Source: an uncultured Clostridia bacterium
GTDB taxonomy: Bacteria; Bacillota; Clostridia; Oscillospirales; Acutalibacteraceae
Assembly: GCA_947369085.1 (NCBI GenBank)
Contig: CANBJR010000010.1
Coordinates: 1-64,000 of the forward strand
Length of the DNA stretch: 64,000 nt
Direction of reading: 5' to 3'
Numbering within the stretch: the first letter of the stretch is position 1; every line of letters begins with the position of its first letter. Made by a program: the position numbers and the translations under genes. This document shows positions 1 through 64,000 of this stretch, one piece after another. Under the pieces are notes generated by a model, which was not told the origin of the DNA, searched no databases, and saw nothing but the letters and a program-made list of their open reading frames with translations.

Positions 1-1505
1 TTCTCGTCTTTTCTTCCAATCATTGAGCCTTGTAAACAGACTGCAGGTTCTCCTCTGTGTGTGCAAGTGAGTGTCGGTGAGTAGTTTTCTGTAATGCTGC
101 AAGATGATTTTCCGCCACCCTGATCTACACAAACAACAGCAATACCACCTTGATTACAAGAGGGGTTTCCTCCGTTTAAGTCAAGTGTCCTTGAAGTTTC
201 AGCCTTGTAAAAACCACTGTTCGGATTGTCGGACTTCATTGAATTGCTGTCCTTTGAGCAGATGCAATAGGCTTGCGGTACAAATACAGTCTGATCATTG
301 TTGCAGGACAGCGTTGCTGATTTATTATCCTGAACTAAAGCACCCTTGCCGCCACCGTCACAGCCTGAGCGAATTTTCAAAGTTTTAGGTGTTTCAATGA
401 CAAACGGCTGATTGTTTCCGCCTGTGCCGTAGGTTGAAAGAACTGTGGGAGCTTTGTCAATAGGTCCTGTGTATCTCGTATCCTGACTATGGTTTTCAAA
501 CATCACGGCAGCCGGAACTGTACCGGCACGAATGGTGGGTGAGGTTTCTTCCTCATAGCCTATGCCACGGCTCTTTGCGGAATGTTCCGTGCAAAAGCCT
601 GCCGACTCCAACACACAGGGCGGATGGTGTGCCTCGGCACGGAGTGTGCAGGTCACATCATTTGTAATATCCATTCTGTTTCCGCCTTGGTCATTGAGAA
701 CTATACCATTTCTGCCTGTGGACATTCCGCAGTTCACACCGATTGTCGAAGATACATCTCCTGTCACCTGACCATTGTATCCGTCAAAGCCTGTTGCTCC
801 AATGCAATCTTCAACATCGGTGGGAGTTGTTTTCCTCTGGCTGACGCTCTGCGGAGAATTCCCTGACAGGCTTTTTTGCTCAAATAGTATTTCTCCGGCA
901 CATTCTCCTGCAAAATCTGCGACAAGGTAGATGCGTTTTCTTCGTTGGGGTACTCCCCAATATTGAGCGTCAAAAACTCGCCACGCAATGGAGAACGCAT
1001 CTCCCACGATTTCTCCTGCGTTTGTCCATTTTCCGCTTTCAGGTTGAGATACAGATAAGGTATCGTCTTTGATCTTGCAGATTTCTTCGAGGACTGCCTT
1101 GAAGTCTTCGCCCTTGTTTGACGAGAACGCTCCGGGGACATTTTCCCACACCACAAATCTTGGACATTCGCCATTCGTTTTACACCTCATTTCCTTTACA
1201 ATTCTTACCGCCTCATAAAAGAGGTTACTTCTTGCTCCCGACAGACCGGCTCTTTTTCCTGCAACGCTCATATCCTGGCACGGACTTCCGAAGGTGATTA
1301 TATCAACGGGCGGAAGTTCCGCTCCGTTTAATTTTGATACATCACCACAGTGTTTCATCTGCGGTAGTCTTTTTGTAGTTACACGAATAGGGAACGGTTC
1401 GATTTCCGATGCCCACACAGGTGTAATTCCTGAAAGAAGTCCACCTAAAGGAAAACCTCCCGAGCCGTCAAACAAGCTGCCGAGGGTTAATGCTTTACTG
1501 TTCAT
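1..1505 (-). CDS. DNA cytosine-5 methyltransferase, phage type (3' end beyond window)
   Basis: Reverse-strand frame from ATG at 1505 reads MNSKALTLGSLFDGSGGF...FGSPCQDMSVAGKRAGLSGARS...; the frame near position 1 (VDQGGGKSSCSITENYSPTLTCTHRGEPAVCLQGSMIGRK) is the same. No stop in window, so absent from the ORF track. Confidence 0.85.
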   Translation of the reverse strand, partial: MNSKALTLGSLFDGSGGFPLGGLLSGITPVWASEIEPFPIRVTTKRLPQMKHCGDVSKLNGAELPPVDIITFGSPCQDMSVAGKRAGLSGARSNLFYEAVRIVKEMRCKTNGECPRFVVWENVPGAFSSNKGEDFKAVLEEICKIKDDTLSVSQPESGKWTNAGEIVGDAFSIAWRVFDAQYWGVPQRRKRIYLVADFAGECAGEILFEQKSLSGNSPQSVSQRKTTPTDVEDCIGATGFDGYNGQVTGDVSSTIGVNCGMSTGRNGIVLNDQGGNRMDITNDVTCTLRAEAHHPPCVLESAGFCTEHSAKSRGIGYEEETSPTIRAGTVPAAVMFENHSQDTRYTGPIDKAPTVLSTYGTGGNNQPFVIETPKTLKIRSGCDGGGKGALVQDNKSATLSCNNDQTVFVPQAYCICSKDSNSMKSDNPNSGFYKAETSRTLDLNGGNPSCNQGGIAVVCVDQGGGKSSCSITENYSPTLTCTHRGEPAVCLQGSMIGRKDE

Positions 1506-2748
1506 CAGCACTAACCTCCAAATCATCAAACCTTTTTTTCTGACCGTCTCGCACCACATACACATTTTCAGTTGTACCGACCTGTTCGATATATCTTTTC
1601 ACAATGACATCGCAGTATTTTTCGTCAAGCTCCGATGTGCAGCATATTCTGTTCGTCTGCTCACAGGCAATAAGTGTTGAGCCACTTCCGCCGAATGGGT
1701 CAAGCACTATGCAGTTTGCAACGCTTGAATTCTTTATCGGATATGCAATCAGAGGAACAGGCTTCATTGTGGGGTGGTCGCCGTTTTTCTTCGGCTTGTC
1801 AAACTCCCAGATTGTGGTCTGCTTTCTGTCGGAGTACCATTTGTGCTTTCCGTTCTTCTTCCAGCCGAACAGAACAGGCTCGTGCTGCCACTGATATGGA
1901 CTTCTACCAAGGACGAGGCTCTGCTTTTTCCATATGCAAGTGCCTGATAGATAAAAGCCTGCGTCTGCAAATGCTTTTCTGAAATTTAGTCCCTCTGTAT
2001 CTGCGTGGAAAACATAGATGCTTGCATCATCAGCCATTGCTTTCTCGGTATTTTGGAAAGCATCTAAAAGGAAATGGTAAAACTTATCATTTTCAAGATT
2101 ATCGTTCTTTATTTTTCCGGCACTGCCTTCGTAGTTGACATTGTACGGCGGGTCTGTCACAACAAGGTTTGCTTTCTTGCCGTCCATAAGGCGAGTGTAT
2201 GTATCTTCCTTTGTACTGTCGCCGCAGATAAGTCTGTGATTGCCGAGCAGCCAAAGGTCACCGCTTTTTGTTACTGGCGGTTTCTCAAGCTCACCCTCAA
2301 CATCAAAATCATCATCTTTTACATCATCGTTATCATCGGCAAAAAGCTCTGCGATTTCAGTTTCGTCAAAGCCTGTGAGAGATACATCAAAATCCGAACC
2401 TTGCAAAGACTCAATTTCAACTCTCAAAAGCTCCTCGTCCCATCCGGCATCCATAGCCATACGGTTATCGGCTAAGATGTAGGCTTTCTTTTGTGCATCA
2501 TTCAGGTAATCAACAAACACACAGGGGACTTCTGATATATTTTCTGCCTTTGCAGCTAAAATTCTGCCGTGTCCGGCTATGACATTGAAATCTCTGTCGA
2601 TAATTACGGGATTGATAAAGCCGAACTCACGCAGTGATGAGCGAAGTTTCTTTATCTGCTCATCACTATGGGTTCTTGCATTGTTGATATATGGTATCAG
2701 CTTTTCAACGGGAACAAGCTGCATTTCTGTTGTTGTGTTCATACACAC
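1495..2748 (-). CDS. ParB-like domain + DNA adenine/cytosine-N4 methyltransferase (phage)
   Basis: VPVEKLIPYINNARTHSDEQI ParB-like N-terminus; VVTDPPYNVNYEG motif IV; LDPFGGSGSTLIACEQ motif I. Confidence 0.92.
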   Translation of the reverse strand: MCMNTTTEMQLVPVEKLIPYINNARTHSDEQIKKLRSSLREFGFINPVIIDRDFNVIAGHGRILAAKAENISEVPCVFVDYLNDAQKKAYILADNRMAMDAGWDEELLRVEIESLQGSDFDVSLTGFDETEIAELFADDNDDVKDDDFDVEGELEKPPVTKSGDLWLLGNHRLICGDSTKEDTYTRLMDGKKANLVVTDPPYNVNYEGSAGKIKNDNLENDKFYHFLLDAFQNTEKAMADDASIYVFHADTEGLNFRKAFADAGFYLSGTCIWKKQSLVLGRSPYQWQHEPVLFGWKKNGKHKWYSDRKQTTIWEFDKPKKNGDHPTMKPVPLIAYPIKNSSVANCIVLDPFGGSGSTLIACEQTNRICCTSELDEKYCDVIVKRYIEQVGTTENVYVVRDGQKKRFDDLEVSADEQ

Positions 2749-2899
2749 ACCTCCTGCTTAATAGCGAGTTCAGACCTTTCTCCGCACCGTCAATATCTCC
2801 CGAAAGAGCCTGACCTTTGATTGTGCGGTACTGTTGCTTTGTAAGGTAAGGTCTGTTGTTTTTAAGTTTTTTCATAAATCTGTTTAATCTGAAATTCAT
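2705..2899 (-). CDS. small conserved phage protein
   Basis: MNFRLNRFMKKLKNNRPYLTKQQYRTIKGQALSGDIDGAEKGL; overlaps MTase start. Confidence 0.6.
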   Translation of the reverse strand: MNFRLNRFMKKLKNNRPYLTKQQYRTIKGQALSGDIDGAEKGLNSLLSRRCVYEHNNRNAACSR

Positions 2900-2900
2900 A

Positions 2901-3479
2901 TCAGTTTCCTCTCTTTCTTCTGAGCAACAACTCCATTGTGTCGTTGGGATTGTCCTCAAAAGGAACTGTGCAGTTTTCCTTCACGATGTCATAAATCTCA
3001 TACCAGATGAGATTGGCACTCTTTTGATACTGCTGCGACATCTGCACAAACGGAGAAGTAATAACACCGCCTGTGGTAGGGTGCTTGCCGAGCAATCCGT
3101 AGGTGCTTGTGGCTTCCTCGCACTGAATGTATCTTGCGAATGCCTGAGCATATGCTTCTATCAATCTCGGATTTACCAAACGCTCGCAGCCACGCTCTTT
3201 AAGCCATAGCCATGTTTCTTTGTATATTTCATCAGCGCCGAGCGGAACTCCGTTTTTCTGCCTTGCTGACAGGTAGTCGCTTGGCTTTGGCATATCTGCT
3301 CCCTCAATAACTGCTCCCTCGGGCAAATCCACAGCGTCAAACTCTGTGGGAGTGAGTACGGGCAGATTGTTTTCCATAACCCGCACAGTCTGACCTTTTT
3401 GTATTTTCTCCGCAGCAGACATAGGCTTGTCGCCAGCACGAACTCGTCTGCCGCCACGGTTTGTACCGTCTTTCGCCAT
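2901..3479 (-). CDS. phage terminase small subunit, P27-like
   Basis: GGRRVRAGDKP...; size, fold-like pattern and location next to HNH gene. Confidence 0.75.
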   Translation of the reverse strand: MAKDGTNRGGRRVRAGDKPMSAAEKIQKGQTVRVMENNLPVLTPTEFDAVDLPEGAVIEGADMPKPSDYLSARQKNGVPLGADEIYKETWLWLKERGCERLVNPRLIEAYAQAFARYIQCEEATSTYGLLGKHPTTGGVITSPFVQMSQQYQKSANLIWYEIYDIVKENCTVPFEDNPNDTMELLLRRKRGN

Positions 3480-3600
3480 ATTAAAATCACCTCCGTTTTC
3501 TGTTAGGGTTTAATACCTTGTTTGAACCGCAATTTTTTTGTGTGAACCCCCGGGCCGCTGTCCGGGTAGAAATGTCGTAGAGATTTGACCCGCCCCACGG

Positions 3601-4008
3601 TCACCGTCTTATTTGTCTGTCACCGATTTCAAGGTGAATTTTATTGTGACAGCTTTTGCAAAGTGACATCAGATTACTTTCATCATTCGTTCCGCCTTGT
3701 GACACAGGAATAATATGATGTACTTCATCAACAGGTGTGATTTTACCTTCAACAAGACACCTCTCACACAATGGGTGTGCCGACACGTAACGCTGACGAA
3801 CCCTTCGCCACGCCCTGCCGTACCTGATGTTTACATCAGCTCTGCGCTCATACTTGTTGTAGAGTTTGTTCTGTACTTTCTCGTGCTGTTCACAATACTG
3901 TTTGTCAGTAAGGTTAGGACAGCCGGGGAAGGCACAGGGTCTTTTCGGTTTTCTTGGCAAGTTCCACACCTCCTCAGGGCATAAGAAAAGCCCTGCGGAT
4001 TTCTCCAC
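3601..4008 (-). CDS. HNH endonuclease (phage)
   Basis: CERCLVEGKITPVDEVHHIIPVSQGGTNDESNLMSLCKSCHNKIH. Confidence 0.9.
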   Translation of the reverse strand: MEKSAGLFLCPEEVWNLPRKPKRPCAFPGCPNLTDKQYCEQHEKVQNKLYNKYERRADVNIRYGRAWRRVRQRYVSAHPLCERCLVEGKITPVDEVHHIIPVSQGGTNDESNLMSLCKSCHNKIHLEIGDRQIRR

Positions 4009-4051
4009 AAGGCTCGTTCATTTTCTTTTTGTCTATTATAATAATATCATA

Positions 4052-4528
4052 TCAGCCGACTCTCATTCTATCACATTTACTCTCATCTTGATTTGGAACG
4101 GTTATTTCTTTCAGAGCCAAACTGTGCATACGGTGAATATGCTGCATTGAATAATTCATATCAACCGCAATCTGTTCCCAACTGATAAAGCAAAGATAAC
4201 GCTTTTCAAGAATTGTCTGATACTCAACATTGGGGACTGCTTTAATCACTCCCATAATCTCACGCTTTAAATCCACCAGCCTGTCAATATCCTTGTTGAT
4301 TTCTTCTTGCAAGTCGATAATTTTGCATACTGCGTCAGCCATTGTAGAACCACCGCTGTTCGGACTGTGTGGCATATCCGAAATTGTGGCTGTGCATTTT
4401 GTTGCAAGCTCGTTAAGTGAAGAAACCTGTTGTATTTTAGAGTTTATTCTGTTATCAAGAAATCGTGCCTGACTTAAATATTCCTTTGCTGTCATTTTAG
4501 AAAACCTCCCATATAATAAAACTACCAC
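4052..4528 (-). CDS. DUF1492/sigma-70-like phage regulator
   Basis: MTAKEYLSQARFLDNRINSK...LEKRYLCFISWEQIAVDMNYSMQHIHRMHSLALKEI. Confidence 0.75.
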   Translation of the reverse strand: MVVLLYGRFSKMTAKEYLSQARFLDNRINSKIQQVSSLNELATKCTATISDMPHSPNSGGSTMADAVCKIIDLQEEINKDIDRLVDLKREIMGVIKAVPNVEYQTILEKRYLCFISWEQIAVDMNYSMQHIHRMHSLALKEITVPNQDESKCDRMRVG

Positions 4529-4585
4529 TTCATTGGAGCATAGCGCTTAATCTATGTGATTGCGTTGCCACATTGTTTTCAAAAT

Positions 4586-4876
4586 TCAGTGTTCATCGCA
4601 GGGAGCCTCGATAACGGCTCGCACCTCATCCACCGAGCGCACCACCACGGCAGTACCGCCCGCTGCGAGGATTTTTCGGATTGTCGCTTCCTGGAGTTTC
4701 GTAGGCTTGCCACTCTCGGTCTTTACTTCGAAGCCGAAAAAGCGTCCGTTTATGCAGGCAATAATATCGGGAATGCCCGCCGTCCCGTACATACCGCCGT
4801 GTTCCTTCCAACAGAAGCACCCCGGTACTGTCTTAAGGTACTTAATGATTGCTTTTACAATGTCTGATTCTTTCAT
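4586..4876 (-). CDS. VRR-NUC domain protein
   Basis: MKESDIVKAIIKYLKTVPGCFCWKEHGGMYGTAGIPDIIACINGRFFGFEVKTESGKPTKLQEATIRKI; GxPDI...FEVK nuclease motif. Confidence 0.9.
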   Translation of the reverse strand: MKESDIVKAIIKYLKTVPGCFCWKEHGGMYGTAGIPDIIACINGRFFGFEVKTESGKPTKLQEATIRKILAAGGTAVVVRSVDEVRAVIEAPCDEH

Positions 4877-5066
4877 CTGTTCCAAAAACCTCCGTATTTT
4901 CAACGCTTGGAACACGTGGAACACGAGAAATCCCATTTTCATATGTTTTTTGTAACAAAAATCAAGGTATATAAAAAATTTGTATTATATATAGAGAGAT
5001 AGGATTTTGGTGTTCCAACGTGTTCTTGTGTTCCGAATTTGCTCGTGGAAAGGCTGTCGTGCTTCG

Positions 5067-7556
5067 TCATCCCAGCACCTCTCCGAGCCTTATCCCTGTT
5101 AAAATGCGCCTTTTCGCCATGCGGTCGATGTCCCGTGTCACATTGGGGAATGCCGCCGTGATTTGCTGTACAAAATTCTTTTGGGAGTACGGTTTCAGAC
5201 CGCATTCCTCGCAGTACCCCTTATATGCGTTAAAAAGTTCCGTGGATCCGGCATTATACTCAGCGTCCAGTTCACAATAGTCCTTCACGAACGATAGCAC
5301 GGAATCCGACTCCTCTCGGTACTGTTGCAACTCATCCGCATTGACCTGCGTTTCGGAGAACATATAGTGATTGTTCATCAGCCTACGCAATCCCTCCAAA
5401 GCGAACAGGAAAATGCCGTCTGCCTCCATGCGGAATTTCTCCAGCAGTTCCGGATCGCGCTTATCCTGAGGAACAGTATGATTGAACCGTATAATAATGA
5501 GTCTGCGATAAAATCCCTCGGAGCGGTCACCATAATTCTTCGGTATGCTGTTGCAAGAAAACAGAAGCCTTGCGCTCGACTGAAACGAGAACGGATTCTT
5601 GTTCTTTTTCTCTACGGTCAGATAGTCCTCACCCACAAGAGCTTTGAAGATACCGTTATCGTCAATGTTCTTCGTAGGCAGGTCAGCAAAAATATTCGCC
5701 AGCTTACCGAAGAGTTCAGCGGTCTTAAAGCGTTCGTTCAAAGCCTGCCAGGATACATTGGACACGTTCTGCTTGCCGAGAAGCACATCGTTCAGCACTC
5801 GCAGCAGTACCGATTTTCCCGCTCCGGCAGCACCCACGATAACAAAGCACTTCTGTGCGGAGTTTACGGGGATAAGAAAATAGCCCAGCATCTCCTGTAT
5901 CAGATTTACCTGTTCCATATCGCCACCCATCGACTCCGCAAGGAATTTTTTAAACAGAGGACAATCCGCCTTTTTATCATAGGTCACATTCAGTTGCACC
6001 GTAGAATAATAATCCGGTGTGTGTTCCGTCAGCGTATCCTCCAAGACGTTGTATAAGCCGTTGCGGACATTGATGATGTAGGGATTTGCATTCAATTCTC
6101 TGATATCCCTCTGTACTAAAAGTCGCCACTGCTTCTCTGCGTCAATGATCTGTGACATCTTCGTTTCACGGATCAGCATCTTTTCCTGCACGAGCCGCTG
6201 TGCCTCCATTTCAGACATCTCGACATACACACCGCCACGGTAGCTGAAGTGCTGCTCCGCTGCATAGAACACCTGCTTTTCAACCGACATATCCTTTGCA
6301 AGCACACCGGGAAGAAAACGCAGTCCCTTGTCGGTCGGCTCATACCAATCGGGAATCGCCGTACCTGCTTTGGCTCTCTTTGCGTTCTTGCTTGCCTGGT
6401 ACGCTTTGCTGGCATCCTTGAACACTATGTTCAGCGATTTAAGGAACGAAGCCTTCAGTTTGAAATGGTCACGAATTTCGGAATTTATGATAACATCCGC
6501 TGTCACTACATCCTGGTTATATAGATAATCCGTCACAAACTGTTTTGCAGCCTGCAAATCCTTGATAGCCTCGCCGGTAACAGAGATACCGTGCAGGATA
6601 TCAAGCAGGGCATCCGCACTCATCGGCTGATAGCACCACGCTGCAGGGGACTTTACCGGGCATTCGCCGGTAGCAAACTTCGGACACTTGAATCCCTTTT
6701 CACAGATTGTCTTGCAGGTGATGGGATTTGTGCCACTCTCCAAGAAATGATTGATTTTCTTCTGCGTGTTGCCCTCGCTATATCCGGGATAGGGAGTCGA
6801 CAGGTCGTGTATCATCTTCGTGCCACCCTCAAATGGAGCGAGATTCGTTATCATAGCGTACCAGTCGTGTTCCGATAGAGATGCGGCGTCATCACGACAA
6901 TGCTGCATAAAAACGCACTCTCGCATCACCTGGTCGATACCTTTTTCTGTACCGCTCTTACGCTCCACGGGTAAGAGATCTACCTCCGGCAACACATCCG
7001 ACAACTGTTCCTGCGTGTACTTGCGTTCAGGGTGGAAGCTTACGCAGGTCACTTCAACAGGGCTGTCCTTTTTGCAGTGCATAAATCCCGGAAGCCGCAT
7101 AACCCTCGACTCGTTCACGCACATCGGATCACCGTCAAAGTGCTTTACAAGTTGCGTCTGTATCATACGGAAACGCTCCACCTTCGCAGTCGAATCCATA
7201 AACCAGTACACATGGTAGGATTTCTGTGTTTTCATAATCATAGATGGAGGGAGCGGGAACGCATCAATCTTTTTCTGCTGATCTTCAAAGCTGTCGTTAT
7301 CCATTTCCACGAACTGAGCATTAATTCTTGTAATGGAATCATCATCCTGCCCACCATAATTGACTACAAAAAAGATACCGCGGTTCATGGCGTTGTGATT
7401 TTTAAGCGTATCTTCGATACTCTTGTACTTCCCACATTCACAGGACAGTTTCGACCCTTGGAACACGCCGCCTTTCTTATCGTCAAAGACACGGAAACAG
7501 ACGGTATCGGTCGGATTAAATAGCGAACCGAGTACATCGGTCACCGTAACATTCAT
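5067..7556 (-). CDS. phage/plasmid primase-helicase (D5/P4 type)
   Basis: GAAGAGKSVLLRVLNDVL Walker A, LLFSCNSIPKNYGDRSEGFYRRLIIIRF SF3 motifs. Confidence 0.92.
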   Translation of the reverse strand: MNVTVTDVLGSLFNPTDTVCFRVFDDKKGGVFQGSKLSCECGKYKSIEDTLKNHNAMNRGIFFVVNYGGQDDDSITRINAQFVEMDNDSFEDQQKKIDAFPLPPSMIMKTQKSYHVYWFMDSTAKVERFRMIQTQLVKHFDGDPMCVNESRVMRLPGFMHCKKDSPVEVTCVSFHPERKYTQEQLSDVLPEVDLLPVERKSGTEKGIDQVMRECVFMQHCRDDAASLSEHDWYAMITNLAPFEGGTKMIHDLSTPYPGYSEGNTQKKINHFLESGTNPITCKTICEKGFKCPKFATGECPVKSPAAWCYQPMSADALLDILHGISVTGEAIKDLQAAKQFVTDYLYNQDVVTADVIINSEIRDHFKLKASFLKSLNIVFKDASKAYQASKNAKRAKAGTAIPDWYEPTDKGLRFLPGVLAKDMSVEKQVFYAAEQHFSYRGGVYVEMSEMEAQRLVQEKMLIRETKMSQIIDAEKQWRLLVQRDIRELNANPYIINVRNGLYNVLEDTLTEHTPDYYSTVQLNVTYDKKADCPLFKKFLAESMGGDMEQVNLIQEMLGYFLIPVNSAQKCFVIVGAAGAGKSVLLRVLNDVLLGKQNVSNVSWQALNERFKTAELFGKLANIFADLPTKNIDDNGIFKALVGEDYLTVEKKNKNPFSFQSSARLLFSCNSIPKNYGDRSEGFYRRLIIIRFNHTVPQDKRDPELLEKFRMEADGIFLFALEGLRRLMNNHYMFSETQVNADELQQYREESDSVLSFVKDYCELDAEYNAGSTELFNAYKGYCEECGLKPYSQKNFVQQITAAFPNVTRDIDRMAKRRILTGIRLGEVLG

Positions 7557-7978
7557 GAGTTCACCTCCTCAAAGTATCTAATCTGCATCTTAAGACGCTT
7601 CGCTTCTTCAATCTCTCGTGCGACACCCGACGTTACGCTGCCGAATACCCACATCTCATCGCAAGTCCGAAGGAGGGCAAGTCCGAACATCAGTCCAAGT
7701 TCTCGCTCTTTGGGAATGTTGTCATTAAGTATCTGCGGATACAGAAGGTGGCTTGCTATCGGCATATATCCTTCATCAATTACTCGCCGGCAGTATGTAA
7801 TCGCCGATGCGACATTAGTATCCACATCACCCGCATATTTTGAAGCCACATATATCTTCTTACGGTTCTTGTCTGCATATCGCTTTTTCTGCTTCTGTCG
7901 GTATTCCTTCATTATTCGGCTCATAGCCGACCCTGCGGTTGGATCGGCGTAGCCTTCATTATTTTTGTACATAGTCAA
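7553..7978 (-). CDS. DUF4406 / nucleoside 2-deoxyribosyltransferase-like protein
   Basis: KIYVASKYAGDVDTNVASAITYCRRVIDEGYMPIASHLLYPQ...GLALLRTCDEMWVFG. Confidence 0.8.
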   Translation of the reverse strand: MTMYKNNEGYADPTAGSAMSRIMKEYRQKQKKRYADKNRKKIYVASKYAGDVDTNVASAITYCRRVIDEGYMPIASHLLYPQILNDNIPKERELGLMFGLALLRTCDEMWVFGSVTSGVAREIEEAKRLKMQIRYFEEVNS

Positions 7979-9900
7979 TCCTCCAATTCTTCCATCAATC
8001 CAAAGGTAGGCCCCGCAGATGCCTCCGCAATCAACGGAAGGTCAAACTCCGGGAAAGGCTGTTCTTCCATACAGGCACGGATAAAAATTACCGCTTCTGA
8101 AAGTCTGTTCTCAGGGATAATGAAAGTCAGTTCATCGTGTATCTGAAGAATAGGCTTTAGCCATTTACGTTCTGGCAGTCCGGCAAGTATCCTCGTGATG
8201 GCGAGTTTCAGAATATCCGCCGCTGTCCCTTGAATGGGCGTGTTCAACGAACACCGCTGTGCAAACGACTTCTGTCCCCAATTATCAGAGGTAATGCCGG
8301 GCAGATACCTGCGCCTGCCCAGCCAGGTTTCGGAGTACATACGCCTTGCAGCTTCTGCTTTCGTTTCTTCCTGCCAGGCGGTCAGGCCTTTGTATCCGTG
8401 CTTGAGGTTGAAAAGTATTTCCTCACACTCACTCACGGTTTTTTCAACCCCTGCCTTGAACTTCAATGTTTTCTGCAGTCCTCTTGGGAATAATCCGTAA
8501 AAAGTGCCAAAGTTTACGTTCTTCGCAATCGTCCTGTGTTCCTTGTAATTTTTCGAGTGCTTGTCCTGAGCTTCCTCATAACTCACACCAAAAATAACGC
8601 TGGTTGTGGCGGCGTGTATATCACCGTTTTTGCGGTAGGTGTCAAGCATCTTTTCATCACGACAGTAGAACGCACCAACTCGCAGCTCAATCTGCGAAAA
8701 ATCAAGCGACAGGATAAGACAGCCATCGGGTGCTTTGATAAAGCTACGGACACCGATAGGATCGTTTGTTTTACGAGGCATATTCTGGGCGTTAGGATTA
8801 CGGCAGTTCATCCTTCCGGTATCTGTTGACAGAGCGAACATTTCCGGATGGATACACCCCGTCACGGGATTGATGTATTTAAAATACCCGTCGATATAGG
8901 TGGACTTAATCTTGCCCCACTTGCGGTACTCCTGCACCAACGTGAACAGTTTTGACAGTTCCGGACGATTCGCATCGCACCACTCCTTAAGGAGCGTCAT
9001 GGTCATATCGTCCGCCGCCTCGCGGTTGGTTTCCGTGGTTTTCAAAATCGGCAGTCCCAGGTCTTTATACAGATAATTTTTGAATGCCTGTGTTGAGCAG
9101 TTCGCTCCTATATTCACATCGTCGATAATGAATTCTATCTTCTTGCGGATACGTTTCATTTCGGATTCAGCCTCGCTTTTTCGTTCCTGCATTAGTGGGA
9201 GGTTGACCGGAACGCCGTTGCATTTCATTATGCCGAGGTACACAGCGGTTGGACTTTCGATTTCTTCTACGATGTATCTGTGTTTCGGAAGGTAGCGGTC
9301 AAACCAGTCATTGAATTTGTGGTAGAGCCGAAGAGCAAAGTCAGAGTCAGCGGAGCCGTAGCGGACGGTTTCCACATTCTGTGCATCCAGTTCGTCAAAG
9401 TGCTTTCCGTCCGTAACGCTCGAAAATGACGGAAGTGGTTCACCGAACAGTTCCTCCGCCAGACGTTTCAGACCACTCTCGTTCAGCTTTCGAAATTCGT
9501 AGGTGCTTTTCAGACTCATCTGCGAAGCACAAATCGTGTCATATACAGGAGCCTGTATAACAATGCCCCTTGCATACGCCATCGAAGATTCAAAGGCGAT
9601 GTTGTGGGCAATCTTTATAATCGATTTATCTATGAGGAATGCCGTCAAAAATTCAAAGAAGGCATCCTTATCTATATTCGTGCCGATACGGTGGGCAACG
9701 GGGACATATACGCCCGTACCTTCCTTAACGGAGAAGGAGCATCCGACAATATGTGCCTTTGCTGGATCAAGTGACGCCTTGTCCTCCTTGCGGTACGGAT
9801 CATCCGGAGCAGTTTCAAAGTCAAATGCGACAATACGGTTGCCACCGATGTAATCCCGTATCCCGTCAACAGTGGTCACGCATTTATATTCTGTATTCAT
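7975..9900 (-). CDS. family A DNA polymerase with 3'-5' exonuclease domain (phage)
   Basis: FDFETAPDDPYR exo motif; LSLDFSQIELRVGAFYC, NTPIQGTAADILKLA, QIHDELTF. Confidence 0.95.
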   Translation of the reverse strand: MNTEYKCVTTVDGIRDYIGGNRIVAFDFETAPDDPYRKEDKASLDPAKAHIVGCSFSVKEGTGVYVPVAHRIGTNIDKDAFFEFLTAFLIDKSIIKIAHNIAFESSMAYARGIVIQAPVYDTICASQMSLKSTYEFRKLNESGLKRLAEELFGEPLPSFSSVTDGKHFDELDAQNVETVRYGSADSDFALRLYHKFNDWFDRYLPKHRYIVEEIESPTAVYLGIMKCNGVPVNLPLMQERKSEAESEMKRIRKKIEFIIDDVNIGANCSTQAFKNYLYKDLGLPILKTTETNREAADDMTMTLLKEWCDANRPELSKLFTLVQEYRKWGKIKSTYIDGYFKYINPVTGCIHPEMFALSTDTGRMNCRNPNAQNMPRKTNDPIGVRSFIKAPDGCLILSLDFSQIELRVGAFYCRDEKMLDTYRKNGDIHAATTSVIFGVSYEEAQDKHSKNYKEHRTIAKNVNFGTFYGLFPRGLQKTLKFKAGVEKTVSECEEILFNLKHGYKGLTAWQEETKAEAARRMYSETWLGRRRYLPGITSDNWGQKSFAQRCSLNTPIQGTAADILKLAITRILAGLPERKWLKPILQIHDELTFIIPENRLSEAVIFIRACMEEQPFPEFDLPLIAEASAGPTFGLMEELED

Positions 9901-9979
9901 GCATATTCTCTCCTATGGGAATAACCGGAGGAGCATTGAACCCCTCCGGACATTCCGGTGTTCTCTTTATTTTTGTTCC

Positions 9980-10729
9980 TTAATTCAACGGTTCAATAAT
10001 TTCTCCCGTTTCAGGGTCAACCATCGGCTCGTCATCCACGAAGGATGTCGGGGTAAGATTGGCTGCATATGCTTTTACCGTTTCCGTTACGCCTGCCACT
10101 GCAGTACGTTCCTCAACCGTCAGCATACGCACGAAAGTAAAGACCGCTTGGGTGAATACGATGCCGGAAGCGTTGGTAGCCTTTTTCAGTGCGATTTTTG
10201 TGACTGCCTGGTTTAACTTTCGTCCACGTGAAAGTTGGCTCTTCACATAATTTGTGAATGACTTAAGCGACCCGGTCGGTAGAGAAAGCGTAATGGGGAA
10301 CAGTTCTCCCTCACGCAGTATATAAAGCATTCGCTTATTCTTACACAGCTTGCTCTGACCATCACCGCTGCCGAACTTGTTATACGGGCAGTCAGCGCAA
10401 TTTCCACCGGGATTGCCGATACCAGTCACACCATCAAAAGAGCCGCAGTCGGGAGGATTATTCCCACCCGTGTACTTGTCGTGGTAGTAGGCATAAGCCG
10501 GATGGTTGTAGACAATGACGCCGGTGATGTCCTTCACCATCTCCGTCTCATCGCTCTCAGCGGATGGAAGCTCGAAGGCTGTGCCGCCACCTGCGGGTAG
10601 CTTCACACGGTCAAAGGAAAACTCAAGCCCCTGGCAATCTTCCGCCAATGCCTCGTTCAATACATTCTGATTTGCCAATACAGCGAATCCTTCGTTCACT
10701 GCGAGTTCGTTGTTATTCTTTTCTGACAT
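9980..10729 (-). CDS. conserved phage protein of the replication module
   Basis: Full ORF with CGSFDG...GNCADCPYNKFGS Cys cluster; operon context. Confidence 0.6.
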   Translation of the reverse strand: MSEKNNNELAVNEGFAVLANQNVLNEALAEDCQGLEFSFDRVKLPAGGGTAFELPSAESDETEMVKDITGVIVYNHPAYAYYHDKYTGGNNPPDCGSFDGVTGIGNPGGNCADCPYNKFGSGDGQSKLCKNKRMLYILREGELFPITLSLPTGSLKSFTNYVKSQLSRGRKLNQAVTKIALKKATNASGIVFTQAVFTFVRMLTVEERTAVAGVTETVKAYAANLTPTSFVDDEPMVDPETGEIIEPLN

Positions 10730-10794
10730 GATCTATGTCCTCCTATGAAATGAAATAGTTTTGTTTTTGTATTGTTGCAGTGCTATCCATGCAC

Positions 10795-11205
10795 CTACGA
10801 TTTTCTAATACCAACCGACACTTTTTCATAAGTGCTGACGGTATCGCCAAGCCATACCGGTACTTCTTCGCCGGTGATTTCACGCTGCTCCTTAATAAAG
10901 GAAGCGAGAGTGTTGGCATTGACCGTTTCAGTAACCAGACTACCGTATCCGTTTTCTTTCAAAGCCTGCATCATTTCATCTTTTCGACCGGATACTGGGG
11001 ATGCGAACAGTCTGCTCTTCAAATAGAATGTGCTTCCGTTGCGAGAGAAACGGTCAAGTTCTGCCTCTGTCATGGCATCAGAGAGCTGCAGGTCAAGTTC
11101 TGCAATCTCCGCACCCAGAGCCTTGGTCTGTGCTTCGAGGTTTTTCTTTTGTTCCTGCAGAGTTTTGAGTCTGTCAGCCATCTCAAAAATTTTTGTATTT
11201 TCCAT
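10795..11205 (-). CDS. conserved phage protein, coiled coil N-terminus
   Basis: MENTKIFEMADRLKTLQEQKKNLEAQTKALGAEIAELDLQL; start refined from track by RBS position. Confidence 0.6.
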   Translation of the reverse strand: MENTKIFEMADRLKTLQEQKKNLEAQTKALGAEIAELDLQLSDAMTEAELDRFSRNGSTFYLKSRLFASPVSGRKDEMMQALKENGYGSLVTETVNANTLASFIKEQREITGEEVPVWLGDTVSTYEKVSVGIRKS

Positions 11206-11260
11206 CGGTTTATCCCTCCTTTCACTTACTACCGAGGAATTCAACCCCCTGTGTGAAAGG

Positions 11261-12709
11261 TCAGTTCTTAAAGGGATTATTGCCCTTGCGGTAATCATCG
11301 ACCAGTATTTTTGCGAGGTTCATCTTTTTGCGAAGAGCGTACAGAACCTTGCGGTCGATGGTGTTCCTGCAAACAAGGTAGATGTAATGGCAGTTTTCTT
11401 TCTGCCCGGCTCTGTGAATACGAGCCTTTGCCTGTTCAAAATTGCTCATGTTGTAGTCGAGAGAGTAAAAGACCATCGTACTTGCAGCCGTCAGTGTAAT
11501 TCCAAGACCTGCTGCTGCAATCTGCCCCACAAACACACGGCACTTATCGTCATACTGAAAACGGTGAATCTCACTCTCACGGTCTTTCACACCACCACGC
11601 ACAACGGCATAGCAGATTTTCTTCTTTTCGAGCAGTTCCTGAATATCATCCATTTCCGGTACAAAACGAGCCATAACCACGATTTTCTTATTCTCAGCCA
11701 TAGCAGTGTCGATAATGTCGGACAGAGCATCCAACTTGGCGCTGCTCACGGTATTGACAACGCCGTCATCATCGGTAAGGTGACCACCTGTAATCTGCGA
11801 TAAACGCAGAAGCCTTGTAAGGATATTTGCTGTGGTAACTTCTGCTTTTCCTAACTCTGCATAGCTCTCGTCTTCAATGTTGTCATAGAGCTTCGCTGCC
11901 TTTGGCTCTAAATCCACCTGGCGTACTTCTTCTGTGACAGACGGTAAATCCAAGCACTCGGCCTTCGTCACACGAAAAGCAATCGAGTGGAGCTTTTGCA
12001 AAAAATCATCGCACATCCACTTGCGGAAAATAGGCGTGTGGTTGCAGTAGCCACCCATGTCAAAATACTGGTTGCGGAAGGCATAGAATGATGTGCCGAA
12101 TATCTGCGGATTAAGGAAACGGTACTGCGAGAACACGTCCAGTTCACGATTAGTAATGACCGTACCCGTAAGGAGCAGCTTATATCTTGCCTTATCGCCG
12201 ATGTGGTGCATTCCTTGACTCTGTTTGGAACGATTTTCTTTTAACTTATGTGCCTCGTCTGCAATCACGAGGTCAGCATTATATGCTTTGAGATCCTCCT
12301 CCAGACGCCAAGCCGATTCGTAGTTAACCACCACGACCTGTAGGCCGTTACCTTTAAGGTTTTTAAGCTGTTCTTTTTTCTTTGCGACTGTTCCGCTAAG
12401 GATTGTCAGCGAATACGGGAAGTCGGCAAACTTTTCAAATTCCTCTTGCCATACACCGAGGATTGAAAGTGGAGCGACCACCAGTACACGATTGACTTTG
12501 CCGTACTGGTACATACAGCCCGCCACAGCGATGCTCACAATCGTCTTGCCGGTGCCCATTTCCATTAAAAGCGCCGTACCTCGGCTCTTGATACACCCGT
12601 CAAATACACCAAACTTATCGCAGGCGAAGGTAAAGGCCTTTTTCTGATGCTCATACGGCGTTGCCTTGATTGGCATCATTAGTTCGATATTTTCAATCAT
12701 TGCTCTCAC
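11261..12709 (-). CDS. SNF2-family DEAD/DEAH helicase (phage)
   Basis: GTALLMEMGTGKTIVSIAVAG, VIADEAHKLKENRS, SLDYNMSNFEQAKARIHRAGQ. Confidence 0.93.
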   Translation of the reverse strand: MRAMIENIELMMPIKATPYEHQKKAFTFACDKFGVFDGCIKSRGTALLMEMGTGKTIVSIAVAGCMYQYGKVNRVLVVAPLSILGVWQEEFEKFADFPYSLTILSGTVAKKKEQLKNLKGNGLQVVVVNYESAWRLEEDLKAYNADLVIADEAHKLKENRSKQSQGMHHIGDKARYKLLLTGTVITNRELDVFSQYRFLNPQIFGTSFYAFRNQYFDMGGYCNHTPIFRKWMCDDFLQKLHSIAFRVTKAECLDLPSVTEEVRQVDLEPKAAKLYDNIEDESYAELGKAEVTTANILTRLLRLSQITGGHLTDDDGVVNTVSSAKLDALSDIIDTAMAENKKIVVMARFVPEMDDIQELLEKKKICYAVVRGGVKDRESEIHRFQYDDKCRVFVGQIAAAGLGITLTAASTMVFYSLDYNMSNFEQAKARIHRAGQKENCHYIYLVCRNTIDRKVLYALRKKMNLAKILVDDYRKGNNPFKN

Positions 12710-12896
12710 CCCGCATTTCTTTTATCTCGATGCCTTGCACTGTTTCACCCGGCGTCAGCACAAGGATTTCGCAGAATTCCCCAAAGAGAAAGGTGAGCAG
12801 CCTTTTTGGCAGACTCCTGTGTTCGCTCTGCAAGACTTCCTGCTTCTGTCCGTTGCGGTCTGCAATGTTAATTTTTATCCTGTGTTTTAACTTCAT
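12693..12896 (-). CDS. small phage protein
   Basis: MKLKHRIKINIADRNGQKQEVLQSEHRS...; start refined downstream of an AGGAGG-like site. Confidence 0.5.
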   Translation of the reverse strand: MKLKHRIKINIADRNGQKQEVLQSEHRSLPKRLLTFLFGEFCEILVLTPGETVQGIEIKEMRGESND

Positions 12897-13037
12897 GGAT
12901 TTTTCCTCCTTTTTCTGAATTGCATTGTTGCGGAGGAGGGGTTTAATTCCTTCCTCACTTACTACCGAAAAATTCAACCCTCCGTAGAGGTGCGGTAGGG
13001 GAGGACTCCTACCGCTATAAAAACCGTCACTCATGGC

Positions 13038-13655
13038 TCAGTCCTTTTTCGGGTACTTGTGGCGTTTCACGCGCTCGACCCCTAAGGACTTGGCCACCTT
13101 GTCGATGATTTTATTCTTTCGGTTGGTCATTGCCTGGGATGACGGCAGCTTGCCGGTTTCTGCAACTTCAGTCTGACGCATCTTCTCAAGCTGAGTAACC
13201 TTGCCGAAATGCTCGAAAAAGAAATCCTGCTGTGCCTCGGTACATTCCTCATCAATGACTCGGCGCACCTGTGCCACCTGGGGATTCTCCGGTTCCGGTT
13301 CGGCAAACAGCATATCGTACGGGCTGCCGCTCTTGTCAGCAAGCGTGTCCCAGGGATCGACCGCATCCTCGTTGTCGGGATCGGCATTGTAGCTGTTCAC
13401 CTTGGCATCAAACAGGGGATCGTGCAGTTCACCCTCGTAGCGATCCTGCAAATCTATGTCGTGGTCGGACTCATCGAGCATGATGGTAAGTTCGAGCGAC
13501 AGGTCTTTGCCGACTTCAAGCCTCTGTGTGACCACGCACTTGGCGTCATCATCCCAGCGTTCATAGTAGTAAAATTTTCCGTCCGCTGTCAGATAACAGG
13601 TACGGTTGGGATTGAACCCGCTCTTGCGCTTCTTTGAATTGTTGTTCTTCGACAT
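13038..13655 (-). CDS. sigma-70-like/HTH phage protein
   Basis: MSKNNNSKKRKSGFNPNRTCYLTADGKFYYYERWDDDAKC...; C-terminal HTH-like SSQAMTNRKNKIIDKVAKSLGVERVKRHKYPKKD. Confidence 0.65.
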   Translation of the reverse strand: MSKNNNSKKRKSGFNPNRTCYLTADGKFYYYERWDDDAKCVVTQRLEVGKDLSLELTIMLDESDHDIDLQDRYEGELHDPLFDAKVNSYNADPDNEDAVDPWDTLADKSGSPYDMLFAEPEPENPQVAQVRRVIDEECTEAQQDFFFEHFGKVTQLEKMRQTEVAETGKLPSSQAMTNRKNKIIDKVAKSLGVERVKRHKYPKKD

Positions 13656-13965
13656 CTTCGTTTCCTTTCTACTTTGCGCAGAGCGGTGGAAACGAAGAAG
13701 GCCGATGCTCCGAAGAACACCGGCCACAGCCTTATGAAGGCATGACAACAAAACGGTGGACTTCGGAATTTTGAAAAAGGGTATGGTTGTCCCTTATTCA
13801 AAACGGTTCCTATTCGTCCACCGCTCTGCTTAACTCGAGTACTTCACAAAGCGGTAAAAATTCAGAGAATTATCATTCTCTATATATAAAATACGGCAAA
13901 ATTTGGCCTGCTCCCCCGACTCATGGAGTAGGATCAAAAGCCGCTTAAAATGGGCAAAAAAATAA

Positions 13966-14022
13966 CCGCATCAAGGTTTTGAACCTCAATGCGGTCTTGA
14001 AATCCGACTCATCGAGTCGGAT
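13966..14022. terminator. two consecutive hairpins at prophage core / cargo boundary
   Basis: CCGCATcaAGGTTttgAACCTcaATGCGG and ATCCGACTC atc GAGTCGGAT. Confidence 0.75.
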
Positions 14023-14038
14023 GAGCCGAAAAAACTTG

Positions 14039-15925
14039 TTAAATTATTGTGACCTTGTGGTCATTCAGAAACTTTTTTATTGATTGCATAGACTGACCCG
14101 CCATCGTCTGCATGGCGGTATCAATCCAGATATGCGATTCATTAGAATACAAAAGATTGCATGGTGAATACTGGAAGATATGACTACTCAGTTTATACGG
14201 CAGTTTCAGGCCGAGGCATATAAGTGCCAGAGACTCGACTGCAGGCGGATGCTTTCCGTTTATTATCCGGCTTACCGCATCCGAATTCATGGAGATGTTT
14301 TCTGCCAGTTCTTTATAAGATGTCCCACTGTCCTTGAATGCTTTCTGAAGGCAGTCTACATAATCGGTCGTGAACGTCTTATAAAGATTTACATAGTGGA
14401 TGATATAATCATCAAGAACTTCCTTCTGCCGCTCCGGAGGAGAATACTTAAGGCCGTCTGTATATGCAACATTAAGGATAACTTTGGCGTCCTTATCCTT
14501 ATTAAGATAGCAAACGGTGTAATATTCATTATCATCGCAGCCGACCACAGTCATGTCGAATGCAAGGCAGCATTTGTCCATGTGGTTACGTGCATAATCT
14601 GTAAGGACGGTCAAGCCCTCCTCATCGGTCTGCAAGTATTTACCGGAAGCGATAACCAGATGCGAGTCAACATACTGGTAAGAGCCGTCTGAAATAATCT
14701 CCTTCAGTTTTCTGTTGCTCATTACCTGACGGGCAAGATCCTCTGCACCGATGGTAAAAGTCTGATTGTTTTTAAGAGAGCCTTTTTTGAAGCGATGTGT
14801 TGCTACATAATGGTCATCGATCCAGTTAAATGTTCCGACTGCCTCTTCATATCCTGCCTCAACCATACGAATCTTAGCGGCAAGGCGCGAAACACCAAAA
14901 TCCACAGCAAGAGCATCGATAACAGGTTCTATGACATCAATTAGATCGAATTTCCCGAGACGTTCACGATACTCCTTAACCCGCTTCGACGCCATGATTT
15001 TAAATGCTCTCATCGGCATCTGGATTCTTGGAGTCAATGCATTTGCCTGACGCTCCATCTGGCTTACCGCACTGCTGTCGCGCCCTTTTACACCACCGAC
15101 AACACGGCAGCCGATCATACTGACATCATTATTACATAGCCGATCCAGTTCAAATGCCTTTTTGTGGAAGTCCCAGTGAACGCATTCATGGATGATCGTG
15201 TTGTTAACTTTGCCAAGGTTGTAAAGGAAATATGTCTGCGGATCAACGAGTATCGTTCTTGCCGGAATATGTACGATTTCGGTCTTCTTCGTCTTGTCAT
15301 CATACAATTCTGCATCACAGTCCTTGAAATAGACCTGTCCGAAGATGCTGCAATCCTCTGTTATAGAACGGATGACAACATTCAGATTCATACTCTTTGC
15401 CACTTCCATCGGATCGACATAACCGACATCAACCAGTGCCTTCTTATAATTCCGGCGCAGAAAGCCTTCTGCCGCCTCTTCGTAATCAGGCTTATTAATA
15501 ATCGGCACGAGACTGTCATAAAGTTTCTGCTGGTAGTGGTCTTTGGAATTATATATCTCCACACCATTGACCGTAAAGTCATTCAGATCCTTTTCCAGAT
15601 CACCGGTGCAGCGAAGAACAAACCACTGTTGCGGCCACTCGACCTCGTCATAATGATAATCGCCTTCATGAACTTCGATCTGTGCCTCAACACGGATATC
15701 GAATCCAATCTGGCTGCCAGGAAGGTCGTATGCGTCAACATGAAGCACTTTTGTTTCTGCAACTTCAAATTCCCCGACCTGGTGAATTCTGTATAATCTC
15801 AGGTTGAGGCTGTCAAAATCTTCACGGCCGACTTCTTCGACATAGGAATCAACAGAGTTAAAAATCTCGTTATCAAACCGCTGCGACACATATTCTTTGA
15901 ATGAACGACTTCCTGCCAAATACAT
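14039..15925 (-). CDS. ImmA/IrrE metallopeptidase with C-terminal HTH domain
   Basis: NTIIHECVHWDFHKKAF (HExxH) and C-terminal DSGTSYKELAENISMNSDAVSRIINGKHPPAVESLALICLGLKLP (HTH). Confidence 0.85.
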   Translation of the reverse strand: MYLAGSRSFKEYVSQRFDNEIFNSVDSYVEEVGREDFDSLNLRLYRIHQVGEFEVAETKVLHVDAYDLPGSQIGFDIRVEAQIEVHEGDYHYDEVEWPQQWFVLRCTGDLEKDLNDFTVNGVEIYNSKDHYQQKLYDSLVPIINKPDYEEAAEGFLRRNYKKALVDVGYVDPMEVAKSMNLNVVIRSITEDCSIFGQVYFKDCDAELYDDKTKKTEIVHIPARTILVDPQTYFLYNLGKVNNTIIHECVHWDFHKKAFELDRLCNNDVSMIGCRVVGGVKGRDSSAVSQMERQANALTPRIQMPMRAFKIMASKRVKEYRERLGKFDLIDVIEPVIDALAVDFGVSRLAAKIRMVEAGYEEAVGTFNWIDDHYVATHRFKKGSLKNNQTFTIGAEDLARQVMSNRKLKEIISDGSYQYVDSHLVIASGKYLQTDEEGLTVLTDYARNHMDKCCLAFDMTVVGCDDNEYYTVCYLNKDKDAKVILNVAYTDGLKYSPPERQKEVLDDYIIHYVNLYKTFTTDYVDCLQKAFKDSGTSYKELAENISMNSDAVSRIINGKHPPAVESLALICLGLKLPYKLSSHIFQYSPCNLLYSNESHIWIDTAMQTMAGQSMQSIKKFLNDHKVTII

Positions 15926-15931
15926 CTCCTC

Positions 15932-17365
15932 CTATAATTCAAGCATGCTGATATCCATTTTCCTGCCTGACAGATAGTGGTCGTAGACCATATCAGCAGG
16001 AAGAAACCGCACCTTGATATTCTGTAATCCCAAAGCGGAGAGCATTTCCATCGATGCCTCTCCGTGATCTTCAATTTCTTTGTTCTCTGTTGGCATCAGA
16101 AAACAGTTCTTTACTACAGAGAATTCATGATCCATTATGAACTTCTGATATGCCAGCTGGTATAAATACTGCTTTGTCACAGACTCAATTCCGGGCTGCC
16201 CCTTTGGAGCATTTCCCGGTACAAGCTGCGCATTATAATACTTTGCATCAAATATAACGAACTGATCACCCGCAATCGAAACAAGGTCAGGGATAAGCGT
16301 ATCTGATGCCGTTTTCCCGGTCACCGACCACAGAGGCTTTTCTATCAAATCAATCAGTTTTTGCTTTCGGTCATATTCCGACTTAAGCGGTATCGGCAAC
16401 TGCAAAGCACCCAATCTGACATCAAGCTGATTGTCCATGATATCAGCGCATATGCCCTCCCATACAAGATTGAAGCTGTTTGTACCGAAGAGCGACAGGC
16501 AATCAGTATCATAAAGGCTGCCGCTATGTGCAATATAGGCATAGATGGTTTTCAGCAGAAGCTGCTTCCTGGTATTGAACTGAGTATTCAGTTCTTTCTC
16601 TATACGATAGAGGATGTACTCCTCTTCACCGAAATCATCGAGGACTTCATCGGTCAGATCCACTCCCGTGATTTCAAAGAGATCGAGCAGTTCTGCCTCC
16701 TTCAGTTCCTCCGACGCCTTTGTCAGGATACACTCATGCAGCCTCTTAAAGTAATCATAATCGTCTGTTACACGCTTCTTTGTCTGGAGATCGATATAGT
16801 ACGGTCTGTTATTCGAAATGAGAGTGAAGGTCTCGTTAATTGTCTTATCCCAAAGAATCTCGCCAGAACCATTGCTCTCGATGATGTCTTCCGTGTTGCT
16901 ATACACACCGTTTTCATAATAATCCTGCATGAGGAACAGAAGCACAGCAAGCAGATTAAATGCGCTGCTCTCACTGCTGTCATTGAACATCCGAACAATC
17001 TGTTCCTTAGTATTGTATTTCTCCAGAACTTTTAGCACCTGCCGCAACTCATTCTTTGGCTGATCAGCATTAAGCAGGTACTTCGGATAGCATTTAAGAA
17101 CGCGCCCGGCAACGACAATAACACCCACGAAGGTAAAGACATACAGATATTCGTCTTCGCCGATCTCAACATCTGCGACCTCGATATCCTCATCCATAAG
17201 GTCAGACATATCCCGTTGGAGATCAGATGCTTTGACCGCTTTCAGAACACCGAACTCTTTTAATTTCCGTATCAGCGGGATTGCTTTTTCTTCAGAGCAT
17301 CTGAGTATTTTACATAATTCTTTCTGTGTATATCTCTTTTGCTCTCTTACGAACTCAGAGATCAT
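15932..17365 (-). CDS. LlaJI/McrC-like restriction endonuclease subunit
   Basis: PDLVSIAGDQFVIFDAKYYN PD-(D/E)xK pattern; adjacent to McrB-like gene and two m5C MTases. Confidence 0.85.
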   Translation of the reverse strand: MISEFVREQKRYTQKELCKILRCSEEKAIPLIRKLKEFGVLKAVKASDLQRDMSDLMDEDIEVADVEIGEDEYLYVFTFVGVIVVAGRVLKCYPKYLLNADQPKNELRQVLKVLEKYNTKEQIVRMFNDSSESSAFNLLAVLLFLMQDYYENGVYSNTEDIIESNGSGEILWDKTINETFTLISNNRPYYIDLQTKKRVTDDYDYFKRLHECILTKASEELKEAELLDLFEITGVDLTDEVLDDFGEEEYILYRIEKELNTQFNTRKQLLLKTIYAYIAHSGSLYDTDCLSLFGTNSFNLVWEGICADIMDNQLDVRLGALQLPIPLKSEYDRKQKLIDLIEKPLWSVTGKTASDTLIPDLVSIAGDQFVIFDAKYYNAQLVPGNAPKGQPGIESVTKQYLYQLAYQKFIMDHEFSVVKNCFLMPTENKEIEDHGEASMEMLSALGLQNIKVRFLPADMVYDHYLSGRKMDISMLEL

Positions 17366-17379
17366 AAGCTACGACCTCC

Positions 17380-19317
17380 TTAGTTTTCGTCTTCAGTCAG
17401 TGCCCACTGTGGCTCCTCCGGCTCGGTTTCAAGTTGGATTTCGTGATTAAAGATACCGATACCCTTGGCATCAAATTCCCTGCAGATTTCTGAGTAACGA
17501 GTGCTGTCCTGGAAACAACCCTCAAACAGTTTAGCCCGTTTCTGCTTTGCTGCATCCTCGAACAGATACATGATCACCTTGTTCTTAAAGACACGGATAA
17601 AGTGCTCGCGGTCCATCTCATCACCATCGGTAGGTACTACAATATTTTTGGAAATGAAATAGGGACCAAGCTGCTTATCCTCGTTGATTTTCTCCTTTGC
17701 CAGGAAATGATTGATGGCTTTCCGCAGCTTGTTCCATTCGACCTTCTGCGATTTATCATCAGCAAGGTACACATACTTGCCGCGGATTTTTTCATCACTG
17801 TCATCAATACCGAGGTAGGTGAAGTCCCAGCGGCGCTTAAAGGCCGTATCCATCGGGAACACACCTTGGTCAGCACTGTTCATGGTAGCCCAGATGAACA
17901 TATTGTCCGGAATACGAATCTTGGCATAATCCTCCGGGTTACCGCCCAGTTCTTTAGCGAGATATGCTTTGATGTCTTCGGACGCCTGAATCGGATACTC
18001 ACTTACCTCGTTATCGCCACGATCAAGAAGCTGGAATACATCTCCAAAAACCGCTGCGACATTTGCACGATTGATTTCTTCAATTATAAGAAGAAACGGT
18101 TTCGGATTTGCTGTTCTTGCACTTTTAAGAGCGTTAACATAAACGCGCATGAAAGGTCCAGGAACGTACTCATAAGCGATATCGCTTGACTTTTCTTTTC
18201 CCGTAATAAGATTTACATACTTTCTAATTGCCCGTCCATGATTCTTCTCAACACTATTATCTCCGGCAGCATCACTTCCATCCTGTTTTCTTGTTTTAAA
18301 AGACTCATCGGTATATAGACCGAGGAGAACCGGAAGGCGTGTAAGTCCCTCATCCTTAAAGCGATCATACAAAAGATCGTACTTCTCCTGTGCTGTTCTG
18401 CTCTTGTCTGTAAGAATGGAAAGAACATACTTTGTATCCGGATCAGCAAGGGCATCTGCTTGTCCCTCCACCATCACGGGCTTATATGTACCCACAAAAT
18501 TGGCATATGAATAATCCGGATGGAATGTAACACGTTCATAATCTGTTTCGTTTTCTTCGCCGATTAGTTTCTTTCGTTCTTGATTGATTGTATAACTTTT
18601 TCCAGTACCCGGAGCCCCGAAAAGAATCCGATTGCGTGGGAACAGGGATTGTAATCCAGTACAAAAGATCAACTGTTCTACTTGTTCGCTCTCCTCTACA
18701 CCAGTGCTTTCTACCTCTGGAGGCGTGTGTTCTGCCAGTTCGGTAACTGTTCCTGTATGCAGCCAATCGCTATTTTTAAGATAGAAATATAAGAACTCTG
18801 GTTTAAACGCACATGCGTATTCTCCGCGCCCCTTATCCTGCTGCACAAAACCCTCTTGAATAGCTTTAGCAATGCTGTCAATTTTAATTTGCTTTGAAAT
18901 AGGTGTCTCAACAGAGGCAGCACTTGACTGCATTAACTTCCATGTGCAAAGTATTTCTTGCCCATCCTTTGAATAAACTCCGAGAAATACTCCCTTTTTC
19001 CCTTGAACGTACTTTTCATAGACGTAATTTAGAAACTTTGCTTTCGGCTGAATTCTCTGTTCATCCTTTAATCCCTGTCGACCACCGGGCGTGGTTCCCT
19101 TACCACAAATATAAATAGGTTCAAACTCACCGTTTGGGTATTCGACGCAAAACACATCTTCATAACCATCAACCTGCGACAACTGAGTTTCATACGGAAA
19201 AAGAGAAAAAGCGTGCCTTAAACTCTGCAGGACTTGTTCAGCAGAAAAGTAGGCTGATCTGTCATAATCCTCAGTGATTATTTCACCTTTACTGTTGGCA
19301 AATTGATATTCCGGCAT
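17380..19317 (-). CDS. McrB-like AAA+ NTPase, LlaJI.R1-type
   Basis: ILFGAPGTGKSYTINQE, PFLLIIEEINRANVAAVFGDVFQLLDR, FIWATMNSADQGVFPMDTAFKRRWDF. Confidence 0.92.
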   Translation of the reverse strand: MPEYQFANSKGEIITEDYDRSAYFSAEQVLQSLRHAFSLFPYETQLSQVDGYEDVFCVEYPNGEFEPIYICGKGTTPGGRQGLKDEQRIQPKAKFLNYVYEKYVQGKKGVFLGVYSKDGQEILCTWKLMQSSAASVETPISKQIKIDSIAKAIQEGFVQQDKGRGEYACAFKPEFLYFYLKNSDWLHTGTVTELAEHTPPEVESTGVEESEQVEQLIFCTGLQSLFPRNRILFGAPGTGKSYTINQERKKLIGEENETDYERVTFHPDYSYANFVGTYKPVMVEGQADALADPDTKYVLSILTDKSRTAQEKYDLLYDRFKDEGLTRLPVLLGLYTDESFKTRKQDGSDAAGDNSVEKNHGRAIRKYVNLITGKEKSSDIAYEYVPGPFMRVYVNALKSARTANPKPFLLIIEEINRANVAAVFGDVFQLLDRGDNEVSEYPIQASEDIKAYLAKELGGNPEDYAKIRIPDNMFIWATMNSADQGVFPMDTAFKRRWDFTYLGIDDSDEKIRGKYVYLADDKSQKVEWNKLRKAINHFLAKEKINEDKQLGPYFISKNIVVPTDGDEMDREHFIRVFKNKVIMYLFEDAAKQKRAKLFEGCFQDSTRYSEICREFDAKGIGIFNHEIQLETEPEEPQWALTEDEN

Positions 19318-19330
19318 TTAGCCCACCTCC

Positions 19331-20404
19331 TTACTCCTTTGTTGCATTACCACTGAAATACTGGTCATTGATGGCTTGTGCTACAATCTGAGCCATTCTC
19401 ACAGGAACAGCGTTTCCTACTTGTCTCCACTGGTCTCGAAAATCTCCGCATAATTCATAGTCATCATCAAATGTCTGAATCCTCTTTATTTCATTGATTC
19501 GAAGAAATCGGTTTTTCCAGTGAAACGGCCCCATGTTATTAGAGAAACTTGCTTGTATAGTCCACGAAGGACGATCCGGAGATAGTTTTAGCAAGAAAGA
19601 CCAATAACGTGACCGCCATTTAAATATCGGATTTGGATAACCCCTCTCCGCAGTAAAATACAAATAATTATCACCTGGAGGTACAAGTTTCAGAAGATCC
19701 TTATGTTTTGATCCTGCTTGCATCTCTGCATCTTCGGGCAGATCATAATCAAGATCACCGATTGCCTCTCCACAAGTGACCCATGGCCTTTTATCTCCTC
19801 TTTTATCTTCCGACACTTTTTCAGGATCGTAATGTGTCTCTTCCGGAAAAACAAAAGGCAAACCTTCTCCACGCTTTATTCCAACACAAATAAAACGTTC
19901 CCGCATTTGAGGTACACCATAATTTGCTGTGTTGACCACTTTGAACGTAATATCATATCCGTATTCGTCCGCACGTTCTTTGAGCAATTCAAACGCAGCT
20001 TGATGCGGTTTATACACAAAACCAAACACATTCTCAAAGAAGAATACCCTGGGTCTAATTTCATCTAATGCCCTGAAATATTCATAAAGAGTAAACGAGT
20101 TCTCGTCTTCCAATGCTCGCTTCTTCTCGGTACGGTAAAATCGTGATTTGGAGTAAGCCGGGCAGGGCGGTCCTCCAACCAAGACATCAATGTCAGCTTT
20201 TGTCATTCCTATTTTTGCAAGGCAGTCATCGTAGTTTATATTTCGAATATCATCGCAAACCACCATCTTGCCCACTTTATTTTTTTCAAGCGTATCACAT
20301 GCAGGCTTCCAGAAATCTGTCGAAAAGCAGATATCGAAACCCGCTTTTTTAAAGCCGCAATCTATGCCACCTCCGCCTGAGAAGATACTCAATACATTTG
20401 GCAT
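19331..20404 (-). CDS. DNA cytosine-5 methyltransferase
   Basis: MPNVLSIFSGGGGIDCGF..., VLVGGPPCPAYSKSRF; start ATG overlaps upstream TAA (TAATG). Confidence 0.93.
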   Translation of the reverse strand: MPNVLSIFSGGGGIDCGFKKAGFDICFSTDFWKPACDTLEKNKVGKMVVCDDIRNINYDDCLAKIGMTKADIDVLVGGPPCPAYSKSRFYRTEKKRALEDENSFTLYEYFRALDEIRPRVFFFENVFGFVYKPHQAAFELLKERADEYGYDITFKVVNTANYGVPQMRERFICVGIKRGEGLPFVFPEETHYDPEKVSEDKRGDKRPWVTCGEAIGDLDYDLPEDAEMQAGSKHKDLLKLVPPGDNYLYFTAERGYPNPIFKWRSRYWSFLLKLSPDRPSWTIQASFSNNMGPFHWKNRFLRINEIKRIQTFDDDYELCGDFRDQWRQVGNAVPVRMAQIVAQAINDQYFSGNATKE

Positions 20405-21465
20405 TAGTCTAAACTCTCCTTTAAATACTCTATCATTGCTTTCCCCATCAGGCACGGCACTGCATTGCCTATCTGCTTTTGAACAGAACGTCTTGTTCCG
20501 CAGAATTTATATCCACGGGGGAAAGTTTGGATTGCAGCGGCCTCGGGTGCCCTTAATCGCCGATTATCCCAGTGGAAAGGACCAACCCATGGACCGGGCT
20601 GCGCAGTAATCGTCCACGAAGGCATATCCGGTGACAGTTTCAGAAGGAAACTCCAAAACCGCTTATCTGCAACAAACTTCGGATTCGGATATCCTGCCCA
20701 TGCCGTCAACGCTTTGTAATTCTGCCCAGGGGGAACCTCGCACAAGTCTTCATAGTATGTGCCACCCTTCGTGACTTCGTATTCCTCAAAATATTCATCA
20801 CCATCGAATCCTTCAAGGAATGGACCAACCGCAGCGTAAGGCTGAAGACCTGTTATTGCACAAGTCTCAGGATCGCCGTGTGTTTTAACAGGTTCGCTAT
20901 GTTTAAATTCTCCTTTTGTTCCGATAATGAACAGCCTTTTTCGTTTCTGGGGAACTCCGTAATCCAAAGCATTCGCCCTGACAATTTTATACTTGTACCC
21001 ACTCTCTTCAATTATCTCTATAAACTTATCTATAATAGATTTGTTTGTGGGATGCATCAGGCTCTCAACATTTTCAAAAACAAATCCATCTGGTTGAATA
21101 TCTGTTACCACTCTCAAATATTCGTCTACAAGAGTGGCTCTCGGATCATTAATGCCTTTTCTTGTATTATTTCCGACCCAGTAACCCGCTTTTGAAAACG
21201 GCTGACATGGCGCACCGCCAATTACAATAAATTTCCTATGCTCATGTTTGCTGACAATATCTGAAAAAACAGAACTTTCAATCTGGTGCAAATCTCCTTC
21301 TAGTATTTCAGTGTTCCCAAATAAGTCTTCATTTGCTTTAAGAGTTTGAATACAGTCAGCATCAAAATCTGTGCTGGATACTACAGGAACACCAGCCATA
21401 ATACTTGCTATATCCAATCCGCCCGCACCAGAAAACAGACTGACTGCAATTATATCGTTGTTCAT
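20404..21465 (-). CDS. DNA cytosine-5 methyltransferase
   Basis: AVSLFSGAGGLDIASIMAG, IGGAPCQPFSKAGYWVG; start after CAGGAG. Confidence 0.93.
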   Translation of the reverse strand: MNNDIIAVSLFSGAGGLDIASIMAGVPVVSSTDFDADCIQTLKANEDLFGNTEILEGDLHQIESSVFSDIVSKHEHRKFIVIGGAPCQPFSKAGYWVGNNTRKGINDPRATLVDEYLRVVTDIQPDGFVFENVESLMHPTNKSIIDKFIEIIEESGYKYKIVRANALDYGVPQKRKRLFIIGTKGEFKHSEPVKTHGDPETCAITGLQPYAAVGPFLEGFDGDEYFEEYEVTKGGTYYEDLCEVPPGQNYKALTAWAGYPNPKFVADKRFWSFLLKLSPDMPSWTITAQPGPWVGPFHWDNRRLRAPEAAAIQTFPRGYKFCGTRRSVQKQIGNAVPCLMGKAMIEYLKESLD

Positions 21466-21488
21466 ACGCATCTCCTGTTGCTTAAAGT

Positions 21489-21677
21489 TTACATGGCACT
21501 TTTGCCACTTTTTATCCATTCATCGACTTCGGATAGTTTGAACTTCCATTTTCGCCCGATTTTATGCGCAGGTATGTCTGTCTTCTTTATCCAATTCCTA
21601 ACGGTATCTTTGTTTACCCCTAAGTATTCAGCGACCTCTTCCAGGCTTACCCAAGGTTCAGTATTTTGAAGCTGCAT
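21489..21677 (-). CDS. excisionase-like MerR-type HTH protein
   Basis: WVSLEEVAEYLGVNKDTVRNWIKKTDIPAHKIGRKWKFKLSEVDEWIKSGK. Confidence 0.9.
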   Translation of the reverse strand: MQLQNTEPWVSLEEVAEYLGVNKDTVRNWIKKTDIPAHKIGRKWKFKLSEVDEWIKSGKSAM

Positions 21678-21860
21678 GCTTTACCTCCTTTTCACATTCG
21701 AAGCCACATCTTATTATAGCCGAGCAAGAGTGAACAGTCAAGGTTTTGCGTGAAAATTTACTATTTATCTATGATTAGATATGAATAAGCGGTCTTTTAC
21801 ATATTTTAAAGAGAAATGAACGATTTGTAAAAGTTTAAGGCTAAATATGTACATTCTAGT

Positions 21861-21892
21861 ATGAACATGATATAATATGAACATGATATAAT
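21861..21892 (+). repeat. two perfect tandem copies of ATGAACATGATATAAT (16 bp) upstream of HNH gene
   Basis: Direct reading of 21861-21876 and 21877-21892; each has a TATAAT. Confidence 0.95.
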
Positions 21893-21922
21893 AAATTATT
21901 ATTGGATAAGGAGACGAGAATC

Positions 21923-22990
21923 ATGCCTTATAATCAGATTACTGCAACCGGGGCAATCGCTCCCGGAGTTGCACCTACGGGCCCCGATGCAAAACAAATT
22001 AGAGACTTAATCGATAGGGAACTGAATTCCAATGGATTTATATTTAAATGGGTTTCTAAAAACAAACAGCCTTATAGGGGAATTCTTGATACTGGTGGTA
22101 CACCAATTGACCTCTATATTTACGCATGGCGAATTGGCGATGGCGGTCGCATACGGCAAGGACGAATCTCTGAAAAGCGCATACAGTTAAATCCAGGCAC
22201 TGATCGCAGTGCTTTTGCGCTCCCCATAACTCCCACACAAAAGACTCTTCTGTTAGGAGTTTACGATAGTCCGCACGGTGAACCTATTTTCTCAGCATGG
22301 GATGCTACAAATATCGATCTCCTGAAAGCCACGCAGAAATCGGAATGGGTACAGGTCGAGGATTTGCAGAAAGCAATTTCTAACGGTATCTATCAGTTTA
22401 AAGACAGTGATGGTAACATTGGCTATTCGTTCTTGCCAAGCTACTTAGGTGATTATATTGACCTTGTCACGCCCGGTAATACTCTCACTGTTCCTTCTTC
22501 TACGACTGCCACTCTCAGTACCAAGGTGAAGACGGCCACAAAAACGCACAAGAAAGCCAGGACCATTAGATCCACAGATGCTATCTTGAAAAGTATCTCA
22601 AACGTTGACGAAACAGAGCGCCGTGCACTCACAAAACAGCGTGTCGGGCAAGGTTACTTCAGGGAATTATTAATGAACAAGTATGGGTGCAAGTGTGCAC
22701 TTTGCGGAATTACTACTAAACAGATGCTTGTAGGTAGTCATATAAAAGCATGGAGTGATTGTAATAACACAGAAAAGCTGGACGAAAACAATGGCTTGCT
22801 TCTCTGCGCACATCACGATGCTTTGTTCGATAAACACTTAATATCTTTTGAGGATACCGGAGATCTTATAGTCTCAACTACGCTAAATGCCAGTGAGCAA
22901 GCAGAACTTCATATTTCCACAATACCTCCGATTACGGTCACTCCGGGTATGAAGCCATATTTAGCTGACCACCGTTCAAAATTAAAGTAA
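21923..22990 (+). CDS. HNH endonuclease with N-terminal McrB-related domain
   Basis: CALCGITTKQMLVGSHIKAWSDCNNTEKLDENNGLLLCAHHDALFDKHLI; starts after AAGGAG. Confidence 0.9.
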   Translation: MPYNQITATGAIAPGVAPTGPDAKQIRDLIDRELNSNGFIFKWVSKNKQPYRGILDTGGTPIDLYIYAWRIGDGGRIRQGRISEKRIQLNPGTDRSAFALPITPTQKTLLLGVYDSPHGEPIFSAWDATNIDLLKATQKSEWVQVEDLQKAISNGIYQFKDSDGNIGYSFLPSYLGDYIDLVTPGNTLTVPSSTTATLSTKVKTATKTHKKARTIRSTDAILKSISNVDETERRALTKQRVGQGYFRELLMNKYGCKCALCGITTKQMLVGSHIKAWSDCNNTEKLDENNGLLLCAHHDALFDKHLISFEDTGDLIVSTTLNASEQAELHISTIPPITVTPGMKPYLADHRSKLK

Positions 22991-23004
22991 CGGAGGTATC
23001 CATT

Positions 23005-23271
23005 ATGAAGCAGTTACCTCAAAAGCGGGAACTCATGGATGCCATTTTAATAGTGATGAAAAATGCCAATGGTGCCATGAATACCGCTACTATTAATGAC
23101 CTCGTAGAAAAGCGTTTAAGTATTCCAAAGGACTTACTTGAAATCGAGGGCGCCAATTGTTCGGGCACAGAATACAGTTACCGAATGCGCTGGGCAAGAA
23201 CTGAATTAAAGCAGAAAGGCTTTATCCGAAATGTAAAGCGAGGCGAATGGGAAATCTGCCCTGAACAATAA
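23005..23271 (+). CDS. winged-helix protein, Mrr N-terminal-like
   Basis: RELMDAILIVMKNANGAMNTATINDLVEKRLSI...YRMRWARTELKQKGFIRNVKRGEWEI. Confidence 0.75.
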   Translation: MKQLPQKRELMDAILIVMKNANGAMNTATINDLVEKRLSIPKDLLEIEGANCSGTEYSYRMRWARTELKQKGFIRNVKRGEWEICPEQ

Positions 23272-23513
23272 AAACGGATGTAAATGCACACTCTCATAAC
23301 ATTGATAATTCCTGTTCGTTACGGGATATAACAATCGTTATGGACGTGTGCATTTTCTATTAGCTAACGACCATTATATGGACTCTTGATACTCATAATC
23401 TCAAAATGCAGACAAAAAATAAGCCCTCTGCACACCCCTCGGTGTGAGAAAGGCAGTAATTCCTTTGTATTGTAAAACACCCTAACGAAAACAGGCAGAA
23501 ACCCTTGTATCAA

Positions 23514-25156
23514 TCACGCAACTGTTTCATCGCATATTTTTATGGTGTTTATTATAGAGTTAATTTCTTTTGCTGTCAAAAGGGAGGTAATATTAAATTT
23601 TACTTCGTCTAAATCATTACACTTCCACTTGTAATGACTATTTATTTTATCAATTACCGTCTTCTCAATAGTCTGTTTGCACATATATTCTGTAATTATG
23701 CTCGGGGTATATACAGAACCATCTTTATAACCGTTCAGTTTTTCAAAAATAAGTCCAAGTACAGAAGCATCTATAATTTCACGATTTTTCGTTCTTTTTT
23801 CATCATCTGTTCCTTGAGCAGAGAAATCATAACTATTCAGAAAATTTATTATATATTCTAATAAGGGAATTTCTTTTGGCGCATGTTTCCCAAGAGACGA
23901 TTTGCTCGCACGATTTACTTTTTCATTCCTGATTTCTTTAATATTTATATCTTCACGTTCAATATCTTGTTGCTCAAACAAAGAACTGTTCAGGTACGGA
24001 ATTTCAGTAAATTGATTATAAAATCGGTCGTCATTGCGCTCTTTCTTACCGAGGACATTAAAGAAAAGCTTCTGTAAATCACTAAAGCTTTTAATTTTTG
24101 TATTATCAAAATTTTGTATGCATAATCGTTACTGTTAAAGGATATAAGCTGTCCCTCAAACAGCTTAATAAGTAAAAGACGATTTATCCAAATAATGATA
24201 AGTTCAAAAGTTTTCTCTGTTGCTTCTTTTTTTGAATGGTATATATCATTATAGCCTTTGTCATCCACATAAATGTTGTAAACCTGATTAGTCAATGAAT
24301 TCTTAATAGATGAATCAATTTGAATGACCGTCTTGTTTTTATTGTTTTCATCCTTTGCCTCTTTCAGTCCCATAATATAAAGCAGTTCATGGTAGAAATT
24401 ATTGTTGAGCACATTTGTCTTTGCCTCAACATTGTATCCCTCTTTCAGCAAAAACTCCTTGGACAGAATTTTATATAAATACCTATCTTCTTTTGATTTA
24501 AATTTTCTAATATCAAAAAATGTATATACAAGCTTATTTGAGACATTTATTTTATCAAAATAATCTTTGATATCTTCATAGAATTTCGAAGTATTTTTAG
24601 CATAAGTAAGCTTATTATTTTCATATTTCCAAAAGAGTTTTTCAAGATAGCCGTCACATATCTTATCCAATTCCGTTGCATCTATGATCATCCATGTTAA
24701 TGCATCTGTAATTATTAAATTTTTCAACTCGGAGTTAGTATTTCTCGTAATCTTCTTGCTATCAGTATTTCTGGTTTCTTTTAAGAAGTAATAAGTTAAT
24801 TCCCATAAAGCTTTTTTATTAATGTTATCTTTGCATACCATTTCCTGAATATTGGTAGTTTTCTTAACCTCTATAAGCACATTATTAACTCCGTAAACCC
24901 GAATAGATGAGTCAACACTTTTATTAGTATTAATATCATATATACTTCTATCAGGATAAAAATTATCCTGCAGAAAATCATTAATTTCTCTTTTGAAGTA
25001 TTCCTCGTTTTCGTTATTAGTAATACCTAAATCTATTTTCTTTTTATATACTTTTAATGATGTTGAAAAATCATCAAAAGTTGTTTTTGGAATTTTGACT
25101 CTATAATATCTCTCGTCAAATTTCTCCAATGTTTTGTCTATTAACTGCAGTGCCAT
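23514..25156 (-). pseudogene. type IIG/Eco57I-like (PglX/DrmMI-like) restriction-methylase, frameshifted and truncated at motif I
   Basis: Track ORFs 23990-25192 and 23514-23981 join across ~24108 to read ...NTKIKSFSDLQKLFFNVLGKKERNDDRFYNQFTEIPYLNSSLFEQQDIERE...LGLIFEKLNGYKDGSVYTPSIITEYMCK...INTIKICD then DETVA*, lacking DPAxGSGxF and everything after. Confidence 0.85.
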
Positions 25157-25268
25157 ATAATGTCCTCCGTGTAGCCTTATAAAGAAAATCAATATATACT
25201 GATTTCGAATAAACTATACTATAGAATATTTCAAATTATTTTCTTCGTTTAATAAAAGATTGGCGAGT

Positions 25269-27086
25269 TTACAACTTGTTTGCTAATTCACCCATAAATC
25301 CCAATTGTAAATTATCAGGCATACCTACAACTGATACTCTATCCAATAAAACATTTCGGAATTCGCATGAAGTTTCCGGCAGTAAGGTGCACGCATGACA
25401 TGCGGCATAATTCAAAGAAGCAAAGCCTTGATGCATTGAAGTTGAGCACAAAGGATCGCCACTGCACCAACGCGCCTCTTTAAGCATATTTTTTAACACC
25501 TTGTCCAACAATTCGGTATCTTCAGCAACACTGATTAAACCTCCAAGACTTCCATCGCTGTCGGAAGATGACAAATATATCAGCACGCCGTTCATCACTG
25601 TATCATTTGTACCATCAGTAAAAGTTGAATATATTTTTTCTCGCATAGAAGCTGCGCTATAACCACATTCATTTGCAAGCTGTCTTATAAATAAATGGGC
25701 AAATGTATGCAGCAAAATATATTGAGGTGAAAATTTAGGAGATTTAAAAAAGCTATTTTGATGTGATATTTTTAATTCATCATATCTACTACCTATTCTG
25801 CGTATCCATCTGTCAATTACGGATTTTTTAAACTTAATAAATATTCCCTCGCCGTTAAGTTCAGTGGCCGGAAGCCACTCTTTCTTTTCTAAAGATAAAG
25901 GAGCTATGCGTTCAGAATTTTTACCGTCATAAGGATATAGCCTTGTAAAACCACTTAAGGTCATCGTAACAACCAGTCTGTCAACTACAGACTCTATATC
26001 AAAGTATTCTTTGAAATCATTCGGAATATTGACAAAATGTGATGAATATCTATCCTCTGAAATCTTATCCTTACATAAGATTTTATATTCATCTGCATAC
26101 ACATCAGCCTCAATACGAATCATATTTGATTTTCTGCGATTTTTGAGAGTTTCATATGCATCTAACAAATTATCAAGTCCGAGATACGGACATTTAGGTA
26201 AAATACAGTTTTTGATATATTCTACTTGTTTTTCATTTGTCATATATGAGAGACGTTCATACTCTTTTTCAATTTGGTGTATGGCTCTTTGACTCCAAGG
26301 TGGTATTAACAAAGCACTTTGCGTAACAGGAAAATATATACCGGATGACGCTCTAAGTCTTGTTGTCGGCACAGCCGTACATTCTTGCGTAAAATCTCCT
26401 AAATGCGGATGCTTCCCACAACAAGGTCGTCCGTTCTCACCTGCGAAAGCATTTTTATTAAACACTCCAACCATACTGCGTTTCTCTCCACATTCTGCGC
26501 ATTCCAAAATAAGACTTTCAGTGTCGCTTCGTCCGCCTATATTATACATCTTTACTCGTGGTACAGATTTTCCGCTTTTACAAGGCTTTCCACTATGCAC
26601 CCACCATGAGTATGGAAAATCCTCCATATGTCCATTTTCGCATATAAGTACAAAGCGAGAAGCTACAAGCTGTCCATTGCAGGGTTTTCCGTTTTTTCCA
26701 TATTGATTACATTTTTGCTTATTAGACTGATTAGTAAGTTCACGATAATCAATAATGCTTTTGCATACCGGACAATATAACTTTTGTGGAAAAACATAAG
26801 ATAAAATATCTTGATTAGAAAGCAAATATGACGCTCCTCCGGAGACCTTAGGAGAAAGAAAATATTTAGCGCCGGTAAATGATTGTAAATTTTCATTAGT
26901 AAGCTGACGGTTTTCCCAACCATCATCTTTATCCCAATCATCAACGCCGCCGATAACTGCAGTTTCTCTTACAAAATCAACTATACTGCCTATACCATAT
27001 GTGGATATTATCTGACTTTTTCTTATCTCGCCGATATGATGTTTTATTTTATTTGCTTTTTTCATTCTTTTAAAAGGATTTGACAC
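25269..27086 (-). CDS. drmB: DrmB-like protein (DUF1998)
   Basis: N-terminal HIGEIRKSQIISTYGIGSIVDF; C-terminal LLHTFAHLFIRQLANECGYS...GVLIYLSSSDSDGSLGGLI...C-rich. Confidence 0.88.
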   Translation of the reverse strand: MSNPFKRMKKANKIKHHIGEIRKSQIISTYGIGSIVDFVRETAVIGGVDDWDKDDGWENRQLTNENLQSFTGAKYFLSPKVSGGASYLLSNQDILSYVFPQKLYCPVCKSIIDYRELTNQSNKQKCNQYGKNGKPCNGQLVASRFVLICENGHMEDFPYSWWVHSGKPCKSGKSVPRVKMYNIGGRSDTESLILECAECGEKRSMVGVFNKNAFAGENGRPCCGKHPHLGDFTQECTAVPTTRLRASSGIYFPVTQSALLIPPWSQRAIHQIEKEYERLSYMTNEKQVEYIKNCILPKCPYLGLDNLLDAYETLKNRRKSNMIRIEADVYADEYKILCKDKISEDRYSSHFVNIPNDFKEYFDIESVVDRLVVTMTLSGFTRLYPYDGKNSERIAPLSLEKKEWLPATELNGEGIFIKFKKSVIDRWIRRIGSRYDELKISHQNSFFKSPKFSPQYILLHTFAHLFIRQLANECGYSAASMREKIYSTFTDGTNDTVMNGVLIYLSSSDSDGSLGGLISVAEDTELLDKVLKNMLKEARWCSGDPLCSTSMHQGFASLNYAACHACTLLPETSCEFRNVLLDRVSVVGMPDNLQLGFMGELANKL

Positions 27087-27098
27087 AATAACACTCCC

Positions 27099-30000
27099 TT
27101 ATTGCTCAATATATACATTAGAACTTTCTTCTACATTCCGCAAAGAATTAAGGACAGGAGGAAAATCAAAATCTGAAGTTTCTTCCGCTGAATTTAATAA
27201 GGAAATATTTCCGCTTTGCTTGCTATCATAGCATAAATTAGGGTAAATCTTTGTAATAGAATCCCATTCTGAAATTATTTCATTCAATATACATTCGGCT
27301 GTATCTTTTGCTTTTGGATGTAAGTTATATACTCTTTCAAGTATAAAATTCTTTATTTGTAACACTTGGGCATCATTTCTTTGAAAATATGCAGGAGAAT
27401 CATTGCCTGAAAGATATGGAACAGTTAGACGCACTAATGCAATAAACACATAGTGCAGTGCTTTTTCCATTGCTCTTGCAGAAAAAGGCGTTACACTTGT
27501 GGCTTCAACATACTGATAAAATGATTTATGATAAAATCCAAACTGCTCATAATGTGACTTATCCCTTGAGCGCATAGGATTATACATAGCTATAACAACA
27601 CCGGGCTTGCTTCGTCCTACACGGCTTGTTGCCTGAATATACTCAGCATTCGTTTTTGGTTGGTTATAGACCGTCATAACACCTAATCTATTTATATCTA
27701 TTCCTACTGACAGCATATTTGATGCTAATACATACGAATAACAACCGTTTTTATTATAAGCAAAATCCAAATGCTCAAGTGTATCCTTTATCTCTTTGGC
27801 GCTCTTTCTTCCGGTAAGCTCTTCGCTATAAAGATACGGAATATCCCTTTCGGACAAACCTAATAAAGTGCATATTTCTTGGAATTTTCTTTCGATTAAT
27901 GTTTTAATATGCGTATATATACGATCCTGCAAAATATTTGCGGAAGCACCTAAATCACGAATAGCATTAAAATATCCAATAACCGTATAATACTGATCAA
28001 TTACCTCATCTGTTTTTCCTTGTTTTATAAACAAGGCTTTAACAAAAGTAAGTATTGCGTAAATACGCACGAGCAAATCTGCAACGCTTCCTCCGCTTTC
28101 ACAAACTCCAATATATGTTCTCGCCGGTCGTTCATCTTTGCTTGCTATACGAGAAAAGAATGAATCATCAAAAGAGATACCGCTTGGCGGAAATTGCTGC
28201 ATCTTTTTATTATATAGGTTTCTTATTTGCTCATCAGCGTTTTTAACAGTTGCAGTAGAAGCTATAATTTTAGGTGAAATTCCGTCTTTTCTGCAAAGAT
28301 AATCGACTGCAATTTCATATAATCCTTCAGGTGAACCAAGAGATCCTGATATAAGATGAAGTTCATCTTGAATTATCAAAGATGGAGGAACTTTTTCAAC
28401 ACCAAATAAACGCTTAGTATCCTCTACCCACGCCAGACGTGCAAATTTATCAATAGTACTCAACAATAATGTCGGACATTGCTTGTAAATGTCATCATCT
28501 ACAATATAAATAGGAAGCTTTTCATGAAATTCGCAATTAGGGTTATCTTTACAACAAATTGTCATACCGTCAGGACCTATGCTATAGCTGGTAATATCAA
28601 TTTTTTCACCGCACCAAGGACAAGTTGTTATTTGAACGGGGTTTCCCTCGTATATTTTTTCATCCCTATTATTTTTTAGTTTTTGCAAAACTTCATTTGC
28701 TTTTTCTAAGTTATTTGGTGTAGTTGCTGATCCTATCCATAAACCAATGCTTATTTCGCCACCCGGAATATCGTAAATTCTTCGTAAGTATTCACACGCA
28801 CAAATCATTGCAGCCGTACGCTCAAATTGCTGTATAGTCAAAAGTCTGAGTGTATACCGCATTATTACGGTTACACCATCATCAACATATCTTTTCGAAA
28901 TTCTGCGATATAAAATAGTAAATGCCGCAACACCAAGATATGCTTCTGTTTTTCCGCCACCAGTAGGAAACCATAGTAAGTCAACATCATCGTGAAATTC
29001 ACTTTTTGGATCAACTATATCCGGTACTATTTGCAATATGTAGGCAAGCTGAAACGGATACCAATTAACTTGTTCGGGCTTTTGTTTTTTGGTATTGACA
29101 CGCTGCAACAACATAGCTTCGTTCATAAACAAAAATGCTTTCCAAGCATTGTCATTGTTTTTTAAAACATCAACTCCTGTTCTGAGCCGTTTTATACATA
29201 TCTCAATACGATTTATCAATTCAACTGCTGCTTTGTAAAACTGACTAATTGATTTAATCTCTTTTCTCTTACATTCTTTCCATTCTTCATACTCATCAAT
29301 AAAAGCATTTAAATCATTGCAGGCCGTCTTACGGTCTGCATTTTTCCAAGTATCCAATGACAGTATTCTTGCATTTTTTATTTTACCGGGCATCATTTGC
29401 AAAACCTGTTCCGTCGGAATAAAATCACTTGATATTTTAAATACTCCTCTTTTTGTTTCATCATATGAAACTGAACATCCGTGTCCGTATGCATAGTTTT
29501 TTACATTCTGATACAGTAAAGATTTTATCTGAGATTCTATATCAGATTTAGGATACAGATTTTGATATACAGGCAAAAACGAGCTATCAGATTCAACAGA
29601 TAGTTGACATTGAAACAGTGCATATTCATTTCTTATGTGCAGTTTATTCTTTTCAGTTGCAGTATTTACTACTGAAACAGTCAGCAGCTTACTGCCATCT
29701 GACATAATTTTCCTGACCGTTAAGTTTATTTCAGCATTGAAATCGTCATAATAAGCTATACTTTCACCTCCAAGTTCTGAAGGAATATTGAAAGTCAAAT
29801 TGATACTTTTCGGTATGCGTGTGTATTTATGGTCAGTTATCTCCTTAATGTTTTTTTCAGACAATTCACCCAAAGTTAGTTGTCCTTTTTCTTCAATAGT
29901 TCCGGAGCTTGGTATTTTCCGTTTGCTTTCTGAATGCTTATAAATACCAAAATCAAATGTTACTAACAACTTTTTTAAGGATGGAGGAACCATAACCGAG

Positions 30001-30308
30001 ATTCCCATAGACGAAGGTCTGTAATTATTTGCTTCGGTAATTGTATCATCAAGACTGTCAAGTGTATTCTCAAGCAATATATTATCTTCGGCATTAAGCT
30101 CATTTTCCTCAGAATCAAATAATGCTATTTGGTGGTTAACGCTATTATTTTGCGATGCCTTTCTCGGATACAATATTCCTGTAACATATGCAGAAAGCGG
30201 CTCAACATTTTCCAAAATCTCATCTTCTGAAGAAACCCCAAATAAATCCTTTGTTAAACATTCTTTTATTTCATCAATTGCTTTGTAGTATTCGTCAAAA
30301 CCACTCAT
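27099..30308 (-). CDS. drmA: DrmA-like helicase
   Basis: LLWFPTGGGKTEAYLGVAAF Walker A, LIIQDELHLISGSLGSPEGLYE, YIQATSRVGRSKPGVVIAMYNPMRSRDKSHYEQF. Confidence 0.9.
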   Translation of the reverse strand: MSGFDEYYKAIDEIKECLTKDLFGVSSEDEILENVEPLSAYVTGILYPRKASQNNSVNHQIALFDSEENELNAEDNILLENTLDSLDDTITEANNYRPSSMGISVMVPPSLKKLLVTFDFGIYKHSESKRKIPSSGTIEEKGQLTLGELSEKNIKEITDHKYTRIPKSINLTFNIPSELGGESIAYYDDFNAEINLTVRKIMSDGSKLLTVSVVNTATEKNKLHIRNEYALFQCQLSVESDSSFLPVYQNLYPKSDIESQIKSLLYQNVKNYAYGHGCSVSYDETKRGVFKISSDFIPTEQVLQMMPGKIKNARILSLDTWKNADRKTACNDLNAFIDEYEEWKECKRKEIKSISQFYKAAVELINRIEICIKRLRTGVDVLKNNDNAWKAFLFMNEAMLLQRVNTKKQKPEQVNWYPFQLAYILQIVPDIVDPKSEFHDDVDLLWFPTGGGKTEAYLGVAAFTILYRRISKRYVDDGVTVIMRYTLRLLTIQQFERTAAMICACEYLRRIYDIPGGEISIGLWIGSATTPNNLEKANEVLQKLKNNRDEKIYEGNPVQITTCPWCGEKIDITSYSIGPDGMTICCKDNPNCEFHEKLPIYIVDDDIYKQCPTLLLSTIDKFARLAWVEDTKRLFGVEKVPPSLIIQDELHLISGSLGSPEGLYEIAVDYLCRKDGISPKIIASTATVKNADEQIRNLYNKKMQQFPPSGISFDDSFFSRIASKDERPARTYIGVCESGGSVADLLVRIYAILTFVKALFIKQGKTDEVIDQYYTVIGYFNAIRDLGASANILQDRIYTHIKTLIERKFQEICTLLGLSERDIPYLYSEELTGRKSAKEIKDTLEHLDFAYNKNGCYSYVLASNMLSVGIDINRLGVMTVYNQPKTNAEYIQATSRVGRSKPGVVIAMYNPMRSRDKSHYEQFGFYHKSFYQYVEATSVTPFSARAMEKALHYVFIALVRLTVPYLSGNDSPAYFQRNDAQVLQIKNFILERVYNLHPKAKDTAECILNEIISEWDSITKIYPNLCYDSKQSGNISLLNSAEETSDFDFPPVLNSLRNVEESSNVYIEQ

Positions 30309-30309
30309 A

Positions 30310-32657
30310 TTATATCTCCGTCCATTCTGTTCTGCCGAAACCGCTTATTTCAACGCCTAACCAAAAACGGTTATTTCGAAAAATTTGCGGAATGTTTTCA
30401 TAATTTTTATTCGAAACATATGTTATTACATTTGTAATATATAAATTACTGATTTTATCCGGAAGTCTGGTAGATATAAATCGTCTGCCGCCGAATTTTT
30501 CCCTAAGATTATCGGAATATTCTCTTGTCATTTCACCAATTACAATATCATTGTGTATGATATAATATCTGTCTTCGCTGTTAAGCTTTAAATAAATCTC
30601 ATCTTCAGCTTTAACATTATTTGCAATGTATTCTTGTCTTGTTACAGCTTCAATCAGATTTCCGCTAACAAAAGAACTGTAATCTATATCATTGGGAAGA
30701 CCTGTCGCAAAGCCGGCACAAAAGGGGTTTTTATAAGGTACTTTTATCGTTCTAATCCATCGGTTGCAATTACTTTTTAAAAAATACCAATCATATTTTT
30801 TGCCTTTTTTCAGAATTTCAAGCTCTTTTTTCGGACGTGTTTCAGCCACATAAAGAATTCTTTCTTCCTCAGTATCTGATTCATCCTTTTTATAATCCGG
30901 ATTATAGTCATATCCAAGCAGATATACCTTGTCAAATTCACGACCTTTAGCCTTATGTATAGTGGACACAATAAGATGGTTATTATTTTCATTTCGAATA
31001 GTTTCCGGGAAATCAATTTTTTGGCATAAAATTTCAGCCAGCTTTTCACGGTCAATATAATCATAGGCATAATCGGATGTAATTTCCGTTAAAAATTCTG
31101 TCAAGCTATTATAAAAGCCGTCAGCTTGCTTTTCGGTAAAATCACATCTGACACAAAGTCTTTTTGTGAATTCATCCTTCGACATAATTTTATCAGCATA
31201 GTCCCAGAGCACATCAGCTATACATCTATTTAGAGACATATCTTGCCCGATGTTTCGCACAAGGGTATGAGGTATTTTTTTACTATGTAAAAGTGTACTC
31301 ATATACTCTGCTTCATCATTATTTCTACATAGAATAGCAGTAGTATCTTCTTCCGGAGTATTAGTTTTGCTGAAATTTTCAGCCGATACTGTTGTCGGAA
31401 GAGTCAAAAGCATTTTTCTAAAAACAGCAGTAATATTACTAGGATCAAAATTAAGCAAAGAAGAACGCAATTCAGTTGTTTGTTCATTTAAAAATTGTGA
31501 CTGCCGCTTATTTCCTGTTAATTCATACTTTTTTGTATTGTCAGGCAGTATTTCACCTAAGCATTTATAAAATTCAGTTGAATTAATGTTTTGCTCACCT
31601 GTGCAATCGTAATCGTAAATCGCCTGACATTTATCTCCGAGAAGCAAATACCCGCAACATAAAGCATTAAGAATATTCAACATCATTAAGGCACGATCGT
31701 TAACCAAATCCTGAAGTTCATCTACTATGCAGTAAACAAAGTCTTCAAAATCTTCAGAATTTATCTTCTCATTAAAAAGGCATATTCTTTGATTATAATC
31801 AAGCTTAGAAAGCTCGTCCAAGCTAACACCAATAGTAATTAAGTAGTTCGTCGCTATAGAATCAAATGTGCAGATATTAACCTGATTTGCTTCATAAGGT
31901 ATTATGCCAGCCTTTACACCCTCTTGAATACGCTTTTTAATTTCTGCAACAGTGCTCGTGTGTAACAAAGGACAAGGATTGCATCACAATTTTCCGGTGA
32001 AGTATTTTTCAAAATATAAAGCAATCGTTGAATAGCTGTGTATGTTTTTCCTGTTCCCAGTCCGGCATTGACAAGAATATGACTGTTTAAATCTGTTTCA
32101 ATAATTGCATCTATTGCCTGAATTTCGTCAATTTCAACATACTCTGCACGATCAGTAACTATATCCTCAATTCTGATTACTGCTTCATCAGGTACAAATT
32201 CTTCATTACTGTTGGATTCAAAATCCGGCTCAGCAAACACATCCGTGTTTCCTTTAATTCCAAGCCACTCAAGTTCAACGACACCGTCATCATCTTCTTC
32301 AGTTACCGTTATCTCACTGCGATTAATTTTTTTGGGGGTACAAATAAAACAGTCTTTTGCTTCACATCTGCACTCATAAAAATATTCACCGTTTTTAAAT
32401 ACTTTTCCAAATGATTTTTCGCCTTTTGGGGCATGTATACATGATGAAGACTCTTGTAATTCCTTTTCTTGAACAGGGCTCAATCGAACGCTTGATAAAG
32501 TTCCGCTATATTTATGTTTTATTACTTCCAAAGCATTTTGACCGGAAACATGAGCTACAAATTCAGGATCACGTTGTAAATCGTCAAATCCATCAACAAA
32601 AGACCGGGGATTTCGAATATATATGTTACTAACAATATTTATATTTGATTTGTACAT
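30310..32657 (-). pseudogene. UvrD/Rep-like SF1 helicase split by a frameshift
   Basis: ORF 31914-32657 carries SHILVNAGLGTGKTYTAIQRLLYIL...CDAILVLCYT; ORF 30310-31968 continues VAEIKKRIQEG...YCIVDELQDL...VSTIHKAKGREFDKVYLLGYD. Confidence 0.88.
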
Positions 32658-32668
32658 ACTATCACCTC

Positions 32669-34126
32669 TTATTTGCCTATTGCTGATAAATCATAATAAA
32701 AGGTAAGGTTATGAATCTTAATTTTACTGTCTTTAAGCTCATCAGCTACAGTATTGTTATGTATTTTTATATTTGCTATTTGGTCCTTATCAATTTCCGC
32801 TGTAACCTCAAGCCGCTCCTGCAAAAAACCTTTTGTAGGAATATTCATCTTATCATAGACAATTCTTCCATCACCGTTAGTTATTATGAAGTGGGCATCA
32901 GGTGAATCCTTTGTAAGAGAAAATGCAAATCTATTGCTTTTAGAGCCGACTCCATCTTTATTTTTATGTAAAATCGGAAAAATTGTATTATCAGACATTA
33001 CAATTCCAACATCATCACTTAGCTTGAATTCCCCACCTATAAACGGCATAAGTGCAGCTCCCTTTGCTGAAACAAACTGCACTTTGTCCGGAATAATGAT
33101 TTTATCTCTACCAAAAAGATTGGTAATAGCATCGGCAAAAGGACGAAGATTACTGCTTCCGCCTGCAATAATAACGGCATCAATGCTTGATTTTGTAAGT
33201 TCAGCTCGTTCCATAGCACTGTTTATAGTTTTAAGCACACGATTACGGATAATAGGTTTAACAATATCTTCAAACATATCGCTTGATATTGGTATGGTCT
33301 TTGTTCCGTAGTCGCCATAATTTCTTAATGTAAGCGGATATTCATCACCGTCTTCAGAAATCTGAATTTTCGCTTCTTCACAGCGTGACACTATTTTATC
33401 TCACTGTGATGCAGGCATTTCGCTAAACGATAAACGCTTATCCGAATCAGCCGTTTTTAGGTTAATGACAGAATGAATCCTTTGAGCTAATTCTGTATCA
33501 ATATCATCACCGCCGATTTTCTCGCCAAATACAGAAACCTCACGCAGTTTAGAACCCTCAGATTCAAGAATGCTGATGTCAAGTGTTCCGCCGCCCCAAT
33601 CAATAACCATAATTCGAGAAAGTCCCTTTACATCTTTACAGGTAGCCAAATACGCTGCAGTTGATTCAGAAACAAGATATTTTACTTTTAATCCTGCTCT
33701 TTCTGCCGCAAGTCTTAAATCAAAGCGAGCTTTCGCAGTAAAGTCGACCGGAAATGAAAGTGATACCTCTTCGATTTGAATGCCATGCTTTTGCTTAATA
33801 TACTGCTTCAAGCACTTAAAATATTGGGTAACAATTTGACTTGGTGTAAATTCAATTCCGTTTAAAACTACTTTTTTATTCGTACCAAGAAGTGATTTTA
33901 AGGATGAGACAAGCTGATGCTTTTCAGAATATTCATCACGCTTGCTTTTAACCTTATTCCCAAACTCTACTCGATTATCCGGTAAAACAGCCAATAATGA
34001 GACAAAGGGGAATTCGCCGTCTTCACCGAGAATAGTCATCTTTTCACCGTATGAATTCTTATCTATACGAACCACAGATGTATTAGTTGTTCCAAAATCT
34101 ATGCCTATCGAACTTCCTACACTCAT
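32669..34126 (-). pseudogene. Hsp70/DnaK-like ATPase interrupted by an in-frame TGA
   Basis: IGIDFGTTNTSVVRID...VIDWGGGTLDISIL...EMPASQ(TGA)DKIVSRCEEAKIQIS...AVIIAGGSSNLRPFADAI; both halves in the same frame (34147 and 33391 congruent mod 3). Confidence 0.9.
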
Positions 34127-34143
34127 AATCGAACCTCCATAAA

Positions 34144-35285
34144 TCATTCAAAATTAAACCCAAATCTTTTTAATATTTTAAATATCCGCTGCAAACTTGC
34201 ATAATTAGCTTGAAAATTATCTTCATTAAAGGTTGTATCGCTTGAGCAATATTCATCATATTCAGCCTTAAGTGTATCTGAAACATTTTTAACAAGAGTT
34301 TCAAGTTCTTGGCTTTTACTGAGAGTATCCATTTGAAAAGCTGTTTTAAGGCGTTCATTTAGATTAGCAATTTCTGACGATTGTTTACAGATTTTTTCTT
34401 CAAGTGCTGCTTTTTCAACCGCTAAATCCGAACAGCGTTGTTTACAGTCCTCCAATTCCTGATTCAAGCGTAAAATTTCCGCTTCTTTTGCGTCAATATC
34501 ATTTTTGCCGTTTTTAGTGTTGAAATAATACTGTTCGTATTTGTCAGATTATTGACCTGCTCTACAAGCGTCTGACTTATATTGCGTAACTGCTCAACCA
34601 CCAACTGATGCTGTATGGCGGTCTTTTTCGGCAAACTGTTATCCGGCAATGATTTCTCCTCTAAGTCCCGTTTCTCGGTTATATTTCCATTTTCAGTTTT
34701 ATCAACCGACGAATCTTGACCATTTGAGTTTGATTCATTACTTGTATCTTTATTTTCACTCTTTTCAACATCTGCCAAAAAACTTAGTATCATATCCTTA
34801 TCAGCTTTATTTTTTAATGTGTCCAACAAGGAAATAAAATTATCTAATTGGTCTTTATCTCTAATATATTTTTGAAAATACTCTACCATTTTCGTAGAAA
34901 ATCCATTATCAAGCTTACCATTAAAAATCACGCTGGCAGATAACTCGGCTGTTATACTTTTATTGATATTATATCTCAGAAAAGCCTCACACAAAACTAA
35001 ACCACGGTTAAACACTGTCACGTTATTCTTCTTATTAAAGCACTTATTTTTCTTAAACGCATTAAGGAAACATTCTGCTTCATCATCAGTTATTCTATAT
35101 TGTTTGAAGAATTCTTCACATACAGAATGTGGAAATTTAACAAACCAATTAACAATAGTATTGTAATCTTTATTTTCAGAAAACAATTCTATAAGTATAA
35201 GTGCAGCTTCATTTTTTGCTCTTTTATTTTTTGAATTTTTAGCTTTCGGTAAAAGTTCATTAAGTTTTTCAGAATAAGTTTCCAT
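34144..35285 (-). pseudogene. coiled-coil protein of the drm-like operon, probable -1 frameshift
   Basis: Track ORFs 34464-35285 and 34144-34467; second frame is open further upstream as GKNDIDAKEAEILRLNQELEDCKQRC, i.e. coiled coil continues across the shift. Confidence 0.7.
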
Positions 35286-35286
35286 C

Positions 35287-36014
35287 TTAAAGCTCCTCTA
35301 TTAATAAATTATCTTCAGAAAACCCACAGTGCTTTATAATTACATACACATCAGAAATAATATCTTCTTTAGTTCCGCCGGTTTCAAGCCAGATCCCGTT
35401 ACTTAACATAAAAGGTTTTTCCATATGTATATTGGCATCTTTTTCATTTCTGGTAAATCTATATACATCGTCAAACGAGTCAATAATCGCCATAGAATAC
35501 GGCTTGAATAAAATCATATGCTCACACACCGTGACAATAAAATCAGACCAACTCTTTACACTATATTCCGAGTCATTGATAATAAAATTTATTGTAACAG
35601 CAGTTCGCTTTTTGCTTTCATTGTCTTTTGATTAATAAATTGATTGTGAAAACCTTCACCTATTTGATCTAAAGAATCGTTGATGAATTTTTGTTCTTTA
35701 TCTTCTTCTGATTTTTCATCGGTCGTGCACTGCAAATTTTTCTCCGCTTCAGAACTTTTATCATCTGCCCCTGAAGCATCGCATTGAAACAAGTCTGACT
35801 GTTGCATTTCTTCTTTAAGAAAATTAAGAGACGCTTTCCACTTATTAATTAAAGAAATCTTCTTGTTTGCATTAATTAATATTTTTTGTCCCTCATCCCA
35901 ATCCGTCATATCAATTGCATTATGGGCAATGGTCTTTTCATTTGTAATCTCAGAATCAAGTATTGAAATTATTTCAGACAATTTGTAAATTATATTATCA
36001 TTATTAGTTTTCAT
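35287..36014 (-). pseudogene. acidic protein with C-terminal 'KSW...TxCE' domain, probable -1 frameshift
   Basis: ORF 35589-36014 (141 aa) and 35287-35529 (80 aa); the 80-aa frame is open upstream as SKDNESKKRTAVTINFIINDSEYSVKSWSDFIVTVCEHMILFKPYSM with no ATG start. Confidence 0.65.
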
Positions 36015-36235
36015 TATTCACACTCTTAACATTAAATTAAAATCTCTTTGTATAAACACTAAATATTGTTTATTGCACCATATTTTTACCAATTTTTCAA
36101 TCTTTGTTACCACATTTTTGAACATATATTTACATATCCGTCTATATATTCAAGTATAATCGTTAAGAAAGCACTATTAAATCGTTTGTGCATATTGCAA
36201 AGACAGATGATTTTATCAGTGGTTACTTAATTAAT

Positions 36236-39112
36236 TCAACAATCAAACAAAGTATTTTTTACATCTAAAATATCCGTAAGCCTACCTGCCACGCTTTCGC
36301 TTATAAATCTCATTGCGTTTTCTTCTGAATAGTTATAGCTTAAAAAATTGATATTACCATACCAGACAATTCGCCTGTCAATAACTGCAAAGTTTTGGAA
36401 TACATTATCATATATAATGAATTCGCAGTTGCTGATTTCCTCTGAACTCAATATATCACTGACTATATCGTTGTTCTCAGTTTTTGTAACAATCTTAATA
36501 TCTGTATTTTTATCAGCTGTGTTCATTATTTTCTTCGCTACAGATTTGTTCAATCTTGGTGCTGAAATTAAAATTTCCTTGACTGCTCCGCATAAATCTT
36601 CCGAAAACTTTCCTGAGTATGTCTGGGTATCAAAAATAATATTCTCTGTTTCATTATCTGAAGATTTCACTATATACCCCAATTCTGCATATCCTTTTAC
36701 TCTTTTATGATACATTCTTTCGAGCATAGGCATAAAAATATCTGCATAATCGTAAACGCAAACCTCCTGTTTACCGTCATAATTTCGGTGCAATCTGCCT
36801 GCATACTGCGCAAGAGTACCTTTCCACGCAATCGGCATCGCAAGGAAAAGCGTATCAAGTCTTGGTTCATCAAAGCCTTCTCCTACATATTTACCTGTTG
36901 CAACAATAACAAGATTCTCGGACTTTGGGACAGCTTTAATTTGCTCTAATTTCAGCTTCTTATCTTTAGCTTTATCCTTGCCGCTTAACACAAATACATT
37001 ATCACATTTATCTTTAATAAATCCTGCAAGCAAATCAGCGTGTTCTTTGCGCTCAGTTAAAATTATCGGATTTCTTTTATTTAATACTGCCTTTAGAACA
37101 TCATTTACAATCATATTATTTCGCATTTCATCCGTACAGACTTTTGCGCAGACAGTCTGATAATCAATGTCGTTTTCAGCAACTCTGAATTCGGTAAATC
37201 TCGGAATCATATAATGCGAAAAAGCTCTTTTTTCAGCCTGTATTCTTGCATCTACCTTGTATCTTACCGGACCGCATTGCATAAAAATAATCGGATGATG
37301 TCCGTCCTGTCTGACTGGTGTTGCGGTAAGTCCGTAAACATATTTTGCATTGACTGTTCTCAGGATTTTTTCAAAACTGAATGCTGAAACATGGTGGCAC
37401 TCGTCTACTATCACCATACCGTAATCCTTGACAAGTTCCTTAACTTCATTGTCTTTTATCAGAGATTGCATAATTGCAATGTCGACTTTTCCGTTAAGAG
37501 TATTCTTTCCCGAACCGAGCAACCCTATATGAGAAATTTTCTTTTTCCTTCCTCTTGTTGTTGGCTGTTCCGGAAGTTTATCTTCAAAAGTCAAAAATTG
37601 AGATAATGACTTTTCCCACTGTTCAAGCAAAGCGGCAGAATGAACAAGAATTAATGTGTTCACCGTTCTCCGAGCTATGATATATGAGGATACAACTGTT
37701 TTACCGAATGCAGTTGTAGCAGACAAAACGCCGTTTTCATATTTCAGCATTTCATCAACTGCTGTCTGCTGTTCTGCATATAATTCACCTTTGAACTTTA
37801 CTTTTACCGGCGAGCCAATATTTCTTTCATCTTCAATTATATATTCTGCCCCTGCGTTATCAAGCAAAGTCAAAAGACTCTCTTCGCAGCCTCTCGGAAT
37901 ACAAAGGAATTTATCTGTTTCTTCGGTTGTATCAATTATTCTGGGCTTGTTGTATATCGGCAGTCGCATCGCCTGTGATTTATAAAAGTCAGGATTTTTA
38001 AACGCACCAAGTCTTTTTATTTTGTTGAGCGCATATTGCGAGATGCCTTTCTTTTTAATAAAAAGCATATTAGCCTTTACAATTTCAACTGTTCTCGAAA
38101 AATCCATAGGTGTAACATTTTGTTCCGGCTTTTTCTCCCACGGCTTTTCATCTTCAGATACTAATTCACCCAAATCGCCGTTATCGCATAACTGCTTTGT
38201 ATATTTCTCAATTTCATTTGCAGTGATTTTATTAATATTATACAGATACTCCCATTGGTCGGGATAGAATATAAAATTGTCATCAACAAATTCACTGTTT
38301 TTATTTTTTCTTGCCCTACCCTGTAACGGAAGAGCAATCAGATTTCCAAATCCGCCTTTTGGCATAGTGTCCTGATTTGGAAACATTCTGTCATAAGAAT
38401 CAAGTTTAATTTCGTGTCGGCTTTCCATAGCTTTTGTGAGCAATCCGCTTCCGAAATTTCTTGCAGTAGATGCCGGTACTGCTTCTTCAAAAAAGAACCA
38501 CATATGCGCACCGTTTCCCGAGCGTGAACGCTCAACGCTTACAGGGATATTATATTCTCTGCAAATTTTACGAACAGCAGTTACATCATTCTGCCAGCTT
38601 TCCTCGTCAAAATCGATTGCAAGAAATTTTGTTGTTTCGTCAGAAAGCATAGGATATATTCCCACTACATCACGACAGAATTCATCATCGCCTTTCAGGT
38701 GATTGTAAATAACCCTGTCATTTATTTCAATAAAACTGCGGTTTGGACATTTTGAGCAGGTATATTTCTTCTTATCACATACAAAATTCACCCACTCATT
38801 ACTGCAAGCAGGCACATATCCGCTTTTACCGGTTTTTGTATTATAATATCGCTTTGCGTATACATCCGCTCTACCACAGAATAGAGATTTAAACAGTTCG
38901 ATTTTCTGTTGCGGAGTGCTGTATTTATTAACTTGTGGTTTATCTGCGGTATTGATTTCAACAGCTCTATTCTTAAACCATTCTTCAGTGCTGCAAAAAC
39001 AAAAATTGCCGCACTCATCCTTGCAGAGTACGGCAGTTTCGTTAGTTATGATGTTTTTAATTTTGTTTACATATGTGTATTTTTCTCCCTTGAGTATTGC
39101 AAAAGAATTCAT
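36236..39112 (-). CDS. TOTE conflict-system type protein: AEP primase + SF2 helicase + PLD-like C-terminus
   Basis: TTKFLAIDFDEESW and VSVERSRSGNGAHMWFFFE (primase-polymerase); LSATTAFGKTVVSSYI, MVIVDECHHVSAFSFE (helicase); C-terminal FAVIDRRIVWYGNINFLSY. Confidence 0.88.
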   Translation of the reverse strand: MNSFAILKGEKYTYVNKIKNIITNETAVLCKDECGNFCFCSTEEWFKNRAVEINTADKPQVNKYSTPQQKIELFKSLFCGRADVYAKRYYNTKTGKSGYVPACSNEWVNFVCDKKKYTCSKCPNRSFIEINDRVIYNHLKGDDEFCRDVVGIYPMLSDETTKFLAIDFDEESWQNDVTAVRKICREYNIPVSVERSRSGNGAHMWFFFEEAVPASTARNFGSGLLTKAMESRHEIKLDSYDRMFPNQDTMPKGGFGNLIALPLQGRARKNKNSEFVDDNFIFYPDQWEYLYNINKITANEIEKYTKQLCDNGDLGELVSEDEKPWEKKPEQNVTPMDFSRTVEIVKANMLFIKKKGISQYALNKIKRLGAFKNPDFYKSQAMRLPIYNKPRIIDTTEETDKFLCIPRGCEESLLTLLDNAGAEYIIEDERNIGSPVKVKFKGELYAEQQTAVDEMLKYENGVLSATTAFGKTVVSSYIIARRTVNTLILVHSAALLEQWEKSLSQFLTFEDKLPEQPTTRGRKKKISHIGLLGSGKNTLNGKVDIAIMQSLIKDNEVKELVKDYGMVIVDECHHVSAFSFEKILRTVNAKYVYGLTATPVRQDGHHPIIFMQCGPVRYKVDARIQAEKRAFSHYMIPRFTEFRVAENDIDYQTVCAKVCTDEMRNNMIVNDVLKAVLNKRNPIILTERKEHADLLAGFIKDKCDNVFVLSGKDKAKDKKLKLEQIKAVPKSENLVIVATGKYVGEGFDEPRLDTLFLAMPIAWKGTLAQYAGRLHRNYDGKQEVCVYDYADIFMPMLERMYHKRVKGYAELGYIVKSSDNETENIIFDTQTYSGKFSEDLCGAVKEILISAPRLNKSVAKKIMNTADKNTDIKIVTKTENNDIVSDILSSEEISNCEFIIYDNVFQNFAVIDRRIVWYGNINFLSYNYSEENAMRFISESVAGRLTDILDVKNTLFDC

Positions 39113-39164
39113 ATATCTAACCTCGTTTTAAATTGTTTTCATAAATAAAATATTTTAACTATAG

Positions 39165-39430
39165 CTATTCTTCTATTAATCCTTCTTTTTTAAGTCTGCT
39201 TTTGATAGCTCCTTCTGTTCTGCCGTGGTTTTGGCGATTTTTTCTATCAGGATTCCTACTTCGTATTCAAATCTTAATTTTTCCACTTCCTTTTCCGATC
39301 AAGGTTTATAGGCAGAATTAACTTCGCTTTCTTGTGTTTTTTCGATGTTGTTTTTACAATCTTGATAATTTTATCATACTTGTGAAAAGCAATCAACATT
39401 CTTTTACAAATTTCTATGCTATTTATATAC
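39165..39430 (-). pseudogene. C-terminal relic of an unidentified gene
   Basis: Reading across two A-run shifts and one TGA gives SIEICKRMLIAFHKYDKIIKIVK/NNIEKTQESEVNSAYKP*SEKEVEKLRFEYEVGILIEKIAK/NHGRTEGAIKSRLKKEGLIEE-stop. Confidence 0.6.
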
Positions 39431-39596
39431 AAAAACTATTCTCGGTATCGACATATTTAATGATGTCGGGTATTTCTTAATAATGTTCCAAAACATATAT
39501 AATTTGCTCCGATTAAAGAAATCTAAAAGTTGTCTATGTAAACTCATTGACATATGATAGCGTATATGCTATCATAAATTTGCAAGAGGTGATTAA

Positions 39597-40163
39597 ATGA
39601 ACGAATATACAATAGTTGATGAACTGGCTGATAAACGCAGAGGATTAAAAATATCTCAGCGTGAGCTGGCTAAGCGATGCAATATGCCTCAATCTACAAT
39701 CGCAAGAATAGAAACGCATCAGATTTCACCTCAGCTTGAAACTATATCCGTCATTGCCGAAAAGCTCAACTGTAATATTCAGCTTGAAGATAAGCTGAAA
39801 AACAAATGGGACGGCTGTAAGATTTCGGTTTACTGGAAAGATGAACTGACTGCTGTTGTGAATATCAAAAACAACGAAGTATTCATCAATAAGTTCACCG
39901 ACAATCCGATGAAGCAATTTTTCCTTGCTTTTGACAAAATTGATATTGCAAAGCTCGGCGAGCTGTTGGAAACACGCTGTTGGGAGCGTGGTCGTGCCGA
40001 TATAAAGGATTTACTTAATAAAATAGGGCTCGATGAGTATGATCCTATTGAAATTGTTAAAAGAACCTTTGGCGTAAGCTACAATGACTCTATCTGGTTT
40101 AAATTCGGCGACAACAATATCACTTGGAAAAAGCTTTGCCCAAAAGGAGAAAAATATGTTTGA
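39597..40163 (+). CDS. HipB-like HTH protein with HipA N-subdomain-like extension
   Basis: LADKRRGLKISQRELAKRCNMPQSTIARIETHQISPQLETI; then ISVYWKDELTAVVNIKNNEVFI. Confidence 0.82.
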   Translation: MNEYTIVDELADKRRGLKISQRELAKRCNMPQSTIARIETHQISPQLETISVIAEKLNCNIQLEDKLKNKWDGCKISVYWKDELTAVVNIKNNEVFINKFTDNPMKQFFLAFDKIDIAKLGELLETRCWERGRADIKDLLNKIGLDEYDPIEIVKRTFGVSYNDSIWFKFGDNNITWKKLCPKGEKYV

Positions 40164-40911
40164 CATAACATTAAGCGACGACCTGACAGTAAACATTGAC
40201 GGAACAAGTGAAGGCACGCAAACGAAATTCTATGACAAGGGATACTGGTATAAAACAGATACTTTTGAAGAAGGCGTTGTGGAATACCTTGTTTCAAAAC
40301 TTCTCACATTCAGTACTCTGCCGAAGAAAAGCTATGTTGTTTATGAATACGGAAAGATAAACGGCAAAAGCGGGTGCAGAAGCAAGGATTTCCTTAAACC
40401 GGGTTATGAGTTAATCACATTTGAGCGTATTCATCAAAGAATTACCGGTACAAAATTATCTGCTAAAAAGTTCGAGTTTGAAACAATGGAAAGTTATATT
40501 GAATATACAGTTGACTTTTTCAGAAAATACCTTGATTTGGATATAAAGAAATATCTGAAAAATATCTTTACGCTTGATTTTATAACTCTAAACGAGGACA
40601 GACATTTTAACAATCTTGCCGTGATTTACGACACGAAGAACAATAAATATCTTACGGCACCGATTTTTGACAACGGCAAGTCGCTTCTTAACGGAAACAG
40701 AAGCTACAGACCTGCATTCTCAATTGACGAAAATATCAAAAAAGTTATTGCTCTACCATTCTCGGGCAGTCACAAAAAGATGTTTGATTACTTTGGAAAA
40801 GGCTTTTCAATTGATATTGATTCTGCGCTTGAATGGCTGAATATCGAACCGCAATCACTGTATCGGGATGTGCTTATCTATCAATTATCGGTAAATAAAA
40901 ATTTGGAGTAA
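40156..40911 (+). CDS. HipA/HipT-like kinase
   Basis: LDFITLNEDRHFNNLAVIYDTKNNKYLTAPIFDNGKSLL (HipA-type NEDRHxxN/ DNG motifs); ATG overlaps end of upstream gene. Confidence 0.85.
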   Translation: MFDITLSDDLTVNIDGTSEGTQTKFYDKGYWYKTDTFEEGVVEYLVSKLLTFSTLPKKSYVVYEYGKINGKSGCRSKDFLKPGYELITFERIHQRITGTKLSAKKFEFETMESYIEYTVDFFRKYLDLDIKKYLKNIFTLDFITLNEDRHFNNLAVIYDTKNNKYLTAPIFDNGKSLLNGNRSYRPAFSIDENIKKVIALPFSGSHKKMFDYFGKGFSIDIDSALEWLNIEPQSLYRDVLIYQLSVNKNLE

Positions 40912-40914
40912 AAT

Positions 40915-42042
40915 GTGAAGAGGAAAATTTTTGAGTTTATAAAACAGGAAGCGATATTAATTGTTGCCTGTGTGCTTGCGGTGATTTCAATGTTCTTTGT
41001 AACACCGGACAAGGGGTATCTTGAGTATATAGATTTTAGGACGCTGGGGATATTGTTCTCGTTGATGGCATTGATGGCAGGCTTTCAGAGTATGGGTGTT
41101 TTTGAAGAAATCTCACGAAAACTGTTAAATAAGGTACAAAATATTCGCCAGCTTGTGGTAATGCTGACTTTACTTTGTTTCTTTTTCAGTATGGTAATTA
41201 CCAATGATGTGGCGCTCATAACCTTTGTCCCCTTTACCTTTGTGCTGTTTGATATGCTTGGAGAAAAGTCAGAGGAAAAGTGGCTTATTCCAGTAGTGAT
41301 TTTGCAGACCATTGCGGCCAATCTGGGAAGTATGCTGACACCAATCGGTAATCCACAGAATTTGTATCTGTACGGAAAATCGGGTATGGCTTTTGAAAAA
41401 TTTATTTTATTGATGTTGCCTTATACAGTCTTGTCACTTGCAATGTTGCTTGTTAGTAGTTTTGCCATAGGAAGCTTTGGGAACAAAAGAATTACCGTAA
41501 GTCTGACCACAAAAAGCAAAGAAAAGAACACCTGCAAAGTGATTATGTATGTAGTACTGTTTTGCATTTGTATTCTTGCAGTATTGCGTATTCTCAGCGT
41601 TAGTATTGCGTTTGCCGTTACACTTTGTGCAATTATGATCTTTGACAGAAAAGTATTGAAAAAAGTTGACTATTCACTCCTGCTCACATTTGTCGGGTTC
41701 TTTATATTCATTGGGAATATGGGCAGACTCCCAATGTTTTCATCTCTGTTACAGAAATATATCTCAGGCAATGAGGTGATTACTGCGGTGCTTACCTCTC
41801 AGGTTGTAAGCAATGTTCCGGCGGCACTGCTTTTGTCAAATTTCACCGACAACTTACCGGCATTGATTGTCGGCACTAATATAGGCGGCTTAGGTACATT
41901 AATCGCATCTATGGCAAGTTTGATTTCATACAAATTCATAGCACAAAAGAAAAATATATCCAAAGGGAAGTATCTGATATTCTTTACTGTTGGTAATATC
42001 ATTTTTCTTGCGGCATTAATGTTGTTGTATGTTATAATATAA
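40915..42042 (+). CDS. SLC13/ArsB-like anion permease
   Basis: Polytopic; FFFSMVITNDVALITFVPFTF, NLGSMLTPIGNPQNLYLYG, SQVVSNVPAALLLSNFT; GTG start. Confidence 0.88.
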   Translation: MKRKIFEFIKQEAILIVACVLAVISMFFVTPDKGYLEYIDFRTLGILFSLMALMAGFQSMGVFEEISRKLLNKVQNIRQLVVMLTLLCFFFSMVITNDVALITFVPFTFVLFDMLGEKSEEKWLIPVVILQTIAANLGSMLTPIGNPQNLYLYGKSGMAFEKFILLMLPYTVLSLAMLLVSSFAIGSFGNKRITVSLTTKSKEKNTCKVIMYVVLFCICILAVLRILSVSIAFAVTLCAIMIFDRKVLKKVDYSLLLTFVGFFIFIGNMGRLPMFSSLLQKYISGNEVITAVLTSQVVSNVPAALLLSNFTDNLPALIVGTNIGGLGTLIASMASLISYKFIAQKKNISKGKYLIFFTVGNIIFLAALMLLYVII

Positions 42043-42276
42043 AGCAGAGTAAATCGGATTTCACCGCGACTTTCAATATAATATATCGGACAAAACAAAG
42101 CAGAGATTGTCGGGACACAAAGTACGGCAAGCTGTATAATGTAAGTACAGTAACAGCAAAGGAGCTTGACTTTGATGGAATGGATATCAATTATCGGAAA
42201 CTCAATTCAATACAATGAAGTAGGATAAAAGTCAAGGGAACACCGATATCGGTAAATTAAAATCTAATAGAATAAA

Positions 42277-42318
42277 CAACCCTCAATCAACTTTGTGGTG
42301 GTGATTGAGGGTTGCTTT
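42277..42318. terminator. bidirectional terminator-like hairpin
   Basis: CAACCCTCAATCA / TGATTGAGGGTTG 13-bp perfect arms between convergent genes. Confidence 0.8.
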
Positions 42319-42334
42319 ATATTGGAAAAGTCCC

Positions 42335-42973
42335 CTAAATAATAATCTGATTTTTGATTTCCGCAAAACTATCAAATATCGGCACACCACATTGCTGCAA
42401 TAATTTCGGCGACTGCTGTCCGCCTGAGAACAGCACACAATCCACGCCTAACGCAAGAGCGGTATCGCAATCGTGTACAGTATCGCCGATATACAACGTT
42501 TGTTCAGAAGCAAATTTGTGTTCCTTCATATATCGTCTGCCACGCATAGTTTTACTTTCCATTACGATATTCTGTGTACCGAGAATATCCTCAAAATATT
42601 TCTCTACCGAAAACTTCCGTGCGTATTTTGTGATTTCCTCTGTTCTGAAAGCAGACAATATTACCTGACGGCAGTTTTCATCTGCAAAGAAACGCAGTAA
42701 TTCCTTAACGCCTTCGTGTAATCCGATTTTATCGGAAAGCTGATTATACAAAACGCCCCACTCATCATCGAGCATTTGCATATCGTGTTTATTCAGGTCA
42801 AAGATTTTACTGTAAAAATTCACAATAGGCGTGTCAATGTTATCCCGATAATACTCTAACGTAATTGTCGGATAGCCGTATCTTTCCAACAGAATATTTG
42901 TCGCTTCAAAAGCAACGGGCGTATCATTGAGAATTGTACCGTTCCAATCCCAAAGAATATTTTTGTATTTCAA
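42335..42973 (-). CDS. HAD-family hydrolase
   Basis: ILWDWNGTILND...ILSAFRTEEI...YIGDTVHDCDTA. Confidence 0.9.
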   Translation of the reverse strand: MKYKNILWDWNGTILNDTPVAFEATNILLERYGYPTITLEYYRDNIDTPIVNFYSKIFDLNKHDMQMLDDEWGVLYNQLSDKIGLHEGVKELLRFFADENCRQVILSAFRTEEITKYARKFSVEKYFEDILGTQNIVMESKTMRGRRYMKEHKFASEQTLYIGDTVHDCDTALALGVDCVLFSGGQQSPKLLQQCGVPIFDSFAEIKNQIII

Positions 42974-43419
42974 TTTTTATCCCCAATTATAATTTCAGGC
43001 AATATTCTTCGCTCAACTTCTTTTAATAAAAGCGGTTGAATCTGCGGATATGTCCACTTTGTCGGTAACTCGTCAAATAATTCAATCTTTTCAATTTCGC
43101 TGTGCAACTCCGTTTCAAAAGAAGTAATATCCGCAAAATAAATCTTGCCAAATGTTTCTACACCATTGAAATTATCGGAGTCGGTTACCGAGTAAACACA
43201 GATTGGCTTGATAGAATAATCAATAGCACCGGTTTCCTCATACAATTCACGCCTTGCGGTATCGTCGATATTTTCGCCTGCTTCTCTGTGACCGCCCGGA
43301 CATTCGTATGTATCACGCTCTTTATGTTTGCAGAACACCCACTTGCCGTTTGACTTTGCGACAATCACTGCAAATTTTAGTAACTTATCTTCTACTGTAT
43401 CATAAAACTTTACTTCCAT
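42970..43419 (-). CDS. NUDIX hydrolase
   Basis: CPGGHREAGENIDDTARRELYEETGA. Confidence 0.95.
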   Translation of the reverse strand: MEVKFYDTVEDKLLKFAVIVAKSNGKWVFCKHKERDTYECPGGHREAGENIDDTARRELYEETGAIDYSIKPICVYSVTDSDNFNGVETFGKIYFADITSFETELHSEIEKIELFDELPTKWTYPQIQPLLLKEVERRILPEIIIGDKN

Positions 43420-43558
43420 TTTTATATTCCTTTCAATCTTCCATAAGCGTTGCTTTTCTGTACTCTATGTTCATAGTGAATTCCTCCCTAAATACAAATC
43501 AATCGTATCGTAAATATTAATAACTCCGCCAATATCACTTGTCAGCCTGCGGATTCGT

Positions 43559-44176
43559 TTATATACTTTTGATTTGCTTTATATCAGATACAGAACTAAT
43601 TCCAATCAGATTATAGATATCAGTACCTGTTTTATTGTCAAAATAATCTTTCAAATTGAAAAAGGCTTTCCATTTCGGAATTGTTAAATCATTAAAGCCT
43701 CGGCGCAAAGCAACATCGACAAGCCTTTTTTCGATATACACAGGACCATCAGGGAAAGAAATTGCATCACATAGCTGAATTAGCTTGTCATAGTCATCAT
43801 ACTCCGTATTTTCAAGAAAAAATTGTATGAACTTGGTTTCTTCTTCATTGCAATCACTCTGCCCGTTATAGGCGTTAATATTTTTATATGGAAAAGAATG
43901 TGTTAAGCATATCCGTGCATTTTCATCATATCCATTTGACAGCATAAAGTTGTAGCCGTCAATGATATGTTTCATATCCGTAACGCCTTCACGCCTGCCT
44001 ATATCATGCAGCAAGCCGAGAACATAAGCAGTATTTTCATCTAAATTATCACATTTTTCTGCTATTTCTCTTGCACAATGTCCTGCTGTTTTACAATGAT
44101 TTATCCACAATCCCGGATTGAGCTTTTCGGCTTCACTTAATATTTTTTCTGCTTGAATAATAGTTGGTATTTTCAT
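43559..44176 (-). CDS. HD-domain hydrolase
   Basis: HCKTAGHCAREIAEKCD...VLGLLHDIGRREGV. Confidence 0.88.
   Translation of the reverse strand: MKIPTIIQAEKILSEAEKLNPGLWINHCKTAGHCAREIAEKCDNLDENTAYVLGLLHDIGRREGVTDMKHIIDGYNFMLSNGYDENARICLTHSFPYKNINAYNGQSDCNEEETKFIQFFLENTEYDDYDKLIQLCDAISFPDGPVYIEKRLVDVALRRGFNDLTIPKWKAFFNLKDYFDNKTGTDIYNLIGISSVSDIKQIKSI
43573..43594. repeat. 22-bp direct repeat, copy 1 (TTTGCTTTATATCAGATACAGA)
   Basis: Identical to 44889-44910. Confidence 0.9.
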
Positions 44177-44178
44177 AA

Positions 44179-44799
44179 TTATATCCCCAATATATCTTCT
44201 AGTCCTCTTAAATTGCTTATCGTATAATCAGGTCTTTCGTCATCTGATTTAGGCATAGCAAATCCGCCTAAGCCTTGCTTAATCCATACGGTTTTCATTC
44301 CGATTTTATTGGCAGGAACAATATCATTGTCGAGCCTGTCGCCGACCATTACTGCTTCTTCTGCCTTGCAATCAGCTTTACTTAGAGCAATTTCAAAGAT
44401 ACGCAAATCGGGCTTTGCTACGCCCTCCTCGGCAGAAGCTACAACAAGGTTTATGTAATTAAGCAAGCCGATTTTTTCTAACCGTTCTTCACTTCCAAAA
44501 GTCTGATTGGCAATAATTCCGATTTTATATTTCTTGCTTAATTTTCTTAAACATTCTTCCGATTCAGGATATACAAATTCGTCATCACTGTTCCAAGGAG
44601 CCATAGTCAAGCCGTAATATTCACGTGCCTTATGGTAGCCATTTTGATTGTATTTTGAAATTTCAACCATTTTGTTGTAAAAATCATCATAGCTGACATT
44701 TGTATTTGCTACGGTCTTTTCAACTCTTTTTCGGAAAGCTACACTTTCATCAACAAGTGTTGAGCCTATATCAAAGAAAATCCATTTTATGCTTTTCAT
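44179..44799 (-). CDS. HAD-family hydrolase
   Basis: IFFDIGSTLVDESVAF...IIANQTFG...MVGDRLDNDIVPANKIGMKTVWI. Confidence 0.92.
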   Translation of the reverse strand: MKSIKWIFFDIGSTLVDESVAFRKRVEKTVANTNVSYDDFYNKMVEISKYNQNGYHKAREYYGLTMAPWNSDDEFVYPESEECLRKLSKKYKIGIIANQTFGSEERLEKIGLLNYINLVVASAEEGVAKPDLRIFEIALSKADCKAEEAVMVGDRLDNDIVPANKIGMKTVWIKQGLGGFAMPKSDDERPDYTISNLRGLEDILGI

Positions 44800-44888
44800 T
44801 GTTCTCCATTTTCCTCATAATCTCATAAATTAGTTCATCTACCTAAATTCTATCACAAAAGCAGGAAAGTAGCAATTAATTTTTGCGT

Positions 44889-44910
44889 TTTGCTTTATAT
44901 CAGATACAGA
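44889..44910. repeat. 22-bp direct repeat, copy 2
   Basis: Identical to 43573-43594. Confidence 0.9.
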
Positions 44911-45024
44911 CTTGTTGTAAAGCATTTTCTTCTGTGCCTGTCCGATTCTGTTATAGGCTCGGTTGTGCGTTTATCAAACTTTCCGTATGATATGAATTTA
45001 TAGCTTTTAAACGGCAAAACTTCC

Positions 45025-45486
45025 AACCGAGGGGACTCGTCAGGTACAGAGGAGCTGGGACATCTTGAGATGATTGGCGCTATTGTATATCAGCTTACAC
45101 GAGGGCTTAACGAAAAGGAAATCAAGGACTCAGGATTCGAGGACTACTTTGTCGACCACACAACGGGAATTTATCCACAAGGTGCGTCGGGAACACCGTT
45201 TTCGGCCGCTTCTTTACAGGTAAAGGGCGACGCTATAACTGACCTGCACGAAGATATGGCAGCAGAACAGAAAGCGCGTTCAACTTATGACAACATTCTA
45301 AGATTCTGCGATGATTATGACGTAAAAGACGCCATACGTTTTTTACGTGAACGTGAGGTTGTGCACTATCAGCGCTTTGGTGAAAATCTCAGACTGCTCA
45401 CTGATAAGCTCGACGAAAAGAACTTCTATGCTTTCAACCCCGAATTTGATAAGCAATGTTTTAGTAACTGTATGAAGAAAAAATAA
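45025..45486 (+). pseudogene. manganese catalase, N-terminally truncated
   Basis: Frame reads GDSSGTEELGHLEMIGAIVYQLTRGL...YPQGASGTPFSAASLQVKGDAITDLHEDMAAEQKARSTYDN; no N-terminal part upstream. Confidence 0.8.
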
Positions 45487-45533
45487 AACTTTACCTTATT
45501 CTATAGCTATATAAATTACTTTTGATTTTTCAA

Positions 45534-45571
45534 AAAGCAGAGCAGGTAGACTAACACACTGCTCTGCTTTT
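45534..45571. terminator. terminator-like hairpin
   Basis: AAAAGCAGAGCAG...CTGCTCTGCTTTT. Confidence 0.7.
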
Positions 45572-45674
45572 GTAAAACCACCGTAACATCCATAATAATA
45601 TATACAATCAAATACCAACGTTTATAGTAACTTTGAAGCTGTTCAAAACTATTTATTACGTTAATATATGATTT

Positions 45675-46061
45675 TCATTCAGACTTTTCATAAAAAAGAC
45701 AGTTACCGTCAAGATTTATATTGCTCCTGTGTCCCTCTAAATTTTCATCTTTAGATCCTCCATGATAGTTTGAACAAAAAGTACACTTTTCTTCAACTAT
45801 TTTTTCTAAACGACATTCATATTCGGCTCTCGTTAATACGGTAATCTCAATTTCACGAATATATTTAATCTGAGAAATATTCAGGTAAACAATTTCTGTT
45901 TCTTCGCTTATAAAATAAGGTTCTCTGCAATTATCATCAATAAAGCGAACAAGCTCTATGAATTGTAAATTGCTGTTATTAAGGTACTCTGCAAACTGCA
46001 TTAAATTTGTTATTCCGTCAGGATATTGATAATATTCATATTCAATTTCAATAGCTTTCAC
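45675..46061 (-). CDS. hypothetical protein
   Basis: Intact 128-aa ORF with upstream GGAGG. Confidence 0.55.
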   Translation of the reverse strand: MKAIEIEYEYYQYPDGITNLMQFAEYLNNSNLQFIELVRFIDDNCREPYFISEETEIVYLNISQIKYIREIEITVLTRAEYECRLEKIVEEKCTFCSNYHGGSKDENLEGHRSNINLDGNCLFYEKSE

Positions 46062-46121
46062 TTTATGTTTCCTCCGTGTTTTTAATAAAAATTAGCTTTC
46101 ATCGACTTATACAACTAATTA

Positions 46122-46158
46122 AACAGGCGTTCAATCTGCAATTGACTGAACGCCTGTT
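46122..46158 (-). terminator. pnp terminator
   Basis: AACAGGCGTTCA...TGAACGCCTGTT, 12-bp perfect arms. Confidence 0.85.
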
Positions 46159-46168
46159 ATTGTAAAAA

Positions 46169-48391
46169 TTATTTTCTGTTGTTGCGGTTAAAATTACCTC
46201 TGCGATCGTTATTATGAGGTCTGCGTGGGCGTGACTGCCTGTCGCTGTCGGGATCGTTTTCCGGAGTGAGCCCGTCAACGTCGATAAGAACCTGACGACG
46301 TGAAAGGTTAAGTCTGCCCTTGTCGTCAATCTCCATAACCTTTACACGGATAATATCGCCTACGTTTACAACGTCGGTTACGTTCTCAGTTCTCTTAACG
46401 TCAAGCTGTGAAACGTGTACAAGACCTTCTTTACCCGGTGCAATTTCAACAAATGCGCCGAAATCCATAATGCGTGTAACCTTACCGAGGTATATTGCGC
46501 CCGGCTCGGGATCAACTGCTATTGTGTTAATAATTTCAATTGCATGCTTACACTTGTCACTGTCAAGACCTGATACAAATACCTGACCGAATTCGCCGTC
46601 CTCTTCGATATCAACCTTAACGTCACATTCAGCCTGAATTTCTTTGATAACCTTACCGCTCTTGCCGATAACTTCGCTGATTTTGTCAGCAGGAATTGTT
46701 GTTGTGAACATCTTTGGAGCGTATTCCGAAAGCTCGGCTCTCGGCTCAGAGATAGCCTTGAGCATAACCTCATCAAGGATATAAATACGTGCCTTATGAG
46801 TCTTTTCAAGTGCCTCTTTAACCATTTCAGGTGTAAGACCGCTGATTTTTAAATCCATTTGAATTGCTGTGATACCTGTGTGAGTACCTGCAACCTTAAA
46901 GTCCATATCACCGAAGAAGTCCTCAAGACCCTGAATGTCTACCATTGTCATCCAACGCTCACCCTCAGTGATAAGACCGCAGGAAATACCTGCTACGGGT
47001 TCCTTAATCGGAACGCCTGCGTCCATAAGAGCAAGTGTTGAACCGCAGATTGAACCCTGTGAGGTTGAACCGTTTGATGAGAGAACCTCGGAAACAAGTC
47101 TTAATGCATAAGGGAACTCCTCAACAGGAGGAATTACAGGAACGAGCGCACGCTCCGCAAGTGCTCCGTGTCCGATTTCACGTCTGCCCGGACCGCGGCT
47201 CGGCTTTGTTTCGCCAACCGAGTAGCTCGGGAAGTTATAATGGTGAATATATCTCTTTTCGGTTTCTCCGTCAATACCGTCAAGCAACTGCTTGTCCGAT
47301 ACGGGACCGAGTGTTGCAATTGTGAGAACCTGCGTTTGACCTCTTGTGAACATACCCGAACCGTGAACTCTGGGGATTACGTTAACTTCGGAAGCAAGAG
47401 GACGAATATCGTCCATTCCTCTGCCGTCAACACGCTTCTGCTCATCAAGCAGCCAACGGCGCACAATAAACTTCTGCGTCTTATAAAGGCACTCGTCGAT
47501 AAGCGCTTCGCTTTCGGGATAAATTTCGTCAAACTTCTCGTGAACTTTCTCATAAATAGGCTTCAATCTTTCGTCACGAACAGTCTTATCATCTGTATCA
47601 AGAGCGACCTTAACGTCCTCTTCTGCAAATTCCTTGATAGCCTCAAACATATCGTGATCAGGCTCAAGACTGGCAAACTCAAACTTAGGCTTGCCAATTT
47701 CAGCCTTTATCTTCTCGATAAACTCAATAATAGGCTGGTTAGCCTCATGGCCTGCCATAATAGCGTTATACATTTCCTCGTCGGAAACGCAGTCAGCGCC
47801 TGCTTCAATCATAGCAATTCTTGAGCTTGTTGACGCAACTGTTGTAGCCATTTTTGAAACTTTTCTCTGTTCCTCTGTGGGGTTGATAACGAACTCACCG
47901 TCAATCATACCAACAGAACAGCCCGAGATAGGACCGTTCCACGGAACGTCTGAAATTGAAATAGCGATTGAAGCGCCAATCATAGCAACGATTTCAGGCT
48001 GGCAGTCGGGGTCAACGCTCATTACTGTACATACAATTGAAACGTCATTGCGCATGCTCTTGTCAAAAAGAGGACGAATAGGACGGTCGATTACACGGCT
48101 TGTAAGGATAGCCTTTTCGGAAGGTCTGCCCTCTCTCTTAAGATAAGAGCCTGGAATCTTGCCTACGGAGTACATTTTCTCCTCATAATCAACTGAAAGC
48201 GGAAAAAAGTCAACTCCCTCTCTGGGTTTTGCCGAAGCGGTAACTGCAACGTGAACTGTTGTATCGCCGTAATGCACAAGGCACGCACCGTTTGCAAGCT
48301 GGGTCATTTTGCCTGTTTCAACCTTTAAGGTTCTGCCTGCAAACTCTGTTTCAAATACTCTGTACTTGTCAAAAGTCATCATTTTATTCAT
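46169..48391 (-). CDS. pnp: polyribonucleotide nucleotidyltransferase
   Basis: Complete RNase PH x2, KH ([16 protein letters not shown]), S1 ([20 protein letters not shown]). Confidence 0.98.
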
Positions 48392-48640
48392 TGTAAAATC
48401 CTTTCCGAAGTTTTAAACTTCTGTATATTTCAGCGGGATTTTACGCCGATTTAGCAATAAAACCATTTAATAAACCATAAAGCAATTGTTGTATCGTCCC
48501 AAATTTAATAATATCCATCAAAATACAAACTAAATCATACTTAGTTTATTCAATCGTTTTACCGCTAAAAAACAGCAAATAAAAATCCCGCAATAAACCG
48601 AATTTAGGGCAAGCTTACGCTTGCCCTGAGATTACGAAAA

Positions 48641-48904
48641 TTACTTACGGATACCGAGTCTTGCGATGATAGAACGGTATCTTTCAATATCTACCTTTGT
48701 GAGGTAAGCAAGAAGGCTTCTTCTCTGACCAACCATCTTGAGAAGACCGCGTCTGCTGTGGTGGTCCTTCTTGTGAACCTTAAGGTGCTCTGTAAGGTCG
48801 TTGATTCTCTTTGTAAGAAGAGCAATCTGAACCTCTGGAGAACCTGTGTCGCCCTCATGAGTAGCGTATTCAGCCATAATAGCCTGTTTTTCTTCTTTTA
48901 ACAT
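48641..48904 (-). CDS. rpsO: 30S ribosomal protein S15
   Basis: [55 protein letters not shown]. Confidence 0.98.
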
Positions 48905-48931
48905 TTTTATTCCACCTTTTTAAAAATTTAA

Positions 48932-48991
48932 AGCCCTAAGCCGTTAAAGCTATATCTCAGGACAGGGCTGTGAAACTCCGCTATGCGGCTT
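48932..48991 (-). promoter_or_regulatory. rpsO 5' leader with H-type pseudoknot potential
   Basis: Order on transcript AAGCCG - AGCCCT - CGGCTT - AGGGCT (arms interleaved). Confidence 0.5.
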
Positions 48992-49063
48992 AATCCCTGC
49001 TCCGAGGTATGGGTCAACTGTTACATTGTAGCACATCAAACTTAAAATGTAAAGTATTTTAAG

Positions 49064-49450
49064 TTAAAAAGTATTGTTTTTTATATTTTTAATTTCCCTT
49101 GCCTTGTCAATAAGCTCTTGCTTTTCTTCTTTTGAAAGCATACGATAAATTCCGATAAGCTCACGCTCTTCGTTTGTCAGATTGTACATAGGCATTACAA
49201 AATCATGAAGATTCTTCTCGAAATTTTCCTGCCCTAAAATTGCGTTAACATCCACGCCGTAGATAGCGACAATCTTTTTGAGAATTTCAAAGCTCGGCTC
49301 AGAAACACCCGTTTCATATTTTGTATATGTGGTACGGTTAAGATTTAAAATATCAGCAATTTCCTGCTGGGTAAAACCGCAAAGTTTTCTATATTTAACA
49401 AGGTTCTTACCAAAGGATTGATTTACATTACTGCATTTTCTTTTCGGCAT
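49064..49450 (-). CDS. XRE-family HTH regulator
   Basis: FGKNLVKYRKLCGFTQQEIADILNLNRTTYTKYETGVSEPSFEIL. Confidence 0.93.
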   Translation of the reverse strand: MPKRKCSNVNQSFGKNLVKYRKLCGFTQQEIADILNLNRTTYTKYETGVSEPSFEILKKIVAIYGVDVNAILGQENFEKNLHDFVMPMYNLTNEERELIGIYRMLSKEEKQELIDKAREIKNIKNNTF

Positions 49451-49700
49451 ACTTTCACATCCTATTATAAATTAAGGCTACACCTGTTTTACATTATAGT
49501 ACTTTTTTTTAGCATTTTCTACACTTGTTATTATTATTCACAAAGTATTTTTTCTATTACTCTCACATTTTATTTTCCCCATAAAAGTATTTTTTATGTT
49601 AAAGTAATTTTTATTCCAATTAAAAAATATTGAATAAAAGGTCTTGAAAAATTATGTATAATAATATATAATAATGCTTGTATAATTTTAAATTATGCTT

Positions 49701-49776
49701 GCTGGAGTAGCGCAGCTGGTAGCGCAACTGATTCGTAATCAGTAGGTCGAGGGTTCAAGTCCCTTCTTCAGCTCCA
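49701..49776 (+). tRNA. tRNA-Thr (anticodon CGT), CCA encoded
   Basis: GCTGGAG...acceptor pairs CTTCAGC; anticodon arm ACTGA TTCGTAA TCAGT; T arm GAGGG TTCAAGT CCCTT. Confidence 0.93.
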
Positions 49777-49981
49777 GACGAGTGCCTCGACACGCAAATC
49801 GCGTTCGGGGCACTCTTCTTTATTTTATGTTAGATGCCCACGTCAGCACTGACATTTTTCTCATAGTTATAAAAACCGTATTGGAAAGCCGTTTTAAGGC
49901 ATTTTCAATGCGGTTTTTATTCTATTAAAAAAGCCTGTCCTTTATCGGGCAGGCTTTAAAAATATTCTTTTGTTTTGCTTA

Positions 49982-50722
49982 TTATTCTTCGCTTAAATAC
50001 TCACCGAGTGCTGAGTTAAAAATCTCTTCTGATTTCTTCATCATTTTTCTTACAGTTATCACACCGCATTTGTCTGAAATCATATCAACCGCCTGAGAAT
50101 AAACCTCGGGAGTATTATGAGTCATTGAATGAGCGTCACTGCCGAGAATGTCAATCATCCCTTCACCTATCAACTTTAGCAACTTTCTGCGTTTAAAGAT
50201 TGAGCTTTTCTTTGTATAGTTGCTGATGTTTGTCTGAATTACTACGCCCATATCCCGCAGTTCCTGCAAAGCTCCCTTATCACTCACAAGCACCTCGTAT
50301 CGTTCAACGTGCGGAATAACGGGAATAAGTCTATGATTTTCAATCAGCATACTAAGCTGCTGCAATGTTTTGTTGGAAAACGATGAACTGTAGCTGAACT
50401 CTGTTAAAATATAGCGTGATTTTCCATAGGTAATTCCCGACAAATCATCATTATTAAATAGAAACTTTGTTACGTAAACCTCTGCACCGAGGACTATATT
50501 CATACCGTCAGGTTTATTAGGCAAAAACTCCTCGTAAGCAATTTGACGTTTTTTGATAAAATCTTCAACGCTTATTTCGTTTGTATAGAAATGCGGAGTA
50601 AAGCATACGTTAGAAACATCCTGTTTTTTCAAGCAATTGAGCAGCGCAAGGCTGTCTTTAACAGTCCTTGCACCGTCGTCAAAGTCAGGCAAAATGTGAG
50701 AATGCATATCAAAATACTGCAT
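49982..50722 (-). CDS. CpsB/YwqE-like PHP tyrosine-protein phosphatase
   Basis: DMHSHILPDFDDGARTVKDSL...DILGSDAHSMTHNTP. Confidence 0.9.
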   Translation of the reverse strand: MQYFDMHSHILPDFDDGARTVKDSLALLNCLKKQDVSNVCFTPHFYTNEISVEDFIKKRQIAYEEFLPNKPDGMNIVLGAEVYVTKFLFNNDDLSGITYGKSRYILTEFSYSSSFSNKTLQQLSMLIENHRLIPVIPHVERYEVLVSDKGALQELRDMGVVIQTNISNYTKKSSIFKRRKLLKLIGEGMIDILGSDAHSMTHNTPEVYSQAVDMISDKCGVITVRKMMKKSEEIFNSALGEYLSEE

Positions 50723-50737
50723 TATTTTATCACCCGA

Positions 50738-51808
50738 TTAAAGCATTTTGCAAACGAGGTCGCCCATTTCTTCACAACCGACTTTAGTCATTCCGTCTTC
50801 GTAAATATCAGGGGTACGGTGGGCTTCAAGAACCTTTGCAACAGCATTTTCAATTGCATCAGCCGCCTCTGGTTTGTCAAGTGAATAGCGAAGCATCATA
50901 GCAACGGAGAGTATAGTTGCAAGCGGATTTGCAATTCCCTGACCTGCGATATCGGGCGCAGAACCGTGAATAGGCTCATACAGTCCAAACTTTCCGCCTG
51001 AAAGACTTGCAGAAGCAAGCATACCGATTGAGCCGGCAATCATCGAGGCCTCATCGGAGAGAATATCACCGAAGATATTTGAAGTAACTATAACATCAAA
51101 CTGACGCGGATTTCTGACAAGCTGCATAGCGCAGTTGTCAACATACATATGATTAAGCTCAACCTCGGGATAATCCTTTGAAACTCTGATTACAGTTTCT
51201 CTCCAAAGACGCGAGGACTCAAGAACGTTAGCCTTGTCAACGCTTGTGAGCTTTTTGTTTCTTTTCATCGCAAGGTCAAAGGCAACTCTTGCAATTCTTT
51301 CAACCTCTGCAACGCTGTACATTTCTGTATCCCACGCAGCAGGCTGACCATCAACTTCTTTTCTGCCTCTTTCTCCAAAGTAGATACCGCCTGTAAGCTC
51401 ACGAACAATCATAATATCAAGTTTTCCGCCGATAATGTCATCCTTAATCGGTGAAGCACTTTTGAGAGGTCCGAAAATAACTGACGGACGAAGATTTGCA
51501 AAAAGTCCGAGTGCTCCTCTGATTCCGAGAAGTCCTGCCTCAGGGCGGTTATTTCCGGGGAGTGAATCCCACTTGGGACCGCCAACCGCACCGAGAATTA
51601 CGCTGTCGGAAGCCTTGCACTTTGCAACTGTTTCATCGGGAAGCGGAACGCCTGTAGCGTCAATTGCGCATCCTCCGAGAAGTGCCTCGTCATATTCAAC
51701 AGTAAAACCAAATTTTTCTCCTGCTGTGTCAAGCACCTTTACAGCCTGATTAACAATTTCAGGACCTATGCCGTCACCCTTGAGCAATGTAATTTTATAG
51801 TCTGCCAT
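50738..51808 (-). CDS. leuB: 3-isopropylmalate dehydrogenase
   Basis: [19 protein letters not shown]...[12 protein letters not shown]...[17 protein letters not shown]. Confidence 0.96.
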
Positions 51809-52041
51809 TTTATATTTCTCCTTTAGAATTATTTTTGTTTTATCGCGCAGTAAATGTAACAATAATAATGATATTGGCTATTGAGTTTGATGTAATCTGC
51901 GGACATAGCTGATGTGTCCCTACAAATGTAAAATAAGCGTATGCAAAAAATAAAAAATATTTCTTTATGTATTATTGCACAACTGATTAATAAAGATTGT
52001 AAATCATGCTACAATTTGACAGAATTTGAACTTATTTACTG

Positions 52042-52668
52042 TCAATCAAGCTCCCTTTTCATCGGAATTGTCTGAAACACCTCGCACACCTTGTCACGCT
52101 GCCACAACATTGGTGTTACCCGCAAAGAATAGCCAAAGCCGTTGTCCATAGTCCACTCAAAAGGTTTTGCCTGCGGAAGTCCGTAAACTGCAAGCAATGT
52201 CATAATCACACCTCCGTGAGTGACTATTACACTTTCAGTCGTACCTGTTTTCATAAGTCCCTCGACAATGCTCTCGAACATAAGACAGATTCTTCGGGTA
52301 AAATCTGCGTTGCTCTCCCCTCTCGGAGGTTTTACCGAATTGTCGCCTGCGAGCCACTTTTTAAAGTCGGGATTACTTTTTAAACTCTCGGCGGTTTTAC
52401 CTTCCCACTCTCCGAAATTACACTCTGAAAGTCCTGTAATTGAAAGAGGGTTAAGCTCCGGATAGAGAATCTTGCAGGTTTCAACGCAACGCTTCAGCGG
52501 ACTTGTAAACACCACCTGCGTTCCGGGGTATCTGTATTCATAATCGAGTTTTTTCAAGTCAGCTTTGCCCTTGTCAGAAAGAGGCACATCGGTTGTTCCG
52601 ATATACTTGCCTGAAAGCGTTTCATCAATTGCTCCGTGGCGAATGAAATGAATAATATAAGATTTCAT
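52042..52668 (-). CDS. histidine phosphatase family protein
   Basis: IIHFIRHGAIDETLSGKYIGTTDVPLS...VIVTHGGVIM. Confidence 0.92.
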   Translation of the reverse strand: MKSYIIHFIRHGAIDETLSGKYIGTTDVPLSDKGKADLKKLDYEYRYPGTQVVFTSPLKRCVETCKILYPELNPLSITGLSECNFGEWEGKTAESLKSNPDFKKWLAGDNSVKPPRGESNADFTRRICLMFESIVEGLMKTGTTESVIVTHGGVIMTLLAVYGLPQAKPFEWTMDNGFGYSLRVTPMLWQRDKVCEVFQTIPMKRELD

Positions 52669-52778
52669 AAAATTCTCCAAAACTATTTACAATTTGTTAT
52701 TGCTTAGTTATACTATTAGTAATAACATAAATTTCATACAAAGTTATTATACTATTAATGAATTTGAGGTGTCAAGGT

Positions 52779-53453
52779 TTGAACAGTGATTTTCCGAGAA
52801 TTATTACTTTTTTGCGCAAAGAAAGAGGTTTGAGCCAAAAGCAGGTTGCATCTGACTTGGGAATTTCACAAGCTCTGCTTTCGCACTACGAAAAAGGAAT
52901 CAGAGAATGCGGTCTTGACTTTCTTGTAAAGGCGGCTGAATATTTTGAGGTATCGTGCGACTATCTGCTCGGCAGGACTGTTCAGCGCAGACTTGCCTCG
53001 GTAACTGCCGACGATTTGCCCGAAAGCGATGAGATAAGGCACTTAAAAGGTAATATGATTAATCAGATTAATAAAAAACTCCTGATGAACACAACAACAG
53101 TTATTTTTGACTTGCTTGCCCAAATCGGCAGCAAGCGCCTGACGAATGCTGCAAGCAACTACCTGATGAGCGCCGAATATCAGATTTTCAGAACCATTTA
53201 TTCGGCTCAGGCGCAAAACTCACAGACAATGTTTTCAATTGACCGAAACAGATACAAGAACCTTAATTCTGCGTCAATGTTGATTGATCTTGAAATTATT
53301 GATATGCTGATTGAGAAAAACGAGCTTTCTCTTACGCTGTCACCCGACTTAATTTCAACGTATTTTGACAAAGGCGCATCGTCGCTGTTCAACCTCATTC
53401 AGTACGCTGAAAGAAATATTAAGAATCTCACACAGAGCAGTAACGGAAGGTGA
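52779..53453 (+). CDS. XRE-family HTH regulator (TTG start favoured)
   Basis: FPRIITFLRKERGLSQKQVASDLGISQALLSHYEKGIRECGLDFL; GAGGTG SD before TTG 52779. Confidence 0.85.
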   Translation: MNSDFPRIITFLRKERGLSQKQVASDLGISQALLSHYEKGIRECGLDFLVKAAEYFEVSCDYLLGRTVQRRLASVTADDLPESDEIRHLKGNMINQINKKLLMNTTTVIFDLLAQIGSKRLTNAASNYLMSAEYQIFRTIYSAQAQNSQTMFSIDRNRYKNLNSASMLIDLEIIDMLIEKNELSLTLSPDLISTYFDKGASSLFNLIQYAERNIKNLTQSSNGR

Positions 53454-53521
53454 ATTTAATTTATTGTGTTTTAACTACGCATATTCACCCAATATTCATT
53501 ACTAACACTTAAAAACAAAAA

Positions 53522-53556
53522 GAGGAAACAGTGTTTTACTGTTTCCTCAAATTTTT
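53522..53556. terminator. bidirectional terminator
   Basis: GAGGAAACAGT gtttt ACTGTTTCCTC + T-run. Confidence 0.88.
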
Positions 53557-53569
53557 TATTTGCAAAATT

Positions 53570-53725
53570 TTATTCAGCGGAAAACTGGTCTTTGCCCACT
53601 GAACAAAGCGGACATACCCAATCCTCAGGAACTTCTTCCCATGGAGTGCCGGGAGCAACGCCGTTATCTGGGTCACCTACTGCTGGGTCATATACGTAAC
53701 CGCATACATCACATACATATGTCAT
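53570..53725 (-). CDS. rubredoxin
   Basis: [51 protein letters not shown] (51 aa, below track cutoff). Confidence 0.95.
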
Positions 53726-53738
53726 ATTTGCTACCTCA

Positions 53739-54278
53739 TTAACCGAAATATCTCTTTAAAAGACCTGCAAAGCCTGCGCCGTGTCTTGCCTCGTCCTTAG
53801 CCATTTCGTGTACTGTGTCGTGGATAGCGTCAAGGTTCTGTGCCTTTGCACGCTTTGCAAGGTCAAATTTGCCTTCGCAAGCGCCTGTTTCAGCGTCTAC
53901 ACGCATCTGGAGGTTCTTCTTTGTGCTGTCTGTGATTACCTCGCCAAGAAGCTCAGCAAACTTTGCAGCGTGCTCTGCCTCTTCAAAAGCATACTTTGTG
54001 AATGCGGCTGAAACCTCGGGATAACCCTCTCTGTCAGCAACTCTTGCCATTGCAAGGTACATACCTACTTCACTGCACTCGCCTTCAAAGTTAGCTCTTA
54101 AATCCTTGAGAATGTCCTCGCTCACGCCCTGAGCAACACCTACTTCGTGAACTGTAGCAAATGAAGCCTCTTCGTCCATAGGCTTGAACTTATCAGCAGG
54201 AGCCTTACATACGGGACAAGCCTCGGGAGCTGTGGGACCTTCGTGAACATAACCGCATACTGTACAATACCATTTCAT
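53739..54278 (-). CDS. rubrerythrin
   Basis: [31 protein letters not shown]...ferritin-like [22 protein letters not shown]. Confidence 0.95.
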
Positions 54279-54303
54279 AATTATTTCTCCTTTGTAATAA
54301 ATA

Positions 54304-54699
54304 TTAGTGTAAATTATTATTTCTACATTCAGGACAGATTCCGTAGTAAATAACATATCTGCTTTCAACAGCAAATCCTTTTTCGGAAAGCCTTGATGTA
54401 AAATCAAAATTCATATTCTCATCCTCTACGTCAAGCACCTTTCCACAACAATTGCAGACAAAATGCGAGTGAGGTTTTACGTCGGCATCGTAGCGTTCCT
54501 CACCGTTGACGTTGCAGATTACGCGTACTGTTCCCTCATTCTTGAACAGTGCAATGTTTCTATACACTGTGCCAAGGCTAAGGTCGGGTATGTCGGGTTT
54601 TAGTTGATCATAAACCCAACGCGCACTCGGATGAGCGTCTGTTTCGCAAAGCACCTGATAAATGGCGTTGCGCTTTAAACTGAAATTATGTTTTGCCAT
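54304..54699 (-). CDS. Fur/PerR family regulator
   Basis: [19 protein letters not shown]...[13 protein letters not shown]. Confidence 0.95.
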
Positions 54700-54846
54700 A
54701 ATTTTATCCTCGTTTAGTTTTGCTCAAAAATCAGTAATGATTATTGAGTTTATATATAGATTATCATAAAGCAAAATATTTATAATTACTTTTTAGAATT
54801 ATAAATAAAATTTTATGTGAATATTTCATTTTTATGAGGTGATATT

Positions 54847-55707
54847 TTGTTAAAAAAATATATACTGAAACATATGTGCTTTATTCTGCTTACTTTTTCG
54901 CTTATTTTTACCTCTATTGCATTTTTTTCAGGAGCCGGCAGTACAAAAAATAAAGCTGACAACGACGAGGTATTTCTGCCTATTATAATGTACCACTCAA
55001 TTTTAAAAGATCAAAAGCTGCAAAATGACTACACTATTTCTCCTACACTTATGGAAAACGATTTAAAATACTTAACAAGCAGCGGATACACAACCGTTAC
55101 TGTTGACGATTTAATAAATTATGTATATCACGGAAAAAAGCTGCCTGAAAAATGCATTATGCTGACCTTTGACGACGGTTACTACAACAACTACTATTAC
55201 GCATATCCGTTACTGAAAAAATACAAATGCAAGGCTGTTATCTCTCCGATTGCTTCAATGACAGAAAAGTTTACGCAGACTCAGGATATTTCCGTTTCAT
55301 ACGGTCACATAAGCAACGATGATATAAAGGAAATGGTTAGCAGCGGTTATGTTGAAATTCAGAATCATTCCTACGATATGCACACGCTCAAGCCCAGAAA
55401 GGGTGTGTCAAGAAAGCAGGGAGAAAGCTTTGACAACTACAAAAAAGCAATAACCGATGACATTACAAAAGCACAAAATTATCTTGAAAATGTGACAGGC
55501 GAAAAGCCAAGCTGTTTTGTATATCCCTTTGGAGCAAAATGCAACAGCACCGAAGAAATTGTGCGTGAGCTTGGTTTTGTATGTACGTTGACCTGCACTG
55601 AAAAGCCAAACGTCATTACAAGAGATAAGGAAAGTTTGTTTGAGCTTGGAAGATACAGACGTGACTATAAAGAAAGTATAGAAAGTCTGTTAAAAAGAAT
55701 TTATTAA
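54847..55707 (+). CDS. polysaccharide deacetylase
   Basis: LPIIMYHSI...CIMLTFDDGYYNNY...EIQNHSYDMHTL. Confidence 0.95.
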   Translation: MLKKYILKHMCFILLTFSLIFTSIAFFSGAGSTKNKADNDEVFLPIIMYHSILKDQKLQNDYTISPTLMENDLKYLTSSGYTTVTVDDLINYVYHGKKLPEKCIMLTFDDGYYNNYYYAYPLLKKYKCKAVISPIASMTEKFTQTQDISVSYGHISNDDIKEMVSSGYVEIQNHSYDMHTLKPRKGVSRKQGESFDNYKKAITDDITKAQNYLENVTGEKPSCFVYPFGAKCNSTEEIVRELGFVCTLTCTEKPNVITRDKESLFELGRYRRDYKESIESLLKRIY

Positions 55708-55809
55708 AATACAGTTTTTAGATACATAAAAGGATGAAAAGCATATTTTCAATTTATTTTTAATATAATTTAAAAGGAAATCTATAGCAAAATTTACGGA
55801 GGTATTGCA

Positions 55810-56082
55810 ATGACTGAAATGCCAAAGGCAAAAAAACATACCGTTATGCTTGACAACAGAGCAAAGCTTGTTATGACAGGTGTGGAGGATGTAAACGGAT
55901 TTAATGAGGAAACCGTTTCGGTAAAAACAACCTGCGGAACTCTTATAATTAAAGGTGAAAAATTACACATTGACAAGCTTAACCTTGAAACAGGCGATGT
56001 TTCAATTGACGGAAAAATCAATGCCATGCAGTACATCGGAAGTGATATGTCACGCTCAAAGCTTTCAAAACTATTCAGATAA
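55810..56082 (+). CDS. yabP: sporulation protein YabP
   Basis: HTVMLDNRAKLVMTGVEDVNGFNEETVSVKTTCGTLIIKGEKLHI. Confidence 0.92.
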   Translation: MTEMPKAKKHTVMLDNRAKLVMTGVEDVNGFNEETVSVKTTCGTLIIKGEKLHIDKLNLETGDVSIDGKINAMQYIGSDMSRSKLSKLFR

Positions 56083-56095
56083 TGCAGGTGTTTTA

Positions 56096-56647
56096 GTGGA
56101 ACTTACTTTTGCTCAACAGTCAACAGCTTTTCTGCTTTCGTTTTTGCCGGGGCTTTGCTTAGGAGCGTTATACGAGGCATTAAGATTTATAAAACTTTGC
56201 TTTAATTTTGGAAAAGCAGGCACGATTGTAACCGATATTTTATTTATGCTTTGCTCGTCAATAATACTGTTTTTATTCTCTCTTGCGTTTTTGCTCGGAT
56301 TTGTGCGTATTTACGTTATTGTCGGGTTCTTTGCAGGATTTTTATTCTTTAAACTGACAGTAGGACGTCTTGTATCAAAAATCTACTGCCCCGTTATTTC
56401 ATTTTTCAAGAAAAAAACACGAAAGATTCGCAATAAAATAAAAATTTTTACAAAAAAGCTATTGAAAAATGGATACAATATATTGTATAATATTTATAAG
56501 AAAATAAGAATATTTGGAAAAGTGCCGCAAACTGCACTTGATAATACAAGGGTTATGGATAGCAATGAAAAAGAAAAATTCTCGTTCAAAAAATTTTCAG
56601 GCAGTTCAAAATCCCGAAAGCACAACAATAAAGGAAATAAAGCCTGA
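56096..56647 (+). CDS. yabQ: spore cortex protein YabQ
   Basis: GTG start; QQSTAFLLSFLPGLCLGALYEALRF; between yabP and divIC. Confidence 0.85.
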   Translation: MELTFAQQSTAFLLSFLPGLCLGALYEALRFIKLCFNFGKAGTIVTDILFMLCSSIILFLFSLAFLLGFVRIYVIVGFFAGFLFFKLTVGRLVSKIYCPVISFFKKKTRKIRNKIKIFTKKLLKNGYNILYNIYKKIRIFGKVPQTALDNTRVMDSNEKEKFSFKKFSGSSKSRKHNNKGNKA

Positions 56648-56936
56648 AAAAAAGAGAAAAAGACGTTACATTCTGCTTTATCTTGCAATCATCGGATTTG
56701 CGTTTTATGCAGTTATTACAATCATTAATCAAAATGTTCAGATTGCAGACAAAAGGTCAGAGCTTAAGGATTTGCAGCAACAGATTAACGTTATTGAAAT
56801 ACAAACACAATATTTACAGAAGGTTCAGGGCTATAAGGGTGATGAACTTTCTGAATATATGGAAAAAATTGCAAAGGAAGAGCTTGGCTATATAAGTGAA
56901 GGCGAAAGAATTTTTATTAATGTAGCCGGCGACTAA
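56565..56936 (+). CDS. divIC: FtsB/DivIC septum formation initiator
   Basis: TM segment then QIADKRSELKDLQQQINVIEIQTQYL; synteny. Confidence 0.88.
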   Translation: MKKKNSRSKNFQAVQNPESTTIKEIKPEKKRKRRYILLYLAIIGFAFYAVITIINQNVQIADKRSELKDLQQQINVIEIQTQYLQKVQGYKGDELSEYMEKIAKEELGYISEGERIFINVAGD

Positions 56937-56994
56937 TTTTTATAATTAAAACAATTAAAAAGGGTAGAATATTTTTAAGGGGCAATAAATTTAT

Positions 56995-57465
56995 ATGGGT
57001 ATCGAAGTCGGAATGATTTTAGAAGGTAAAGTGTCGGGAATAACAAAATTCGGAGCATTTGTTGATTTGCCCGATTCCAAAACAGGTATGGTACATATCT
57101 CGGAGGTTGCACCGACATTTATTAATGAAATCAGCGATTATGTCAAAATGGGACAAACCGTTAAGGTGAAGGTTCTTGCTTTAAATAACGGCAAAATCAG
57201 TTTGTCAATGAAGCAGGCAATGCCCAAAGAACAGCAAAATAAGCCGCAAAGACAAAACAGGAGCAGACAACCGTACAAACCTGCTCCGCCTGTAACGTCA
57301 CCCGGAAATTACGAGTGGCAGAGTTCTCAGAAAAGTTCTCCGTCATCGTTTGAAGATATGATGTCAAAATTCAAGCAGACAAGTGAAGATAAGATATCTG
57401 ATCTCAAGCGCGGCGGTGAAAGCCGTGGCTACAGCCGCAGAGGCAACGGCAACGGCAGAAAATAA
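56995..57465 (+). CDS. S1 RNA-binding domain protein
   Basis: GMILEGKVSGITKFGAFVDLPDSKTGMVHISE. Confidence 0.95.
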   Translation: MGIEVGMILEGKVSGITKFGAFVDLPDSKTGMVHISEVAPTFINEISDYVKMGQTVKVKVLALNNGKISLSMKQAMPKEQQNKPQRQNRSRQPYKPAPPVTSPGNYEWQSSQKSSPSSFEDMMSKFKQTSEDKISDLKRGGESRGYSRRGNGNGRK

Positions 57466-57531
57466 ATTCAGCAAATGCTGAAAGCTATTCCCTATTCGGG
57501 AAAATAAAACTTAATACAGGGAGGCAAATTT

Positions 57532-58068
57532 ATGAAAATTACCTACACAGCAAGAAAAGTAAACCTCAGAGATAATTTCAAAGAAAGAGCAGAGAGAAAA
57601 CTGCTGAAATTTGAAAAGCTGTTTTCAGAGGATGCGGCTGTTAATGTAGTTGTCACCCTCGAAAAAAAACGTCAGACTGTTGAAATAACAATCAGAGATA
57701 ATGGTATGGTATATCGTGCCGAGAGCACTATGGAAGAAATGAACGATGCTCTCGACAAGGTTGTTGACATACTTATGCGCCAGATTCGCAAGAACAAGAC
57801 AAGGCTTGAAAAAAGAATCAAAACAGGAATTATCGAAGATTTCGTTATGCAAAATCCCGAAACTGACGAAGTGGAGGACGATGACTACAAGGTTGTTCGT
57901 AAAAAACAGGTAATTATAAAACCGATTAGCGTTGACGAGGCTATTCTTGAGATGAATATGGTTAATCATAATTTCTTTATGTTTATCAACGCAGAAACTG
58001 ATGATGTCAACGTTGTTTATAAACGTGCCGACGGAAATTACGGCTTACTTGAGCCTGCCGCTGACTAA
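57532..58068 (+). CDS. hpf: ribosome hibernation promoting factor (long form)
   Basis: MKITYTARKVNLRDNFKERAERKLLKFEKLF...C-terminal HPF domain. Confidence 0.95.
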   Translation: MKITYTARKVNLRDNFKERAERKLLKFEKLFSEDAAVNVVVTLEKKRQTVEITIRDNGMVYRAESTMEEMNDALDKVVDILMRQIRKNKTRLEKRIKTGIIEDFVMQNPETDEVEDDDYKVVRKKQVIIKPISVDEAILEMNMVNHNFFMFINAETDDVNVVYKRADGNYGLLEPAAD

Positions 58069-58110
58069 ACGACTAAACACACGGTTAATATTATTAATCT
58101 GAATTTCAGA

Positions 58111-58138
58111 GGGTATCGGCAAAACCGGTACCCTTTTT
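58111..58138 (+). terminator. terminator
   Basis: GGGTATCGG caaaa CCGGTACCC TTTTT. Confidence 0.85.
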
Positions 58139-58157
58139 ATATTATTTTGGAGGGTAT

Positions 58158-59273
58158 ATGAAACTAAATTTTTCTGCACCGTGCATTTTCGGACTTGAGG
58201 GAATCTGTGCGAACGAGCTTAGATACCTCGGCATTGAAAACGTAAGAGCCGAAAACGGCAGAGTGCTGTTTAGCGGCGACTTTTGTACGCTTGCAAAGGC
58301 AAACATAAATTCCCGCTATGCTGAGCGCATACAGATTCTTCTTGCTGAATTTGAGGCGCATACGTTTGATGAATTGTTTGAAAACGTAAGCAAGATTGAA
58401 TGGGAAAACTTTATCGGAATTTCCGACGCATTTCCCGTCAAAGGCAGATGTCTGAATTCAAGGCTTATGAGTATTCCCGACTGCCAGAAAATCATAAAAA
58501 AAGCCGTTGTATCACGTCTTTCAAATAAATATATGCTCTCTTGGTTTGAAGAAACAGGCTCACTTCATCAGATTCAGTTTTTGATTTTGAATGACAAGGT
58601 AAGCGTTATGCTCGACACATCGGGTGCAGGACTTCACAAAAGGGGCTACAGAGCAGAATCAAACGACGCTCCGATTAAGGAAACTCTTGCCGCGGCTATG
58701 GCTGAGCTTGCGAGAGTCCGTCCGAATCATTTTGTAAGCGACCCTATGTGCGGAAGCGGCACTATTCTTATTGAGTCTGCAATGAAAGCAATGAATATTG
58801 CACCGGGTACTGACAGATATTTTGCCTGCGAAAGGTGGAGCTGTGTTCCCCAAAAGGTTTTTAAAGACGAACGTGAGCTTGCACGCTCAAATGTGAAAAC
58901 AGACATTGATTTTCACGCAGAAGGCTCGGATATTGACAAAACGGCGCTTGAAACGGCTATGCATAATGCAGAACTTGCAGGAGTTTCGGACAAGATTAAA
59001 TTTTTTGAGCGTGACATAAAAGACTTTGAGCTTAGCGAAGATTACCAAACGGTTATCACCAATCCCCCCTACGGCGAACGCCTGTTAGACGTAAAATCTG
59101 CCGAAGAATTGTACAAGGTTATGGGGCAAAAATTTATCCGTTTAAAGGGCAAAAGCTACACGATTATCACACCCGATGATGACTTTGAAAAAATCTTCGG
59201 AAGAAAAGCTGACAAACGCCGCAAAATGTACAATGGCACGCTGAAATGCCAGGTATATATGTACTTTAAATAA
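58158..59273 (+). CDS. THUMP-domain class I SAM-dependent RNA methyltransferase
   Basis: VSDPMCGSGTILIESAM, VITNPPYGERL. Confidence 0.93.
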   Translation: MKLNFSAPCIFGLEGICANELRYLGIENVRAENGRVLFSGDFCTLAKANINSRYAERIQILLAEFEAHTFDELFENVSKIEWENFIGISDAFPVKGRCLNSRLMSIPDCQKIIKKAVVSRLSNKYMLSWFEETGSLHQIQFLILNDKVSVMLDTSGAGLHKRGYRAESNDAPIKETLAAAMAELARVRPNHFVSDPMCGSGTILIESAMKAMNIAPGTDRYFACERWSCVPQKVFKDERELARSNVKTDIDFHAEGSDIDKTALETAMHNAELAGVSDKIKFFERDIKDFELSEDYQTVITNPPYGERLLDVKSAEELYKVMGQKFIRLKGKSYTIITPDDDFEKIFGRKADKRRKMYNGTLKCQVYMYFK

Positions 59274-59346
59274 ATTAAATTAAGGCTTACCGCAAAGAAT
59301 CTGCTAAACGCACTTTGCTTTCAATCAACTGAATTGCATATAAGCT

Positions 59347-59379
59347 AAAAGCTCCGCCATTTACTGACGGAGCTTTTTA
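59347..59379. terminator. terminator
   Basis: AAAGCTCCG...CGGAGCTTTTT. Confidence 0.8.
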
Positions 59380-59394
59380 CTGTTAGTATTTATA

Positions 59395-61266
59395 TCAGCT
59401 TTGTTTTCTTTTGATGAAAGCATAAACCGACAATGCCGAAACAATCAGCATAATAACAACTGTTGCCGCTGTTGTTGCAACACCTGTTTTAACTGTTCCG
59501 TTATTGTTTTCTGAGGTACTTTGTGAAGCTGTTGAAGGCTGAACTTCCGTTGCTCCTGTTGCGCTTGTCGGATTTGATGATGACGTCGCAGGCTGATTAG
59601 TCGGAGTAGTTTCAGAGGTCGGCTCGGTTTCAGGCTGAGCAGGCTCTGTTGTCGGTTCTGTTGCAGTTGTCTTTATCATTCGCTTTGTTGTAACGCTATT
59701 TGAAATAACATCTTCGTTTTGTGAGAAGAACTTAATCAAAGCCTCGTCACAGGCTGAGTACTCCCCTGTTTCCTCTGCATTTGCAAGCTGAGGATATTCC
59801 TCCGACACTGCCGCAAAATTATTTGTTGCTACGGTGTACAGCTTGTTTTTATCAAGCGATTCATTGCCTACTTTGACAGAAATTACTCTTTTCCCAAAGT
59901 TGAGATTGAGGTTATATTCAACAGTAATTCCGCCGGCTTGCAGATAGCTTCCGCTATTTTCAGGCCATACATCGTATTCACCTAAATCGTTGGCGGCAAT
60001 ACAATTCTTTTGAATTTCAATTGAGCTTTCAAGAATTTCAACAAGCTGACTGCCTGTAATCTGCTTTGTAACAATATAGTTGCCGAAGGGGCTTACTCCG
60101 ATTATATCGCCGTATGTAACATCGCCCTTTTGAATTGATGCACGGATTCCGCCTGCGTTTTCAAACGCAATATCGGCACCTGTTTCAAGCAAATATGCGT
60201 CTGTTACGGCTCTGCCGAGGTTTGTTTCGTCAATTCTCAAATCCTCCCACACGCCGTCGAGGTCTTCGGGAGAAATTCCGACCACCTCATCTAAAATAAC
60301 ACTCTGCTCAGATTTTATGTTATCAAGCACAGCCTTAACCTCTGTGTTTTCTTCTATATTCTCAACATCAGTATAATCAGCCTTATCGGCATTTATGTCA
60401 AGGCTTACAACCTCGCCGTCTGAGTCAAGCGAACAATCAAGGTCAATAAGACCTGCTTCATACAGATAATAGCCGTTTTCGATTACACGTGAGCTTGAGC
60501 CGTCGGGTGTTGTTACTTCGGTGTCGATGTCTATATGCTCGTGACCTGCAAGCCAAAGGTCAACTCCGTCAACCTTTGAGGCAAGCGAAACAGGATTGTA
60601 TGTGTGGGTAAGAGCAATTACAACGTCACATCCCATATTTTCAAGCTCGGAAGAAGCCTTTATTGCGTATTCTGCGGAGTCGGTAAAAGTAAGTCCCTCA
60701 ACATTTGCACCTGCTGTTTTGCTGTAAATATCAGGGTCTATTACTCCGAAAATTCCTACCTTAAGCTCCTGTCCGTCTTTTGACGCTGTTTCAATATAAT
60801 ACTGATTATCAAAGAACTGCTCGCCGTTTTCATCAACAACATTGCCCGTGAGCATTTCTATATCTGCAAGTTTTACAAGCTCTTTTAATCTGTCTTTACC
60901 GTAGTTCCAATCATGGTTGCCGGCTGTCATAACATCATAACCGCAAGCCTTTGTAAGCTCTGCTATTGATTCTCCCTCAACAATAGTTGCGATAGACTGG
61001 CCGTGGAACAAGTCGCCCGAATCAATCACCAAATCCATATCTGAAATTTCTGTAAAACTGTCAATCATAGTTTTAAGTTTGGGCATTCCAATAATTTGGC
61101 TTCCCGAATTTTCCTCTACCCTTGCGTGAATATCATTAGTATGTACAATTTTAACGCTAAAGTCGGTTGTTTGTTTTTGCTCTGTTGCAAATACACATAC
61201 TACGCTTGAAGCAGCTAAAGATGCACCGAGCAAAATTGCAGTCAGTTTTTTTAATGTCGTTTTCAT
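59395..61266 (-). CDS. secreted/membrane-anchored 5'-nucleotidase-like metallophosphatase
   Basis: Signal peptide; IVHTNDIHARVEE, GDLFHGQSIA, TAGNHDWNYG; Thr-rich stalk and C-terminal TM. Confidence 0.93.
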   Translation of the reverse strand: MKTTLKKLTAILLGASLAASSVVCVFATEQKQTTDFSVKIVHTNDIHARVEENSGSQIIGMPKLKTMIDSFTEISDMDLVIDSGDLFHGQSIATIVEGESIAELTKACGYDVMTAGNHDWNYGKDRLKELVKLADIEMLTGNVVDENGEQFFDNQYYIETASKDGQELKVGIFGVIDPDIYSKTAGANVEGLTFTDSAEYAIKASSELENMGCDVVIALTHTYNPVSLASKVDGVDLWLAGHEHIDIDTEVTTPDGSSSRVIENGYYLYEAGLIDLDCSLDSDGEVVSLDINADKADYTDVENIEENTEVKAVLDNIKSEQSVILDEVVGISPEDLDGVWEDLRIDETNLGRAVTDAYLLETGADIAFENAGGIRASIQKGDVTYGDIIGVSPFGNYIVTKQITGSQLVEILESSIEIQKNCIAANDLGEYDVWPENSGSYLQAGGITVEYNLNLNFGKRVISVKVGNESLDKNKLYTVATNNFAAVSEEYPQLANAEETGEYSACDEALIKFFSQNEDVISNSVTTKRMIKTTATEPTTEPAQPETEPTSETTPTNQPATSSSNPTSATGATEVQPSTASQSTSENNNGTVKTGVATTAATVVIMLIVSALSVYAFIKRKQS

Positions 61267-61402
61267 TGTTTACTCCTTTATGATTTAAATGTTTTAATGG
61301 GATAATTATAACCTTTATGATGATATTTTTCAATAAATAACAAGATATCCCTGTATATTTAAGTATAATTCTATTTTCACTTTAGTTATTTTAAATTACT
61401 TT

Positions 61403-62299
61403 TCAAGCTATATGCGTTATGTTTTCTGCCGCCTTAACAAATTCAAGCACATCCTTAGGTGCATTAATACTGTACAGAAGTCCATAAGGAATGCTGTAAT
61501 CCCAGTTGACAGGTATAGTAACGAGTCCGGGATGAACCTCCTGCCAACATTCAATTGTGAGCAGAACATTTCCTGTTTCAACACAATGGTTAAATACCGA
61601 TAAATCATAAAACTGAGGAGTATCTTCAATGCGAATCTGAGGATGATTTTTTTCTAAATCATTGCGTATAAAATCATTTACGCCTGAATCCCCTGCCCTC
61701 ACCATCATCAGTGTTTCACCGTATAAATCCCTTATATCAATACGGCTTTTTGAAGAAAGCGGGTGATCTCTTGAAACAGCCACCATCTTTTTGTACCTGC
61801 CAAGAGGCAGAAACTTACATAATGACAGCCACGCTTTTGAATCGCAGACACCGATTAAAAAATCAAATTTTTCTCCAAGCTTTTCTATTTCCGACAAAAT
61901 GCCCTCATGATTATCTTCAAAAGGAACAAGATGAAGCTTATAATTGGGAAAGCTTTGATTGACACGATACCACAAATCCATAAAAGGTTTTGCAGGATTA
62001 AGCAAAGATGTGCCAACACAGAAAGTAGTATCATAATTATGCGTAACGGCATTTGCGGCGGCAATAGACTTTTTGGAGTAATTAATCATAAACTTTGCAT
62101 CCCGATAAATAATCTCTCCGGCGGCTGTCAGATGTACGCCTGTCGGAGTTCTATCTATCAGCTTTATGCTAAGATGGTTTTCAAGAGCGTTCATCTGCTT
62201 CATAACAGCAGTCGGCGAAATATACAGATGTTCTGCCGCTTTGTTAAAGCTGCCATAATCGCAAACAGCTATGAATGTATCAAGCATAGGATTATACAT
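61403..62299 (-). CDS. LysR-family regulator
   Basis: MLDTFIAVCDYGSFNKAAEHLYISPTAVMKQMNALENHLSIKLIDR. Confidence 0.93.
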   Translation of the reverse strand: MYNPMLDTFIAVCDYGSFNKAAEHLYISPTAVMKQMNALENHLSIKLIDRTPTGVHLTAAGEIIYRDAKFMINYSKKSIAAANAVTHNYDTTFCVGTSLLNPAKPFMDLWYRVNQSFPNYKLHLVPFEDNHEGILSEIEKLGEKFDFLIGVCDSKAWLSLCKFLPLGRYKKMVAVSRDHPLSSKSRIDIRDLYGETLMMVRAGDSGVNDFIRNDLEKNHPQIRIEDTPQFYDLSVFNHCVETGNVLLTIECWQEVHPGLVTIPVNWDYSIPYGLLYSINAPKDVLEFVKAAENITHIA

Positions 62300-62416
62300 A
62301 TTGTCCCTCCAAACTGTGTTTAAACTAACGGTTAATACTATAATAACAAATAGGAAATTCCGTGTCAAGGCACTGCGTGATATACTATAATCAGAAACTT
62401 AGAAGGAGGTAACAAA

Positions 62417-62920
62417 ATGTCAAAAAAACTTATTGCCTTTTACTCAAGAGCGGATGAAAACTATGTAAACGGAATGATAAAAACACTTGAAATCGGAAAC
62501 ACAGAAGTTGCCGCAGGTATTATCAAAGAGCTTACAGGCGCTGATTTGTTTAAGATTGAGCAGGCAAAGTCTTATTCAAGCGATTACAACGAGTGTATCG
62601 CACAGGCACAGGATGACCAAAGGCAGAACTCCCGTCCGGAACTGACGAATTATCCTGAAACACTTGATGAGTACGATGTAATTTACTTGGGTTATCCAAA
62701 CTACTGGAGCACCATGCCTATGGCTGTGTTTACATTTTTGGAGCATTTTAATTTCAGTGATAAAACAATCAAGCCGTTCTGCACTCACGAGGGCAGCGGT
62801 CTGGGCAGCAGCGTCAGCGATATTAAAAAGCTGTGTCCAAAAGCTAAGATAGAAAAAGGTCTTGCCATTCGAGGCGGAAGCGTAAACCGAGCAAAAAATG
62901 ATATTGAAAAATGGATTTAG
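62417..62920 (+). CDS. flavodoxin
   Basis: KLIAFYSRADENYVNG...VIYLGYPNYWSTMPMAVFTFLE. Confidence 0.93.
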   Translation: MSKKLIAFYSRADENYVNGMIKTLEIGNTEVAAGIIKELTGADLFKIEQAKSYSSDYNECIAQAQDDQRQNSRPELTNYPETLDEYDVIYLGYPNYWSTMPMAVFTFLEHFNFSDKTIKPFCTHEGSGLGSSVSDIKKLCPKAKIEKGLAIRGGSVNRAKNDIEKWI

Positions 62921-62932
62921 GAGGTTTTTGAT

Positions 62933-63340
62933 ATGAACATTAAAGAAATGAGCGTATTTCCTATGGGAGGTACAAACGACGCCTTTGCAAAGTATTTCAT
63001 AGGTCAGAGCTATCTGAATTTGTTATCCACAGAACAGGTAGTTATAGGCAATGTAACCTTTGAGCCGAGCTGCCGCAATAACTGGCATATTCATCACGCT
63101 GACAAAGGCGGCGGTCAAACACTGCTTGTCACCGCAGGAGAGGGCTGGTATCAGGAATGGGGCAAACCGGCAAGGAAGCTTAAAGCCGGAGATGTTGTTA
63201 ATATCCCTGCCGAGGTAAAGCATTGGCATGGTGCCGCCAGCAACACATGGTTTCAGCATTTAGCAATTGAAGTTCCTGGTGAAAATTGCAGAACAGAATG
63301 GTGCGAGCCTGTAAGTGAAGAAGAATACAAAAATTTATAA
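62933..63340 (+). CDS. cupin-domain protein
   Basis: FEPSCRNNWHIHHADKGGGQTLLVTAGEGWYQEWG. Confidence 0.92.
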   Translation: MNIKEMSVFPMGGTNDAFAKYFIGQSYLNLLSTEQVVIGNVTFEPSCRNNWHIHHADKGGGQTLLVTAGEGWYQEWGKPARKLKAGDVVNIPAEVKHWHGAASNTWFQHLAIEVPGENCRTEWCEPVSEEEYKNL

Positions 63341-63359
63341 TAAAAAGGAGAACCTGACA

Positions 63360-63680
63360 ATGGCAAAAGTGACAGCAGGAAGAGATGAACTCGGAGAATT
63401 TGCTCCGAAATTTGCACAATTTAATGACGATGTACTCTTCGGTGAGGTTTGGTCAAGAGAAGATAAACTGTCGGCAAGGGACAGAAGCATTGTTACAGTG
63501 ACAGCATTAATGGCAAGCGGAATTTTGGACAGCTCCTTAAAATTCCACATATTAAATGCTAAAAACCACGGAGTATCAAAAGAGGAAATGGCAGAAATTA
63601 TAACACACGCAGCATTTTATGCAGGATGGCAAAAGGCGTGGGCAGCAATGCGTATGGCTAAAGAAATATGGGAGGAATAA
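63360..63680 (+). CDS. carboxymuconolactone decarboxylase family protein
   Basis: KLSARDRSIVTVTALMASG...NHGVSKEEMAEIITHAAFYAGWQKA. Confidence 0.93.
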   Translation: MAKVTAGRDELGEFAPKFAQFNDDVLFGEVWSREDKLSARDRSIVTVTALMASGILDSSLKFHILNAKNHGVSKEEMAEIITHAAFYAGWQKAWAAMRMAKEIWEE

Positions 63681-63684
63681 CAAA

Positions 63685-64000
63685 ATGAAAAATGTATTGA
63701 TTATTTCCGCAAGCCCGAGAAAAAACGGTAATTCCGATATTCTCTGCGACAGATTTGCACAGGGTGCTAATGAAAGAGGACATAATGCAGAAAAAGTATT
63801 TCTGGCTGAAAAGAATATCAGTTACTGCCGAGGCTGCGGAGTATGTAACTCTACTCACAAATGCATTCAAAAGGACGATATGGCAGAAATTCTTGATAAA
63901 ATGGTAACAGCAGATGTAATTGTTCTTGCAACACCTGTATATTTTTATTCGATGGACGGTCAGATGAAAACCTTTATTGACCGCACTGTCCCAAGATATA
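63685..64000 (+). CDS. NAD(P)H-dependent FMN reductase/flavodoxin family (3' end beyond window)
   Basis: MKNVLIISASPRKNGNSDILCDRFAQGA...CRGCGVCNSTHKCIQKDDM. Confidence 0.9.
   Translation, partial: MKNVLIISASPRKNGNSDILCDRFAQGANERGHNAEKVFLAEKNISYCRGCGVCNSTHKCIQKDDMAEILDKMVTADVIVLATPVYFYSMDGQMKTFIDRTVPRY

Follow-up and report, generated by a model that had tools for sequence, protein, structure and literature searches.

Why does a type IIG methylase gene stop at the very codons that specify its catalytic motif I, and what is the DNA that follows it? The window in which this gene lies, a stretch of 64,000 nucleotides, comprises bases 1-64000 of contig C10 (66,880 bp) in a MAG of 98 contigs that is 84.6% complete; the contig begins at window base 1, so that it offers nothing further to the left. 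Very probably, a prophage of the Heliusvirales type has its cargo-side attachment junction at the boundary between 23528 and 23529, in the motif I codons (at the Asp of DPAxGSG, in the S-adenosylmethionine-binding loop) of the host methylase; the enzyme that made the junction was most likely a large serine recombinase.

The truncated gene lies on the minus strand, where a frameshift near 24,089-24,104 divides the N-terminal half of the methylase into two open reading frames. The first (23990-25192) carries DUF7149/DUF7814 (Pfam PF23653, E=4.8e-37, and PF25120), and both match the PADLOC profile REase_MTase_IIG (PDLC03612), the first at positions 8-316 and the second (23514-23981) at positions 312-518 or, in another scan, 355-517 of 1247, with nothing beyond. 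The type IIG assignment thus refers to a profile covering the N-terminal domain and the entry into the methylase domain, and the window protein lacks the complete motif I (DPAxGSG) of such an enzyme as well as its C-terminal specificity domain. The second frame ends in KEINSIINTIKICDETVA or, given at another length, LTAKEINSIINTIKICDETVA, followed by a stop; that is, IKICD is succeeded by ETVA and a stop codon where intact relatives go on as ICDPAVGSGHF. At the aligned position, the four intact relatives, which come from Priestia, Bacteroides, Leuconostoc, and Helicobacter, read KICDPAVGSGHF, LCDPAVGSGHF, KICDPAVGSGHF, and VVDPAVGSGHF. Translation and these four relatives confirm the original prediction that the methylase stops at catalytic motif I with DETVA. 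The Asp codon GAT (23529-23531, ATC on the plus strand) is the last host-type codon; homology to the relatives ends right behind it, and comparison of the frames at the junction revealed no continuation into PAxGSGHF in any of them. Ending as it does behind the motif I Asp, the protein is a dead fragment, and the frameshift in its N-terminal half makes it a pseudogene already. The C-terminal half was not found in its own MAG, whose contig ends at window base 1. A scan of genome contigs with the methylase returned a Helicobacter enzyme (37% identical) as the sole match.

What lies directly behind the GAT codon is a 22-base phage arm, GARRCAGTTGCGTGAWTGATAC (23507-23528, minus strand; GAAACAGTTGCGTGATTGATAC as the sequence shared with G104 and G645), which provides the stop TGA. 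One exact scan of the 2.9 million viral contigs of IMG/VR with the pattern CAGTTGCGTGANTGATAC gave two matches, G104 and G645, and both sit in an hsdM gene that is cut at the identical motif I Asp codon. In G104 (L112), a window-related phage whose corresponding slot ends in the hsdM gene, the hsdM product ends in RPEPGKTIAD followed by EAVA and a stop, and the junction DNA, GCTGATGAAGCAGTTGCGTGAATGATACGG, matches that of the window, TGCGATGAAACAGTTGCGTGATTGATACAAGG. In G645 (L118), a different hsdM ends in DGTLYD followed again by EAVA and a stop. Each of these fragments contains HsdM_N plus positions 2-55 of N6_Mtase and then ends. Since the arm adjoins motif I of two other methylases and occurs nowhere else in the exact scan, the match is not due to chance. 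The looser pattern GATGANRCAGTTGCGTGA was found in 13 stretches, with the phage terminus present only at the two in hsdM; the other 11, which serve as a negative control, have no methylase before the motif and no phage end after it. When one mismatch was allowed, a scan of 397 related genomes for the arm produced the window and three matches only (G028, G379, and G381); these have no adjoining methylase and were taken as chance. Longer exact att patterns (GATACAAGGGTTTCTGCCTGTTTT and ACAGTTGCGTGATTGATACAAGGG) were too specific and had no match in the viral contigs.

Judged from their sequences, then, three different methylases, one of type IIG and two from type I HsdM families, are cut behind the same motif I Asp, and these are the only three methylase junctions now known (window, G104, and G645), one for each insertion. 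By the insertion, ETVA or EAVA and a stop are added behind the Asp, which removes the S-adenosylmethionine site together with all that lies downstream. The arm furthermore resembles the target that it displaces, GAT-GAAGCAGTTGCG versus GAT-CCAGCTGTTGGT (GAT GAA GCA GTT GCG versus GAT CCA GCT GTT GGT), a likeness that would be expected if one enzyme binds both. In the proposed mechanism, the arm would recognize the coding sequence of motif I, which is common to otherwise unrelated methylases. The same type of phage could then land in a IIG enzyme or in a type I HsdM, and each landing would truncate the gene behind the Asp and kill the methylase.

If an element has entered these genes, the uninterrupted site should be recognizable in relatives. 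For G104, it is: hsdM of Pusillibacter faecalis pMM59_01 is intact (495 aa), 84% identical to the G104 fragment, and syntenic with it, the matching upstream neighborhood including the hsdS gene. Across the insertion point this gene reads ADPCCGSGGF (KTIADPCCGSGGFFLAAQ; also given as ending in KTIADPCCGSGGFF), and a Planktothrix HsdM, used for comparison with the G645 type, has YDPACGSGGMF at the site. As with a prophage, the gene is cut at a precise point and is intact in element-free relatives (the IIG relatives and the syntenic hsdM), and the same end and arm recur at independent insertions in G104, G645, and the window. Together, the recurrence at one Asp codon and the intact syntenic hsdM support the original prediction that an element integrated within the motif I codons. 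The empty site in a related strain to which that prediction had also pointed was obtained for the G104-type insertion; for the window methylase, a search with DUF7814 in 98-397 relatives gave weak matches only and no empty site within the same genus. No match to the IIG profile was present in 26 phage records, which suggests that related phages use other sites.

A junction of this kind could also be a scar left by deletion or illegitimate recombination between a prophage remnant and a decaying DISARM-like island, of which the methylase is the last gene. The island does decay, with frameshifts in the methylase and UvrD genes and an in-frame stop in the Hsp70 gene, and the missing 3' half of the methylase would be accounted for. 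A random scar, however, would not recur, and the identical arm and terminus are found at the same codon of two other methylase genes on unrelated contigs. The three parallel junctions largely refute this explanation, which is judged very unlikely. It does count against the attachment junction that neither the 3' half of the methylase nor an integrase of the window phage was seen and that the methylase is already frameshifted; selection on the window methylase may have gone earlier or may have been lost soon after. With these reservations, the junction is probably the product of a single clean integration event in the host of the window.

The original prediction had described the DNA leftward of the junction as non-coding and unrelated. 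It is indeed non-coding for about 245 bp (23272-23516), but it is a conserved phage end rather than random DNA, and genes follow. This terminus (23272-23528, minus strand) is homologous in G102, G103, G104, and G645, and an nhmmer model built from L110, L112, and L118, with the window left out, finds window positions 23537-23284 at E=3.3e-26. Behind the arm, all three methylase insertions have about 250 bp of non-coding DNA with a long hairpin at its end. The hairpin (AAATGCACACTCTCATAAC...GTTATGGACGTGTGCATTT, 23282-23356, plus strand) has a predicted minimum free energy of -32.2 kcal/mol (z -6.1 versus 200 shuffles) and is kept in the alignment of the other termini; it may be a convergent terminator or a structural element. 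A search with the terminus pattern TTTCTCRCACYGAGGGGTGTGCA yielded only two contigs, both already known. In G103 (L110 15000-15290) and G102 (L111 9439-9760), the phage ends bear a different arm, AAATAATAGTTCCCTATATGATACGG, and each adjoins a serine recombinase gene in its N-terminal part, at a position conserved between the two, behind VYTE or IFAE. That gene apparently belongs to a neighboring prophage, and the arrangement would reflect either insertion into its integrase gene or an attP lying within this gene.

Beyond the terminus come two plus-strand genes and then a restriction cassette. The first of the two, which is the last gene of the cargo, encodes an Mrr_N-domain protein (23005-23271; PF14338, E=4.1e-11), and L014 and L016 have this gene at the corresponding position; the second encodes an MTaX1-HNH endonuclease (21902-22990; PF20296 and PF13391) with relatives in L014, L015, and L016. 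The LlaJI-type cassette (15932-21519, minus strand), identified by domain and PADLOC matches, consists of two m5C methylases (20404-21519 and 19331-20455), R1 (17380-19317), and R2 (15932-17365). It is accompanied by a large HTH protein (phrog_4031; 14039-15925, minus strand), which adjoins LlaJI in L016 and phage replication genes in L037. The remainder (1-13751, minus strand) holds phage early and replication genes by PHROGs assignment: helicase, PolA, primase, terminase small subunit, and ParB/methyltransferase. Positions 1-4509 are 90% identical to Ruminococcus phage NatCom_28274 (Ca. Heliusvirales). The alignment with IMG/VR relatives extends to about 13,670, beyond which the cargo differs, the same slot being filled by ABC-3C-like genes in G102 and by N4-type methylases with helicase/AAA genes in G103 and G104. 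The phage end consists of a conserved 250-bp non-coding terminus next to a variable cargo slot, occupied in the window by the LlaJI-type cassette. Restriction or defence cargo of its own is brought by each phage; in G645, genes for HsdR, HsdS, and HsdM of a type I system (L131 1552-7766) come immediately after the phage end at which the host hsdM is cut. The HsdM of this cargo may be atypical, as its motif I reads MAMGTSQ rather than the usual PACGSGG.

The replication genes and the terminase small subunit are present in the window, and close relatives of phage structural genes were not found on other contigs of the 84.6%-complete MAG. When NatCom_28274 DNA was used to look for the rest of the phage in the same MAG, only window positions 1-4509 and small repeats were recovered. 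A terminase on contig C8 is 34% identical to that of NatCom_28274 and probably belongs to another phage.

It might be argued that the integrated element is only the LlaJI/HNH cassette with ends of its own and that the phage replication genes are older neighbors. The LlaJI-HNH-Mrr_N cassette does recur in L014 (11334-11510) and L016 (11345-11700) at an element edge beside the rumA 3' end, a well-known integration site, and this recurrence marks it as movable cargo; a search of 98-397 relatives for the HNH cassette found no close copy, the best being 41-45% identical over part of the HNH protein. However, the terminus edges different cargo in G102, G103, G104, and G645, which are always phage contigs and mostly close relatives, and the flanks of the cassette differ in L014 and L016, so the terminus does not travel with the cassette. 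A cassette moving by itself is judged a slightly poorer candidate even than the scar. Least credible of all is an assembly chimera, which a MAG of 98 contigs and 84.6% completeness might invite but which would hardly reproduce the same architecture in independent IMG/VR contigs from other samples.

If the junction is a prophage attachment site, which enzyme made it? In G104, a 476-aa large serine recombinase lies directly beside the terminus. G645 has two serine recombinases, both located at the far end; over 387 aa, one shares 55% identity with the G104 enzyme. Further genes, among them a transposase-like (IS) one, lie behind these two, and the hsdM 3' half is not seen before the contig meets the IS element. 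An enzyme with Resolvase and Recombinase domains, placed either beside attP or at the end of the element, is thus seen in both G104 and G645, and the window contig ends before the corresponding point. The integrase of this phage lineage is therefore likely to be a large serine recombinase, and it may recognize the motif I codons themselves. In the window phage, the integrase would be expected at the other end of the element or would have been lost. Candidate arm repeats of a tyrosine integrase near the junction were abandoned in view of the shared arm and the serine recombinases.

Integration into hsdM by elements that carry serine recombinases is known. Streptococcal ICEs that carry a triplet of serine integrases insert into hsdM, mutT, or traG (Ambroset et al. 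2016, PMC4701971), and ICE 10750-RD.2 resides in hsdM (Beres and Musser 2007, PMC1949102). The resemblance extends to site-specific entry and to disruption of the gene, the ICEs having tiny direct repeats. In contrast, the ICEs are conjugative and are not known to enter hsdM at motif I, whereas here a phage lineage would use the same arm to enter a IIG enzyme and HsdM of two types. It is this use of a single arm at motif I across methylase kinds that is new. In the literature searched, outside of which most subscription papers lie, no phage arm directed to the motif I codons of several methylase families was encountered.

Temperate phages that split a host gene are familiar from the prophage insertions in comK (Listeria A118) and spsM (SP-beta). 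A Streptococcus pyogenes M1-SC prophage likewise lies in hsdRSM, where it inactivates the type I system and abolishes m6A (PMC8597746). As in the window, the host gene is split in these cases; unlike the window, each concerns a single fixed gene, with no sign that one phage type hits different methylase families. Large serine recombinases can be multi-targeting, in that a single cluster of them enters target genes of several families (Durrant et al. 2022, PMC10083194). The worked example in that study has a short AT-rich motif, whereas the candidate target here is the coding sequence of a conserved protein motif in functionally related genes. In the same survey, defence genes were not enriched overall among recombinase targets (PMC10083194), a result that counts against targeting.

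Taken together, these results have led to a broader hypothesis. A conserved motif in defence enzymes of the host seems to be the target at which these phages integrate, and the phages themselves bring restriction genes along. It can be proposed, tentatively and with some doubt, that its integrase has evolved to read methylase motif I codons (GAT CCN GCN ...), so that the phage enters and switches off a resident type IIG or type I methylase as it delivers its own cassette from the slot next to the attachment end; the choice of integration site would then serve to replace one defence by another. In type IIG and type I systems, the methylase is also needed for restriction; consequently, such a disruption should be survivable. 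If the proposal is true, lysogeny would go hand in hand with an exchange of the resident restriction system, which is lost, for that of the phage, and integration specificity could be directed to the catalytic motif of defence enzymes rather than to one housekeeping gene. An att arm and candidate recombinases with a protein-motif coding sequence as target would bear on recombinase specificity, and they may offer one explanation for methylase genes that are cut at motif I.

The host side of the junction has features of its own. Upstream of the methylase, which closes the island, lie genes for DrmB-like (25269-27086; PADLOC DrmB, E=2.4e-69), DrmA-like helicase (27099-30308; PADLOC DrmA, E=7e-227), UvrD-like helicase (30310-32657), and Hsp70-like (32669-34147) proteins, all on the minus strand. 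The UvrD-like gene is split by a frameshift near 31,914-31,968, the counterpart in L107 being a single ORF of 773 aa, and the Hsp70-like gene has an in-frame TGA near 33,398 where L106 and L107 have single ORFs of 487 and 479 aa. These two lesions indicate that the island is decaying around an intact DrmA and DrmB; counted with that of the methylase (24089-24104), three lesions stand beside two genes that are still open, and either decay or assembly errors may be responsible. DrmA and DrmB occur together, as in DISARM, and the set is possibly a DISARM-like system without DrmC. Among the proteins scanned with PADLOC, neither DrmC nor a DISARM methylase (DrmMI or DrmMII) was detected, the adjoining methylase being of the IIG type; DrmC might be located in the part that is missing. 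The Hsp70-UvrD-DrmA-DrmB order is shared with G067 and G598 (three genomes, about 37-56% identity), and the genes after DrmB vary: a IIG methylase, a DUF4357 protein, or a converging methylase-helicase pair. In G067 (L106 984-8932), a set that is JetABCD (Wadjet)-like by size and order lies downstream of DrmB, and the UvrD gene of this genome is split beside an IS200-type transposase (16127-16585).
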